This document shows, one piece after another, positions 1 to 39,584 of a stretch of 39,584 nt of DNA. The stretch is from Gammaproteobacteria bacterium (lineage in GTDB: Bacteria; Pseudomonadota; Gammaproteobacteria; Acidithiobacillales; Acidithiobacillaceae). The position numbers were made by a program, and so were the translations under genes. How positions within the stretch are numbered: the stretch's first letter is position 1; every line of letters begins with the position of its first letter. The stretch is taken from positions 1-39,584 of the forward strand of contig JAMCRJ010000018.1 in assembly GCA_023381645.1 (NCBI GenBank). The letters are read 5' to 3'. The notes beneath the pieces were generated by a model, which saw only the letters and a program-made list of their open reading frames with translations, had not been told where the DNA came from and ran no database searches.

Positions 1-300
1 TTCTGGTTCGACCTGCGCCCACTGTTCCGCCCCGGGTAGGGCCGTTCTTTCTCGGATGATCACCGACCAGTGTGCCGCCAGTCGAGTATTGATTTTCAGG
101 AATGCCTCCTGTCCATCCGGAATATCCACATCGCGATATATGACTCCCACTGGACAGACGACATAGAGTGCAGCCGATGTATTCGTCCAGATCGATAATC
201 AGAAAGTGGAGACCTTCGTGGAAACAATCTCTACTGAGCAGGACACACCGTAATCGGTGTATTTACAGCGGATACAGGTTTCGGTGACAGCATGAGTCAT
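1..300 (-). pseudogene. fdxA: Frameshifted 7Fe/8Fe ferredoxin (FdxA-like), 3' end outside window
   Basis: The minus-strand start ATG at 300-298 overlaps the stop of the upstream hemerythrin gene, which suggests translational coupling. The N-terminus reads MTHAVTETCIRCKYTD, close to bacterial FdxA ferredoxins. The frame then ends in a TGA about 34 codons in. The remaining similarity (DCFHEG..FLIID..EYIGCTLC) lies in another frame near 229-161. The stretch CPVGVIYRDVDIPDGQEAF and onward returns to the original frame from about 156 downward. This fits an insertion of about 2 nt near 230 and a deletion of about 5 nt near 160, within the second cysteine cluster. Family ferredoxins carry electrons with a 3Fe-4S plus a 4Fe-4S cluster. 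Two indels plus the stop would abolish the product, unless they are sequencing errors. Confidence 0.75.
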
Positions 301-815
301 GGTTTCGCCCCTGAGTGACGTGTTCGCATGGCGCTACCGATCTCGTCCAGCATGCCAACGGACAACAAACGTGCAGCAATCGGGAAGATTTCATCGTTTT
401 CAAGAGCAATGTGGGCCCGATGCATGGAAATGAAACGCTCCGGGGAAAGAGTCCTCCTGTGATCCATAGAAACATCTTCCAAATCCTTGGCAAGATCTTC
501 CCATGCAGTCTCCAAGTCGCGATGCTGAAGGGCGAGATTGCGCAATGACGCACGCAGATGGATAGGAAAGTCAAAGTGGGCGAGCAGAAAAGGAAAGAGA
601 TTTTCTTCCTCATCCGCATGATGTAGGCGAGCCGCAGTGTGGAAATATCGGAGGATACGCCTGATCGCCTGACGCGCCTCGTCATCAGAGCCGTGAGCAG
701 AGAGATATCCAGGCAAGCGTGCCAATGTGTCACAATGACCTAAAATTCGATTATGGCAGGCCATCAAGAGTCCAATGGGATCGTCAAAGCTGGGAGCCGT
801 GGAAAACAACTGCAT
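297..815 (-). CDS. Hemerythrin HHE-domain protein (172 aa)
   Basis: This is an all-helical hemerythrin-like protein expected to bind a di-iron centre, which in this family binds O2 or NO or takes part in iron-sulfur repair. Likely iron ligands are seen in HNRIL near residue 21, FHTAARLHHADEEENLFPFL, LQHRDLE and MHRAHIALENDEIF. I chose the start at 815 (MQLFSTAPS) because GGAGG lies about 9 nt upstream; the longer frame to 863 has no ribosome site. It sits 48 bp after a DUF2249 gene and overlaps the start of a ferredoxin gene, so the three form an operon. An FNR/DNR-type box precedes the operon, which suggests induction by low oxygen or NO. Function is inferred from the domain. Confidence 0.85.
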   Translation of the reverse strand: MQLFSTAPSFDDPIGLLMACHNRILGHCDTLARLPGYLSAHGSDDEARQAIRRILRYFHTAARLHHADEEENLFPFLLAHFDFPIHLRASLRNLALQHRDLETAWEDLAKDLEDVSMDHRRTLSPERFISMHRAHIALENDEIFPIAARLLSVGMLDEIGSAMRTRHSGAKP

Positions 816-863
816 GGTGATACCCCCTCCGGGCGTAACCGCACCCCTTTTACGGATCAGCAC

Positions 864-1139
864 TTAACCCATCTTGCTGAAGCGAATCCGTATCATGTGT
901 GGTGCGCGTTCCAGGTAAACCCAATCGATCCTCTCACCATAACGGCTGCGTAGTTGGTCGAGAAGCGGCAAAGGGTCGTGGTCGTTAATGAAATCCATAG
1001 CTTCTCCGCTGTGTAGAGCGTCCAAGGCCCCGAAAATGGCGGCATGGCGAAAGCGTTTGGCTACGCCACGCGCATCAAAGGGATAGGTAGCGTCGGTGCG
1101 AAGATGCATATGAGGCTGAGATGGGATGCTTGTAGTCAT
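864..1139 (-). CDS. DUF2249 domain protein (91 aa)
   Basis: The small cytosolic protein matches the DUF2249 pattern: FDARG near the start, then AIFGALDALHSGEAMDFIND, HDPLPLLDQL and WVYLERAP at the C-terminal side. DUF2249 proteins commonly occur beside hemerythrins and nitrogen-oxide genes, but their biochemical role is unknown. The start at 1139 follows GGAGG by about 7 nt; the upstream extension of this frame (to 1298) has no ribosome site and runs through the regulatory box. It is the first gene of an operon with a hemerythrin and a ferredoxin. A TATAAT hexamer near 1185 and the palindrome at 1215-1228 form its likely promoter. Confidence 0.82.
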   Translation of the reverse strand: MTTSIPSQPHMHLRTDATYPFDARGVAKRFRHAAIFGALDALHSGEAMDFINDHDPLPLLDQLRSRYGERIDWVYLERAPHMIRIRFSKMG

Positions 1140-1214
1140 GGCTTCCCTCCATGGATAATGGATCATAGCGAAACATCTACGCATTATAGTCGAGCATTTC
1201 GATAGAGTATTTCC

Positions 1215-1228
1215 TTGATCTTGGTCAA
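1215..1228 (-). promoter_or_regulatory. FNR/DNR-type box upstream of the DUF2249 operon
   Basis: Read on the minus strand, TTGAC-CAAG-ATCAA matches the FNR/DNR consensus (TTGAY-N4-RTCAA). It is followed by GGA, as are the other two boxes in the window. A perfect TATAAT lies 26 nt downstream, somewhat further than the usual class II spacing. Control by a Crp/Fnr-family sensor, possibly the one at the right edge of the window, is inferred. Confidence 0.75.
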
Positions 1229-1245
1229 GAAACATTAGATTTTTG

Positions 1246-1600
1246 TCAGCCAGTACGTACCATGTGAATACTATAAGCAGTCCCAGGACCGCTTCCACAG
1301 TGGCAAAGGCAAGAAAGGCGCCATCGACGATGGCATTGAGGGCAGGGGTCGGTAACTTTGTTGGACGATGGTGTGCCGGCGTCGACTAGCCGGGAAGAAA
1401 TCAAATAAGGTGCGTCGGCTTGGCCGGGTTCCCAGCAATCAAGGCCATGCCAGCACGATGAATAGACCAGCAATGATCCCACCATCTATATGAAAGGGAA
1501 GCATAGCAAGGCAATCCAAGGCCATGGCGATTCCGGTGAAAATCTGCAGGTTGACGGTGATGACGAGTTCCAACAGAACAACCAGAGACTATGCGTTAGG
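1246..1600 (-). pseudogene. Possible remnant of a membrane-protein gene
   Basis: The space between the lipoyl-protein gene and the DUF2249 operon holds no intact gene. On the minus strand two hydrophobic stretches can be read in broken frames. One (about 1590-1455) starts VVLLELVITVNLQIF and ends with GGIIAGLFIVLAWP and a stop. The other (about 1345-1246) reads NAIVDGAFLAFATVEAVLGL and onward. Both look like transmembrane helices, and the two together could be the decayed remains of one membrane protein. The family cannot be recognised. The FNR/DNR box at 1215-1228 lies just beyond the remnant. Confidence 0.35.
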
Positions 1601-1644
1601 CGCCCCTGATGGACGACGTGCAAGCCATCATGACCCAGTATTGC

Positions 1645-2091
1645 TCATTCCGAGCAGCGCATGCATTGCACCCCATAACGTTTGATCCAGGCCTCCAGCG
1701 CCGCAAGGGCCTCGACTCCGGTTTTGACGTTGTCCAGAGCATGTTGTGGCTCATCAGGTTTTACGCGGGCAATCCAAGCGTCATTGTAGGGATCAATATT
1801 GATCAGATGCGGGTCCTCTAACAACTGCTCATTGCGGGCAATGACTTCACCGGCGAAGGGAACGGGTACACCGCCTGCCCATTTGCCGCTTTCCAGCGTA
1901 GCCACATGCCGTCCGGCCTCCAGATGTGTTCCGACCTTTTTAATACGGGCTTTTTGCAAACGGCCAGACATGGTCTGAGCGGGGTCTGTGACCCCAATGG
2001 TTAGCGTACCGTCATCTTCCGGGCGCACCCAGACATAATCGAGGTCATAAAAAAGATCTTCAGGCAATTCGCAACCGTTATATTCACTCAT
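1645..2091 (-). CDS. GcvH-like lipoyl-domain protein (148 aa)
   Basis: This resembles the glycine-cleavage H protein: a compact lipoyl domain with a likely lipoylated lysine at residue 70 in LESGKWAGG, followed by VPFAGEVIARNEQLLEDP and INIDPYNDAWIARVKP. The ESGKWxG context differs from the usual GcvH ESVKAxSD motif. It is closer to GcvH-like and LbpA-type lipoate-binding proteins, known to work outside glycine cleavage. No glycine-cleavage genes are present. The start overlaps the hemerythrin stop (ATGA), so the two are translationally coupled as the last genes of the globin operon. A role as a dithiol carrier in a redox relay with the thioredoxin and reductase is inference. Confidence 0.8.
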   Translation of the reverse strand: MSEYNGCELPEDLFYDLDYVWVRPEDDGTLTIGVTDPAQTMSGRLQKARIKKVGTHLEAGRHVATLESGKWAGGVPVPFAGEVIARNEQLLEDPHLINIDPYNDAWIARVKPDEPQHALDNVKTGVEALAALEAWIKRYGVQCMRCSE

Positions 2092-2546
2092 GATGAGGAC
2101 TTCGCCTCAAAATCGAGAATACGCTTTCCCGCAGCTTCACCATGATCCGCCAGGGCCGCCCCCAGGAATGGATAAAGTTCAGTTTCTTCCTTGGTATCAT
2201 GCTGTTTGAGAATGGTTTGCACGGTGCTCAGCAGATCATCAAAGGTTTCCGCGTCCTGATTCTGAATGGCCTCCGCCATTTCTTCAAAAAATACGCGCAG
2301 ATCTTGATGCCCCTTGCGTAGCAAGGCAGTCAAGGGATGATCTTCACCGCCTTCCTGATGCTCGTACGCAGGAAACAGGGTACTTTCTTCCACCTCCATA
2401 TGACCATCCACAATCCCGTGGCGGAATGTCTCCAGGAAATGAGCAGCCTCCTGCCACGTACCATTGGCAACAGCATGAGCGCTCTGCTCCAAAAGCTGAT
2501 CCAAACGTTCATGGTCCTGTTGCATGATCTGATCTATGGGTGTCAT
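2088..2546 (-). CDS. Hemerythrin HHE-domain protein (152 aa)
   Basis: This is a second di-iron hemerythrin, distinct from the one at 297-815. Likely ligand motifs are DHERLDQLL near the N-terminus, FRHGIVDGHMEVEESTLFP, HQDLRVFFEE and HDTKEETELYPFL. The start at 2546 (MTPIDQIMQQDHERL) follows AGAGGA by about 7 nt; the longer frame reaching 2621 adds an unrelated tail. It lies 85 bp after a thioredoxin-like gene and overlaps a lipoyl-protein gene by 4 bp, within the globin-led operon. Binding of O2 or NO, or iron-sulfur protection, is inferred from the family and context. Confidence 0.85.
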   Translation of the reverse strand: MTPIDQIMQQDHERLDQLLEQSAHAVANGTWQEAAHFLETFRHGIVDGHMEVEESTLFPAYEHQEGGEDHPLTALLRKGHQDLRVFFEEMAEAIQNQDAETFDDLLSTVQTILKQHDTKEETELYPFLGAALADHGEAAGKRILDFEAKSSS

Positions 2547-2631
2547 GACATCCTCTGATAGTGTTGAGGTGGGCTTCTGTGCGACATAAACGCGGCTGAG
2601 GCTTTGTTCATGCGCATTCACCAGGTTATTT

Positions 2632-2877
2632 TCATTGGGCGCCGAGCATCTTCAGAACTTCACCCAACGGCTGTGCGCCTACGGTTTTCAGGGCACCGTC
2701 CACCACAATGGCTGGGACTGTTTTAATGCGCAGATTACTGACGATTTCGCGCCCTTCGCGTTCCGTTACATCCAGCACTTGCAATTCCATGGGCACTTTT
2801 TCGGAGGCTTCTTTCCATACTTTTTCAGCTTGCGGGCAAACGGGACACCATTTCGAAACCAGAATCTGTACTTTCAT
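2632..2877 (-). CDS. Small thioredoxin-like protein with CPVC motif (81 aa)
   Basis: This is a minimal thioredoxin/glutaredoxin fold. The redox motif WCPVC lies near residue 11, and a cis-proline loop (KTVPAIVVDG) follows in the second half. At 81 residues it is shorter than a classical thioredoxin (about 105) and similar to archaeal-type small redox proteins. The start at 2877 follows GAGGAG by about 8 nt. It lies 52 bp after the reductase stop, between the reductase and hemerythrin genes, so it probably reduces a disulfide or S-nitrosothiol in the same pathway. The partner is not known. Confidence 0.82.
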   Translation of the reverse strand: MKVQILVSKWCPVCPQAEKVWKEASEKVPMELQVLDVTEREGREIVSNLRIKTVPAIVVDGALKTVGAQPLGEVLKMLGAQ

Positions 2878-2929
2878 TATGAGCTCCTCAACATCCATGG
2901 CTGCCATGTTGCGAATCAGCGTAGCATTG

Positions 2930-3913
2930 CTAACCATTGGGCGCAAAAGCATCAAAGTGTATATGTTCATGGGGCACGTCATGAGAGAGCAGCAGGTCGA
3001 TGGCAGCTTCTATCATGCCAGGACCACCACAAAGATAAACTTCATGATTCTGCCAGTGACCTTTGGCTGCCACACTTGGTAGAAGACGGCGGGCTCCGCT
3101 CCAGTTTGCATCTTCTGCATCCGAAATGGTAGGAGTAACCGTGAGATGGACATACTGTTGAGTCCATTGCTGTAATGTTTCCAGATGATAAAGATCACGT
3201 TGTTTTTTCGCGCCATAAAAAAGATGGATAGGGCGGTTTTGTCCCAAGTCAATGCTTTCCTGAATAATGGCTTCAATAGGTGCCAATCCTGTCCCGGCAG
3301 CAATGCAGAGTATGGGGCGGTCATTATCCGGATGGAGCGCGAATTCGCCCAGAGAGGGTCCGAGAGTAATTGAGTTGCCGCATTGAGCCTGATAAAAAAG
3401 CCATTGGCTGAATAGACCACCAGGAAGTTCACGGACATGAAAAACCAGCTCACCGTGGTCCTGCGGAGGCGTGGCCATGGAGTAAGAGCGCCATTGATCT
3501 TCATGCCCTGGCACGGCCACCCGCGCATATTGTCCGGTTCTGTATGGATATGGTTTTGCCGGTCGTAACCGCAATTCTAGAACATTCCAGGCCAGTTTTC
3601 TCAGCCCCACAATTTCAGCATTCCAGATATTTTTGGGAATTACTTCAGCTTGTAGATGCATATTACTGCGCGGATAAAGCTTGCACAAAATAGCCATGCC
3701 TGCAGCACGCTCTGTGGGTGACAAAAGCAGGGGCATGAACGGTCCCTGCTCACTCTCTCCGGACAGGATAGTACCCTTGCAATCACCGCAGGAACCACTG
3801 GAACATCCATGTTTAATAGCCACATTATGCGCTTTCGCTGCTTCGACAATATTCTGACTTTCATCCGCCTTGAAGCAGGTACCGGAAGGTTCCAGACAAA
3901 TTTCAAATTCCAT
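2930..3913 (-). CDS. 2Fe-2S/FAD/NAD(P) oxidoreductase (327 aa), likely globin reductase
   Basis: The domains in order are a plant-type 2Fe-2S ferredoxin (Cys37, 42, 45 and 77), an FAD-binding barrel with RSYS at 142-145, and an NAD(P) domain with AAGTGLAPI and YLCGGPGM. This is the architecture of BenC/MmoC-type electron-transfer components. The gene starts 58 bp after the haemoglobin gene and precedes a thioredoxin-like gene. Because the globin lacks its own reductase domain, this protein is the obvious candidate to supply electrons from NAD(P)H; that pairing is inference. It is paralogous to the Hcr-like protein at 36006-37034. Confidence 0.85.
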   Translation of the reverse strand: MEFEICLEPSGTCFKADESQNIVEAAKAHNVAIKHGCSSGSCGDCKGTILSGESEQGPFMPLLLSPTERAAGMAILCKLYPRSNMHLQAEVIPKNIWNAEIVGLRKLAWNVLELRLRPAKPYPYRTGQYARVAVPGHEDQWRSYSMATPPQDHGELVFHVRELPGGLFSQWLFYQAQCGNSITLGPSLGEFALHPDNDRPILCIAAGTGLAPIEAIIQESIDLGQNRPIHLFYGAKKQRDLYHLETLQQWTQQYVHLTVTPTISDAEDANWSGARRLLPSVAAKGHWQNHEVYLCGGPGMIEAAIDLLLSHDVPHEHIHFDAFAPNG

Positions 3914-3971
3914 GTAGTCACCTCATCAGAGTGGCGCAGCGGAATACCCCCGCGCCACCGGTATGCTTAAA

Positions 3972-4433
3972 TCACACAGCGGGAGGCACGTCGTCGATGG
4001 TCACCGGGACGAAGCGGGAAGGGGCCATGGCCTCGTAGGCTGCCTCGATGCAAACGGTGGAGGCCAGGTTATAAGCCTCGATCCAGGATTCCGCCATTTC
4101 CTGCGTCCAGGCCTCACCCAGGAAATGCTTCAGGGTGTTGAGCAGGCTTTTGCCGACGATGGGGTAATGCTCTGGACGGGTATCGTATTTGATGTGCCCG
4201 ACACCGAGTTCTTTCAAATAAGGAACCAGCACTTCCATGGTGTCGATATTGGTGGCGATCAGAATGACGGAATTGAAGAGGCGCACCCGCTGCTCCGTCA
4301 TGTCCCCTGGAAACATTTTCCGCACTTCAGGGAAATGGGTGAACATATAGTTATAAAAATGCTCAGCAACCGGAACGCCTAAGTCCTTAACAGCAGCGCC
4401 GCTGGATTGGATGAGTTGGATATTGATAGCCAT
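3972..4433 (-). CDS. Single-domain bacterial haemoglobin (153 aa)
   Basis: This is a globin of the flavohaemoglobin/Vitreoscilla type without the reductase part. Aligned by eye with E. coli Hmp, it has the B10 tyrosine (Tyr27 in HFYNYMF), the E7 glutamine (Gln48 in TEQRVRLF), the proximal histidine (His80 in GHIKYDTRPEHY) and the HYPIVGKSLL helix. These residues support O2 binding and NO dioxygenation in the family. The start at 4433 has AGGAG 10 nt upstream. It is the first gene of a five-gene operon behind an FNR/DNR box at 4525-4538, so induction by NO or low oxygen is likely. Confidence 0.9.
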   Translation of the reverse strand: MAINIQLIQSSGAAVKDLGVPVAEHFYNYMFTHFPEVRKMFPGDMTEQRVRLFNSVILIATNIDTMEVLVPYLKELGVGHIKYDTRPEHYPIVGKSLLNTLKHFLGEAWTQEMAESWIEAYNLASTVCIEAAYEAMAPSRFVPVTIDDVPPAV

Positions 4434-4524
4434 TTGTTGTTGCTCCTGCAGGTTGAACTATGGATTTTAACTTCAGTAAAACGCCCTACGTTTTGCAGTT
4501 TATCAGGTTGCCGGTGCGCATTCC

Positions 4525-4538
4525 TTGATTTCAGTCAA
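4525..4538 (-). promoter_or_regulatory. FNR/DNR-type box upstream of the haemoglobin operon
   Basis: On the minus strand this reads TTGAC-TGAA-ATCAA. A TGATAAACT stretch about 20 nt downstream could be the -10 element, which places the box near -41.5, the usual activating position of FNR/DNR proteins. It lies 92 bp before the haemoglobin start, in the gap after the efflux operon. Confidence 0.78.
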
Positions 4539-4559
4539 GTTTGGCTGGGTCACGCCGCT

Positions 4560-5729
4560 CTACGCGTTATCGCGGATAATGGCGGCGGCTCGTTGCCGGG
4601 CATGTCGCAACTCTCCCTGGTATATATGGGTTTGGTATCCTCGTATCGGTGTGGTAGTGAGAGCTTTGAGCACAGAATGTTTTTGTGAGAGCGTCCAGTG
4701 AATCTCTGCAACCATGGAGAGCCCGGGCCGCAGGGGATGCTGGGCGAGTTCTGCGGCGGGTAATGCGATACGTACCGGCACCCGTTCGACGATATGGATG
4801 TAATTTCCGGTGGCATTCTCCGGCGGCAGGATGCTGAAGGCACTGCCGGCACCCGGCAACAGTCCCAGGACTTTGCCGTGATAATGAACATCGCCGCCAT
4901 AGTAATAACTGGTCAACTGAACGTTTTGTCCGGGGCGGACATGCCGCATGGCGGTTTCTTTCACGTTGGCTACGACCCACAAATCATTGAGGGGCACCAC
5001 GGAAAACAGGTGCTGATCGGGGTGCACCATCAGTCCGGGGTAGGCGGTGCGCTCCGCGACATAACCTGATACCGGTGCGCGGACAACTCGGCGTTGCCAT
5101 TGAATATCGGCCTGTTCAAACTGTGCCGCGGCCTGGCGCACGAGGGGATTCGTTTGCAGGGTGGTGCCCGCTATGATGGCTTGCGTGCCTTTTAGCGCCG
5201 CTTGGGCCGCCGCTACCTGTGCTGTCGCAGCAGCAATTTCGTTTTGTGTGTCTTCCAGGCGGATGGCGGAAACAGCGCCACTCGGCAGGGACTGCTTATA
5301 GCGGATAAAATCGGCGTTCAATTTGCGGAGTTCGGCGTTTTTGGCACTGACGGTCTGTTGCAGCGCGGTGACCCTGGCGAAATCCCTGCGTACCTGCCTG
5401 ACCGTCGCCGCCAGATGCGCCCCTGCTTGCTGTAGTGCGATCCGCGAGCGATGGGCCTGAAGGGTGGCCATTACCTGTCCGGCGTGGACGAATTCGGTAT
5501 TTTCTACGAGTACCCTGCTGATGGTACCGGCCGTCTGGTTATCCACCGGCGTAATATTGCCGGAGACGTAGGCATCGTTGGTTTCTATCCAGTACTGCCC
5601 CCGCAAAAACCACCACGCGGCCCAGATCAATCCGGCAAGCACGAAAATAAGGGTAACGAGCCCCAGCATCCGGGCGCGTTTTTCCGGCTGGATGGGAGCA
5701 CTCGAATGTTCGGGCTTCTGCATGCTCAT
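4560..5729 (-). CDS. HlyD/EmrA-type periplasmic adaptor (389 aa)
   Basis: This is a membrane-fusion protein that links an inner-membrane pump to an outer-membrane channel. One N-terminal membrane helix spans about residues 20-42. Then comes a biotin/lipoyl-like half motif (ITPVDNQTAGTISRVLVEN), a long helical hairpin (about 90-190) and the second half motif with VRAPVSGYVAERTAYPG. The length is usual for EmrA. The start overlaps the outer-membrane gene by 4 bp (ATGA). It is the last gene of a pump-channel-adaptor operon; the substrate cannot be told from sequence. Confidence 0.9.
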   Translation of the reverse strand: MSMQKPEHSSAPIQPEKRARMLGLVTLIFVLAGLIWAAWWFLRGQYWIETNDAYVSGNITPVDNQTAGTISRVLVENTEFVHAGQVMATLQAHRSRIALQQAGAHLAATVRQVRRDFARVTALQQTVSAKNAELRKLNADFIRYKQSLPSGAVSAIRLEDTQNEIAAATAQVAAAQAALKGTQAIIAGTTLQTNPLVRQAAAQFEQADIQWQRRVVRAPVSGYVAERTAYPGLMVHPDQHLFSVVPLNDLWVVANVKETAMRHVRPGQNVQLTSYYYGGDVHYHGKVLGLLPGAGSAFSILPPENATGNYIHIVERVPVRIALPAAELAQHPLRPGLSMVAEIHWTLSQKHSVLKALTTTPIRGYQTHIYQGELRHARQRAAAIIRDNA

Positions 5730-7159
5730 GCGGGATTCTTCCGCGAGGTATATCCGCCACCCAGCGCTGAATGCAGCAATACCCAGGATTGCGCATTTTG
5801 CATCTTTAACGCCAGCAGTTGATTATTTATTTCCGTTTCCTGAATCTGTGCGCTATAGACTTCCGCTTTGTCCGTAATTCCGGAATGAAAGGCAGATTCA
5901 GCCAGCGCCGTGGTATGCTCGGCGGCGAAAATCATCTGCCGTTGTGCGCGAAGTTTTTGGCGTATCTGTCGCCAGGTGGCCAGCCGACCGGCAATCTCGC
6001 GCACCGCGCCGAGGATGGTGGCGCGATAATGGTCTTCCGTGGCTAGATATAATGCATTTTTCTCTTTCAGTTGGGCGCGTAATCTCCCCCCTTCGAAAAT
6101 CGGCAGAGATATGACCGGGCCAAGGGCGTGTGCGAGATTGCCGGGACTGAACAGATCTCCCAGATGAATACTGTTCCATCCCGCAAACAGGGCGATATTC
6201 ACATCGGGATAAAAGGCCGCGCGTGCCGCGCCCACCTGTTGCGCCGCGACTTCTGTTTCCCAGCGCGCAGCGACTATATCCGGACGGTGCGCAATGAGGC
6301 GTAGTGGCAAATTCCGCGGCATGGTGATCGTGGATAGCGTGGGCAACGGCTCTGCCGGAATATCCCGCCCCCAATCGGGTCCGTGTCCGACCAGTGCCGC
6401 CAATATGTAGCGCTGCTGAGCAATGGCTGCCTGCATGTCGGCTACCGACTGGCGTGCCCCTGCGCGCGCCTCTTCCTGAAGATAAACAGCGCGGGCATCG
6501 CTCAAGCCGTCGTGCCAGCGCTGTTGTTCCAGGTGGAGTAAGGAGGTGTGCAGGGCTTCCGCGCGATCCAATTGCCGGAGGCGTTGTACATCACCTGCCA
6601 GCAAAAGGTAGTGCCACGCCAATTGGGTGGAAAGCAATATTTTTGCCTCGGCGTAATCCGCCTGGTGTACGCGTACTTCCCCCAGGGCGGCGCGTACGCG
6701 GTCGCTGTCCCGTCCCCACAAATCCAGGTGATAGCGCATTTCCAGAGGATTGAGAGCACCATAGGTGATGGTTTTGCCATTCAACGGGGCGTGCAAGCCT
6801 TGCCGGGAAAAGTACTCCTGAGTCACCGACGCAGCTGCGGAAAAATGCGGGAGAAGGGCGGCATGCTGGTCTGCGGCAGCCGCTTTGGCTTGCAGAATGC
6901 GCGCACTGGCGACCTGCAGCGAAGGATTGTCGCGCAGCGCTTCGGTGATCAACGTGTTCAGGGCCGGTAGCTGTGCCGAAGTCCACCAGTTTGACACGGG
7001 CCAGGTACCCGTAAGCACACCATTATGGCCGTCAACGTATGCCAGTGTTCCGCTGATTTGCGTATTCTGCGCCATTTTGCCGCCGGGGAGGTGCGGCGGT
7101 AGGCGTGCGCAGGCGCCGAGCAACAACAACGGTAGGATAAGGGCGATGCGGCGTTTCAT
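5726..7159 (-). CDS. NodT-type outer-membrane efflux lipoprotein (477 aa)
   Basis: This is a TolC-like channel protein. It has a lipoprotein signal with lipobox LLGAC (Cys17) and two outer-membrane efflux repeats. The first includes LNTLITEALRDNPSLQVASA and the second, in the C-terminal half, includes PDVNIALFAGW. The length is normal for the family. The start ATG shares one base with the stop of the MFS pump gene, and the 3' end overlaps the adaptor start, so all three are made from one transcript. Together they form an EmrAB-TolC-like tripartite exporter. Confidence 0.88.
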   Translation of the reverse strand: MKRRIALILPLLLLGACARLPPHLPGGKMAQNTQISGTLAYVDGHNGVLTGTWPVSNWWTSAQLPALNTLITEALRDNPSLQVASARILQAKAAAADQHAALLPHFSAAASVTQEYFSRQGLHAPLNGKTITYGALNPLEMRYHLDLWGRDSDRVRAALGEVRVHQADYAEAKILLSTQLAWHYLLLAGDVQRLRQLDRAEALHTSLLHLEQQRWHDGLSDARAVYLQEEARAGARQSVADMQAAIAQQRYILAALVGHGPDWGRDIPAEPLPTLSTITMPRNLPLRLIAHRPDIVAARWETEVAAQQVGAARAAFYPDVNIALFAGWNSIHLGDLFSPGNLAHALGPVISLPIFEGGRLRAQLKEKNALYLATEDHYRATILGAVREIAGRLATWRQIRQKLRAQRQMIFAAEHTTALAESAFHSGITDKAEVYSAQIQETEINNQLLALKMQNAQSWVLLHSALGGGYTSRKNPA

Positions 7160-8703
7160 CAGGGTTCCACCAGTTCTTCCAGCGCCTGGCGCACCCGGAC
7201 ATCCGGTTCGGCGAAAACCACCCGTTTAGCCAACAATAACAGGGCGGCTACGATCAGAAACCCCCATGCGGCGATGTAAAATATTTCATTGAAAGCGAGC
7301 ATTGCAGCATGGTGGTTTATGTAGTCGGATGTTCTCGCACTTTTCACGGAGGCGTTGAACATGGATGTTATCGTTCCGCCATTTTCAGTAAGAAAATGCG
7401 TGTGAAGAATCGTCCTTCTATCGAATAGAGTAGCTATTATCGGAATGCCCATGGCCTGTCCAGACACCCGCAGCAGATTTAAGAAGGCGGTGCCACGCAT
7501 TTCGGCGGCTCCACGCAATCCGGAAAGCGCGATGGCGATCAACGGCGGGAATAGGCTGCCCAGAAACATGCCCACAAGTATCTGCGGCCAGATCAGTTCA
7601 TCAAAAGAAGCCGTCCGACTATAGGAAGAAACCCAGAAACTGCCTGCCGAAAATCCCAGCAGGGAAATCATCCCGAGTATGCGCGCATCAATATGATTCA
7701 AAAAACGCTGGGTGAGCGTGGCACTAAGTTTTGAGAAAATAGCCATGGGCAATAATAAAAGGCCGACCATCCATGCGGAATAGCCCATGGTCAACTGAAA
7801 TCCAACAATATAGAGAGCCATGGTGCCCTGAAAAAAGAGAGCAGTAAAAAATAGGCCGATTGCGCCGATCAGAAAATTACGGCGCCGCAGAAAGCGCAGT
7901 TCCAGCAAGGGGTGGATGCTGTGCCATTCCCAGAGCGCAAAGAAAACAAGCGCGGCAGCACCGATAATCGTCAGAAAAATGATGGTATTGGAACGCCACC
8001 AACTGATGATTTCGCCGGAATTGAGTGCAGACTCCAGCGCTGCCAAGGCAATCAGCAGGAAAATCAGCCCCGTCCAGTCTAATGGCGGATGGTGATGTTC
8101 CGCTTCACGCCCGACCAGAAGTATCGCGCTGATCAAGGCGACCGCGACGGCAATGGGCATGTTGAGGTAAAACAGCCAACGCCAACCCAGGGTGTCGGTG
8201 ATCCAGCCCCCGATGGTCGGCCCCAAGGTGAACGGTGTAATGGCCGCGATGCCCCAGAGAGTGAGGCCGATATTGCGCCGTTGTGGCGTGTAGTGACGCA
8301 GGATGACACCGAGGGAGATGGGAATGGTCAATCCGCCCGCATAACCCTGGACGATGCGCGCGGCCAAAAACCAGTGGTAATTGCTGGTCTGGGCGCATAC
8401 GGCGGAAGCCAGGGCAAAGGCGAGGAAGGCGCCGAGCAGGCTACGCATCTCCCCCCAGCGGTTCAGAAACCACGTCGCGGTGGGAAAAGCCAGTGCCATG
8501 GCCAGGAAAAAATTTGCCTGGGTCCAGTCTGCATAAGCGGGATTGACGCCCAGACTCCCGGCAACACGGGGGATCATGGGCAGATAGGCCCCGGTGTTGA
8601 AGAGTACGAGGAGGTGACCCAGTCCGATCACCAAGTTGAGGAGTATCACCATGGACGCGCTGAGTGATGGTATCGGGGCGGCAACACGGAGGGAGGATGT
8701 CAC
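7159..8703 (-). CDS. DHA2-family MFS efflux pump, EmrB-like (514 aa)
   Basis: This is a proton-driven drug exporter of the 14-helix DHA2 type. The protein is hydrophobic throughout, with the family motif GNTGAYLPMI-like region near residue 35, the R-x-x-Q-G motif (AARIVQGYAGG) and the motif C-like stretch GVILRHYTPQRRNIGLTLWG. The start used is a GTG at 8703 with no clear ribosome site, so a downstream ATG is possible. It leads the efflux operon and is divergent from a LysR-type gene that probably once controlled it. Confidence 0.88.
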   Translation of the reverse strand: MTSSLRVAAPIPSLSASMVILLNLVIGLGHLLVLFNTGAYLPMIPRVAGSLGVNPAYADWTQANFFLAMALAFPTATWFLNRWGEMRSLLGAFLAFALASAVCAQTSNYHWFLAARIVQGYAGGLTIPISLGVILRHYTPQRRNIGLTLWGIAAITPFTLGPTIGGWITDTLGWRWLFYLNMPIAVAVALISAILLVGREAEHHHPPLDWTGLIFLLIALAALESALNSGEIISWWRSNTIIFLTIIGAAALVFFALWEWHSIHPLLELRFLRRRNFLIGAIGLFFTALFFQGTMALYIVGFQLTMGYSAWMVGLLLLPMAIFSKLSATLTQRFLNHIDARILGMISLLGFSAGSFWVSSYSRTASFDELIWPQILVGMFLGSLFPPLIAIALSGLRGAAEMRGTAFLNLLRVSGQAMGIPIIATLFDRRTILHTHFLTENGGTITSMFNASVKSARTSDYINHHAAMLAFNEIFYIAAWGFLIVAALLLLAKRVVFAEPDVRVRQALEELVEP

Positions 8704-8759
8704 GGGCGGTGGTGTTTGCTATTTATCGGAAGACGCGGCGATAATGCGGCCCGTGAATA

Positions 8760-8783
8760 TATAAGTCAAATTGGAAATTTATA
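8760..8783. promoter_or_regulatory. Inverted repeat in the pump/LysR divergent promoter
   Basis: An AT-rich TATAA-N14-TTATA repeat lies between the divergent starts of the pump (8703) and the LysR gene (8809). Such positions usually hold LysR operators, but this repeat lacks the strict T-N11-A form, so the assignment is weak. Confidence 0.3.
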
Positions 8784-8808
8784 ACTAACATATAGGTGAT
8801 AGCGATAT

Positions 8809-9066
8809 ATGGATACCGAGCTTTTGCTGACTTTCCTAACCGTGGCACGGTCCGGGGGCATCAGTGCGGCGGCCAGGGTGCTGCACCGCAGTCAACCGGC
8901 GGTGACGGAGCGTTTGCAGAAACTCACCCAGCAAGTGGGAGAACCACTCACCATGCGCAGCGGCCGGGGTATTCGCCTGACGCCGGCCGGGGAGGCGCTG
9001 CTCTCCACCGCACAGCGGATGCGCGATGTAGTGTCAACGCGTTTCTTGCATCTCCGTCTACGCTGA
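8809..9066 (+). pseudogene. LysR-type regulator truncated to its DNA-binding domain (85 aa)
   Basis: Residues 1-70 form a typical LysR winged helix-turn-helix (LLLTFLTVARSGGISAAARV, then QPAVTERLQKL and LTPAGEALL). After RMRDVV the frame runs into STRFLHLRLR and stops, so the co-inducer-binding domain of about 200 residues is missing. AGGTG lies 10 nt before the ATG. It is divergent from the efflux operon, the usual place for its regulator. The truncated protein might still bind DNA but could not respond to a ligand in the normal way. Confidence 0.8.
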
Positions 9067-9113
9067 CTTAGATTGATAGTGAACCCGGTTACTTCATGAC
9101 CAGGCTCCTCCCC

Positions 9114-9151
9114 CCACGAGCCAAGCAGCGATGCTTGGCTCGTGGCTTTTT
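9114..9151 (+). terminator. Strong intrinsic terminator
   Basis: A perfect 14-bp stem (9114-9127 with 9132-9145) and a GCGA tetraloop are followed by CTTTTT. It lies between the LysR remnant and the porin promoter and isolates the porin from upstream transcription. Confidence 0.9.
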
Positions 9152-9172
9152 AAGGTGGCCCCATCAAGTTTC

Positions 9173-9200
9173 TTGCATTCTTCTATTATTGTTGTACACT
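9173..9200 (+). promoter_or_regulatory. Probable sigma-70 promoter of the porin gene
   Basis: TTGCAT (9173-9178) and TACACT (9195-9200) are 16 bp apart, 84 bp before the porin ATG and directly after a terminator. This fits a constitutive promoter. Confidence 0.55.
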
Positions 9201-9283
9201 CCCCACATGAGGTAGGCAAAAAGACACACAGAGCTTTTTCTGGGTGATGCCTAAACCTCTAACTTGTTGAGGAGGAGTTCAAG

Positions 9284-10489
9284 ATGAAGAAGAATTTGGT
9301 AGCTTTGGCCGTTGCAGCGGCTTTTGTGGTCCCCGGCGTCGCTTTCGCCGCAGACACTTCCAACGCCGACACCGGCCCTGTTGTGTTCGGTTATGCCCAG
9401 ATCACCGGCGCCCAGCAATTCGGTACCGGTTATAACGCAGCTAGCAACTCCAGTTCCAACGGACTGATCTTCGGTGCCAACCGCATCCGTCTGGGTTTCA
9501 AGGGCGAAGCGGTTCCCGGTGTGACCTACTTCATCCAGGGCGCTTGGGATAATGCCGGAATCATTGGAGACGGGCTGAACAACGGACTTGGTAGCAATAT
9601 TGCTACCAAGGGTGGTCAGGCACAGTTGATAGATGCCTGGGTCAACTACGCACCGGTGCCCTTCGCCCAGTTGCAGGTCGGCAAATTCAAGACCCCGGAA
9701 GGTTTGGAATACACCAGTGTGGCCGGAAATGATCTGACCTTTATCTTCCGCAACATGGGGCAGTCCTTGTTGCCCGGACGTTCCGCCGGCGCCATGCTCC
9801 ATGCCGACAACGTGATGGGTACGGGCGTTGGCTATGCCGTGGGTATTTTCGATAATACCTCGTTGGACAGTTATACGGCCTTCAGCAATGGCAACGCCTT
9901 TGGCGGCGGCCAGGGCGGCTTGCTCAACGGCAACGGCAAGTACATCACCTCCGGCATGTTGAGTTACAGCATGGGTCCGCTGCTGACCGCGGAAGTGAGT
10001 GGCAGTATGGGTACAGCGCAGCAGTATGGTGGTACCGACAGCCTGACCAGCTGGAACGTTGGCGTCCAGGGTGGAATGATGGGCATTAAATACGGTGCCG
10101 GTTATACCCGGACCAATGGCACTAACATGATCGGTTACATGAACGCTGTTCCTAACAGTGTCGGCACCGTCAATGCTAGCGATTGGCATGCGGAGTTGGC
10201 CGCCAATCTGTATGAAATGACTCTGACTCCGGACTGGTTAGACGTCGAACCTGCCGTGCGTTATGACCAGTATCATGTAACGGGCGCTGGTACCCTGGGT
10301 AACGCAACCGTTGGCTTGAACTACTTCGTGAACCCCAATAACCCCCACGCCGCCGAAGTGCAGGTGAACTACATCCTGGCGACCCGTGGCGGTTCCATCA
10401 ATAATGCCTATGGCACTCCTAACGGCATTGCTCCCATCAACGGCGTTGCCTACAACACCCTGATGCTGCAGTTCCAGGCCGGCTTCTGA
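9284..10489 (+). CDS. Outer-membrane porin (401 aa)
   Basis: The gene encodes a beta-barrel porin. It has a classical signal peptide with probable cleavage after AFA at residue 22, alternating Gly/Asn-rich beta strands through the body, and a C-terminal phenylalanine (LQFQAGF), the outer-membrane assembly signal. The stretch QLQVGKFKTPEGLEYT resembles strands of phosphate-selective OprO/OprP-like porins, but no substrate residues can be confirmed. A GAGGAG site precedes the start. The gene has its own promoter and is flanked by terminators, so it is a single-gene unit. Codon choice is very regular, suggesting strong expression. Confidence 0.88.
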   Translation: MKKNLVALAVAAAFVVPGVAFAADTSNADTGPVVFGYAQITGAQQFGTGYNAASNSSSNGLIFGANRIRLGFKGEAVPGVTYFIQGAWDNAGIIGDGLNNGLGSNIATKGGQAQLIDAWVNYAPVPFAQLQVGKFKTPEGLEYTSVAGNDLTFIFRNMGQSLLPGRSAGAMLHADNVMGTGVGYAVGIFDNTSLDSYTAFSNGNAFGGGQGGLLNGNGKYITSGMLSYSMGPLLTAEVSGSMGTAQQYGGTDSLTSWNVGVQGGMMGIKYGAGYTRTNGTNMIGYMNAVPNSVGTVNASDWHAELAANLYEMTLTPDWLDVEPAVRYDQYHVTGAGTLGNATVGLNYFVNPNNPHAAEVQVNYILATRGGSINNAYGTPNGIAPINGVAYNTLMLQFQAGF

Positions 10490-10505
10490 TTAGTTAATGG
10501 AGATA

Positions 10506-10539
10506 ATCGCCGCTGTCACGCTGATAGCGGCGATTTTTT
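10506..10539 (+). terminator. Porin intrinsic terminator
   Basis: A 9-bp stem ATCGCCGCT/AGCGGCGAT (10506-10514 with 10526-10534) is followed by a T run. It begins 16 bp after the porin stop. Confidence 0.9.
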
Positions 10540-10545
10540 ATTAAA

Positions 10546-11115
10546 ATGTCATACGCCAAACAAAGCGTCAATGATGACGAAAGTTTTCGATTGTCTGCAA
10601 AGGCCGTCATTATTTTGCGGGGTGAAAAATTAGCGGGCATTGCCAGAGCGTTAAAGTTTGATCCCGGTGGACTTTCTGGATGGTTAGGAGGTACGCCTAA
10701 CAGGCTTTCTGTTGAAAAGAAAGAATTACTGTCTACATATCTAGGGTTAGAATACACTCATATTTCTCCGATGGTTGTGCATCGCTGGACCACCTGCATC
10801 GAAGATATTTCTACATACCTTCCTATCATAGTTAACAAAGAACTACTTTTAAATATGTCCATAAGACAGATCACTTCCAATACAATCCCTATCGGTTCTG
10901 TCTATTACTCGACCATAAGAGAAACAAACATTGTTATTTTGTGCAAACCTAAAAATAAGGCATTCCCAATCCCTGTGGTTTCACCTGAAATAACTGGATG
11001 GGGAAATCTGTTACCACCAATAGAAATAACCAAAAGCACTTGGGAGTTATGGTGGTCAGATCAGCACGTTTCACCAGAAAAAATTGCGGGTCACCTTTTC
11101 AGATCATCCGAGTAA
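10546..11115 (+). CDS. Hypothetical protein with helix-turn-helix-like N-terminus (189 aa)
   Basis: I do not recognise the family. The first 65 residues read like a small DNA-binding domain: SAKAVIILRGEKLAGIARAL followed by a turn and GLSGWLGG, as in Xre-like folds. The remaining part is mixed with no clear motif. The gene is AT-rich compared with its neighbours, which suggests separate transfer. The ATG lies 6 bp after the porin terminator T run with no ribosome site visible, so the true start may be a later codon or the gene may be poorly expressed. It could be a regulator, but that is a guess. Confidence 0.5.
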   Translation: MSYAKQSVNDDESFRLSAKAVIILRGEKLAGIARALKFDPGGLSGWLGGTPNRLSVEKKELLSTYLGLEYTHISPMVVHRWTTCIEDISTYLPIIVNKELLLNMSIRQITSNTIPIGSVYYSTIRETNIVILCKPKNKAFPIPVVSPEITGWGNLLPPIEITKSTWELWWSDQHVSPEKIAGHLFRSSE

Positions 11116-11355
11116 ACATTCTTCGCCAGCTTAACCTAATGACGCAGAAACGCAGGGAAATTAATTATCCGTGTGGCATCTATAATTTGGCATTTTCGCA
11201 ACCGGCCGTTTTTGAGAGTCTCGAAACGCTGGCCACCCTGTCGCAGTAAATCAATATCTTACCGTTCTCATAATCCACTCTTGATTCGCTTCTCTCGGTT
11301 CATCCGTGAGTGAACGGGTTTCGAGACGGTCACTGTGATCGACGCTGCCCATCTC

Positions 11356-11682
11356 TTACCTGGGCATCCCCAGATGGATCAGAATGGCGGTCTCCACGGC
11401 GGTCATGTCGGTCTTGCTCAAACTTCCCATCGGATTTTTCAGGCGGCTCTTGTCTGCGGCCATGATTTGATCGGCCATCGCCTTGCCAGGCTTACCGGAC
11501 AGCGTGACCAGCGCCTCCCCCGGATATTGGCGATCGGTATTGCTGGTCAGCGGCACCACAACCACCCGCGCCAGATGCCGGTTAGCCGCGTCATTACTGA
11601 CGATGACGGCGGGCCGGGTCTTGCGGATCTCGCTGCCTACCGACGGATCAAACTCCACCCACCAGACTTCACCGCGCTTCAT
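11356..11682 (-). CDS. mazF: MazF/PemK-family toxin (108 aa)
   Basis: This is an endoribonuclease toxin of the MazF fold. MKRGEVWWVEFDPSVGSEI at the N-terminus, KTRPAVIVSND, VVVVPLTSN and the C-terminal DMTAVETAILIHLG are the conserved family blocks. The start at 11682 matches the family N-terminus; the longer frame adds unrelated residues. It overlaps the upstream antitoxin gene by 14 bp, so toxin translation is coupled to antitoxin. On a plasmid the pair would act in post-segregational killing. Confidence 0.9.
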   Translation of the reverse strand: MKRGEVWWVEFDPSVGSEIRKTRPAVIVSNDAANRHLARVVVVPLTSNTDRQYPGEALVTLSGKPGKAMADQIMAADKSRLKNPMGSLSKTDMTAVETAILIHLGMPR

Positions 11683-11899
11683 CGGCCATGTCCGCCAGCA
11701 GGGCAGTGCACCAGGCCTGCGCTTCACCCTCCCGCTCCTGATCGGCGGCCATCGCCTGATAGCCGTCATCCAGGGCGGTATCGAGCACGTGCGGCCGGAG
11801 CAGGTCTTCGATGAATTGGCTCATGTGTCGCCTGCCGACGGTCCGATACAGACCGTCGTACACGGCTTCATCCAGGGAGATCGTCATTTTCTTGTGCAT
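11669..11899 (-). CDS. Ribbon-helix-helix antitoxin of the MazF pair (76 aa)
   Basis: The protein begins MHKKMTISLDEAVYDGLYRT and continues RRHMSQFIEDLLRPHV, a ribbon-helix-helix DNA-binding domain. An acidic C-terminal tail, expected to wrap the toxin, follows. Its 3' end overlaps the mazF start. The start at 11899 has a weak AGAGAA site; a second ATG four codons later is possible. It should both neutralise MazF and repress its own promoter. Confidence 0.8.
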   Translation of the reverse strand: MHKKMTISLDEAVYDGLYRTVGRRHMSQFIEDLLRPHVLDTALDDGYQAMAADQEREGEAQAWCTALLADMADEAR

Positions 11900-11951
11900 G
11901 GCATTCTCTTTATATACGTAATACATATTGCCATTATAGCGCGCTTTGCCA

Positions 11952-14783
11952 TCACCATCCCATCCCCGGCCCCCGCGAACGCGCCACCTCCTGACGGTAC
12001 GCCGCACGGCCTCCCTGCAAGGCTTGGGACAGCGCCTTTTCATCTACGCCCAGACCGGCCCCACGCTGCACCAAGTTCGCCCATTCCTGCCGGTTCCGCT
12101 CTTGCTGCACAGGATTACTGTTCGCCTCTGCCCGGCGGCCCAGATCATGGGCCACTTTCCGCAAGTCATTGCGCGCCTGTGCTAAACGCGCCTCCCGTTC
12201 CTGTCTGGCCCGCTCCATCCCCTGTTGGTAAGCCGTCTCCGCCAGGTTCTCGAGCGACGGATCCTCCTGGATCTTCTGCACGAGACGCTGATACTCCGGG
12301 TTCGCGTCACGCTGCTCCCGGCTCCATTGCCCGCTTTCCACGCGATAGCCCACCCCTTCCGCCCGCTTTTGAAGATCCGCCTCCAACTCCTTCCGCCGAA
12401 CCGCCGCCAGCGCGTCCCAGGCCGCCTGCACACCCGGCAGATCCGAATCCGGTTCGGGGTAGCCATAAAATCCTTTTTCATTCACCACAAAACCCGCTTC
12501 CTGAAACAGTCGTCCAGAATCCGCCGAACCCTGCTGCTCCAACTGGCTCACCAGCACCTCCAGCTTCCGCGCCGCCGCTTCCCGCCGCCGCTGAACCGCC
12601 TTCCGCTCCAGGTCCAGCGTGTACCAGGCCTGCTGCCGTCCATCCGGCTCATGAGTGTTCAGGCGCCCTCGCGCCTGATCGAGCGCGTCCTTGTTCCCGG
12701 CTTTCCCCAGGGCCGCCTCATCCAGTCGCACCGACTGCCGCAGCAGGTGTTCCAGCACCAACACCTTTTTCGTGACCGTCACATCACTGCCAAACGTCAC
12801 CGTCACGCCATGGGCGACCCCGGCCCGTTGCCGGCGATCCCGCAAAAACCCGGCGTATCGCTCGACCGACTCCCGCGTCACCGCCCCGGTCATGGTCCAC
12901 GCGATACCCTGACCTTCCGGCGCATCCTTTCCGACTTTCAACGTCAGACCGCCCTGCGCCCAGGCGTTGTAGGCCGCTTCCCGTCCGGCGGCCGCCGCCT
13001 GCGCTTTCAACGGGTCGGGATCTTTGGAAAGCGTCTGCCACGCTGTCGTTTCTCCGTAACGGCCCACCGTCCAGGCCTCTGCGGCTTCCCATAGAGCAGG
13101 GCGCTGCAGGGCCCTACGATCCAGCCCTTCCGGGCACGCCCACGGCAATTTTCCACCCGCCAGCCGTTGCGCCTGAGCCTGTTTCGGATGCGCCCGCATC
13201 CATTCCGCCAGTACCGGTGCCGCGGACAGGTCCCGCTCCCGCTCGGCCTGGACCAATTCCCGCTGCCGCTCGGTTATCTGAGCAACCAAATCTTTGTCCG
13301 TCAGCGCAAAACCCGCCGCCAGCGCCGCTGCTCCCGCCCGCAGCCGGAAGTCCTCTGTCCCCGTCACCACCAGGGATTTCCAGCCCTTCGCTGCCGCCAG
13401 CTTCAGCAGGACGTCGATTTCCTGAGACTTTCCCTCCGGACTGGATGCCGCCTGCAAGGCCACCAGCCGGTCGCCATAGTCGCTGATATCCAGCACCCGG
13501 TTGTGGATATGCAGGCTGGGCGCCCTGCCAAGGGTCCGGCTGCCCAGATCCCTTTCCACCCGCACCCAGCGCCCCAGGGCACGGGCGACGTCCGCTCCAT
13601 AGGCGTCCGTCAGTACTCGTTCGCGATATACCGCCCAGGCAGGCCGCGCCGGGTCTTTCGCTACCGGATCCGGTGCCCGGAACCCGTTGCGCGTCTCCGC
13701 CAGTGTCTCGGCATCCAGGACCCGATCCATCCGCGCCCGCTGCCGTTTCCGCCACCGCTCCCGGATCCCCATCTTCTCGAAAGGATCCCGATGCGCCTGG
13801 CGCGTCCGCGCCGCCGACAGCACCGCTTGCGCCTGCTCCACCGCCTGCCGGTCCCGCTCCATCGCCGCTTCCGCCAGACGCCGGGCCTCCGCCGCCTGCG
13901 CCCGCTCGGCCTTGGCCGCCTCAAAATCTACCACCATCGCCGCCTGCCTCGGCGCCTTCTCCGGACCACCGTGCGTCAGCACCCGACCCTTCTTCGGCTC
14001 CGGCGGCCGATCCAGTGCATCGGCAACCTGGGCATGGCGCCTGGCCGCAACCTCATCGCCTTGTGCCCGGGCCTCCTCCACCATCCGCTCCTGTTCTATC
14101 CGCCGCGCTTCCAAGGTCCGGTGATCGATCCGCGCATCGACTTCCGCCTGGGCCAGCGCGTCGTTCGCCAGGCGCGCCCAGAGAGGCCGCACCACCTCCC
14201 CCAGCCATTCCTGGCCGATCCGCGCCTGCGTCTTCGGCGCGCCTCCCTGGGCCGGGTCCACTGGATTTTTATTCTTCGGAGAGGCGGCGGCCCTTTTGAA
14301 CCACAAGGCCGGATCCCGATCGATGCCATCGTTCACCTTGTCACTCAGCATCAGGTGGCAGTGCAGCAGCATGGGCTTCTTTTCGCTGCGGTGGATCGCG
14401 AACGTATACGGCGTCTTGCCGCCCGGCACGTCCGCCAGACGCTCGGCAAATGCCCGCGCCAGGGCAATGTTCTCCGCGTCGGACAATTCTTTCGGCAGCG
14501 CGAACTCGATCTCCCGATAGACCGTGCCGTTCGCCCGCTCAAAACGATCCGCAGCGTCCCAGTAGTCTGCGGGATCCTGCGTCCAGGCGGGCAGATGGGC
14601 GGATTCGGCAAAAAGCACTTCGCTGGATCGATCAATCCGCACCCGCTCGACCACCGCACCGTTCACCTGCTCCACCATCTTCTGGGCATAGGCCCCTTCC
14701 CGCAGGATGTACCGCACATGCCCGCCGGCGCCTTTTCCGGCGCCGCGACTGTGGGTTTTTGCGTGTAGGTGATATTCCGCCAT
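11952..14783 (-). CDS. MobA/MobL-type (MOBQ) relaxase with long C-terminal region (943 aa)
   Basis: The N-terminal 200 residues form a MobA/MobL relaxase: MAEYHLHAKTHSRG, a conserved YREIEFALPKEL block, and the metal-binding His131 and His141/His143 (HCHLMLSDKVNDGIDRD). Relaxases nick oriT and lead the strand during transfer. A charged coiled region follows. Around residues 430-520 a segment (DRLVALQAASSPEGKSQEID, then KGWKSLVVTGTEDFR) matches LPD7-type domains found in relaxases. The start at 14783 is preceded by CGGAG. It is divergent from a TraD-like gene across a candidate oriT. There is no coupling protein or type IV secretion gene, so transfer would need a helper. Confidence 0.88.
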   Translation of the reverse strand: MAEYHLHAKTHSRGAGKGAGGHVRYILREGAYAQKMVEQVNGAVVERVRIDRSSEVLFAESAHLPAWTQDPADYWDAADRFERANGTVYREIEFALPKELSDAENIALARAFAERLADVPGGKTPYTFAIHRSEKKPMLLHCHLMLSDKVNDGIDRDPALWFKRAAASPKNKNPVDPAQGGAPKTQARIGQEWLGEVVRPLWARLANDALAQAEVDARIDHRTLEARRIEQERMVEEARAQGDEVAARRHAQVADALDRPPEPKKGRVLTHGGPEKAPRQAAMVVDFEAAKAERAQAAEARRLAEAAMERDRQAVEQAQAVLSAARTRQAHRDPFEKMGIRERWRKRQRARMDRVLDAETLAETRNGFRAPDPVAKDPARPAWAVYRERVLTDAYGADVARALGRWVRVERDLGSRTLGRAPSLHIHNRVLDISDYGDRLVALQAASSPEGKSQEIDVLLKLAAAKGWKSLVVTGTEDFRLRAGAAALAAGFALTDKDLVAQITERQRELVQAERERDLSAAPVLAEWMRAHPKQAQAQRLAGGKLPWACPEGLDRRALQRPALWEAAEAWTVGRYGETTAWQTLSKDPDPLKAQAAAAGREAAYNAWAQGGLTLKVGKDAPEGQGIAWTMTGAVTRESVERYAGFLRDRRQRAGVAHGVTVTFGSDVTVTKKVLVLEHLLRQSVRLDEAALGKAGNKDALDQARGRLNTHEPDGRQQAWYTLDLERKAVQRRREAAARKLEVLVSQLEQQGSADSGRLFQEAGFVVNEKGFYGYPEPDSDLPGVQAAWDALAAVRRKELEADLQKRAEGVGYRVESGQWSREQRDANPEYQRLVQKIQEDPSLENLAETAYQQGMERARQEREARLAQARNDLRKVAHDLGRRAEANSNPVQQERNRQEWANLVQRGAGLGVDEKALSQALQGGRAAYRQEVARSRGPGMGW

Positions 14784-15294
14784 GCGGCTGCTCCGTGGGG
14801 GTTAGTGGGGAAATCATGGATGGTCGAAGTGTCGTGGCCGTGTACGGTTCCTTTGTGGACTTAATAGGCTCCGGCGGAACCTCTTTCCGGTTGCGTTTTA
14901 TTTGTTCTTGTCAATCAGCTGGATAGCGCCCTCCGGTGTCACAGGTTTTCAATGCACTACTGGATACCTAATAGGCTCCAGGGAAACCTGTTTTTGGTAG
15001 CGTTTCAGGATGCGCGCAGCGCCCCAGGTAAGACGCTCTGACAGAGCAACAGGGTGCTGTTCCCACCGGCAAAAAGTGGATATGCCCTGATTCCACGTCC
15101 TGTAAAAAATTTGCCCTCATAAATCCTCCTATCGCTGTCTTATGGTAGCGCGTTTCTCGGAGCGTAGCGGAGAGAAACATTAAAGCGCGCCTGCTTTACC
15201 TAACGGTGCAGCAGGAAACAGCACGATCTATGGAACTGTGGACATCCGGCATGGTCCGAAGTTCCACAAGTGCCGATTGACTCAGGAGGGGATC
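14784..15294. other. Candidate oriT region between divergent mobilization genes
   Basis: No gene lies in these 511 bp. GTTTCTC (15152-15158) pairs with GAGAAAC (15172-15178), and ATTAAAGCGCGCCTG follows directly. RSF1010-type oriTs have the same arm pair followed by a nick region ending TAAGTGCGCCCT, and here TAAAGCGCGCCT occupies that place. The nick region is itself palindromic (TAAAGC, 15181-15186, with GCTTTA, 15193-15198). Two imperfect direct repeats near 14861-14896 and 14968-15003 share TAATAGGCTCC and could be relaxosome or regulatory sites. Placement between relaxase and traD genes supports oriT. Confidence 0.6.
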
Positions 15295-15669
15295 ATGGTA
15301 TCCAAAGCAGAACGCCTGCAGAAGCAATATGCGGAAAGCCTCGAAAAGGCCAAATCCGCCAAGGCCGAGCTCGATAAACTGCGCAAGGAGCAGGACCGCA
15401 AGGCCAAATCCGTCGCGCGCAAGGCCCGTAATAATGCCTTGTTTAAGGTCGGCGGTCTGGTGGAGTTGGCGGGCCTGCTGGACAGCGATAAAGGCGCCTT
15501 GCTCGGGGGATTGATGGCGGTGGCCAAAACGCTGGAACACGGACCGGAATCCCCCCGCTTCCAGGAATGGAAACAAACCGGCGACGCCCGGCTCGCCGAA
15601 CGCGAAAAAACGCGGAATCCTGCCTCGGTCAACACCAAGACGGCAGCAGATCAAAATGCCGGATCATGA
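15295..15669 (+). CDS. TraD-like mobilization accessory protein (124 aa)
   Basis: This is a small basic protein: a helical, Lys/Glu-rich N-terminal half (KAERLQKQYAESLEKAKSAK) is followed by VARKARNNALFKVGGLVELA and LLDSDKGALLGGLM. That second part matches the TraD-type proteins encoded beside oriT in Ti-like and MOBQ mobilization regions. Such proteins help form the relaxosome. The start at 15295 has GGAGGGG 5 nt upstream; the longer frame to 15238 is discarded. It is divergent from the relaxase. Confidence 0.8.
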   Translation: MVSKAERLQKQYAESLEKAKSAKAELDKLRKEQDRKAKSVARKARNNALFKVGGLVELAGLLDSDKGALLGGLMAVAKTLEHGPESPRFQEWKQTGDARLAEREKTRNPASVNTKTAADQNAGS

Positions 15670-15774
15670 CGTCATGGACAATCACCCAAAAACCATCCGT
15701 CAGGCAAAGCTTCTGGAAACACTGCTCCACAGGCTAACGCCTCCGCACAATGAGCCAGGATGCGCCCAACGGCC

Positions 15775-16182
15775 CTACCCTAAAAGGGTCCACCTGCCTT
15801 CATCCCCGGATCGAATTTTCTCGGCATCCGGGTGCTCCGCGGTAGCGCAGGCAGGAGGCTCCGACCCCGGTGTTATGTCGGCCAGATCCAGATCCGCCCA
15901 GGGGGCCGCTACCGGCAGATAGCGGTGTTGCCGCCGGGTTTTCTGGACCTGCACGCGGATGGCTTCAGCCGCTTCTGGAGAGGCGATGATTTCCCGGACT
16001 TCCCGGGAAGCCTTCTGGCCGATTCTTCCCCAGCAGCGGATCAACTCCCACTGTCCCCAGAGATCCTGCCGCAGGCAGAGGCGGTAATAGCGATAGACGG
16101 GCGGCTGTGCGTCCTGCTGCACTTTTTGCCAGGTATCACACCACCAGCGGGAAAGGTCATAGACGGGAGAAGGAGCATTCAT
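15775..16182 (-). CDS. WGR-domain protein (135 aa)
   Basis: A WGR domain covers most of the protein: YRYYRLCLRQDLWGQWELIR is followed by CWGRIGQKASREVREI and a C-terminal helix. WGR domains bind nucleic acid and occur in poly(ADP-ribose) polymerases, in bacterial MolR-like proteins and alone on plasmids. No catalytic domain is attached. The start at 16182 has AGGAGG 12 nt upstream, a slightly long spacing. It stands alone between traD and kfrA on the opposite strand to traD. Its role on the plasmid is unknown. Confidence 0.78.
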   Translation of the reverse strand: MNAPSPVYDLSRWWCDTWQKVQQDAQPPVYRYYRLCLRQDLWGQWELIRCWGRIGQKASREVREIIASPEAAEAIRVQVQKTRRQHRYLPVAAPWADLDLADITPGSEPPACATAEHPDAEKIRSGDEGRWTLLG

Positions 16183-16337
16183 GGCAGAGGATCCTCCTGG
16201 TTTACCGGTACCCCTATCGGTGCTGTCCGGTGCCCTGCAGGCCCAAACATGGATCGTGCTGCCCCGGCTGTGGTCGGTATGTTCTATCACCAGCAGGATC
16301 GGTTACAGGGACCATGATCCACGGGACCTATGTCCTG

Positions 16338-17099
16338 CTACCGTTGCAGCGCCTCCAGTTGTCCGACCAGCCGTGCGGCCTGTTCGCGGGCCTCTGCCGC
16401 CTGCTTGCGGGCGTCATCGCGCTCGGCCTGTGCCTGCCGGGTTTCCTGCGCTGTAGCAGCGCACATCTCCAGCTTGGCGGTTAGCACGGCGGCTTGCTGC
16501 TCGGCGGCGATGCGGCCCTGCTGCGCCTCGGCCAGCGCGGCGCGTAAGTGCTCGATCTCGGCGGTCTGCGCGCTCCCGCGTTCGGCCTGTGCCTCGATCT
16601 TGAGGCGGACGGTGGCCACCTCCACGCGGGCGGCCTCTGCCGCCTGCTGCTCGCGCCCGATGCGCTGCTGTGCTTCGGCCAGGTCGGCGGCCTGCTGGGC
16701 GGCTTTGCCGGTCAGCGTGTCGCGCTCCCGGGTCAGTGCCGCCACCTGCTCGGCCAGGGCGTCGCGCTCGGTCTCCAACGCCTCGCCGGCGGCGGCCAGT
16801 TCGGCGGCTTCCGCCTGGGCCTGCACCAGACGGCCCTCGATCTCGCCGCGCGCCTGCGATACGGCCCGCTCGATCTCGGCGGCGATGGCCGCGGTCAGCG
16901 CCTGGGGGAGTTCCGGCGCGGAAGCGGCGGCCACCGGGCGGGCCTCCCGCCATGCGGTCAAGTGTTTGTGAATGGTGTTCGGGCTGCCGGTGTCGCCGAG
17001 CCGCTCCCGCACCGCCCGGATGGTGGGCTGCTGTCCCTCGCCCACCAGGGCATCCGCGACGGCGGCGACCTGCTCAAAGGTAATGCCTGGTCGTGCCAT
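16338..17099 (-). CDS. kfrA: KfrA-like plasmid DNA-binding coiled-coil protein (253 aa)
   Basis: KfrA is a plasmid regulator and stability protein. The N-terminal 60 residues (ITFEQVAAVADALVGEGQQP, IRAVRERLG, SPNTIHKHLTAWRE) form the conserved KfrA DNA-binding domain. The rest is an unbroken Ala/Glu/Arg-rich coiled coil to the C-terminus. The start at 17099 is preceded by AGGAG 8 nt away; the longer frame to 17288 has no site. The promoter contains repeated 13-mers, and KfrA family members repress their own genes, so autoregulation is likely. Confidence 0.88.
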   Translation of the reverse strand: MARPGITFEQVAAVADALVGEGQQPTIRAVRERLGDTGSPNTIHKHLTAWREARPVAAASAPELPQALTAAIAAEIERAVSQARGEIEGRLVQAQAEAAELAAAGEALETERDALAEQVAALTRERDTLTGKAAQQAADLAEAQQRIGREQQAAEAARVEVATVRLKIEAQAERGSAQTAEIEHLRAALAEAQQGRIAAEQQAAVLTAKLEMCAATAQETRQAQAERDDARKQAAEAREQAARLVGQLEALQR

Positions 17100-17119
17100 G
17101 ATCGTCTCCTTTCGTACTG

Positions 17120-17169
17120 TACATATGTAAACAATATCAATACAGATATGATATACAATACAGATACGA
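17120..17169 (-). promoter_or_regulatory. kfrA promoter repeats, probable KfrA operator
   Basis: Two 13-bp direct repeats AATACAGATAYGA occur at 17139-17151 and 17157-17169, 18 bp apart. Next to them is the perfect palindrome TACATATGTA (17120-17129). The AT-rich repeats stand out in a GC-rich setting immediately upstream of kfrA. Confidence 0.6.
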
Positions 17170-17702
17170 CATGCAAGCGGTGTTCGTAACGGCCAGCGGA
17201 ACGGATGCGGCATCGATGGGGCAGGGAACGGCGCAGGCCTCGGAGGCCGCCGCCCCTCGGTTGGTACAGGGGTCGGCGGCGGCACCACCCGTGTCTACCG
17301 CGTAGACGGATTTGCGGCACTGGCGGGAGTACAGAGGAGGGTGGACGTGACTGCGCGCGATGGACTAAAAGAAAAAAGGCCCACGCCAAGGTGGGCCTGC
17401 CCGGGCTGATCGGCAGCGCCCTTCCGGGTAAGGGCTTAGCGAAACTCCCGCGGCTGGAGGTACGCAAGGGTTCCTGCCTGATTGTTTCCTATCCTAGACC
17501 ACCATGCCGAACACGGCCAGTAATACATCAACCAGGAGCGCAGGCGACGCGGAGCGCCGTGAGTGGGTCTTTCACCGGCTGGGTGAGGGGTCTGGGGAGA
17601 GGGTGCGGATGCCCCTTTTTTGCGCCTGGGCGCTTTCCATATCCCGGTCAGGGGTTTGACGGCATTGCCCACAGGATGCCCCATGGATTTTGGGGATAAC
17701 CG
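17170..17702. other. Intergenic region without a convincing gene
   Basis: No start, ribosome site or family-like protein can be supported here. The only clear signal is the minus-strand terminator at 17372-17398. The rest is GC-rich with overlapping random frames. Confidence 0.5.
17372..17398 (-). terminator. Intrinsic terminator of the small winged-helix operon
   Basis: AGGCCCAC pairs with GTGGGCCT (17377-17384 with 17391-17398). On the minus strand it is followed by TTTTTTC. It is placed to end the transcript that comes from 18540 through 17703. Confidence 0.8.
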
Positions 17703-17891
17703 TCAGTCTTCGGGGTGGGTGTACATGGTGTCCAATGCGCTTTCACCAGAGTTGCCCTCGGTGTCGATCCAGACGACCTGGTGGCCTTTGCTATCGGGGC
17801 GTGCCTTTGTCGCTATGACGAGTTTCCATTCCCCATGATTCTTGATCCAGAGAGGGGCACCGGGTGTGGCGTCTTTGCATTGGGCTTTCAT
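17703..17891 (-). CDS. Small hypothetical protein (62 aa)
   Basis: The protein reads MKAQCKDATPGAPLWIKNHG and then KLVIATKARPDSKGHQVVWI; I do not recognise the family. Its ATG overlaps the stop of the preceding winged-helix gene by 4 bp, which is good evidence for translation and a shared operon. It is the last gene before the terminator at 17372-17398. Confidence 0.6.
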   Translation of the reverse strand: MKAQCKDATPGAPLWIKNHGEWKLVIATKARPDSKGHQVVWIDTEGNSGESALDTMYTHPED

Positions 17892-18124
17892 ATGGCCACC
17901 TCCTTCCTTGTTTTGAGTTCCCAGAGATTGACGTTGCCGCCTTTGGCGTTGATCGCGCAGCGCGGCGAGTGAACTGCCTGTTTCCTCGCCAGTTCCACGA
18001 GCAACGCATTGGTGTGGGTGCGCGTCAGGCGAAGGGCTCCCGCGATTTCCCTACAGGTGCTAGGGCCGTCGCGCAGGCAATCAAGGACGCGGGCCATGTC
18101 CCGGGTGACAATGAGGTCAGTCAT
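17888..18124 (-). CDS. Winged-helix DNA-binding protein (78 aa)
   Basis: The small protein consists of a winged helix-turn-helix: RVLDCLRDGPSTCREIAGAL is followed by RLTRTHTNALLVELARKQAV and a short wing with NLWEL. Size and layout suggest a plasmid-encoded transcriptional regulator. The start overlaps the end of an upstream reading frame (ATGA) and the stop overlaps the next gene. The target is unknown. Confidence 0.68.
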   Translation of the reverse strand: MTDLIVTRDMARVLDCLRDGPSTCREIAGALRLTRTHTNALLVELARKQAVHSPRCAINAKGGNVNLWELKTRKEVAI

Positions 18125-18318
18125 CGAGTGGGAGCCGCGTGCTGGGGGGTGTTGCGCCGCCAGCAGCTCCAGAAATCAGCGTTGCGGCTACTGCGGGAGG
18201 AAGGCGCCGACCGTGACCGCGTATGGCTGATGGTCGCGGAGGGAATATCCAGGGCGGCAACCCCGTCCGGGACGAGTGATTCAATGGTTTTCTGCGAATC
18301 TGCGGATTCTTCGTGCAT
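18121..18318 (-). CDS. Possible small hypothetical protein (65 aa)
   Basis: The frame runs from ATG at 18318 to a stop that overlaps the winged-helix gene start. The upstream in-frame start at 18417 would sit on the far side of a terminator hairpin and is not used. The composition (Ser/Arg-rich) is not convincing for a folded protein and no family is recognised, so it may be a chance frame. Its 4-bp overlap with the next gene is the main support. Confidence 0.3.
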   Translation of the reverse strand: MHEESADSQKTIESLVPDGVAALDIPSATISHTRSRSAPSSRSSRNADFWSCWRRNTPQHAAPTR

Positions 18319-18390
18319 GGCCTTTTTCAAGGAAAACGAATCGATACGTCCCTCTGGCGTGGACCGAACGTATGGAATTCTGGTTTTACG

Positions 18391-18415
18391 AAAAAAAGCC
18401 CCTGCGGACAGGAGC
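18391..18415 (-). terminator. Leader terminator/attenuator hairpin before the winged-helix operon
   Basis: On the minus strand GCTCCTG-TCCG-CAGGGGC is followed by seven T residues. It lies between the probable promoter at 18502-18540 and the first gene of the operon, where a terminator would limit or condition expression. Confidence 0.65.
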
Positions 18416-18501
18416 ATAAACTATACGTAGGAGGTATACCGGAAAAGTGGTGCCGTCAGGACCTCGTCGCGGGCGCATCAAAGGACCAGGAGGGCACCTC
18501 T

Positions 18502-18545
18502 TCTGTATAATAATATCACAGCATATTTTTATATCAATATGTATG
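18502..18545 (-). promoter_or_regulatory. Probable promoter of the winged-helix operon
   Basis: On the minus strand TTGATA is followed after 17-18 bp by an ATTATTATAC stretch in a strongly AT-rich island. It points toward the leader hairpin and the small operon. Confidence 0.5.
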
Positions 18546-18635
18546 CGGGCTTTTGACGGGTGTTCCGTGTTGGGGCGGGATGTGCAGTTCTGGGATGGGA
18601 TGTGGTCACGGGGCTGAGGCTTTCGCGGGTATGCG

Positions 18636-18850
18636 GTGAAACGCTTTTATGCGGTGAAACGCTTTCAGGCCATACTGGATCGCGTCGAGCGCAAGCTGGA
18701 CGACTTGACCCGTCGCGTCGGTAACCTGGAATTCGGGCAAGCCAACATCATCCAGCATCTCTGGCCGCCGCTGATGCTCAACAGCAGCTTACCTCCGATG
18801 GATTCAACCAGCGGCTCGAGCGTATCGAGCGCCGCCTTGAGCTGTCTTGA
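18636..18850 (+). pseudogene. Frameshifted small coiled-coil protein gene
   Basis: The first frame gives MKRFYAVKRFQAILDRVERK, then LDDLTRRVGNLEFGQANI, a clear coiled coil. After about codon 42 the helical pattern continues in another frame (QQQLTSDGFNQRLERIERRL) to a TGA at 18848. A one-base change near 18760 explains it; the restored product would be about 71 aa. The 17-bp sequence ATGCGGTGAAACGCTTT occurs twice at the 5' end (18631-18647 and 18649-18665). A Tn3-family transposon begins 40 bp downstream. I do not recognise the family. Confidence 0.55.
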
Positions 18851-18890
18851 ACAGGCAAAAATGGGCACCGTCACCGTAATATCTTATAAT

Positions 18891-18948
18891 GGCCTCTGAG
18901 GTCCAGTGGAACGGAAAACCGGGTTAACTGGCCAATATAGATAGCCAA
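18891..18948 (+). repeat. Left terminal inverted repeat of the Tn3-family element
   Basis: This 58-bp repeat matches 22690-22747 on the opposite strand with four mismatches, at element positions 6, 30, 38 and 39. It ends 15 bp before the transposase stop codon. Confidence 0.92.
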
Positions 18949-18963
18949 ATATAATTTAGCCCA

Positions 18964-21900
18964 TTACAACGCTCCCGTAACCGTGTCTTCCGGCTCGCGG
19001 AGTGGACGCATTTCGCCTTTTGCCACGGACTCCGGTACCAGGAACGAATACCGGCCCAGCATGTTGATGTGTTCATGCAGTAGCGGCGACAAATGCGCTA
19101 CGTCGGCCTCAATTACCGGATAGCCATCCGCACGCAACTGACTCAGTGCTGCATCCATGTAGAGGGTGTTCCACAGAACGATCATATTGAGCACTAGGCC
19201 GAGGGCGCCCAATTGATCTTCCTGGCCCGCGCGGTAATGCTGACGCAGTTCTCCGCGCTTGGCATGGAATACCGCCCTGGCGACACTGTGGCGCGCCTCG
19301 CCACGGTTGAGTTGCACCAAGGTACTGCGGCGTAGCGCCTCATCGTCGATATAGCGCAGCATGTGCAGTGTTTTGTCTATGCGACCGTATTCGGCTATGG
19401 CCTGCGCCAGGCGCGTCGGCCGGTCACCGGCCTGCAGCGTGCGCATAATGCCGCTCGCCGATACTCGACCTAATTTGAGCGAACCTGCCAGACGCAGCAT
19501 GTCATCCCAGTGTGGCACGATCCGCTGCAGGTGCAGTTGATGCGCTGAAATCGCATTGAGTAATCCGTAGTCGGCCTGCGGATCAATCCGCCAGAAGCGC
19601 GTGCCGCCGACATCCGCCAGGCGTGGACTGAAGCGATAACCCAGAAGTCGGAACAGACCAAAGACGACGTCGCTATAGGCCCCAGTGTCGGTCATGATCT
19701 GCGTCGGTTGGAGATCGGTGGTTTGGTCCAGGACTACCGCCAACAGAATCAGACTATCGCGCAGCGTGCCCGGCACAGCAATGTCATTGAGACCGGAGAA
19801 CTGGTCGGATATCAAGTTGTACCAAGTTACGCCACGACCAACACCGAAGTATTTCGGATTAGCGCCGGCATGCACCGTGTGCACCGGGACCACAAAACGC
19901 ATACCATCGGCCGATGCCACTTCACCACCACCCCACAGGCTGGCCAGATCCAGATGACTTTGTGCTGACACCAGCACTGCATTCGCGGCAGTCAGCGTGT
20001 CGTCACGCAGATAGTTTTGGTTTACCCAAGATAACCTATCGCGCTTGAGGGCGGGTACATCCCCACGGATCAGCGGCTCCAGGCCTGTATTGCAGGCTTC
20101 GGCCATCAGCACAGCGCAAAGACTGACGTGCAAATCTGTGGCTCTGGCCGTGCGTTCCGATAGGTGCGTGAAGGCCTCGGTGAAGCCGGTACGGGCCGCG
20201 ACCTCCAGAATCAGTTCCGGCAAGTCCACACGAGGCAGCAAGCTCGCCACTTTCGCCCGCAACGCGATCAGTGAGGCGGGTTCATGCATTTTTTCCAAAG
20301 GGCTGAGCACCAGTTCGGACTGGTCACCAACCGTCTCGAAGCGCACGGCGGCGTTGTCCGGCAGCCTGGCGGCAACCGCTTGGTAGGTTCGGTCCAGATC
20401 ACGCGCCAAAGCCTCCAGTGTCGGCTCAGGGCTCACCGACAGGTCCAGCGTGCGGCAAATGACCGGTCTGGTGGCCTCCCACTCGGCGCCATCGATCAGT
20501 CCGGCGCGTGGATCGGCATAACGCCAGCTCGGCGCTACAAATATGTCACGTCGCTTGAGTGACGCCTGTAGCCGATCTAGTACGCAGAACGTATATGCAT
20601 GGAGGTCGATGGCATCATTCTCGCGCAAAACATCGGCCTGCCAGGATTTGCCAACCACCTCACGTGGTGCCGCACTGGCGGGTTTTTTCTGCGGCTGTAC
20701 CATGTTCACCCGCAACCAATCGAGGGCGGCGATGACCGGTTCCCCCGTGGCATTGGCACCAAACTGAACCTGTTCGGCCAGTAGTGGCAAAAAACGCCGC
20801 ACCGTTCGATACTTGGATTCCAGCTCCTGGTAGTACACGTTGCCAGCTGGCCGGATCAGCAGATTTACACCGGCGAGTGCCTGTGCAAGCACCTCTCGCG
20901 GAATGTTCTCGAACACTTTGTGACGCAGTTCAGCATCCCGCACCTCAGGGTCCAGCAGCATTTGACAGGCGCGGGCCAGAGTTGCTGCCGCCTGATCCAG
21001 ATCCTTCAGTGTGCGCAAGCGTGCCTTTTTGTCCGCCTTGGTAGCATCTCCAAACAGTTCGCGTAGCAGCGCCTCCAACACGTCCAGAGCATCATCCATG
21101 GCCGACACTTCCAGACAGTGGACAAAGGCGACCAGGGTTGCCAGGCGTCTTGGGTTCGGCAAGCGCAAAATCGCGCTAGCCTTGGCGGCGCTGGCGAAAC
21201 GGGCTAACGCGGCTACCCGCGTGGCCGGGATCAGCGCCGTGGCGGGTAACCGGATGCCCAGGGCACGCACCGATTGCAACCGCTGCAAGGCGTGAACCAG
21301 TGAAGTGGCGCTGACCGTTACCGGCCCCTTGCGCAGGCGATCAAGGGGCGAGTTACGCTGACCCGATGGAACGCTCAGCAAGCCCTCCAGCTGGGCTTGC
21401 TGGTCATCGCTAATACCACGGGTCAATGCATGCCACAGACGCAGCTCCACCCGGCTGCGCAGGCGCGTCACATGACGTTCGAGGGTGCTGCACCCGGGCA
21501 GCAATACTTTGTGCGTCATTAGCCAGGCTGTCGCCCGCTCGAACAACGCCGTCGGTCGGTCTGTGCCGGTCCAGCACAGGGCATACAACCAGCGTGTCAG
21601 GCGCCACCCCACCCGTGGCTCGGTGATTTCGGCGTAGCCATATTCGGCGCGGATCTCCTGCGCATGTTGCCACCGCTGTTGGCCCGTGCCATAGGATTCG
21701 ATACCATCGAACGATTCGATATACAGCTGGCGGGCCAATGTCTGCAATATCGGCGCTGGCACTGCCAGCGGTTCATCCAGAAAGGTCCCGAGGTAACGCA
21801 CGGTGCTGAGTTGCACCGCAAAGCCGAGTCGGTTGTGTTCGCCGCGCTTGCGTGCGATCAGACCCAGATCAACGTCGTCGAGGTGGAAATAACGCGCTAG

Positions 21901-21975
21901 GTCATCTGGTGAGGGCGGCCCGGTATAATGACCGTACTGCGTGCGCTGGGTGTGGGAGAGAAAGCCACTGGGCAT
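18964..21975 (-). CDS. tnpA: Tn3-family transposase TnpA (1003 aa)
   Basis: This is a full-length Tn3 DDE transposase, close to the usual size of about 1000 residues. The C-terminal catalytic part contains the conserved blocks VASADGMRFVVP (first Asp), QIMTDTGAYSDVVFGLFRLL (second Asp) and GQEDQLGALGLVLNMIVLWN (Glu). The N-terminal part (QRTQYGHYTGPPSPDDLARY) is the DNA-binding region for the inverted repeats. It starts 4 bp after the resolvase stop, so tnpR and tnpA form one transcript. Transposition is replicative in this family and makes a cointegrate. Confidence 0.95.
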   Translation of the reverse strand: MPSGFLSHTQRTQYGHYTGPPSPDDLARYFHLDDVDLGLIARKRGEHNRLGFAVQLSTVRYLGTFLDEPLAVPAPILQTLARQLYIESFDGIESYGTGQQRWQHAQEIRAEYGYAEITEPRVGWRLTRWLYALCWTGTDRPTALFERATAWLMTHKVLLPGCSTLERHVTRLRSRVELRLWHALTRGISDDQQAQLEGLLSVPSGQRNSPLDRLRKGPVTVSATSLVHALQRLQSVRALGIRLPATALIPATRVAALARFASAAKASAILRLPNPRRLATLVAFVHCLEVSAMDDALDVLEALLRELFGDATKADKKARLRTLKDLDQAAATLARACQMLLDPEVRDAELRHKVFENIPREVLAQALAGVNLLIRPAGNVYYQELESKYRTVRRFLPLLAEQVQFGANATGEPVIAALDWLRVNMVQPQKKPASAAPREVVGKSWQADVLRENDAIDLHAYTFCVLDRLQASLKRRDIFVAPSWRYADPRAGLIDGAEWEATRPVICRTLDLSVSPEPTLEALARDLDRTYQAVAARLPDNAAVRFETVGDQSELVLSPLEKMHEPASLIALRAKVASLLPRVDLPELILEVAARTGFTEAFTHLSERTARATDLHVSLCAVLMAEACNTGLEPLIRGDVPALKRDRLSWVNQNYLRDDTLTAANAVLVSAQSHLDLASLWGGGEVASADGMRFVVPVHTVHAGANPKYFGVGRGVTWYNLISDQFSGLNDIAVPGTLRDSLILLAVVLDQTTDLQPTQIMTDTGAYSDVVFGLFRLLGYRFSPRLADVGGTRFWRIDPQADYGLLNAISAHQLHLQRIVPHWDDMLRLAGSLKLGRVSASGIMRTLQAGDRPTRLAQAIAEYGRIDKTLHMLRYIDDEALRRSTLVQLNRGEARHSVARAVFHAKRGELRQHYRAGQEDQLGALGLVLNMIVLWNTLYMDAALSQLRADGYPVIEADVAHLSPLLHEHINMLGRYSFLVPESVAKGEMRPLREPEDTVTGAL

Positions 21976-21979
21976 CGGT

Positions 21980-22597
21980 TCAGGACCGACCCCGGTGCAT
22001 AGCCCATATCCGTTTGACCTGACTTTGGCTGCACCCGGCCAGTTCAGCCGTGCGTTTGATCGTCAGCCCCGTGCGACGCAGAGCGACGATACGCTCGTGG
22101 GTGACCGCATCAGGGGGGCGGCCGACATATCTGTGGTCGGCCTTGGCAAGCTGTACGCCTTGGCGCTGACGTTCGCGGCGGGTTTCGTACTCGTCGCGGG
22201 CCATCTGAAGTGCCAGTTTAAGCAGAAGACTTTGCATTGATTCCAGGACGACCTTGGTAACCCCATCCGCCCCGGCGGCGACGTCAGAGAGGTCCACCAG
22301 CCCGGGTATCGCCAAGCGTGCGCCTTTGGCCTGGATAGAGGCTACCAGCTTCTCGGCCTCGGCTAAGGGCAGCCGGCTGATGCGGTCCATCTTCTCGGCA
22401 ATCACCACCTCACCGGGCTGCAAGTCAGCGATCATCCGCAGTAACTCGGGCCGATCAGCCCGCGCACCGGAGGCCTTCTCCCGGTATATGCCGGCGATGT
22501 AGTAACCCGCCTGACGCGCACTGTGCTCCATGTCCGCCTGGCGGCTGAGATCCTGTTCGACGGTGCTGACACGTAGATAGATGCGGGCGATTTTCAT
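21980..22597 (-). CDS. tnpR: Tn3-family serine resolvase TnpR (205 aa)
   Basis: This is a serine recombinase with catalytic Ser11 in YLRVST, the MDRISRLPLAEAE block, and a C-terminal helix-turn-helix (KRTAELAGCSQSQVKRIW). It resolves transposition cointegrates at a res site. The start at 22597 is adjacent to the probable res region. It is co-transcribed with tnpA and normally also represses both genes. Confidence 0.93.
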   Translation of the reverse strand: MKIARIYLRVSTVEQDLSRQADMEHSARQAGYYIAGIYREKASGARADRPELLRMIADLQPGEVVIAEKMDRISRLPLAEAEKLVASIQAKGARLAIPGLVDLSDVAAGADGVTKVVLESMQSLLLKLALQMARDEYETRRERQRQGVQLAKADHRYVGRPPDAVTHERIVALRRTGLTIKRTAELAGCSQSQVKRIWAMHRGRS

Positions 22598-22689
22598 GAT
22601 CTATGGCCAATATGGGTATACGCTACTTGGCCCCCTCAAAACCCCATGGCCAAGAACTTCTGGCCCATATTAAACTAGCCACATCATTC
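22598..22689. other. Probable res site of the Tn3-family element
   Basis: The gap between the tnpR start and the right inverted repeat holds several TGGCC/GGCCA half-sites in inverted pairs (for example around 22606-22633 and 22647-22669). This is the normal place for res in elements where tnpR precedes tnpA. Exact subsites were not resolved. Confidence 0.55.
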
Positions 22690-22747
22690 TTGGCTATCTA
22701 TATTGGCCTCTTAACCCTGTTTTCCGTTCCACTGGACCTCACAGGCC
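22690..22747 (-). repeat. Right terminal inverted repeat of the Tn3-family element
   Basis: This is the partner of 18891-18948. It is followed by the ATAAT duplication. Confidence 0.92.
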
Positions 22748-22845
22748 ATAATCGGCACTCATGGGCGGCAGGAGAATCCAGAAGAATCAGGTCATCCACC
22801 CAGCGGGGATCAGTGCCCACGAGGCGGAAGGACGCATTCTGTCTA

Positions 22846-23165
22846 TTACTTCTGTATTACATCAAAGCCACATGATTCATGTCCAAGCCCGCCTATGCAA
22901 GTAACCTCGCGGACGTTAACTTTGTATTTAAATATGCCCTCTGCTACGCCGGCAATCAAACCGCCCTCGAAAGAACACAGGGTGCGCCCGACAGGTTTCA
23001 TTCCAGAACAGGTAACACATTCGTAAACATCAATATGTAGTTGCCCTTTATCATTTTCCCCAGTTTTTATAACCCCTATTAACAAAGCCAGCAAACGCAG
23101 GCTTTTCGGCAGCACTAACGTACTTCTAAATTCCGATAGGATGATGTTTGGCGGTTTCCTTGACG
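22846..23165 (-). pseudogene. C-terminal fragment of a V4R-domain protein
   Basis: The reading frame (89 aa from an ATG-like start at 23115) holds the end of a V4R (4-vinyl reductase) domain: VYECVTCSGM, RTLCSFEGGLIAGVAEGIF and CIGGLGHESCGF, with the conserved Cys residues. These are small-ligand or metal-binding domains of sensors. The N-terminal half is missing and the open frame upstream ends at a stop near 23165. It directly abuts a VapD-like fragment, so this looks like rearrangement debris. Confidence 0.65.
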
Positions 23166-23191
23166 GTCAGATCAAAAGCGATGGCAAACAC
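23126..23191 (-). pseudogene. VapD-like N-terminal fragment
   Basis: Read from a GTG at 23191, the frame gives VFAIAFDLTVKETAKHHPIG and stops. This matches the start of VapD-like endoribonucleases (MFAIAFDL..). The GTG overlaps the stop of an upstream frame (TAGTG) whose end reads WTVEIEVPETGERLEYPLDA, probably its operon partner. Everything after residue 21 is lost at the junction with the V4R fragment. The call rests on a short match. Confidence 0.45.
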
Positions 23192-23310
23192 TAGCGGGCT
23201 TCCGGATCATCCAGGATGGCGTCGAGTGGATATTCCAAACGCTCTCCGGTTTCAGGCACCTCAATTTCAACGGTCCAACCCTTGTCGGTATGGTGCTCTG
23301 ATGGATCGCG
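23192..23310 (-). pseudogene. C-terminal fragment of a hypothetical gene preceding VapD
   Basis: The minus-strand frame reads YRDPSEHHTDKGWTVEIEV and then ETGERLEYPLDAILDDPEAR before TAG. Its stop overlaps the VapD-like start, as in a translationally coupled pair. The 5' part is cut off at about 23311, where the group II intron ends. The family is not recognised. Confidence 0.4.
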
Positions 23311-25215
23311 GTAGGGACGCCCGTTACCGGACGCACCCCGCACAGATCCCAGCGTGCGCAATTAACGCACTGGGCTCCTACCTCGGGTGTTTGACGGCAA
23401 ATCGCTCGCTCGGCCACGGATGAAGGATACGGGGTGTCGGCAGCCAGTCACCGGCGATCTCGCTCAGGCGTGCCCACGTCATTTTGTCCTTTTGACTGCG
23501 GCGCCGAAGCGTCCGGAGCCAGAGACACATGACGTGATATCGGAACCGCCTGAGCGCCCGGATGTTCGTGGGCACAGCATGATACGCGGAGTAGCCCGTG
23601 ACCACCGACTTCAGCCACTTTCCCTGTTGAGGGATCGTGGCATGCATGCGCTTGCGCAGAGTCCTCTTTATCTCCTGTAGCCTTGCCCTCATCCGATCGA
23701 CTCTGGTCTTGCGATGGAGCAGGAACGCTCCCCGTCGGGACCTGCCGCAGATGAATATGAAGCCCAGGAACGTGAAGGTCTCCGGCTTGCCCAGTCCACG
23801 CCGCTGTCTGCGTCCGGCCGCATGGCGGCCGAACTCCAGCAAGCGCGTTTTCTCCCCGTGTAGTTCGAGTCCAAATTGCTCGAACCGCGTCCGCATCGCG
23901 TCCCAGAAACGCCTCGCATCGGCTTCGTGCTCGAAGCCAACAACGATGTCATCGGCATATCGCACGACTATCACGTTGCCGCCAGCCTCGCGCCCTCGCC
24001 ATTGCTTAGCCCAGAGGTCGAAGACGTAGTGCAGGTAGACGTTGGCAAGCAGCGGTGAGATCACCGCACCCTGAGGCGTCCCCTCGGCACTGACGCTCCA
24101 TTCCCCGTCGTCCAGGACGCCCGCCTTGAGCCACTTGCGCACAAGGCGGACGACGCGCTCGTCGCCGATCCGGTGGCCGAGAAAACGGAGCAGCCATTCC
24201 TGGCTGACCGAATCGAAAAAGCTCCGAATATCCGCGTCGAGAATCCAGTTCACCGGGGTGTCGCTGATCGCCACCGACAGTGCATCAAGCGCATCGTGCT
24301 GGTTCCGTCCGGGCCGGAACCCATACGAGAACCCGAGGAAGTCTTCCTCGTAGATGGCGTTGAGCACCGCGACGAGCGAGCGCTGGACGATCTTGTCTTC
24401 CAGCGCGGCGATACCCAGCGGCCGCTGCTTGTCAGTGCCAGGCTTGGGTATGAACCGTCGCCTGACGGGCAGCGCCCGATATCCGCCGCTATGAACCCGT
24501 GCGTGCAGGTCGACGAGGTTGCCCTCCAGACCCAACTCGTAGTCCTCCCATGTCACACCATCGACCCCGGGGGCGGCACGGCGCTTAAGCGCCAGGAACG
24601 ATTCCCTCAGCAGGTCAACACTGACGTGGTGCAGCAGCGTGGTGAACTTCTCCTTCTTCCGCTGCCTGGCAGCGTTCCGTACACGGTCCAGCCCCTGTGA
24701 CACGCTATCTCGGCTCTGAGTCCGTCGCGTGTGCGGTTGTTCCGTGTTCCCCTTGGTCCCGGTCCTTGGCTCAGCCCACTCCGCCGCCGGTTGCCCGGCC
24801 TTGTTCGCAGGTTTCGCAGCTACTACGACCGAGTCTGACTTCTCAGGTCCGTTCATCATTGGCTTCGGCTCCTCGCCTTCCCAATGCGGGCCAGCCCGTA
24901 CAGCAACTGGTCAAACCCGAGATCTCCCGGTTCCCGTGCAAAGAGCGTACGCACATGCCAGTGTCTTCGACCACGCCGGGTCGTTCGGGCGCTCGCGATC
25001 GCGCGCCCGAACGTGTTGCTTTCCGCCTTGTCGACAGCGTCAGCACCCAGAGGAAAGATATTTTCGAGGCTCAATGGCTGGCCTATGCGCTCCCCTGCCG
25101 ACGCTTCGCCGACGTCCTCGCGGGCGCCAGCGCACGGCTCGGGGCCGATGCGGTTCGCTATACCTTCATCGCAGTGGACTTGCACCACTTACTCCTTGCC
25201 GGTCTCCCGGCGCAC
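23311..25215 (-). mobile_element. Group II intron, about 1.9 kb
   Basis: The minus strand begins at 25215 with GTGCGCC, the conserved 5' end of bacterial group II introns; GTGCAAGTCCAC lies about 40 nt further in. It encodes a maturase (24859-23378). A domain V hairpin at about 23345-23377 (GAGCCCAGTGCG..GCGCACGCTGGGATC) and a domain VI hairpin ending in CCCTAC near 23311 follow. The size and order are those of a complete intron. The exact 3' end is uncertain by a few bases. The stretch 24860-25215 is structured intron RNA (domains I-IV), not a protein gene. Confidence 0.85.
23378..24859 (-). CDS. ltrA: Group II intron reverse transcriptase/maturase (493 aa)
   Basis: This is an intron-encoded protein that splices its RNA and copies it into new sites. 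The domains in order are a reverse transcriptase with RAAPGVDGVTWEDYE, PLGIAALEDKIVQ, GFSYGFRPGRNQHDAL, EGTPQGAVISPLLANV and the catalytic YADD in VVRYADDIVVGF. A maturase (X) domain follows, ending WLPTPRILHPWPSERFAV. There is no HNH endonuclease at the C-terminus, so mobility would use a primer from replication. The start ATG at 24859 may instead be the next codon. The reading frame is intact. Confidence 0.93.
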   Translation of the reverse strand: MMNGPEKSDSVVVAAKPANKAGQPAAEWAEPRTGTKGNTEQPHTRRTQSRDSVSQGLDRVRNAARQRKKEKFTTLLHHVSVDLLRESFLALKRRAAPGVDGVTWEDYELGLEGNLVDLHARVHSGGYRALPVRRRFIPKPGTDKQRPLGIAALEDKIVQRSLVAVLNAIYEEDFLGFSYGFRPGRNQHDALDALSVAISDTPVNWILDADIRSFFDSVSQEWLLRFLGHRIGDERVVRLVRKWLKAGVLDDGEWSVSAEGTPQGAVISPLLANVYLHYVFDLWAKQWRGREAGGNVIVVRYADDIVVGFEHEADARRFWDAMRTRFEQFGLELHGEKTRLLEFGRHAAGRRQRRGLGKPETFTFLGFIFICGRSRRGAFLLHRKTRVDRMRARLQEIKRTLRKRMHATIPQQGKWLKSVVTGYSAYHAVPTNIRALRRFRYHVMCLWLRTLRRRSQKDKMTWARLSEIAGDWLPTPRILHPWPSERFAVKHPR

Positions 25216-25385
25216 CGACAGTTACCGTGAGAAATCTGTGGGCCGAGGTGCATCGTGCGCTGCGTGTGCGCGCAGCAACACACGGCCGCAGCACCGAGGC
25301 CGAAATCCGCGACATCCTCGAATCGGCCGTTCGCCCGCCAAAGCGGCTTCGCCTGTCGTCAGTCATCAGCGTGTGTGTGGCATAA
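25216..25385 (+). pseudogene. Orphan FitA/VapB-like antitoxin, 5' end cut by the intron
   Basis: The plus-strand frame reads TVRNLWAEVHRALRVRAATH, then GRSTEAEIRDILESAVRPP, a ribbon-helix-helix antitoxin of the FitA/VapB group. The usual start codon and first residues would lie where the group II intron now begins; a GTG at 25227 could only start a protein lacking part of the first strand. No toxin gene follows: the next gene encodes a NERD protein. The tail (SSVISVCVA) also differs from the usual family end. Confidence 0.65.
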
Positions 25386-25403
25386 CCGCCTCGATCATCT
25401 AAT

Positions 25404-26420
25404 ATGACAACCACAGAGTGGTTTTTTAACACCTACCAGAAGGCACTTCACCGCATGATCCTCAAAGAACGGGACACCAGTTGGCGCAAAAAAGCCATGG
25501 AACTGGATCTCCTGCTGTCCTGTCATCTCACGCCCGAGCACCGCCGCGTAGTGGAGCAAGAGAAGTGGAACCTGCAAGCCGGAGAAAGTGCTGAAGCGCA
25601 GGTTGCCTATGATCTCAATTTTCGGTTTAGGGAATATGAAAACTGGGTACTGCTCCATGACCTGCGCCTGGTCGATGGAAATGATGTAGCACAGATTGAC
25701 CATCTGCTGATGGTGCGCACTCTGGATTTTTTTGTTCTGGAAACCAAAAATTACGCCAGAGGCGTGCGAATCTCCCCACAGGGGGAATTTGAGGCCTACC
25801 CTAAGGAAGGGGGTCCCTATCCCATAGACTCCCCTCTCGCCCAGAATGATCGGCACATCCTGTTGCTACAACGCCTGCTCAAACGGCACAACGTCATTCC
25901 TCACCGTATGGGTCTGGCGCAACCTATCTTCCACAACTATGTGATGATCTCCGGTCGGGGACGTATTGATCGTCCGACCCCGGACAGTTTCCCCAACGTG
26001 ATCAAGGGAGATCTTTTTTATGAGAACGTGATGCGGCGATTCCAGAAGGCGTTCACCTTTCTGGATGCCGTGCAGCGGTTACCACAGGTTGTCCGCCGGG
26101 ATACCCTCCAGTCCATAGGCCAACAAATCGCATCCTGGCATCAACCAGCACCCTATCCGGATTACCGGAAACGGTTTGGGATTTCTGAGGATGAAATACA
26201 GAATGCGGGACAGGCGTCATCCTGCGCAGGGGACCATCAGGGCACTGGCGCTTCCACTCTGCGGAAGCAGTCAAAGCCCTCGGGAGACACCACAAAGGCG
26301 AAGTTTTGCTTTGAATGCAAGGCACCCATTAGCCAGGAGGAAGCCTCTTTTTGTTTTACGCGCAAGGACCGATTTGGTGGGCGGGCATACTGTCGGGCAC
26401 ATCAGAAACAGTTTCCGTAG
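25404..26420 (+). CDS. NERD-domain protein with C-terminal Cys/His cluster (338 aa)
   Basis: Residues about 58-175 form a NERD (nuclease-related) domain of the PD-(D/E)XK type: GESAEAQVAYDLNFRF, the metal-binding Asp in AQIDHLLMV, and the ETK motif in FFVLETKNYARG. A helical middle region follows. Then comes a low-complexity linker and a C-terminal Cys/His cluster (CFECKAPISQEEASFC .. YCRAHQ) that may bind zinc. The ATG at 25404 has no evident ribosome site; another ATG at 25456 is possible. NERD proteins are suspected DNA-processing or defence factors. It stands alone between an antitoxin remnant and a toxin-antitoxin pair. Confidence 0.78.
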   Translation: MTTTEWFFNTYQKALHRMILKERDTSWRKKAMELDLLLSCHLTPEHRRVVEQEKWNLQAGESAEAQVAYDLNFRFREYENWVLLHDLRLVDGNDVAQIDHLLMVRTLDFFVLETKNYARGVRISPQGEFEAYPKEGGPYPIDSPLAQNDRHILLLQRLLKRHNVIPHRMGLAQPIFHNYVMISGRGRIDRPTPDSFPNVIKGDLFYENVMRRFQKAFTFLDAVQRLPQVVRRDTLQSIGQQIASWHQPAPYPDYRKRFGISEDEIQNAGQASSCAGDHQGTGASTLRKQSKPSGDTTKAKFCFECKAPISQEEASFCFTRKDRFGGRAYCRAHQKQFP

Positions 26421-26584
26421 TAGAGGGTGTAAGCCGGAACCCTAGAAAATTCCGTCGGGAAACATCGGCGGCAGGATTTCCGGGCACTACGCCTGACCGA
26501 CATGGTGTTCCATACACGGTTTGCTGAATTTTGAGCGGCAGTTGCCGCCAGTGGTCAGTGGCGTCGGGAAACAACGGGTTCCCG

Positions 26585-27013
26585 TTACTGCGACACCGCC
26601 CACGGATTGATGAGGGGCACTCCCGTAGGCTTAAAATCAGCGACGTTACGAGTGACCACCGTCATGCCATGCACCAGGGCGGTTGCCGCGATGAGTGCAT
26701 CGCGCTCGCCGCGCTTGTCGGGCACATGCAGCCTGGCGCAGCGTTGTGCCACGGCGGTATCCACAGGCAGCGTGCGCCCGGAGAACTCGGGCAAGACGTG
26801 CTGCTCTAGCCACGAGCGCAACAGGGCCCCCTGGGTGGCGTCCTTTCGCTCCATCGACAGAACGCCAAGCTCCAGTTCCAGGATGGTGATGGCTGACACA
26901 AAGAGATCGGCGGCATCCACGCTTTCCGTCCATGCCGTCACGTTCACATCGGCCTTACCAAGCCGCACCTTGCGCAGTTCAGACACCACGTTGGTATCGA
27001 GAACAAACCTCAT
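26585..27013 (-). CDS. PIN-domain toxin, VapC/FitB-type (142 aa)
   Basis: This is a metal-dependent RNase toxin. The acidic PIN residues are visible: Asp6 in VLDTNVVSE, Glu46 in ITILELELG, Asp105 in GERDALIAATAL, and the final TRNVADF. The length is normal. Its start overlaps the antitoxin stop by 4 bp. With the Phd-like antitoxin it forms a plasmid-addiction module. Confidence 0.9.
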   Translation of the reverse strand: MRFVLDTNVVSELRKVRLGKADVNVTAWTESVDAADLFVSAITILELELGVLSMERKDATQGALLRSWLEQHVLPEFSGRTLPVDTAVAQRCARLHVPDKRGERDALIAATALVHGMTVVTRNVADFKPTGVPLINPWAVSQ

Positions 27014-27264
27014 GAGAAATCCGCCGGACGCGTTTCAATCGTCACACGCGGCGGCTCGAACTCGATGTCGGCAATACCCGGCATAGCCAGCGCATCGGCA
27101 ATGTTGCGTCGCTGCTTGGTGAGCCGCTGATAATCCTCAAAGCTCATCAGCACATGGGCCGGTCGGCCTCGATCGGTGATGAACACTGGTCCATTGTTTG
27201 CGGCCCGTTTTGCCTGGCTCGCCCCCTGGTTGAACTCGCGGCTGGATAAGGTAGTAATGGTCAT
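27010..27264 (-). CDS. Phd/YefM-family antitoxin (84 aa)
   Basis: The N-terminal domain (TLSSREFNQGASQAKRAANN, then GPVFITDRGRPAHVLMSFEDY) is the DNA-binding Phd/YefM fold. The C-terminal tail, with EFEPPRVTIE, is the toxin-binding segment. It precedes and overlaps the PIN toxin, the usual order. Pairing of Phd-type antitoxins with PIN toxins is common. It should repress the operon together with the toxin. Confidence 0.88.
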   Translation of the reverse strand: MTITTLSSREFNQGASQAKRAANNGPVFITDRGRPAHVLMSFEDYQRLTKQRRNIADALAMPGIADIEFEPPRVTIETRPADFS

Positions 27265-27428
27265 GATGGCACCCCGTATGCTGGATCAATGTAGATACGT
27301 TACTACACAGATCGAGCAGGGGCAAGCGTTTCAGAGTCGTCAAACCGTCCGCAAAGCGGACAAACCCCGCGATTCTGGCGCAGAACCTCCTGCCGAAAAA
27401 ATCTGGGATTCCGGCTTACACCCGGCGG

Positions 27429-28497
27429 TTTCAAATTTGAAGCGCAACACCACTGTTTAACTGCATGATTTGCTGTGCTATTACTTCTGCTGGCGTTCGG
27501 AATCCCAAAGATTTTCTTGGGCGATTGTTGAGCTCTTCCGCCACCTGCGTCAAGCGGCGTTGTGAATATCCTGATAAATCCGTCCCTTTGGGGAAATACT
27601 GGCGCAGGAGACCATTGGTGTTCTCGTTGGTTGGGCGCTGCCAAGGACTATGCGGGTCGGCAAAGTAGATACGGATGCCCACCTTGCGCTCCAGCTCCTC
27701 GTGCCGTGCCATCTCCTTGCCCTGGTCATAGGTGAGGGTCCGCAGGATGGACTTGGGCAAGGTGCGCATGCGCCTGGTGAACCCCTCCAGGGCCGCGTCG
27801 GCATCGGTGCCTTCCATCCTGACCAGAAGCACGAAACGGCTGCTGCGCTCCACCAGAGTACCAATGGCGCTGCCGTTGAAAGCCCCTTTGATGAAGTCTC
27901 CTTCCCAGTGGCCGGGTATCTCGCGGTCTTGGGCCTCCAAGGGACGCTCCCCGATGGAACGCATGTTCCGCAGTTGTCCGCGCCGGTCCTTCCCGCGTGT
28001 GCGCGGCTTGCGCTTTGCGTGTCCCTGGCGTAGCGCCGCTATCAGCGCCTTACGCAGCTCACCGGCCGGGTGGGCATAGATGAACTGATAAATGGTCTCA
28101 TGGGAGACACGCCACTGCTTGTCCTCGGGATAGTCCATCCGCAACCTCCCGGCCACCTGCTCTGGTGACCATTTCCTTTGCAGGATAGCGTGTGTCACCG
28201 CGTTGGTTAAGGGCGCGCCTCCCACCAGCTTTCTAACCCCCTTACGAAGGCGCCTCTGCGCCTCCTCCCGGCCTTGTATCGCATCGTAGGTTTCTCCCAC
28301 CAAACCCCGGCGTACCTCCCGGCTGACCGTGCTGGGACTCCTCCCTATCTGCTTGGCCACGGCCCGCATACTCAACCCCTCGTTCAGCCCTCGCTGAATC
28401 TGGTTCCTCTGCTCCGACTGCAACTGCTGATATCTCGTCCCCATTCACTCACCTCCGCCATCCTTCGACCGGAGATGTTGCACTTCATTCTAGAGCG
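27429..28497 (-). mobile_element. IS30-family insertion sequence (about 1.07 kb)
   Basis: One transposase gene is bounded by imperfect inverted ends: about 27430-27453 (with TTGAAGCGCAACACC) and, on the opposite strand, about 28472-28496 (with ATGAAGTGCAACATC). The transposase stop lies inside the left end, typical of compact IS elements. I could not define a target duplication, so the outer borders are approximate. Confidence 0.78.
27431..28444 (-). CDS. IS30-family transposase (337 aa)
   Basis: The N-terminal helix-turn-helix (GLSMRAVAKQIGRSPSTVSR) is followed by a DDE catalytic core: Asp in GHWEGDFIKG, Asp in LTYDQGKEMARHEEL, and Glu in RPTNENTNGLLRQYFPKGTD. The C-terminal LNNRPRKSLGFRTPAEV is typical of IS30. 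The length is normal and the frame intact. GGAGGTGA precedes the start at 28444. Confidence 0.95.
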   Translation of the reverse strand: MGTRYQQLQSEQRNQIQRGLNEGLSMRAVAKQIGRSPSTVSREVRRGLVGETYDAIQGREEAQRRLRKGVRKLVGGAPLTNAVTHAILQRKWSPEQVAGRLRMDYPEDKQWRVSHETIYQFIYAHPAGELRKALIAALRQGHAKRKPRTRGKDRRGQLRNMRSIGERPLEAQDREIPGHWEGDFIKGAFNGSAIGTLVERSSRFVLLVRMEGTDADAALEGFTRRMRTLPKSILRTLTYDQGKEMARHEELERKVGIRIYFADPHSPWQRPTNENTNGLLRQYFPKGTDLSGYSQRRLTQVAEELNNRPRKSLGFRTPAEVIAQQIMQLNSGVALQI

Positions 28498-28740
28498 CGC
28501 CCCCCCAGTAGAAACCGCTCACTTTGCACTCGAAGAAAGCCGGTCAGCAGCGCACGGTGACGGTAACGAACGCAAGCAAGGCCGGTCCCAAGCATCATTC
28601 GCAGCACAACCGACCAGAAGCCTGATGCAGAACCCCGCCGTAAATAGCCCGTATTTGCCCTAGAAGCGACGCAAATTCCATTCCGGTATATTTCCATCAC
28701 CCGGTCACCAAAAATGCGCCCTGAGCTAAAATCACCCGCT
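28498..28740. other. Spacer between the IS30 element and the origin
   Basis: I see no supported gene or clear repeat here. Reading frames that cover it lack ribosome sites and family-like sequence. Confidence 0.4.
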
Positions 28741-28759
28741 TTTTGGAAAATTTTAGGGG

Positions 28760-28991
28760 GAGCCGCTGCCGTATAGGCAGTGGGGGACGCAGTCCCCGAA
28801 GGGGGTCGACCCGGCAAGCCGAAGGCGCGGACAGGGGGACCTGCTGGGTCCCCGCCGGGGATGTTCGCGCCTGGCGCCGGAGGCGGCAAGTGGGCGCTCT
28901 TTAAAGAGTTGGGAGGTGCCGGGTGGGACACGCAGGCGGACGCGTAGCGTCCAGAGGCGTGGGTTCGAGTCGGTGGGGGCGAAGCCCCCAA
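28760..28991. repeat. Cluster of short perfect hairpins next to the replication origin
   Basis: Five short inverted repeats lie within about 225 bp: CTGCC-5 nt-GGCAG (28766-28780), GGGGAC-GCA-GTCCCC (28783-28797), GGGGAC-7 nt-GTCCCC (28835-28853), GGACGC-GTA-GCGTCC (28939-28953) and GGGGGC-GAA-GCCCCC (28976-28990). Three have 3-nt loops. There is no coding frame of note. Such clusters can act in single-strand initiation, as structured RNA or as binding sites; the role here is unknown. Confidence 0.6.
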
Positions 28992-29019
28992 GAGACGGCG
29001 GCGGAGTTTGCGAAGCCTA

Positions 29020-29475
29020 AGGATAAAAGAAGGTTAATTAAAGGATAAAAAGGATAAGGGCTGAAAAATGGCGAAATTTTCCAACAAAATTATTTTGTTA
29101 TGATTTTCATCCGTCACCCATTTCCCCTGCCGAGGTATGAATTTAAGGCAAAGACTTAGCAGTTATCCACAGATTGGGGGTCATTGAGAGCGATTCTTTG
29201 ACGACCCGTCACCTATTTCCCCTGTCTTTTTGACGACCCGTCACCTATTTCCCCTGTCTTTTTGACGACCCGTCACCTATTTCCCCTGTCCGGAGGGCTG
29301 ACCCGTCACCTATTTCCCCTGTTAAAAACTAACCCGTCACCTATTTCCCCTATGACCCGTCACCTATTTCCCCTGTCCGGAGGGCCGACCCGTCACCTAT
29401 TTCCCCTGTCCGGAGGGCCGACCCGTCACCTATTTCCCCTGTCCGGAGGGCTGACCCGTCACCTATTTCCCCTGT
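29020..29475. other. Iteron-type replication origin (oriV)
   Basis: The region holds an AT-rich stretch with AAGGATAA three times (29020-29027, 29042-29049, 29051-29058). A diverged iteron (29110-29130), a consensus DnaA box TTATCCACA (29163-29171) and nine iterons (29205-29475) follow. It is directly downstream of the rep gene, which is read toward it. This is the normal composition of an iteron plasmid origin: DnaA site, unwinding element and Rep-binding repeats. Confidence 0.88.
29205..29475 (+). repeat. Nine tandem 21-bp iterons
   Basis: CCCGTCACCTATTTCCCCTG plus T recurs starting at 29205, 29237, 29269, 29302, 29333, 29356, 29389, 29422 and 29455. Spacing is 31-33 bp, about three helical turns, except 23 bp between the fifth and sixth. 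The fifth copy ends TA instead of GT. Spacers are related among themselves (CCGGAGGGCYGA in four). The last copy overlaps the end of rep. These are the expected Rep-binding sites and also set copy number. Confidence 0.95.
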
Positions 29476-30611
29476 CTCGTCGCACGAACAGGATGTTTTT
29501 TGTTAAGCTGCTCTACTCGATTTTGCATCTCTACCGCGCTGCTGATACCATCTTTCGCATTGTTCTGACGACGGTTCGCTGCCTTCTGCTCGGCAACAAA
29601 TTCCTGCGTCGGATGTAACGTATAAATAACATCCTCTAGTTTGCTGCGCGCTCCCCGCTGCTCGATCTTTTTTACGGTAGATAGCGCGCCCAGGCTTTTG
29701 AGCTCATCCCACGCTTGGTCCAAGGCTGCTATCGCCTGACGATCCAGTTTGTACCCTGCCAATAGGGCGCTATCACGCTTGATGGTGCTATAACGTATTT
29801 CGAAACTGTTGAGCATGGCAGCTTGGGTATATTTCAAGACCAATTGTCCGATCAACCATCGGGCAAGCTGAGTGCTGCATGTCATCATTCTCTGATAGTT
29901 AAACTGTCGATAGGTCACATGATCGATACTCTGCGTCACTAACGGATGGAATTGTGCTATCCATCGAGTGTCGCGATGGGTTTCGTAATCCTTGCGTTTA
30001 ACACCGCTTAAGGCAGCAAAATATGTGGAGCGAGCGAAGGCCCCATCTCCACTGTCTGTTGCGCATTCAATTTCGATACTACTCAGAGAGAGGATATCGA
30101 GCGCCTCGATGATCTGGTCATAGCGCAAGCTGTGTCCTTGTTGCTCCAACTCTTTACGGAGCTGATATAAAGAAAATCGGGCTCCGCTGCGATAAGTTGA
30201 TCGATCAAAGAAGCCAGCGCCCTGTTCAGCAGAGATTTTCCGCAAGGCATATTCGACAAGCTCCTCACGCGCGCTCGGATAATAGCTTTTCCATTGGCCA
30301 TCATTATTTTTTATCTGTGCGGGATATATTCTTGCCGTTAATGCTCTACCACGATAGTGGAATGACAACTCGGCAACGCCTAGAAACCCATCAGCTGTTC
30401 GCATGGTGTTCATTCTGGCTCGTGAAATAGAGTAACGCGGTATGCTGTCCCACAAGTCAACGGCGTTTGAGAGTGATTCGACCTGGTCGTCCGTGTTGGC
30501 TAGGAAGCCCTGGAAAAGGCTTAGCTGCCAACCGGCAAAAGCGGTATCAGACACCGGCGCTACTGATCTGCGTGTAGGGGGATTTTTCTTGGTCACATTG
30601 TTGTCTGCCAT
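29463..30611 (-). CDS. Plasmid replication initiator protein, Rep (382 aa)
   Basis: The protein resembles RepA-type initiators of iteron plasmids. It has an N-terminal region with AFAGWQLSLFQGFLANTDDQ, a central winged-helix block (RFSLYQLRKELEQQGHSLRY, IIEALDILSLSSIEIE), and a second block with RQFNYQRMMTCSTQLARWLI and FEIRYSTIKRDSALLAGYKL. The family assignment is by overall pattern. The start at 30611 has AAGGAT 8 nt upstream. Its last codons and stop (RQGK then TAG) are encoded inside the ninth iteron. A perfect palindrome GCATACTAGTATGC precedes it and may be an operator. Confidence 0.82.
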   Translation of the reverse strand: MADNNVTKKNPPTRRSVAPVSDTAFAGWQLSLFQGFLANTDDQVESLSNAVDLWDSIPRYSISRARMNTMRTADGFLGVAELSFHYRGRALTARIYPAQIKNNDGQWKSYYPSAREELVEYALRKISAEQGAGFFDRSTYRSGARFSLYQLRKELEQQGHSLRYDQIIEALDILSLSSIEIECATDSGDGAFARSTYFAALSGVKRKDYETHRDTRWIAQFHPLVTQSIDHVTYRQFNYQRMMTCSTQLARWLIGQLVLKYTQAAMLNSFEIRYSTIKRDSALLAGYKLDRQAIAALDQAWDELKSLGALSTVKKIEQRGARSKLEDVIYTLHPTQEFVAEQKAANRRQNNAKDGISSAVEMQNRVEQLNKKHPVRATRQGK

Positions 30612-30629
30612 TTATTATCCTTGCTCGCA

Positions 30630-30700
30630 CATACTAGCATACTAGTATGCCAACAAAAAATCATCGTTTCATATAAGCATGAAAGCATACAAGCATGAAC
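30630..30700. promoter_or_regulatory. Palindromic repeats between rep and the partition genes
   Basis: The 14-bp perfect palindrome GCATACTAGTATGC (30637-30650) is preceded by CATACTAG. Three AGCATG/AGCATA-type repeats follow inside the 3' end of the RHH gene (30676-30695). Similar motifs recur near 30944-30962 and 31582-31611. They are likely binding sites of the RHH partition protein, serving as operator, centromere or both. Confidence 0.55.
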
Positions 30701-30912
30701 TCGCTAATCGTCATTTCCGCTTCAACGGCAGCGCGCTTCACCTCTTTAGCTGCCGCCTTAGAACAACGGATTTGCACGAGCGCATCATTTTTAGGTGCTG
30801 CTTGCTGTTTGTTCTGGTGGGGCTCGGCAAAGCCGCGAGATGGTAAGCCACCTATAGGCGAGACCTGCGGTGCGTTCATCACGTCAACTGTTAGAGCAGA
30901 TGGTTTAGCCAC
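30661..30912 (-). CDS. Small ribbon-helix-helix partition partner of ParA (83 aa)
   Basis: I chose a GTG start at 30912: AAGGAG lies 8 nt upstream and the GTG overlaps the ParA stop (GTGGCTAA). The N-terminal half is flexible and proline-rich. The C-terminal half (ALVQIRCSKAAAKEVKRAAV, then EAEMTISEFMLVCFHAYMKR) is a ribbon-helix-helix fold like ParG/CopG. Such proteins bind the centromere and stimulate ParA ATPase. Position after ParA supports this role. A longer frame to 31011 overlaps ParA and is rejected. Confidence 0.78.
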   Translation of the reverse strand: MAKPSALTVDVMNAPQVSPIGGLPSRGFAEPHQNKQQAAPKNDALVQIRCSKAAAKEVKRAAVEAEMTISEFMLVCFHAYMKR

Positions 30913-31555
30913 GCGCTTCACTCCTTGTCTCAACGGTACCAGTATGCAAGTATGATAGTATGTTATCCCATAAAGACGCAATTTCCCGCGCCGCTGGTGC
31001 TCTTGGCTCAATCTCCTGTGGTGTGCGTCCGTCTGTGAATGCCGACGGGTAGGCGACGCGATTCACAAGGATGGTTTCAGCGACGGATCCGTGATGGGAG
31101 AGAGCCGCAATTGCCTGAGCAGTGATGTTTGTGTTTTGGATCGCCTGCGTAATTACAAATAGAAATGGCACTCCCAAGCTCTTTAGGCGATAAACGGTCA
31201 CCAGTGCTGCTTTCAGGTCGTCCGGTGTCGGTTTTATGGGTACAAGCACCAAATCTGCCAGTTCAAAGACATCGTCTAAATGTTCACTGGCATTCGGTGG
31301 TGTGTCGACAAAAACAAAATCCGCGCCCTGTGCCGCAAGTGCGTTCATGCCTTTTCCCAAGACGTCTCTGGTCAACTCCACGCGTCGAGGCTCCTCAGTC
31401 TCTCTGGCTTCGTGCCATTGGGTCAGAGTGCCTTGCGTGTCGGTGTCCACCAAATATACAGAAAACCCAAGGCGGGCTGCGTGAACGGAAAGGACGCGGC
31501 AAACCGTAGATTTTCCGCTACCCCCCTTCTGGGAATTGCAGACAATACGGAACAT
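30905..31555 (-). CDS. parA: ParA-family partition ATPase (216 aa)
   Basis: This is a small deviant-Walker ATPase that moves plasmid copies over the nucleoid. Seen are the deviant Walker A (SQKGGSGKST, Lys10 and Lys15), VDTDTQGTLTQWHEAR and the Walker B-type block FVFVDTPPNASEH. It lacks the long N-terminal DNA-binding domain of large ParA, so it is type Ib. I chose ATG at 31555, with GGAG 10-11 nt upstream, over the frame reaching 31570, which would need a TTG. It is translationally coupled to the RHH gene. Confidence 0.92.
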   Translation of the reverse strand: MFRIVCNSQKGGSGKSTVCRVLSVHAARLGFSVYLVDTDTQGTLTQWHEARETEEPRRVELTRDVLGKGMNALAAQGADFVFVDTPPNASEHLDDVFELADLVLVPIKPTPDDLKAALVTVYRLKSLGVPFLFVITQAIQNTNITAQAIAALSHHGSVAETILVNRVAYPSAFTDGRTPQEIEPRAPAAREIASLWDNILSYLHTGTVETRSEARG

Positions 31556-31579
31556 GCAAATAAGCTCCAATACAAGTAA

Positions 31580-31615
31580 ACATTATGCAATCATATTTGT
31601 ATGCAAGCATAGTTG
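31580..31615 (-). promoter_or_regulatory. parA promoter repeats
   Basis: TATGCAAGCATA (31600-31611) and a related ATTATGCAATCATA (31582-31595) lie just upstream of parA and share the GCAAGCAT core with motifs near rep and inside parA-RHH. They are probable autoregulatory sites of the partition operon. Confidence 0.5.
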
Positions 31616-31667
31616 TCAAGTTTGGCAATATTGATTGCGCACTTGAGAATTCGGAATATGAAGCCCG

Positions 31668-31985
31668 TTAAGAGTGTGAAGCCCCCGGAATCCAACGATA
31701 TAGCGTCAGCAGTGACGCCACGATGTGCTCAGCCACCTCTCGACGTGGAGTATCGTTATCCGGGGGCTTCCGGGCCAATGCCACCTTGCTTTCCGTCATT
31801 AGTCGCTTCTTCCCCGGCATCCACCCGAACTTGCGGGCGACTTCCAAACCGGCACAGCTGCGCTCAATGGTCAGATCCCGCTCCATCTCGGCCAACCTGA
31901 CCATGACATGAAAGAAGAACCGTCCCGAGGGTGTCCCGGTATCGATGGCGCCGGTCAAGCGTTTGAACTGAATCTCCCGAGCCTG
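31668..31985 (-). pseudogene. Serine resolvase remnant lacking its N-terminus
   Basis: The frame reads AREIQFKRLTGAIDTGTPSG, RLAEMERDLTIERSCAGLEV, KRLMTESKV and a complete C-terminal helix-turn-helix ending LLTLYRWIP. The N-terminal part of about 80 residues, including the catalytic serine, is absent; stops precede the fragment. It is a different resolvase from the intact one next to it. Confidence 0.8.
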
Positions 31986-32016
31986 CGGTCATTTTCAGAA
32001 GGCGATGGCACGGAAA

Positions 32017-32592
32017 TCAGGAGTCGACGGCACTGCCGGAACCGGCCGCCTGCAAGGCGGCGTAGAGGGCGGTTTTCCCAACCTTGAGCCGTGCCGCAGC
32101 CTCCCGGACGTTCAGCCCATTGGCGATATGCTCCCGCGCCCTTTGCAACTTGTCGGCAGTAATAACCGGCTTGCGCCCGCCCTTGCGCCCGCGAGCGGCG
32201 GCAGCGCTCAACCCGGCCTTGGTGCGCTCGCGGATCAAGTCGCGCTCGAACTGGCCCAGTGCGCCGAACACATGGAAGATGAGCCGTCCGCCCGGCGTGG
32301 TGGTGTCGATGCTTTCGGTCAGCGACCGGAAACCGACACCACGAGCTTCCAGAGCGCTTATCGTTTCGATCAGGTGCGGCAGGGAGCGGCCAAGCCGATC
32401 TAACCGCCAGACAGCTAGCACGTCGCCGTCGCGCAGGTAGGCCAGCGCGGCGGCCAAGCCGTGCCGGTCTGACTTAACCCCGGAAGCCGTGTCCTCGAAA
32501 ACGCGCTCGCATCCCGCCTTGCGTAGCGCATCCGTCTGTAAGGCGGTGTCCTGTTCCGCCGTCGATACCCGCGCATAGCCGATCAGTGCCAT
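32017..32592 (-). CDS. Serine resolvase/invertase-type recombinase (191 aa)
   Basis: This is an intact Tn3/Tn21-type resolvase: catalytic Ser10 in YARVSTAEQD, VWRLDRLGRSLPHLIE, SLTESIDTTTPGGRLIFHVF and a C-terminal helix-turn-helix (NVREAAARLKVGKTALYAAL). No transposase accompanies it. With a res-like site directly upstream it probably resolves plasmid multimers, helping the ParA system; this is inference. It may originate from a lost Tn3-type element. Confidence 0.92.
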   Translation of the reverse strand: MALIGYARVSTAEQDTALQTDALRKAGCERVFEDTASGVKSDRHGLAAALAYLRDGDVLAVWRLDRLGRSLPHLIETISALEARGVGFRSLTESIDTTTPGGRLIFHVFGALGQFERDLIRERTKAGLSAAAARGRKGGRKPVITADKLQRAREHIANGLNVREAAARLKVGKTALYAALQAAGSGSAVDS

Positions 32593-32624
32593 GATCGCCC
32601 CTTTTGTCCGTCCTTCCGTCCGTC

Positions 32625-32690
32625 TATCTTAATGTCCGATAACCCGTTAAACAAGCACGTTCCCGGACATTGTCCGACATGGCCGACTAA
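32625..32690. other. Res-like site upstream of the solitary resolvase
   Basis: TGTCCG (32633-32638) and CGGACA (32664-32669) form an inverted pair 25 bp apart, and TGTCCGACA follows at 32671. This is the position and form of resolvase-binding subsites. Confidence 0.55.
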
Positions 32691-32918
32691 TGATCGTTTG
32701 ACGGAATCTACCCGGACAGAACGGGAGGTAGCCCCAGGGTGGGCAAGTTCAGGCTACCGCCCACTGCAACCGGCTATCGCGGTAGGGATTACCCATTACT
32801 GAGCGGATACTCCCTCCATCTTGGCCCGCGCAGCAAGTTGGGCATTTTTACTATGCTGGGCCTGGACACCAAATACCTGCTCAACTTCATATGGTTATAC
32901 TGAAGTTTAGACATACAG

Positions 32919-33035
32919 CCCGGCTCCGCCGGGTTTTTTCTATTTTTGCTACGAAAGTGCTTGACACAGTGATAGTGCCGTGCGGCCGACCCTTGTAAAA
33001 AAGGGTCGGCCAATGAGAAGCGTTTTAGGCTTCTC
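32919..33035 (+). terminator. Terminator and leader hairpins inside the IS left end
   Basis: CCCGGC-TCC-GCCGGG (32919-32933) with six T residues forms an inward terminator. Two further perfect hairpins follow: an 11-bp stem GGCCGACCCTT (32984-32994 with 33001-33011) and GAGAAGC/GCTTCTC (33015-33021 with 33029-33035). All lie before the transposase ATG at 33048. They should block expression from outside promoters, a known way for insertion sequences to limit transposition. Confidence 0.75.
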
Positions 33036-33047
33036 GGAATCACTGTC

Positions 33048-34370
33048 ATGCCCTTTCATCGTCTCGTTGCCCTCCGCCTCTCGGAGTGGATTTCCTACTT
33101 TCTGACGGTCGTGCCGCCCCGCTCGCGGCGCAGTTTTGTGGAGCTGCTTTGCGGTTGCCTGATCTCGCCCGAAGGCTGGGTCACCCGCGCCCTCAGCAGC
33201 ATCTCCCTCCGCTGCCACTGGACCACCTATTACAAACTCCTGGAGCGTGCGTCCTTGCGTACACAGGCGTTGGCCATAACCCAGGTACGCTGGCTCCTGC
33301 AGTCCTTGCCCAAGCCCCTGATCGTCGAGTTAGTCGTCGACGACACGATGGTCCTGCGGCACTCTACCAAGGCCCCAGGCGCGGCCATCCGCTTCGACCA
33401 CAGTCATAAGCACAACCGCCCCAGTTATGTCCTCGCCCAGAATTGGGTGGGTCTGGCGTTGACCCTGCGTACCCGTTCCGGCAAAGCCATTTCCTTTCCC
33501 ATCCGCTTGCGCCTGGTGCCCAGTACCGGCAACACCCACAAGCTGAAAATCGCCGGAGCATTGCTGCGCGCCTTTATACCCCACATCCCCGTACCCGTCC
33601 GGTTGCTCACCGATGCTTGGTTCATGCGGCGGCGCCTGCTCTTGCCCCTGTTGCGTCAGCACGGCCTGCAGCCGGCAGGCCAGTTCATCGGCCAGGTGCG
33701 CAAAGATACTGTACTGCTCCGCGACCCACCGCCGAGGACATCCCAACGCGGGCGTCCTCGGATATATGGAAACAAGTACACCGTGGAAGACATGGCTGCG
33801 CTGCCCACCGAGATCGTCTCTCTGGATCTCTATGGGAAACGGCAGAAGGTCCGTCTTCAATCCATCATCGCCAATGCACGATTCCTGAACGGCCATCCGG
33901 TCCGTGCCGTATGGAGTGCGATCTACGATGAAAAGCATCATCGGTGGTCTCCCACCCGCCTCTATCTCGCTTCCGAGACGGATCTCACCGCCAGCGAAAT
34001 CGTCGTCCTCTACAGCAACCGCTGGCAGATCGAACCGATCTTCCACAATCTCAAACGCTGGTGGGGCATCCATAACCTCTGGCAGCAAAAACGCACCGTC
34101 TTGGAACGCTGGATGCAAATCCGCTGCATCGCTTGGTCCATGGTGCAACTCCTCGCCGAAACCCTATCCGAAGATTTCCCCATGACTGCAGTAGCGCCCT
34201 GGCGTATCGCTACTCCTGTCACCGCAGGACTCATGGCCCAATGGCTTCATCTGCAATTTCTGCGGGTTCCATTCTGGAAGGGCTACGACCCGAAGTCCGG
34301 GAAATTCCAGTGCCCCGCCCCCGCCTTTTGGGCCGATACCGATGACCCACCCCGCAAAAAGGTCGCCTGA
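33048..34370 (+). CDS. IS4/IS701-like DDE transposase (440 aa)
   Basis: The catalytic residues can be read as Asp in LIVELVVDDTMVLRH, Asp in VRLLTDAWFMRR, and Glu in the YSNRWQIEPIFHNLKRWWG block (Y-(2)-R-(3)-E-type signature of the IS4 superfamily). The length is normal. The protein starts at the first ATG after the leader hairpins; no strong ribosome site is visible, which fits low expression. IS701-type naming is by similarity of pattern only. Confidence 0.88.
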   Translation: MPFHRLVALRLSEWISYFLTVVPPRSRRSFVELLCGCLISPEGWVTRALSSISLRCHWTTYYKLLERASLRTQALAITQVRWLLQSLPKPLIVELVVDDTMVLRHSTKAPGAAIRFDHSHKHNRPSYVLAQNWVGLALTLRTRSGKAISFPIRLRLVPSTGNTHKLKIAGALLRAFIPHIPVPVRLLTDAWFMRRRLLLPLLRQHGLQPAGQFIGQVRKDTVLLRDPPPRTSQRGRPRIYGNKYTVEDMAALPTEIVSLDLYGKRQKVRLQSIIANARFLNGHPVRAVWSAIYDEKHHRWSPTRLYLASETDLTASEIVVLYSNRWQIEPIFHNLKRWWGIHNLWQQKRTVLERWMQIRCIAWSMVQLLAETLSEDFPMTAVAPWRIATPVTAGLMAQWLHLQFLRVPFWKGYDPKSGKFQCPAPAFWADTDDPPRKKVA

Positions 34371-34451
34371 CTCAATCCTGCTCCACATTTACTACGCCAT
34401 ATCGCCACACATAGAAGCTGGCGAGGAGGCTGCATGTCTAAACTTCAGTGG

Positions 34452-34769
34452 TTATAGAAGAGCGATGGTATTGTTATACGTATTGACTGTTAATCTATTA
34501 TTATTGGCAAAGCGCATAATCTCAGCAAATGCTATAGGCTGCTCATGTTTAAACCAGCCATTCATTATAATGCCGGCATTGCCATTCGTTAATATTGTCC
34601 AAATATGTCTTGTATAATGAATTTTGTGGTCTCTGCCAAAGGATGTTAACCCAACCCCCTCAATAAGCATTTCCGCCCACGACGAAGGGCGGAATTTTAC
34701 CCCATCACTTGTGATTCCATAAATAACAATCCACGTTGTTCTATTTATTTCATTATCCATATCGGCCAT
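34452..34769 (-). CDS. DUF3579 domain protein (105 aa)
   Basis: The motif GITSDGVKFRPSSWAEMLIE is the hallmark of DUF3579; then come SFGRDHKIHYTRHI, IMNGWFKHEQPIAFAEIMRF and NNNRLTVN. The biochemical role is unknown, but it is encoded next to nitrogen-oxide genes here. The start at 34769 overlaps the nnrS stop by 17 bp, with a second ATG at 34760. Its stop TAA lies in the IS target duplication. It is the last gene of the hcp operon. Confidence 0.8.
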   Translation of the reverse strand: MADMDNEINRTTWIVIYGITSDGVKFRPSSWAEMLIEGVGLTSFGRDHKIHYTRHIWTILTNGNAGIIMNGWFKHEQPIAFAEIMRFANNNRLTVNTYNNTIALL

Positions 34770-35949
34770 CGATCCGTGGCTTTATAAGCATGGGCGCATA
34801 AACGATGATAAAACCGACGAAGGCAATAATCCACAGGCCTTGCGACACCTCAATCCACATTCGGTACTGCATGGGCAATATTATTGGAATAATCACGCGC
34901 ACAATGGCACCAAGAAACAACGAAAAGAACATCCAGTTCAAGGCCTGTGGGGGTGTAAAGATGTTTCTTCCTGTGTGCCCTAGAGAGACTCTCGCCATCA
35001 TGCCAATGGTCATCATGCCTACCCCACCATATGCAAAAGCATGAATTCCTAACATTGGATTGATGGGTATCCAATGAACAAGCGCAGTCAAAATAAATCC
35101 AATGAATATCCATCCATAAGCCAGGTAAAGACTCCATAACAAGGGCTTACGCCATATGCCCGGAGTATACCATCCGATCATTTGTAGAACCTGCAAAAAC
35201 GCTAACGCGATGGCCACCAAAGCCGTAATCAGTGAAATCGGATCCCATACAACAGCCACTATAAAAAACATCATAAGAATCACGCTACTGACGTTTACCC
35301 ACGGCCGAACCATCAAAACCACCGGATAACCAACGCCTCTTTCAATAAAGAACGGCATTACCCGCTGTCCCATCAGCATAATCAGCGCGATAATCAGATA
35401 GAGGCCGAAAAACAACCCAATCTGCGTCAGCTCAGGATGCTTCCAGATGAGTCCTATATAGAACAATGTATTACCTGTCGTCATTAGTAATAATATGGAC
35501 CATATGCCAAGCTGTTTCCATTGCTTGCTGCGGACCAAAGGATACAGTAAGGCGATGCAAACAGTGGCATCAAACAACAGGTCGAACAGCGCCATGATCA
35601 TCAGTGCGCCAGGAAAATCGGTGAACGGCATTATGCGTGCCATAAGCCAGAACAAACCTAGTAATAATAATCCATATCCGCGAAGCGTCTGGTGACCCGT
35701 CCAGTTTTTGACTGCGGTCAACAAAAAACCAACAGCCACGGCCATGGAATATCCAAATATCATTTCATGGGCATGCCACAGGATAATCGGGAAATTGCCA
35801 TTATCAAGAAACTGCGTTCCATGATAATAGAACCAGAACCAGGCAGAGATGGCAAAAGCAGAGAATACCGCCCCTAACAAAAAAAAGAGGCGGAACCCAA
35901 GATGGAGAAGGGAAAAACGATAGTCTTTATTGGTTTCTATGGTTACCAC
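34753..35949 (-). CDS. nnrS: NnrS-family membrane haem/copper protein (398 aa)
   Basis: NnrS is an integral membrane protein linked to denitrification that relieves nitric-oxide stress. About twelve hydrophobic segments cover the protein. Conserved histidine motifs are LWHAHEMIFGYSMAVAVGFL near residue 60 and IHAFAYGGVGMMTIGMMARV with SLGHTGR in the C-terminal third. The length is typical. The start is a GTG at 35949, preceded by AAGGAA. It follows the Hcr-like gene by 56 bp and overlaps the DUF3579 gene. The base composition is more AT-rich than the plasmid backbone. Confidence 0.93.
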   Translation of the reverse strand: MVTIETNKDYRFSLLHLGFRLFFLLGAVFSAFAISAWFWFYYHGTQFLDNGNFPIILWHAHEMIFGYSMAVAVGFLLTAVKNWTGHQTLRGYGLLLLGLFWLMARIMPFTDFPGALMIMALFDLLFDATVCIALLYPLVRSKQWKQLGIWSILLLMTTGNTLFYIGLIWKHPELTQIGLFFGLYLIIALIMLMGQRVMPFFIERGVGYPVVLMVRPWVNVSSVILMMFFIVAVVWDPISLITALVAIALAFLQVLQMIGWYTPGIWRKPLLWSLYLAYGWIFIGFILTALVHWIPINPMLGIHAFAYGGVGMMTIGMMARVSLGHTGRNIFTPPQALNWMFFSLFLGAIVRVIIPIILPMQYRMWIEVSQGLWIIAFVGFIIVYAPMLIKPRIDGRYG

Positions 35950-36005
35950 GAGTTCCTTCTTGGCTGGACGAAATCAATGGTTCTAGCAAGTCTATAGACA
36001 TTGCA

Positions 36006-37034
36006 CTATGCGGACAAAAACCGTTCGAACTGCAAACAGGAGTCCGGCAACCCTTGGCTCAGAGCTAATTCCGTCACCCCCTGGACCAATCGCGTTGATC
36101 CGCAAACATACAAGTCCGGTAAAGTGGCAAGGCTTCCCAGATCGTCGCGCAAGGCATCCACCACGCTGCCTCGATAATCCATCCAGTGATTGCCAGGACG
36201 TGAAAGGCATATCTTCACCTGCAGTTGGGGAAGTTTATCCTGGATCTGACGGATTTCCTCCTGACAGAAGAGTTCGTCTTCATATCTTGCGCCGAAGTAC
36301 AGACGTGCCGGAAGCATTTCTCCCCAATCTGCCATGCGTCGCAGCATCGACAGTAGCGGCACGAGACCTGTCCCGCCACCAATGAACCAACGTGGCCGCA
36401 GGCCGTTTTCTCTCAGGGTAAAGGTTCCCAGGGGTCCACGTATGTTCAGGCGGTCGCCCACCAAGGCGGATTCCAGATAGGTAGAGAAGGCACCACCTGG
36501 TCGTAGCGTGATGAAAAATTCCAGGTCGCCATTCCAGTTGGTGTTGTTGGCTAGAGAATAGGCGCGACGCGCATCGCTGCCAGGTACCTGGATTTCCATA
36601 AATTGCCCAGCTTCGAATTCCGCAGCTCCCCCTTGCTCATCGGGTTGCAGGCGTAACAACAGTCGTCGCGTACCCGTAGCCACCATAGTGACGTCCATCA
36701 CTTCTGCCTCGCGCTCCGGAATGCGCTCAAAGCGGATGTAGTTGTAGTCATAAGGCGCCTCCAGAATCAGATCCGCTCGTGGATAGGTACGGCACAGAAG
36801 TACATCGCCTCGTGCCTGCGCTTTCTCTGGCAGGGCTTCCATACTGACTTCACCCAGGTGATAAGTGCCTGCGGTGACGGTGGCCACGCAGGCTCCGCAA
36901 GTTCCCTTCCGGCATTGGGAAGGAAGCAGAATGCTTCCCCGGTCCGCAGCGGAGAGTAAATCTTCCGCCTCAGAACAGACGAAGGACACCTGTTGCTTAT
37001 CTCGGGTATGGATAGTGATATCGTAGTTGGTCAT
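36006..37034 (-). CDS. hcr: Hcr-like 2Fe-2S/FAD/NAD reductase (342 aa)
   Basis: This protein is the likely electron donor to Hcp. The domains in order are a plant-type 2Fe-2S ferredoxin (Cys41, 46, 49, 81), an FAD domain (RRAYSLANN), and an NAD domain (GGGTGLVPLLSM, YVCGSTRLV). E. coli Hcr has its ferredoxin domain at the C-terminus; here it is at the N-terminus, as in BenC/MmoC, so the name is by position rather than by architecture. I chose the start at 37034, with AAGGAT 10 nt upstream; the frame to 37352 runs into hcp. It begins 58 bp after hcp. Confidence 0.85.
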   Translation of the reverse strand: MTNYDITIHTRDKQQVSFVCSEAEDLLSAADRGSILLPSQCRKGTCGACVATVTAGTYHLGEVSMEALPEKAQARGDVLLCRTYPRADLILEAPYDYNYIRFERIPEREAEVMDVTMVATGTRRLLLRLQPDEQGGAAEFEAGQFMEIQVPGSDARRAYSLANNTNWNGDLEFFITLRPGGAFSTYLESALVGDRLNIRGPLGTFTLRENGLRPRWFIGGGTGLVPLLSMLRRMADWGEMLPARLYFGARYEDELFCQEEIRQIQDKLPQLQVKICLSRPGNHWMDYRGSVVDALRDDLGSLATLPDLYVCGSTRLVQGVTELALSQGLPDSCLQFERFLSA

Positions 37035-37092
37035 GATCTGCTCATCCTTATGCCGCTTCGTCCGTTGCAGAACGAAGCGGCGTTCCATTGTG

Positions 37093-38766
37093 CTACGCCG
37101 TATGCGCCAGAGCCGCCTGCAAATCCGCTTGCGCCTCGCCAATAAGATCGAGATCAAGATCGAAACGTGATTGGAGCTTCTGCACCAAAGTTGGTGTGAG
37201 ATAGGCAGGCAGGGTGGGCCCCAGCTTGATCCCCTTGATGCCCAGAGCCAGCAAGGAAAGGTGAATGGCGGTAGCCTTTTGTTCAAACCAGGAGAGCATG
37301 ATCGACAACGGCAGGTCATTGACCCCACAATTGAATGCCTCGGCCAGGGCACCCGCTACCCGGATGGCGGAGTGGGCATCATTGCATTGGCCTATATCCA
37401 GCAGGCGGGGGATGCCTCCAATATCTCCGAATTCATGCTTGTTGAATCGATACTTACCGCATCCCAGGGTCATCACTACCGAATCGGCGGGGGCATTATC
37501 CGCCACCTCCGTGAAGTAGTTGCGCGCCGGAGAAACACCATCGCACCCACCGACGAGGAAGAAGTGGCGAATATCTCCGTGTTTCACCGCATCGACGATT
37601 TTATCCGCCACACCCAGGAGAGTGTGATGCCCAAAACCGATGGTGATACGCTGCTCTTTTGCATCGGCAGTAAATCCCGGTAATGCCTTGGCGGCCTGGA
37701 TCACCGGGGTGAAATCCCCATTGTCGATATGGCGGACGCCGGGCCACCCCACTGGGCCAAGGGTAAAAATTCGATTTTTATAACTTCTGCCCGGCTCAAT
37801 GATACAGTTGGAAGTCATGACAATGGGCCCAGGGAAATCTGCAAATTCACGCTGCTGATCTTGCCATGCTCCCCCTAGATTCCCGGCCAGATGAGGGTAT
37901 GCCTTGAGCAAGGGATAGGCGTTGGCTGGCAACATCTCCCCATGGGTGTAAACATTGATCCCCTGATCCTTGGTCTGCTCCAGGATTTGTTTGAGATCAT
38001 GGAGATCGTGACCGCTGACCAGGATTGCCTTGCCCTGGATCGGGGAGATGCGCACAGAGGTAATTTCCTGCGCTCCAAAACTGTCCGTATTGGCAACGTC
38101 AAGCAACTCCATCACCTTCAGGTTCAAACGGCCGACTTCCAATGATTCTTCCAACATTTCATCGAGGTCCGTTGGATTACTTGCCAAGTAGTCCAGGATT
38201 TCCTCTGCCTGCGCATCGACTTCGTCGCTCTGATAACCCAGGACGCGGGCATGTTGAGCATAAGCGGCTACGCCTTTCATGCCGTAGAGGATGAGGGCAC
38301 GAGCACCGATCACATCGGATCCGAGATGTTCTACGTCGGCGTTTATGGCGACGCTAGGGGCTTGACGCAGCAGTTGTTCCAGACTATCGGCAGGTTGGAA
38401 GAGGGCCGGACCGGACAGGATTTCGGGAGTCTTGCCCTGCTCTCGCGCCGCTTCCTCGTACAATAATTTGATCCGTTCACGCCTTTTGCTGGCCTCCTGG
38501 ATCAGGTGGACAAAACGTGTGGCAGTGAAGTTCACATTGGTGAGCGTGGTGAAAAGCCCATAAAAAATGAAGTCGTCCGTACGTCTGTCGGCAACACCCA
38601 TCGCCCGCGCCCGGCGCGCATACTGGGCAATGCCCTTCATAAGGTGCGTGAGAATGTCCTGCAGACCGGCAGTGGCCTCATCCTTGCCGCACGTTCCCGG
38701 CTCACTGGTACAGCCTATTCCGGCGGGGCTGCGGGTGGTTTGTTCGCATTGATAGCAAAACATCAT
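37093..38766 (-). CDS. hcp: Hybrid cluster protein Hcp (557 aa)
   Basis: Hcp carries a 4Fe-2S-2O hybrid cluster plus a second iron-sulfur cluster; it reduces NO (and hydroxylamine in vitro) and acts in protein S-nitrosylation. The N-terminal cluster residues are Cys4, Cys7, Cys19 and Cys26 ([19 protein letters not shown]), spaced as in the E. coli type. Hybrid-cluster ligands fall in [38 protein letters not shown] and GQCNDAHSA. The length is normal. AGGAG precedes the start at 38766. It is the first gene of an operon with the Hcr-like gene, nnrS and DUF3579, behind an FNR/DNR box. Confidence 0.96.
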
Positions 38767-39106
38767 GGTGTCTCCTGAGGTTGTGGTGCTTGTTTGTCAA
38801 CAATATCTGCTGTGATCAGGACCATCCTTGATTTCAATCAAGTGGCTGCGCCACTTCCTCATGATCGTCGACGGGAAACCCTAAGCAAAAGACAGGCGAT
38901 TGACCCTGCCCGGAGATTCGGCGTAACGTATTTAACGTCACACTACGCTCCGCCTATCCCGATCAATTGTCTGGAATCCGGCGGCTGAATCCGCCTGCGA
39001 GACGCCACCCGCAGGCACATAACAGGCTGAGTTATGGTCCGTAAAAGCCGCATCATGGGGTAAAGATGGTTTTAGACACAGTTTTGTTCGCCCAAAAGCC
39101 AGATTG
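38767..39106. promoter_or_regulatory. Divergent promoter region with FNR/DNR box (38828-38841)
   Basis: The region between hcp and the Crp/Fnr gene has no gene. On the minus strand TTGAT-TGAA-ATCAA occurs at 38828-38841, 62 bp before hcp. A GATATTG stretch about 21 nt downstream would serve as -10, the class II activation spacing. No second box toward the regulator was found. Confidence 0.8.
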
Positions 39107-39584
39107 ATGACAATCGGCCAAGTAGAGTTAACAGAAATGGAGCGATTGCGCCGAACAGAAATATTCTCTGTCTGGTCGGATGAGGACCTTTCGCATTTAT
39201 TTAAGGGCGCACGTGTTCTGGAGATGAGTGTCGGGCAAATCCTTTTCCTTGAAGGCGATGCGGCTACCGCTTTCTATTTTCTTCTGGATGGACAAGTGAA
39301 GCTGGTGACGTCGGCTGCTGACGGCCACGAGAAAATAGTTGATATTTTGCAAGGCGGAGACCTTTTTGCCGAAGCTGTAGCTTTTTTGGGATATCGTTAT
39401 CCTGTGCAGGCAATAGCGGCCATGCCGAGCCGGGTTCTGGAAATTCCCCTTACGATATTTCTCGTCACCCTACAGCAGCATCAGGAGCTGATGCTGCAAA
39501 TGTTGGGCAGACTGAGTCTGCGTTTACGTCATTTAATAATGGAGTTGCGACATCTTACTGTGGAATCCGCTGACCAACGGGTTG
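39107..39584 (+). CDS. Crp/Fnr-family regulator, N-terminal part (partial, runs off window)
   Basis: From ATG at 39107 the frame stays open to the window end (159 codons). It shows the cyclic-nucleotide-binding-type effector domain: MSVGQILFLEGDAATAFYFL, DGQVKLV, EKIVDILQGGDLFAEAVAFL and IPLTIFLVTLQQHQELML, then the dimerisation helix LSLRLRHLIMELRHLT. There is no N-terminal cysteine cluster like FNR, which points to a DNR-like haem- or NO-sensing protein. The C-terminal DNA-binding domain is outside the window. Divergence from hcp and the three matching boxes suggest it controls this regulon. An alternative start at 39138 is possible. Confidence 0.82.
   Translation, partial: MTIGQVELTEMERLRRTEIFSVWSDEDLSHLFKGARVLEMSVGQILFLEGDAATAFYFLLDGQVKLVTSAADGHEKIVDILQGGDLFAEAVAFLGYRYPVQAIAAMPSRVLEIPLTIFLVTLQQHQELMLQMLGRLSLRLRHLIMELRHLTVESADQRV

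Follow-up and report, generated by a model that had tools for sequence, protein, structure and literature searches.

What might a bacterium gain from encoding a globin, a reductase, a thioredoxin, a hemerythrin and a lipoyl protein side by side? The question is raised by the minus strand at positions 4433–1645 of the window (the whole stretch of 39,584 nucleotides that was analysed), which looks like part of a plasmid of an acid-loving, iron- and sulfur-oxidising bacterium and is closely matched by Acidithiobacillus ferrooxidans plasmids of 44–47 kb. The cluster encodes, in order, a single-domain globin of 153 amino acids (3972–4433), a 327-residue reductase with 2Fe-2S ferredoxin, FAD and NAD domains (2930–3913, assigned from Pfam and motifs), an 81-residue mini-thioredoxin with a WCPVC motif (2632–2877), a hemerythrin-domain protein of 152 residues (2088–2546, with its start taken from the annotation of the matching plasmid) and a GcvH-like lipoyl protein of 148 residues, here called LIP (1645–2091). 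All five products exceed the Pfam cut-offs (Globin 57, NAD_binding_1 62, FAD_binding_6 39, Fer2 37, Thioredoxin_3 48, Hemerythrin 63 and GCV_H 113 bits), and the five-gene set named in a preliminary description is present. The same description had all genes facing one way with short gaps or overlaps. This is true of the window, where the distances from globin to LIP are 58, 52 and 85 bases followed by a 4-base overlap of hemerythrin and LIP, but not of the relatives: in 12 of 21 loci with the full set the thioredoxin gene is inverted, in three of these (L033, L051 and L055) lying beyond LIP, and in the other nine it is oriented like the rest.

Those 21 loci belong to a set of 36 related LIP loci drawn from 26 genomes. 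The five families therefore co-occur in relatives, and the condition by which the preliminary description would have been refuted, a gene order conserved in no relative, does not hold. Two genomes retain the globin and reductase but have lost the thioredoxin and the hemerythrin, together with the greater part of the lipoyl gene, and at distant loci the lipoyl protein and the thioredoxin occur without a globin. The five genes thus represent two separable modules, and the earlier view of a single system is upheld as to co-occurrence and has to be revised as to unity. One genome (G005) carries four LIP copies.

The expected FNR/DNR-type box, TTGATTTCAGTCAA, lies mismatch-free at 4525–4538 and is separated by 91 bp from the downstream globin gene. 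The motif TTGAYN4RTCAA was found upstream of 22 of 24 globin genes (window included). For 19 of the 24, a site agreeing with the box at nine or more of its 10 positions lies within 200 bases upstream, compared with 0.18 expected from shuffled sequences. Because this conservation exceeds that in shuffles and 21 of the 36 loci hold all five genes, the cluster is not a product of chance. In the whole window TTGATN4RTCAA occurs three times with zero mismatches, namely before the genes for the globin, the DUF2249 protein and hcp; tolerating one mismatch gives 10 matches compared with 3.9 expected, a number reached by 3 of 100 shuffles. The box upstream of the operon thus agrees with the FNR-like consensus TTGATN4ATCAA given for DNR regulons (PMC1274295).

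The NO context suggested earlier for the operon is supported by this box, by a DNR-like regulator, by hcp, hcr-type and nnrS genes on the same DNA and by nitrate genes at relatives' loci. The second box (1215–1228) precedes an adjacent minus-strand operon of a DUF2249 protein (864–1139; profile match on a longer ORF, annotated start) and a second hemerythrin-domain protein (297–815; profile match and plasmid annotation). A perfect palindrome, TTGATTTCAATCAA, at 38828–38841 stands upstream of hcp, encoding a hybrid cluster protein presumed to belong to the same regulon (37093–38763). It is followed on the minus strand by an FAD-binding oxidoreductase, hcr-type by position (36006–37088), and nnrS (34753–35949), the annotations and coordinates of these three genes being transferred from pACF1. 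On the plus strand, the window end truncates a CRP/FNR regulator (39107–39584, start taken from pACF1) with a cNMP_binding match, whose best PDB match is the DNR protein 3dkw; DNR is the closest solved structure to the regulators by this measure. On the fetched stretches, some of which are short, nitrate genes occur at 15 of the 36 LIP loci and DNR-like genes at 17. NarG, narH, nirB and one narK exceed curated cut-offs, and the nrtA-like gene encodes an NMT1-type protein.

Tyr27, Gln48 and His80 of the globin, singled out in the preliminary description, are at the positions given there. Together with Tyr90 we take them to be the TyrB10, GlnE7, HisF8 and TyrG5 of flavohaemoglobin numbering, and all 24 globins compared, that of the window and 23 relatives, retain their equivalents. 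Ala132 occupies the position of Glu H23, presumably a member of the flavohaemoglobin catalytic triad, and all 24 globins have Ala there. The reductase carries CX4CX2CXnC from residue 37, RSYS at 142, GTGLAP at 207 and CGGP at 295, and its top profile scores, though under cut-off, are to MmoC/BenC-type oxygenase reductases. A one-chain flavohaemoglobin was rejected, as there are two genes scoring 97.3 (globin) and 85.8 bits (reductase) compared with the NF009805 cut-off of 432. The proposal that flavohaemoglobin is rebuilt here from two proteins holds insofar as a reductase gene adjoins the globin gene; however, the extra N-terminal 2Fe-2S domain, the MmoC/BenC-type scores and the missing Glu make the pair an analogue rather than a cut flavohaemoglobin. 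It resembles Hmp in the four globin residues and in a flavin reductase that could serve re-reduction, and differs in consisting of two proteins, in the added 2Fe-2S domain and in Ala for Glu. Vitreoscilla haemoglobin, also a one-domain globin of this family, and the Campylobacter single-domain globin (same family, following the comparison in PMC1274295) differ in that here a reductase gene is next in the operon. The reductase is a candidate electron donor for a single-domain globin, open to testing.

This half of the cluster has a precedent. Rodionov et al. (2005; PMC1274295) predicted A. ferrooxidans operons cgb-COG0543-COG0446 and hcp-COG0543 together with dnr paralogues, and both predicted arrangements recur in the window: a DNR site that precedes genes for a single-domain globin and then a reductase, and a dnr gene transcribed away from hcp and its oxidoreductase gene, which likewise have a DNR site in front. 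One discussion sentence there gives HcpR, not DNR, for cgb. In the main text of that paper, which offers prediction only, "lipo" and "thioredoxin" do not occur and "hemerythrin" occurs once, for HcpR regulons; searches of open papers yielded no description of the hemerythrin, thioredoxin and LIP half. The statement that no system with these five genes had been described is therefore only half right, the globin-reductase-DNR half having been predicted in 2005.

Judged by its sequence, LIP is not an odd GcvH but belongs to the LbpA family, the lipoate-binding proteins of sulfur oxidisers, in which it forms an additional branch. A tree separates 34 LIP and LbpA rows from 10 GcvH-type rows at 100/100, and places 19 of 20 LIP rows in one branch (86/95, L138 outside) and sHdr LbpA in two, all with the caution that branches are long. 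LIP fails as GcvH, with 76.6 bits compared with 115.85 (TIGR00527) and, a narrow miss, 110.9 compared with 117 (NF002270), and relatives carry a separate GcvH-type gene (site ESVKAA in 9 of 10). The ESGKWAG site, earlier called unusual, is so relative to GcvH but not relative to LbpA, as 14 of 14 sHdr LbpA rows have ESGKWA or ESGKWV. Its Lys70 (codon 1882–1884, minus strand), the predicted lipoylation site, is invariant in 63 aligned sequences, as are Cys7, Cys143 and Cys146. The C-terminal Cys143-Met-Arg-Cys146 (1654–1665, minus strand) forms a CxxC that all 79 proteins from the loci share, as do 119 of 120 from the database; the AlphaFold model (pLDDT 86.6; best PDB fold 3ab9, lipoylated H-protein) has low confidence there, with a mean of 57 for residues 141–148. 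Conserved N- and C-terminal cysteines missing from GcvH are described for LbpA (PMC6067878), and LIP shares with sHdr LbpA as described there the conserved lysine, ESGKW, a cysteine at each end and, near some relatives, an LplA-like ligase. It differs in its own branch, in the extra C-terminal cysteine that completes CxxC, in its mini-thioredoxin partner, in the DNR-boxed globin operon of Acidithiobacillus and in its place: LIP is not in or beside an hdr-like cluster, and these genomes carry their sHdr LbpA pair at a different location. For this last reason we file LIP as LbpA-like rather than as sHdr LbpA. Apart from a single HdrB-related gene, nothing on pACF1 is annotated as Hdr. No LplA-like ligase was found among the nine window ORFs scanned or annotated on pACF1; a lipoate-ligase gene (LplA-B_cat) lies within 2.5 kb of LIP in 15 of 58 lower-identity loci.

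The steadiest partner of LIP is the mini-thioredoxin, which is no more than 5 kb away in all 58 of the lower-identity loci and at 5–10 kb in none. Among 54 genomes, 26 have both, two the thioredoxin alone, none LIP alone and 26 neither. In five genomes (G007, G016, G018, G030 and G031) the two are on separate contigs or 57 kb apart, and contig breaks may explain some of these cases. A thioredoxin-membrane fusion profile is the best match of the thioredoxin in 32 of the 58 loci, with 25 such ORFs of at least 200 amino acids. The thiol-redox half proposed earlier for lipoyl protein and thioredoxin is supported. In 33 of the 58 loci, relatives of the second hemerythrin are encoded at most 5 kb from LIP, and in four the same is true of NnrS (363 bits in L127). 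The hemerythrin was tried as a RIC/YtfE Fe-S repair protein and rejected (24.6 bits compared with the TIGR03652 cut-off of 204.7). In Thioalkalivibrio halophilus L134, the sole locus searched for flavohaemoglobin, LIP stands beside one of 476.8 bits (cut-off 432), with Glu at the H23 position, and an NsrR-like repressor of 159.6 bits, under its cut-off of 182.

These results lead us to favour tentatively, with slightly less than even confidence, a plasmid-borne, NO-responsive defence cluster in which a DNR-controlled NO dioxygenase is combined with a lipoyl/thioredoxin relay against nitrosative damage. The reading builds on gene content, its conservation, the box, LbpA ancestry, the linkage and co-occurrence of LIP and thioredoxin, and the ligase beside LIP in other lineages. 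The DNR-like regulators, the nitrate genes and the NO genes next to LIP elsewhere also speak for it. In the first module, a DNR-type regulator would sense NO and activate at the TTGAYN4RTCAA box, the globin would bind O2 and convert NO to nitrate, and the adjoining reductase would re-reduce it. In the second, hemerythrin, mini-thioredoxin and LIP, putatively lipoylated on Lys70, would handle thiol-side NO products: the dihydrolipoyl arm could accept a nitroso group from NO or S-nitrosothiols and become lipoamide disulfide, the CPVC thioredoxin could resupply electrons with Cys143-x-x-Cys146 of LIP as relay, and the NO or HNO set free would pass to the globin or a hemerythrin. Denitrosation catalysed by thioredoxin and lipoic acid was reportedly described by Stoyanovsky in 2005. 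The reaction of NO with reduced lipoate to HNO provides a chemical precedent (PMC10444860). The same chemistry is described as harmful to pyruvate dehydrogenase (PMC10444860), and a lipoyl protein could therefore itself be damaged by NO instead of protecting against it. A more specific version is possible yet doubtful, namely that sulfur-oxidising bacteria have, in LIP and mini-thioredoxin, a dedicated lipoyl-based reductase for NO or S-nitrosothiols. LIP would then be a non-sHdr lipoate-binding branch with a built-in C-terminal CxxC, borrowed from sulfur oxidation, under DNR-type control and served by lineage-specific NO sinks (globin-reductase, flavohaemoglobin, NnrS or a COX1-like membrane protein, hemerythrins). 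Observations that run against NO defence are the Ala in all 24 globins, the two genomes without the second module, the five with LIP and thioredoxin unlinked, and the lack, on the fetched stretch, of a nitrate gene at 21 and of a DNR-like gene at 19 of the 36 LIP loci.

In 369 genomes of the class, LIP and sHdr LbpA occur together in 16, LIP alone in two, LbpA alone in four and neither in 347. LIP is thus found mostly in sHdr sulfur oxidisers, and a function in sulfur metabolism fits as well. LIP could be an sHdr satellite that holds sulfane sulfur or persulfides on its lipoyl arm and cysteines until the mini-thioredoxin releases them, with DNR-type control tuning sulfur oxidation under NO or nitrate respiration. 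We consider this main rival rather unlikely. In its favour, LIP clusters with LbpA against GcvH, sHdr LbpA is present in 16 of 18 LIP genomes and the Hdr-like sulfur oxidation of Hyphomicrobium requires LbpA2 (PMC6067878). HdrB relatives follow LIP in L035 (about 0.1 kb), L039/L059 (1.9 kb), L088 (4.4 kb) and L044 (7.2 kb), and a homologue on the matching plasmid (L159) is 89% identical to HdrB of the sHdr locus L038; these too speak for a sulfur role and against NO defence. A rhodanese gene, also in favour of a sulfur role, lies near LIP in a Thioalkalivibrio cluster of eight loci. However, a search of 116 LIP-locus entries revealed HdrB in five, of which two represent one contig, and LIP is typically flanked by thioredoxin, hemerythrins, CRP/FNR-type regulators and, locally, NO genes. 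The separate location of the sHdr LbpA pair also disfavours a sulfur role, as do 9 of 25 genomes (reached via 25 of 80 loci; several are draft MAGs) without LbpA at 66% or more, and the co-occurrence could mean only a need for sHdr-linked lipoylation enzymes.

It is improbable that no common mechanism exists, the globin-reductase, hemerythrin, thioredoxin and LIP being independent stress proteins brought together only because they share DNR-type control and because plasmids or transposons have shuffled them. Globin and reductase alone in two genomes, the inverted or unlinked thioredoxin and the multiple LIP copies would fit such an assembly, but the link of LIP and thioredoxin persists over distant lineages and differing gene orders, the fusion profile is best in over half of the loci, and thioredoxin, hemerythrin and LIP were lost jointly. 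Least probable is an oxygen-delivery or sensing globin induced at low oxygen with NO incidental, for which the best PDB match by sequence (Vitreoscilla haemoglobin), a box compatible with FNR too and the Ala at the Glu position can be cited, against the DNR-like nearest regulator, the same box before hcp, the presence of its oxidoreductase and nnrS on this DNA, and the 2005 prediction of this operon type as DNR-regulated NO detoxification (PMC1274295).

The companionship of LIP and thioredoxin across many sulfur-oxidising bacteria is a hint that lipoic acid may have a use not yet studied. Its known roles as a cofactor are in a small number of multienzyme complexes and, as recognised in 2018, in sHdr sulfur oxidation (PMC6067878, PMC10332631). 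If the NO-defence reading is true, a lipoyl protein tied to a mini-thioredoxin and NO genes would represent a further role for this cofactor and directly connect sulfur oxidation with nitrogen-oxide stress, which would be relevant to acidophiles. In acidophile habitats nitrite readily yields NO. A possible parallel is the lipoyl-DlaT/Lpd/AhpD/AhpC system of M. tuberculosis, said to have been described by Bryk in 2002 as a peroxidase and peroxynitrite reductase, where the lipoyl carrier is an E2 subunit and the thioredoxin-like adaptor is AhpD. The likeness would be that, as part of a nitrosative defence, a thioredoxin-like adaptor receives electrons from a lipoylated protein (predicted here); unlike that system, LIP is not an E2 subunit and its partner is a mini-thioredoxin, not AhpD. 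One AhpD-domain gene is present on the matching plasmids.

The five genes named in the preliminary description were all found on the minus strand of the window (positions 4433–1645) as a single operon consisting of a globin, a 2Fe-2S/FAD/NAD reductase, an 81-residue CPVC thioredoxin, a hemerythrin and the GcvH-like lipoyl protein, here called LIP. The short spacing was likewise borne out, with intergenic gaps of 58, 52 and 85 bases followed by a 4-base overlap, as was the FNR/DNR box, whose sequence TTGATTTCAGTCAA lies 91 bases ahead of the globin start. Just two other mismatch-free boxes occur in the window, one before the DUF2249-hemerythrin 2 operon and one before hcp, and DNR is the closest match among solved structures to the regulator gene starting at 39107. 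Because they share mismatch-free boxes and a DNR-like regulator, the three transcription units (the five-gene cluster, DUF2249-hemerythrin 2 and hcp) look like one DNR-type regulon. The hemerythrin of the cluster is not RIC/YtfE, which is ruled out by a profile score under the cut-off. EmrA/EmrB-type efflux genes, together with one for an outer membrane factor (4560–8703), stop just ahead of the globin box, and this efflux neighbour is retained at several Acidithiobacillus loci.

A search for LIP at 58% identity or more yielded 36 places in 26 of 57 genomes; all 36 loci were examined, with two LbpA loci (LbpA being the lipoate-binding proteins of the sHdr sulfur-oxidation system) as the comparison set. 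All five genes occur together at 21 of the 36 loci, and the set is conserved among relatives. The claim that all five genes face the same way holds in part: the thioredoxin gene has the orientation of LIP in 9 of the 21 full clusters and is inverted in 12, in three of which it lies beyond LIP. One genome, G005, carries four LIP copies, three of them within full clusters. Among the 15 incomplete loci, thioredoxin, hemerythrin and LIP occur without globin at L023, L024, L026, L040, L041 and L049, LIP is present and the other four genes absent at L021 and L034, and the remainder hold other subsets, some at contig ends. In two Acidithiobacillus genomes, G002 and G004, globin and reductase are intact and the reductase runs directly into a LIP remnant of 17 and 20 C-terminal residues, respectively, with thioredoxin, hemerythrin and most of LIP missing (L160:1–1567 and L161:1541–3105). 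Neither genome contains a mini-thioredoxin at 1e-10, and the LIP search of the genomes found no full cassette LIP in either. The similar junctions may stem from one shared event. These natural half-clusters indicate that the globin half is able to stand without the other half, and together with the globin-free relatives they exclude the five genes as a single obligate complex.

The neighbours of LIP were counted by profile searches around 80 loci (58 of lower identity and 22 from Acidithiobacillus) taken from 140 confirmed stretches of a public genome scan; the profiles were built from those very 80 loci, the 22 mostly duplicate the 36 related loci, and the 58 include L080, a contig of G026 whose family is also that of the window's relatives. 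Within 5 kb of LIP, a mini-thioredoxin (free-standing or membrane-fused) is encoded at 58 of 58 lower-identity and 19 of 22 Acidithiobacillus loci (all except L069, L074 and L075). The corresponding counts are 40/58 and 21/22 for hemerythrin, 33/58 and 5/22 for a second hemerythrin, 29/58 and 11/22 for regulators grouped in one CRP/FNR cluster with the DNR-like gene of the window, 4/58 and 16/22 for reductase, and 1/58 (L080) and 14/22 for globin. At 5–10 kb from LIP, used as a control, the mini-thioredoxin was found at 0 of 58 and 0 of 22 loci, and no hemerythrin, globin or lipoate ligase was found. The same control gave 2 CRP/FNR regulators, 1 second hemerythrin, 3 reductases and 4 DUF488 genes around the 58 loci and 2 second hemerythrins around the 22, the DNA searched around the 58 amounting to 440,804 bases compared with 532,536 within 5 kb, with both flanks full at 34 of 58. 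In 54 genomes, LIP and mini-thioredoxin are both present in 26 and both absent in 26, LIP alone occurs in none, and thioredoxin alone occurs in two (G021 and G029, 71% and 61% complete); the species are related, and neither the counts in this analysis nor the Fisher values come from independent events. In G007, G016, G018, G030 and G031 the two genes are unlinked, lying either on separate contigs or 57 kb from each other. At loci from a LIP search of the class, thioredoxin is near LIP in 7 of 9 cases, the exceptions being L164 and L165.

The identification of LIP as an ordinary GcvH was considered and rejected. The closest fold to its AlphaFold model (pLDDT 86.6 overall, about 57 across the C-terminal tail) is 3ab9, the lipoylated H-protein of E. 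coli, with TM scores of 0.92 by target length and 0.79 by query length; LIP scores below both GcvH cut-offs, one by a narrow margin, relatives carry a separate GcvH-type gene, and a 44-protein tree separates LIP and LbpA from the GcvH-type rows at 100/100, with a long-branch warning. In the same tree 19 of 20 LIP rows form one branch (86/95), with the Aquificaceae row L138 outside, and the sHdr proteins fall into two branches. The ESGKWAG site is less unusual than first described: in the alignment, an ESGKWA/V site is common to LIP and both LbpA proteins of the sHdr locus, as is an N-terminal GC. The relevant part of PMC6067878 gives as LbpA hallmarks two cysteines, one near either end of the protein. 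LIP has both but differs from LbpA in carrying one more cysteine near the C-terminus, which completes a terminal CxxC, a motif found in 119 of 120 database proteins (the 120 listed among 2608 matches, 62 of them in the alignment) and in 79 of 79 locus proteins, which omit L126, a locus without a clustered LIP ORF that is included in the neighbour counts. ESGKW occurs in 114 of the 120 and in 79 of 79, the latter figure being largely built in because the scan used the patterns [VI]TDPAQTM and LESGKWAG; the CxxC is not built in.

LIP is also associated with sHdr sulfur oxidation. In the class search (E at most 1e-45 for LIP and 1e-42 for sHdr LbpA), LIP was found in 18 genomes and LbpA in 20, with both in 16, LIP only in 2 (G245 and G390), LbpA only in 4 and neither in 347; each search reports 369 genomes, the two sets being taken as identical where genomes are not listed. 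Tracing 25 of the 80 loci to their genomes (25, of unstated completeness) gave 16 with LbpA at 66–77% identity to the sHdr query protein, and 9 that lack it. An HdrB homologue is close to LIP at L035 (8695–9843), L039/L059, L044 and L088 and on plasmid L159 (2391–3728), the plasmid copy being 89% identical to HdrB of the sHdr locus L038; the homologue is isolated on this complete plasmid, and in most of the other loci the sequence stretch ends inside the gene. The association may mean that LIP needs the sHdr lipoylation enzymes, or that LIP acts on sulfur.

A lipoate-protein ligase gene is located about 1.5 kb from LIP at 15 of the 58 lower-identity loci. At L087 the gene of an LplA-B_cat ligase (8125–9165) points away from LIP and a CRP/FNR-type gene; the catalytic part of this ligase has 28–35% identity to the nearest matches in genomes of the Acidithiobacillus order. 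In other lineages LIP is flanked by a small membrane protein that weakly matches COX1 (29/58) and, on its other side, by the membrane-fused type of thioredoxin (32/58). In Thioalkalivibrio and other genomes the former has 132 residues with an invariant HxH and H (L121:9594–9989), and the latter is fused to a domain resembling it (L109:837–1502). The membrane protein reaches 23.9 bits against Pfam COX1, under the cut-off of 34.8, and a fold search ranked cbb3 oxidases first at E values of 0.18–0.57, which are not significant. NnrS is found beside LIP at 4 of the 58 loci (363 bits at L127), and at L134 LIP adjoins a flavohaemoglobin and an NsrR-like repressor. Of the 36 related loci, 15 have nitrate genes on the stretch and 17 a DNR-like gene, with neither at the two sHdr loci that make up the entire control.

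Most likely, the appearance of NO leads a DNR-type regulator to switch the cluster on, upon which globin and reductase would convert NO to nitrate. The globin keeps TyrB10, GlnE7, HisF8 and TyrG5, but all 24 of the 24 globins have alanine where flavohaemoglobin has Glu. The reading of the pair as a flavohaemoglobin cut in two is rejected by this alanine, by the profile scores and by the relatives of the reductase, which is of the 2Fe-2S type. As a consequence of this alanine, the rate may differ from that of flavohaemoglobin. LIP, thioredoxin and hemerythrin would deal with thiol-side damage. Thioredoxin and lipoic acid reportedly catalyse denitrosation, the subject of a 2005 paper by Stoyanovsky, going by its title. 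Formation of HNO from NO and reduced lipoate is described in PMC10444860, which presents it as a path to enzyme damage.

The relevant section of Rodionov et al. 2005 (PMC1274295) predicts two dnr paralogues in A. ferrooxidans, one divergent from hcp-COG0543 and the other beside a cgb-COG0543-COG0446 operon, each operon having a DNR site and the two representing predicted NO-detoxifying systems. That prediction already covers globin, reductase and box, and the claim that no described system contains the five genes is narrowed to the rest, for which no paper on the remaining gene combinations was found in the open-licence PMC literature. The cluster is a real, conserved system, half of it predicted before and the other half apparently undescribed.

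The plasmid setting was compared for window positions 1–9000 and 28900–39584. The former matches two complete A. ferrooxidans plasmids over its full length at 99.2% and the likewise complete A. ferrooxidans plasmid pACF1 in two places, the larger being 2878–9000 at 98.8%. The latter matches pACF1 and one of those two plasmids over its full length at 100.0% and the remaining plasmid at 99.8%. NC_005023, an At. ferridurans plasmid of smaller size, matches this stretch too, its hcp at 98.6%. The 44,377-bp pACF1 carries transposases, a MobA/MobL protein and toxin-antitoxin genes along with both operons (the five-gene cluster and DUF2249-hemerythrin 2), a Crp/Fnr regulator, hcp with an oxidoreductase, nnrS, an HdrB-related gene, DUF488, an AhpD-domain gene and a glycosylase. 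Both NO operon types predicted in 2005 are combined on this one plasmid, which has the look of a plasmid for nitrosative stress. The AhpD-domain gene found on the matching plasmids was rejected as a conserved LIP partner, with no match at 1e-10 in 118 loci (L021–L138). The window itself contains a MobA/MobL protein (11952–14783), a 1003-residue ORF that by eye resembles a Tn3-type transposase (18964–21975), and a reverse transcriptase (23378–24859) that on pACF1 is of the group II intron type.
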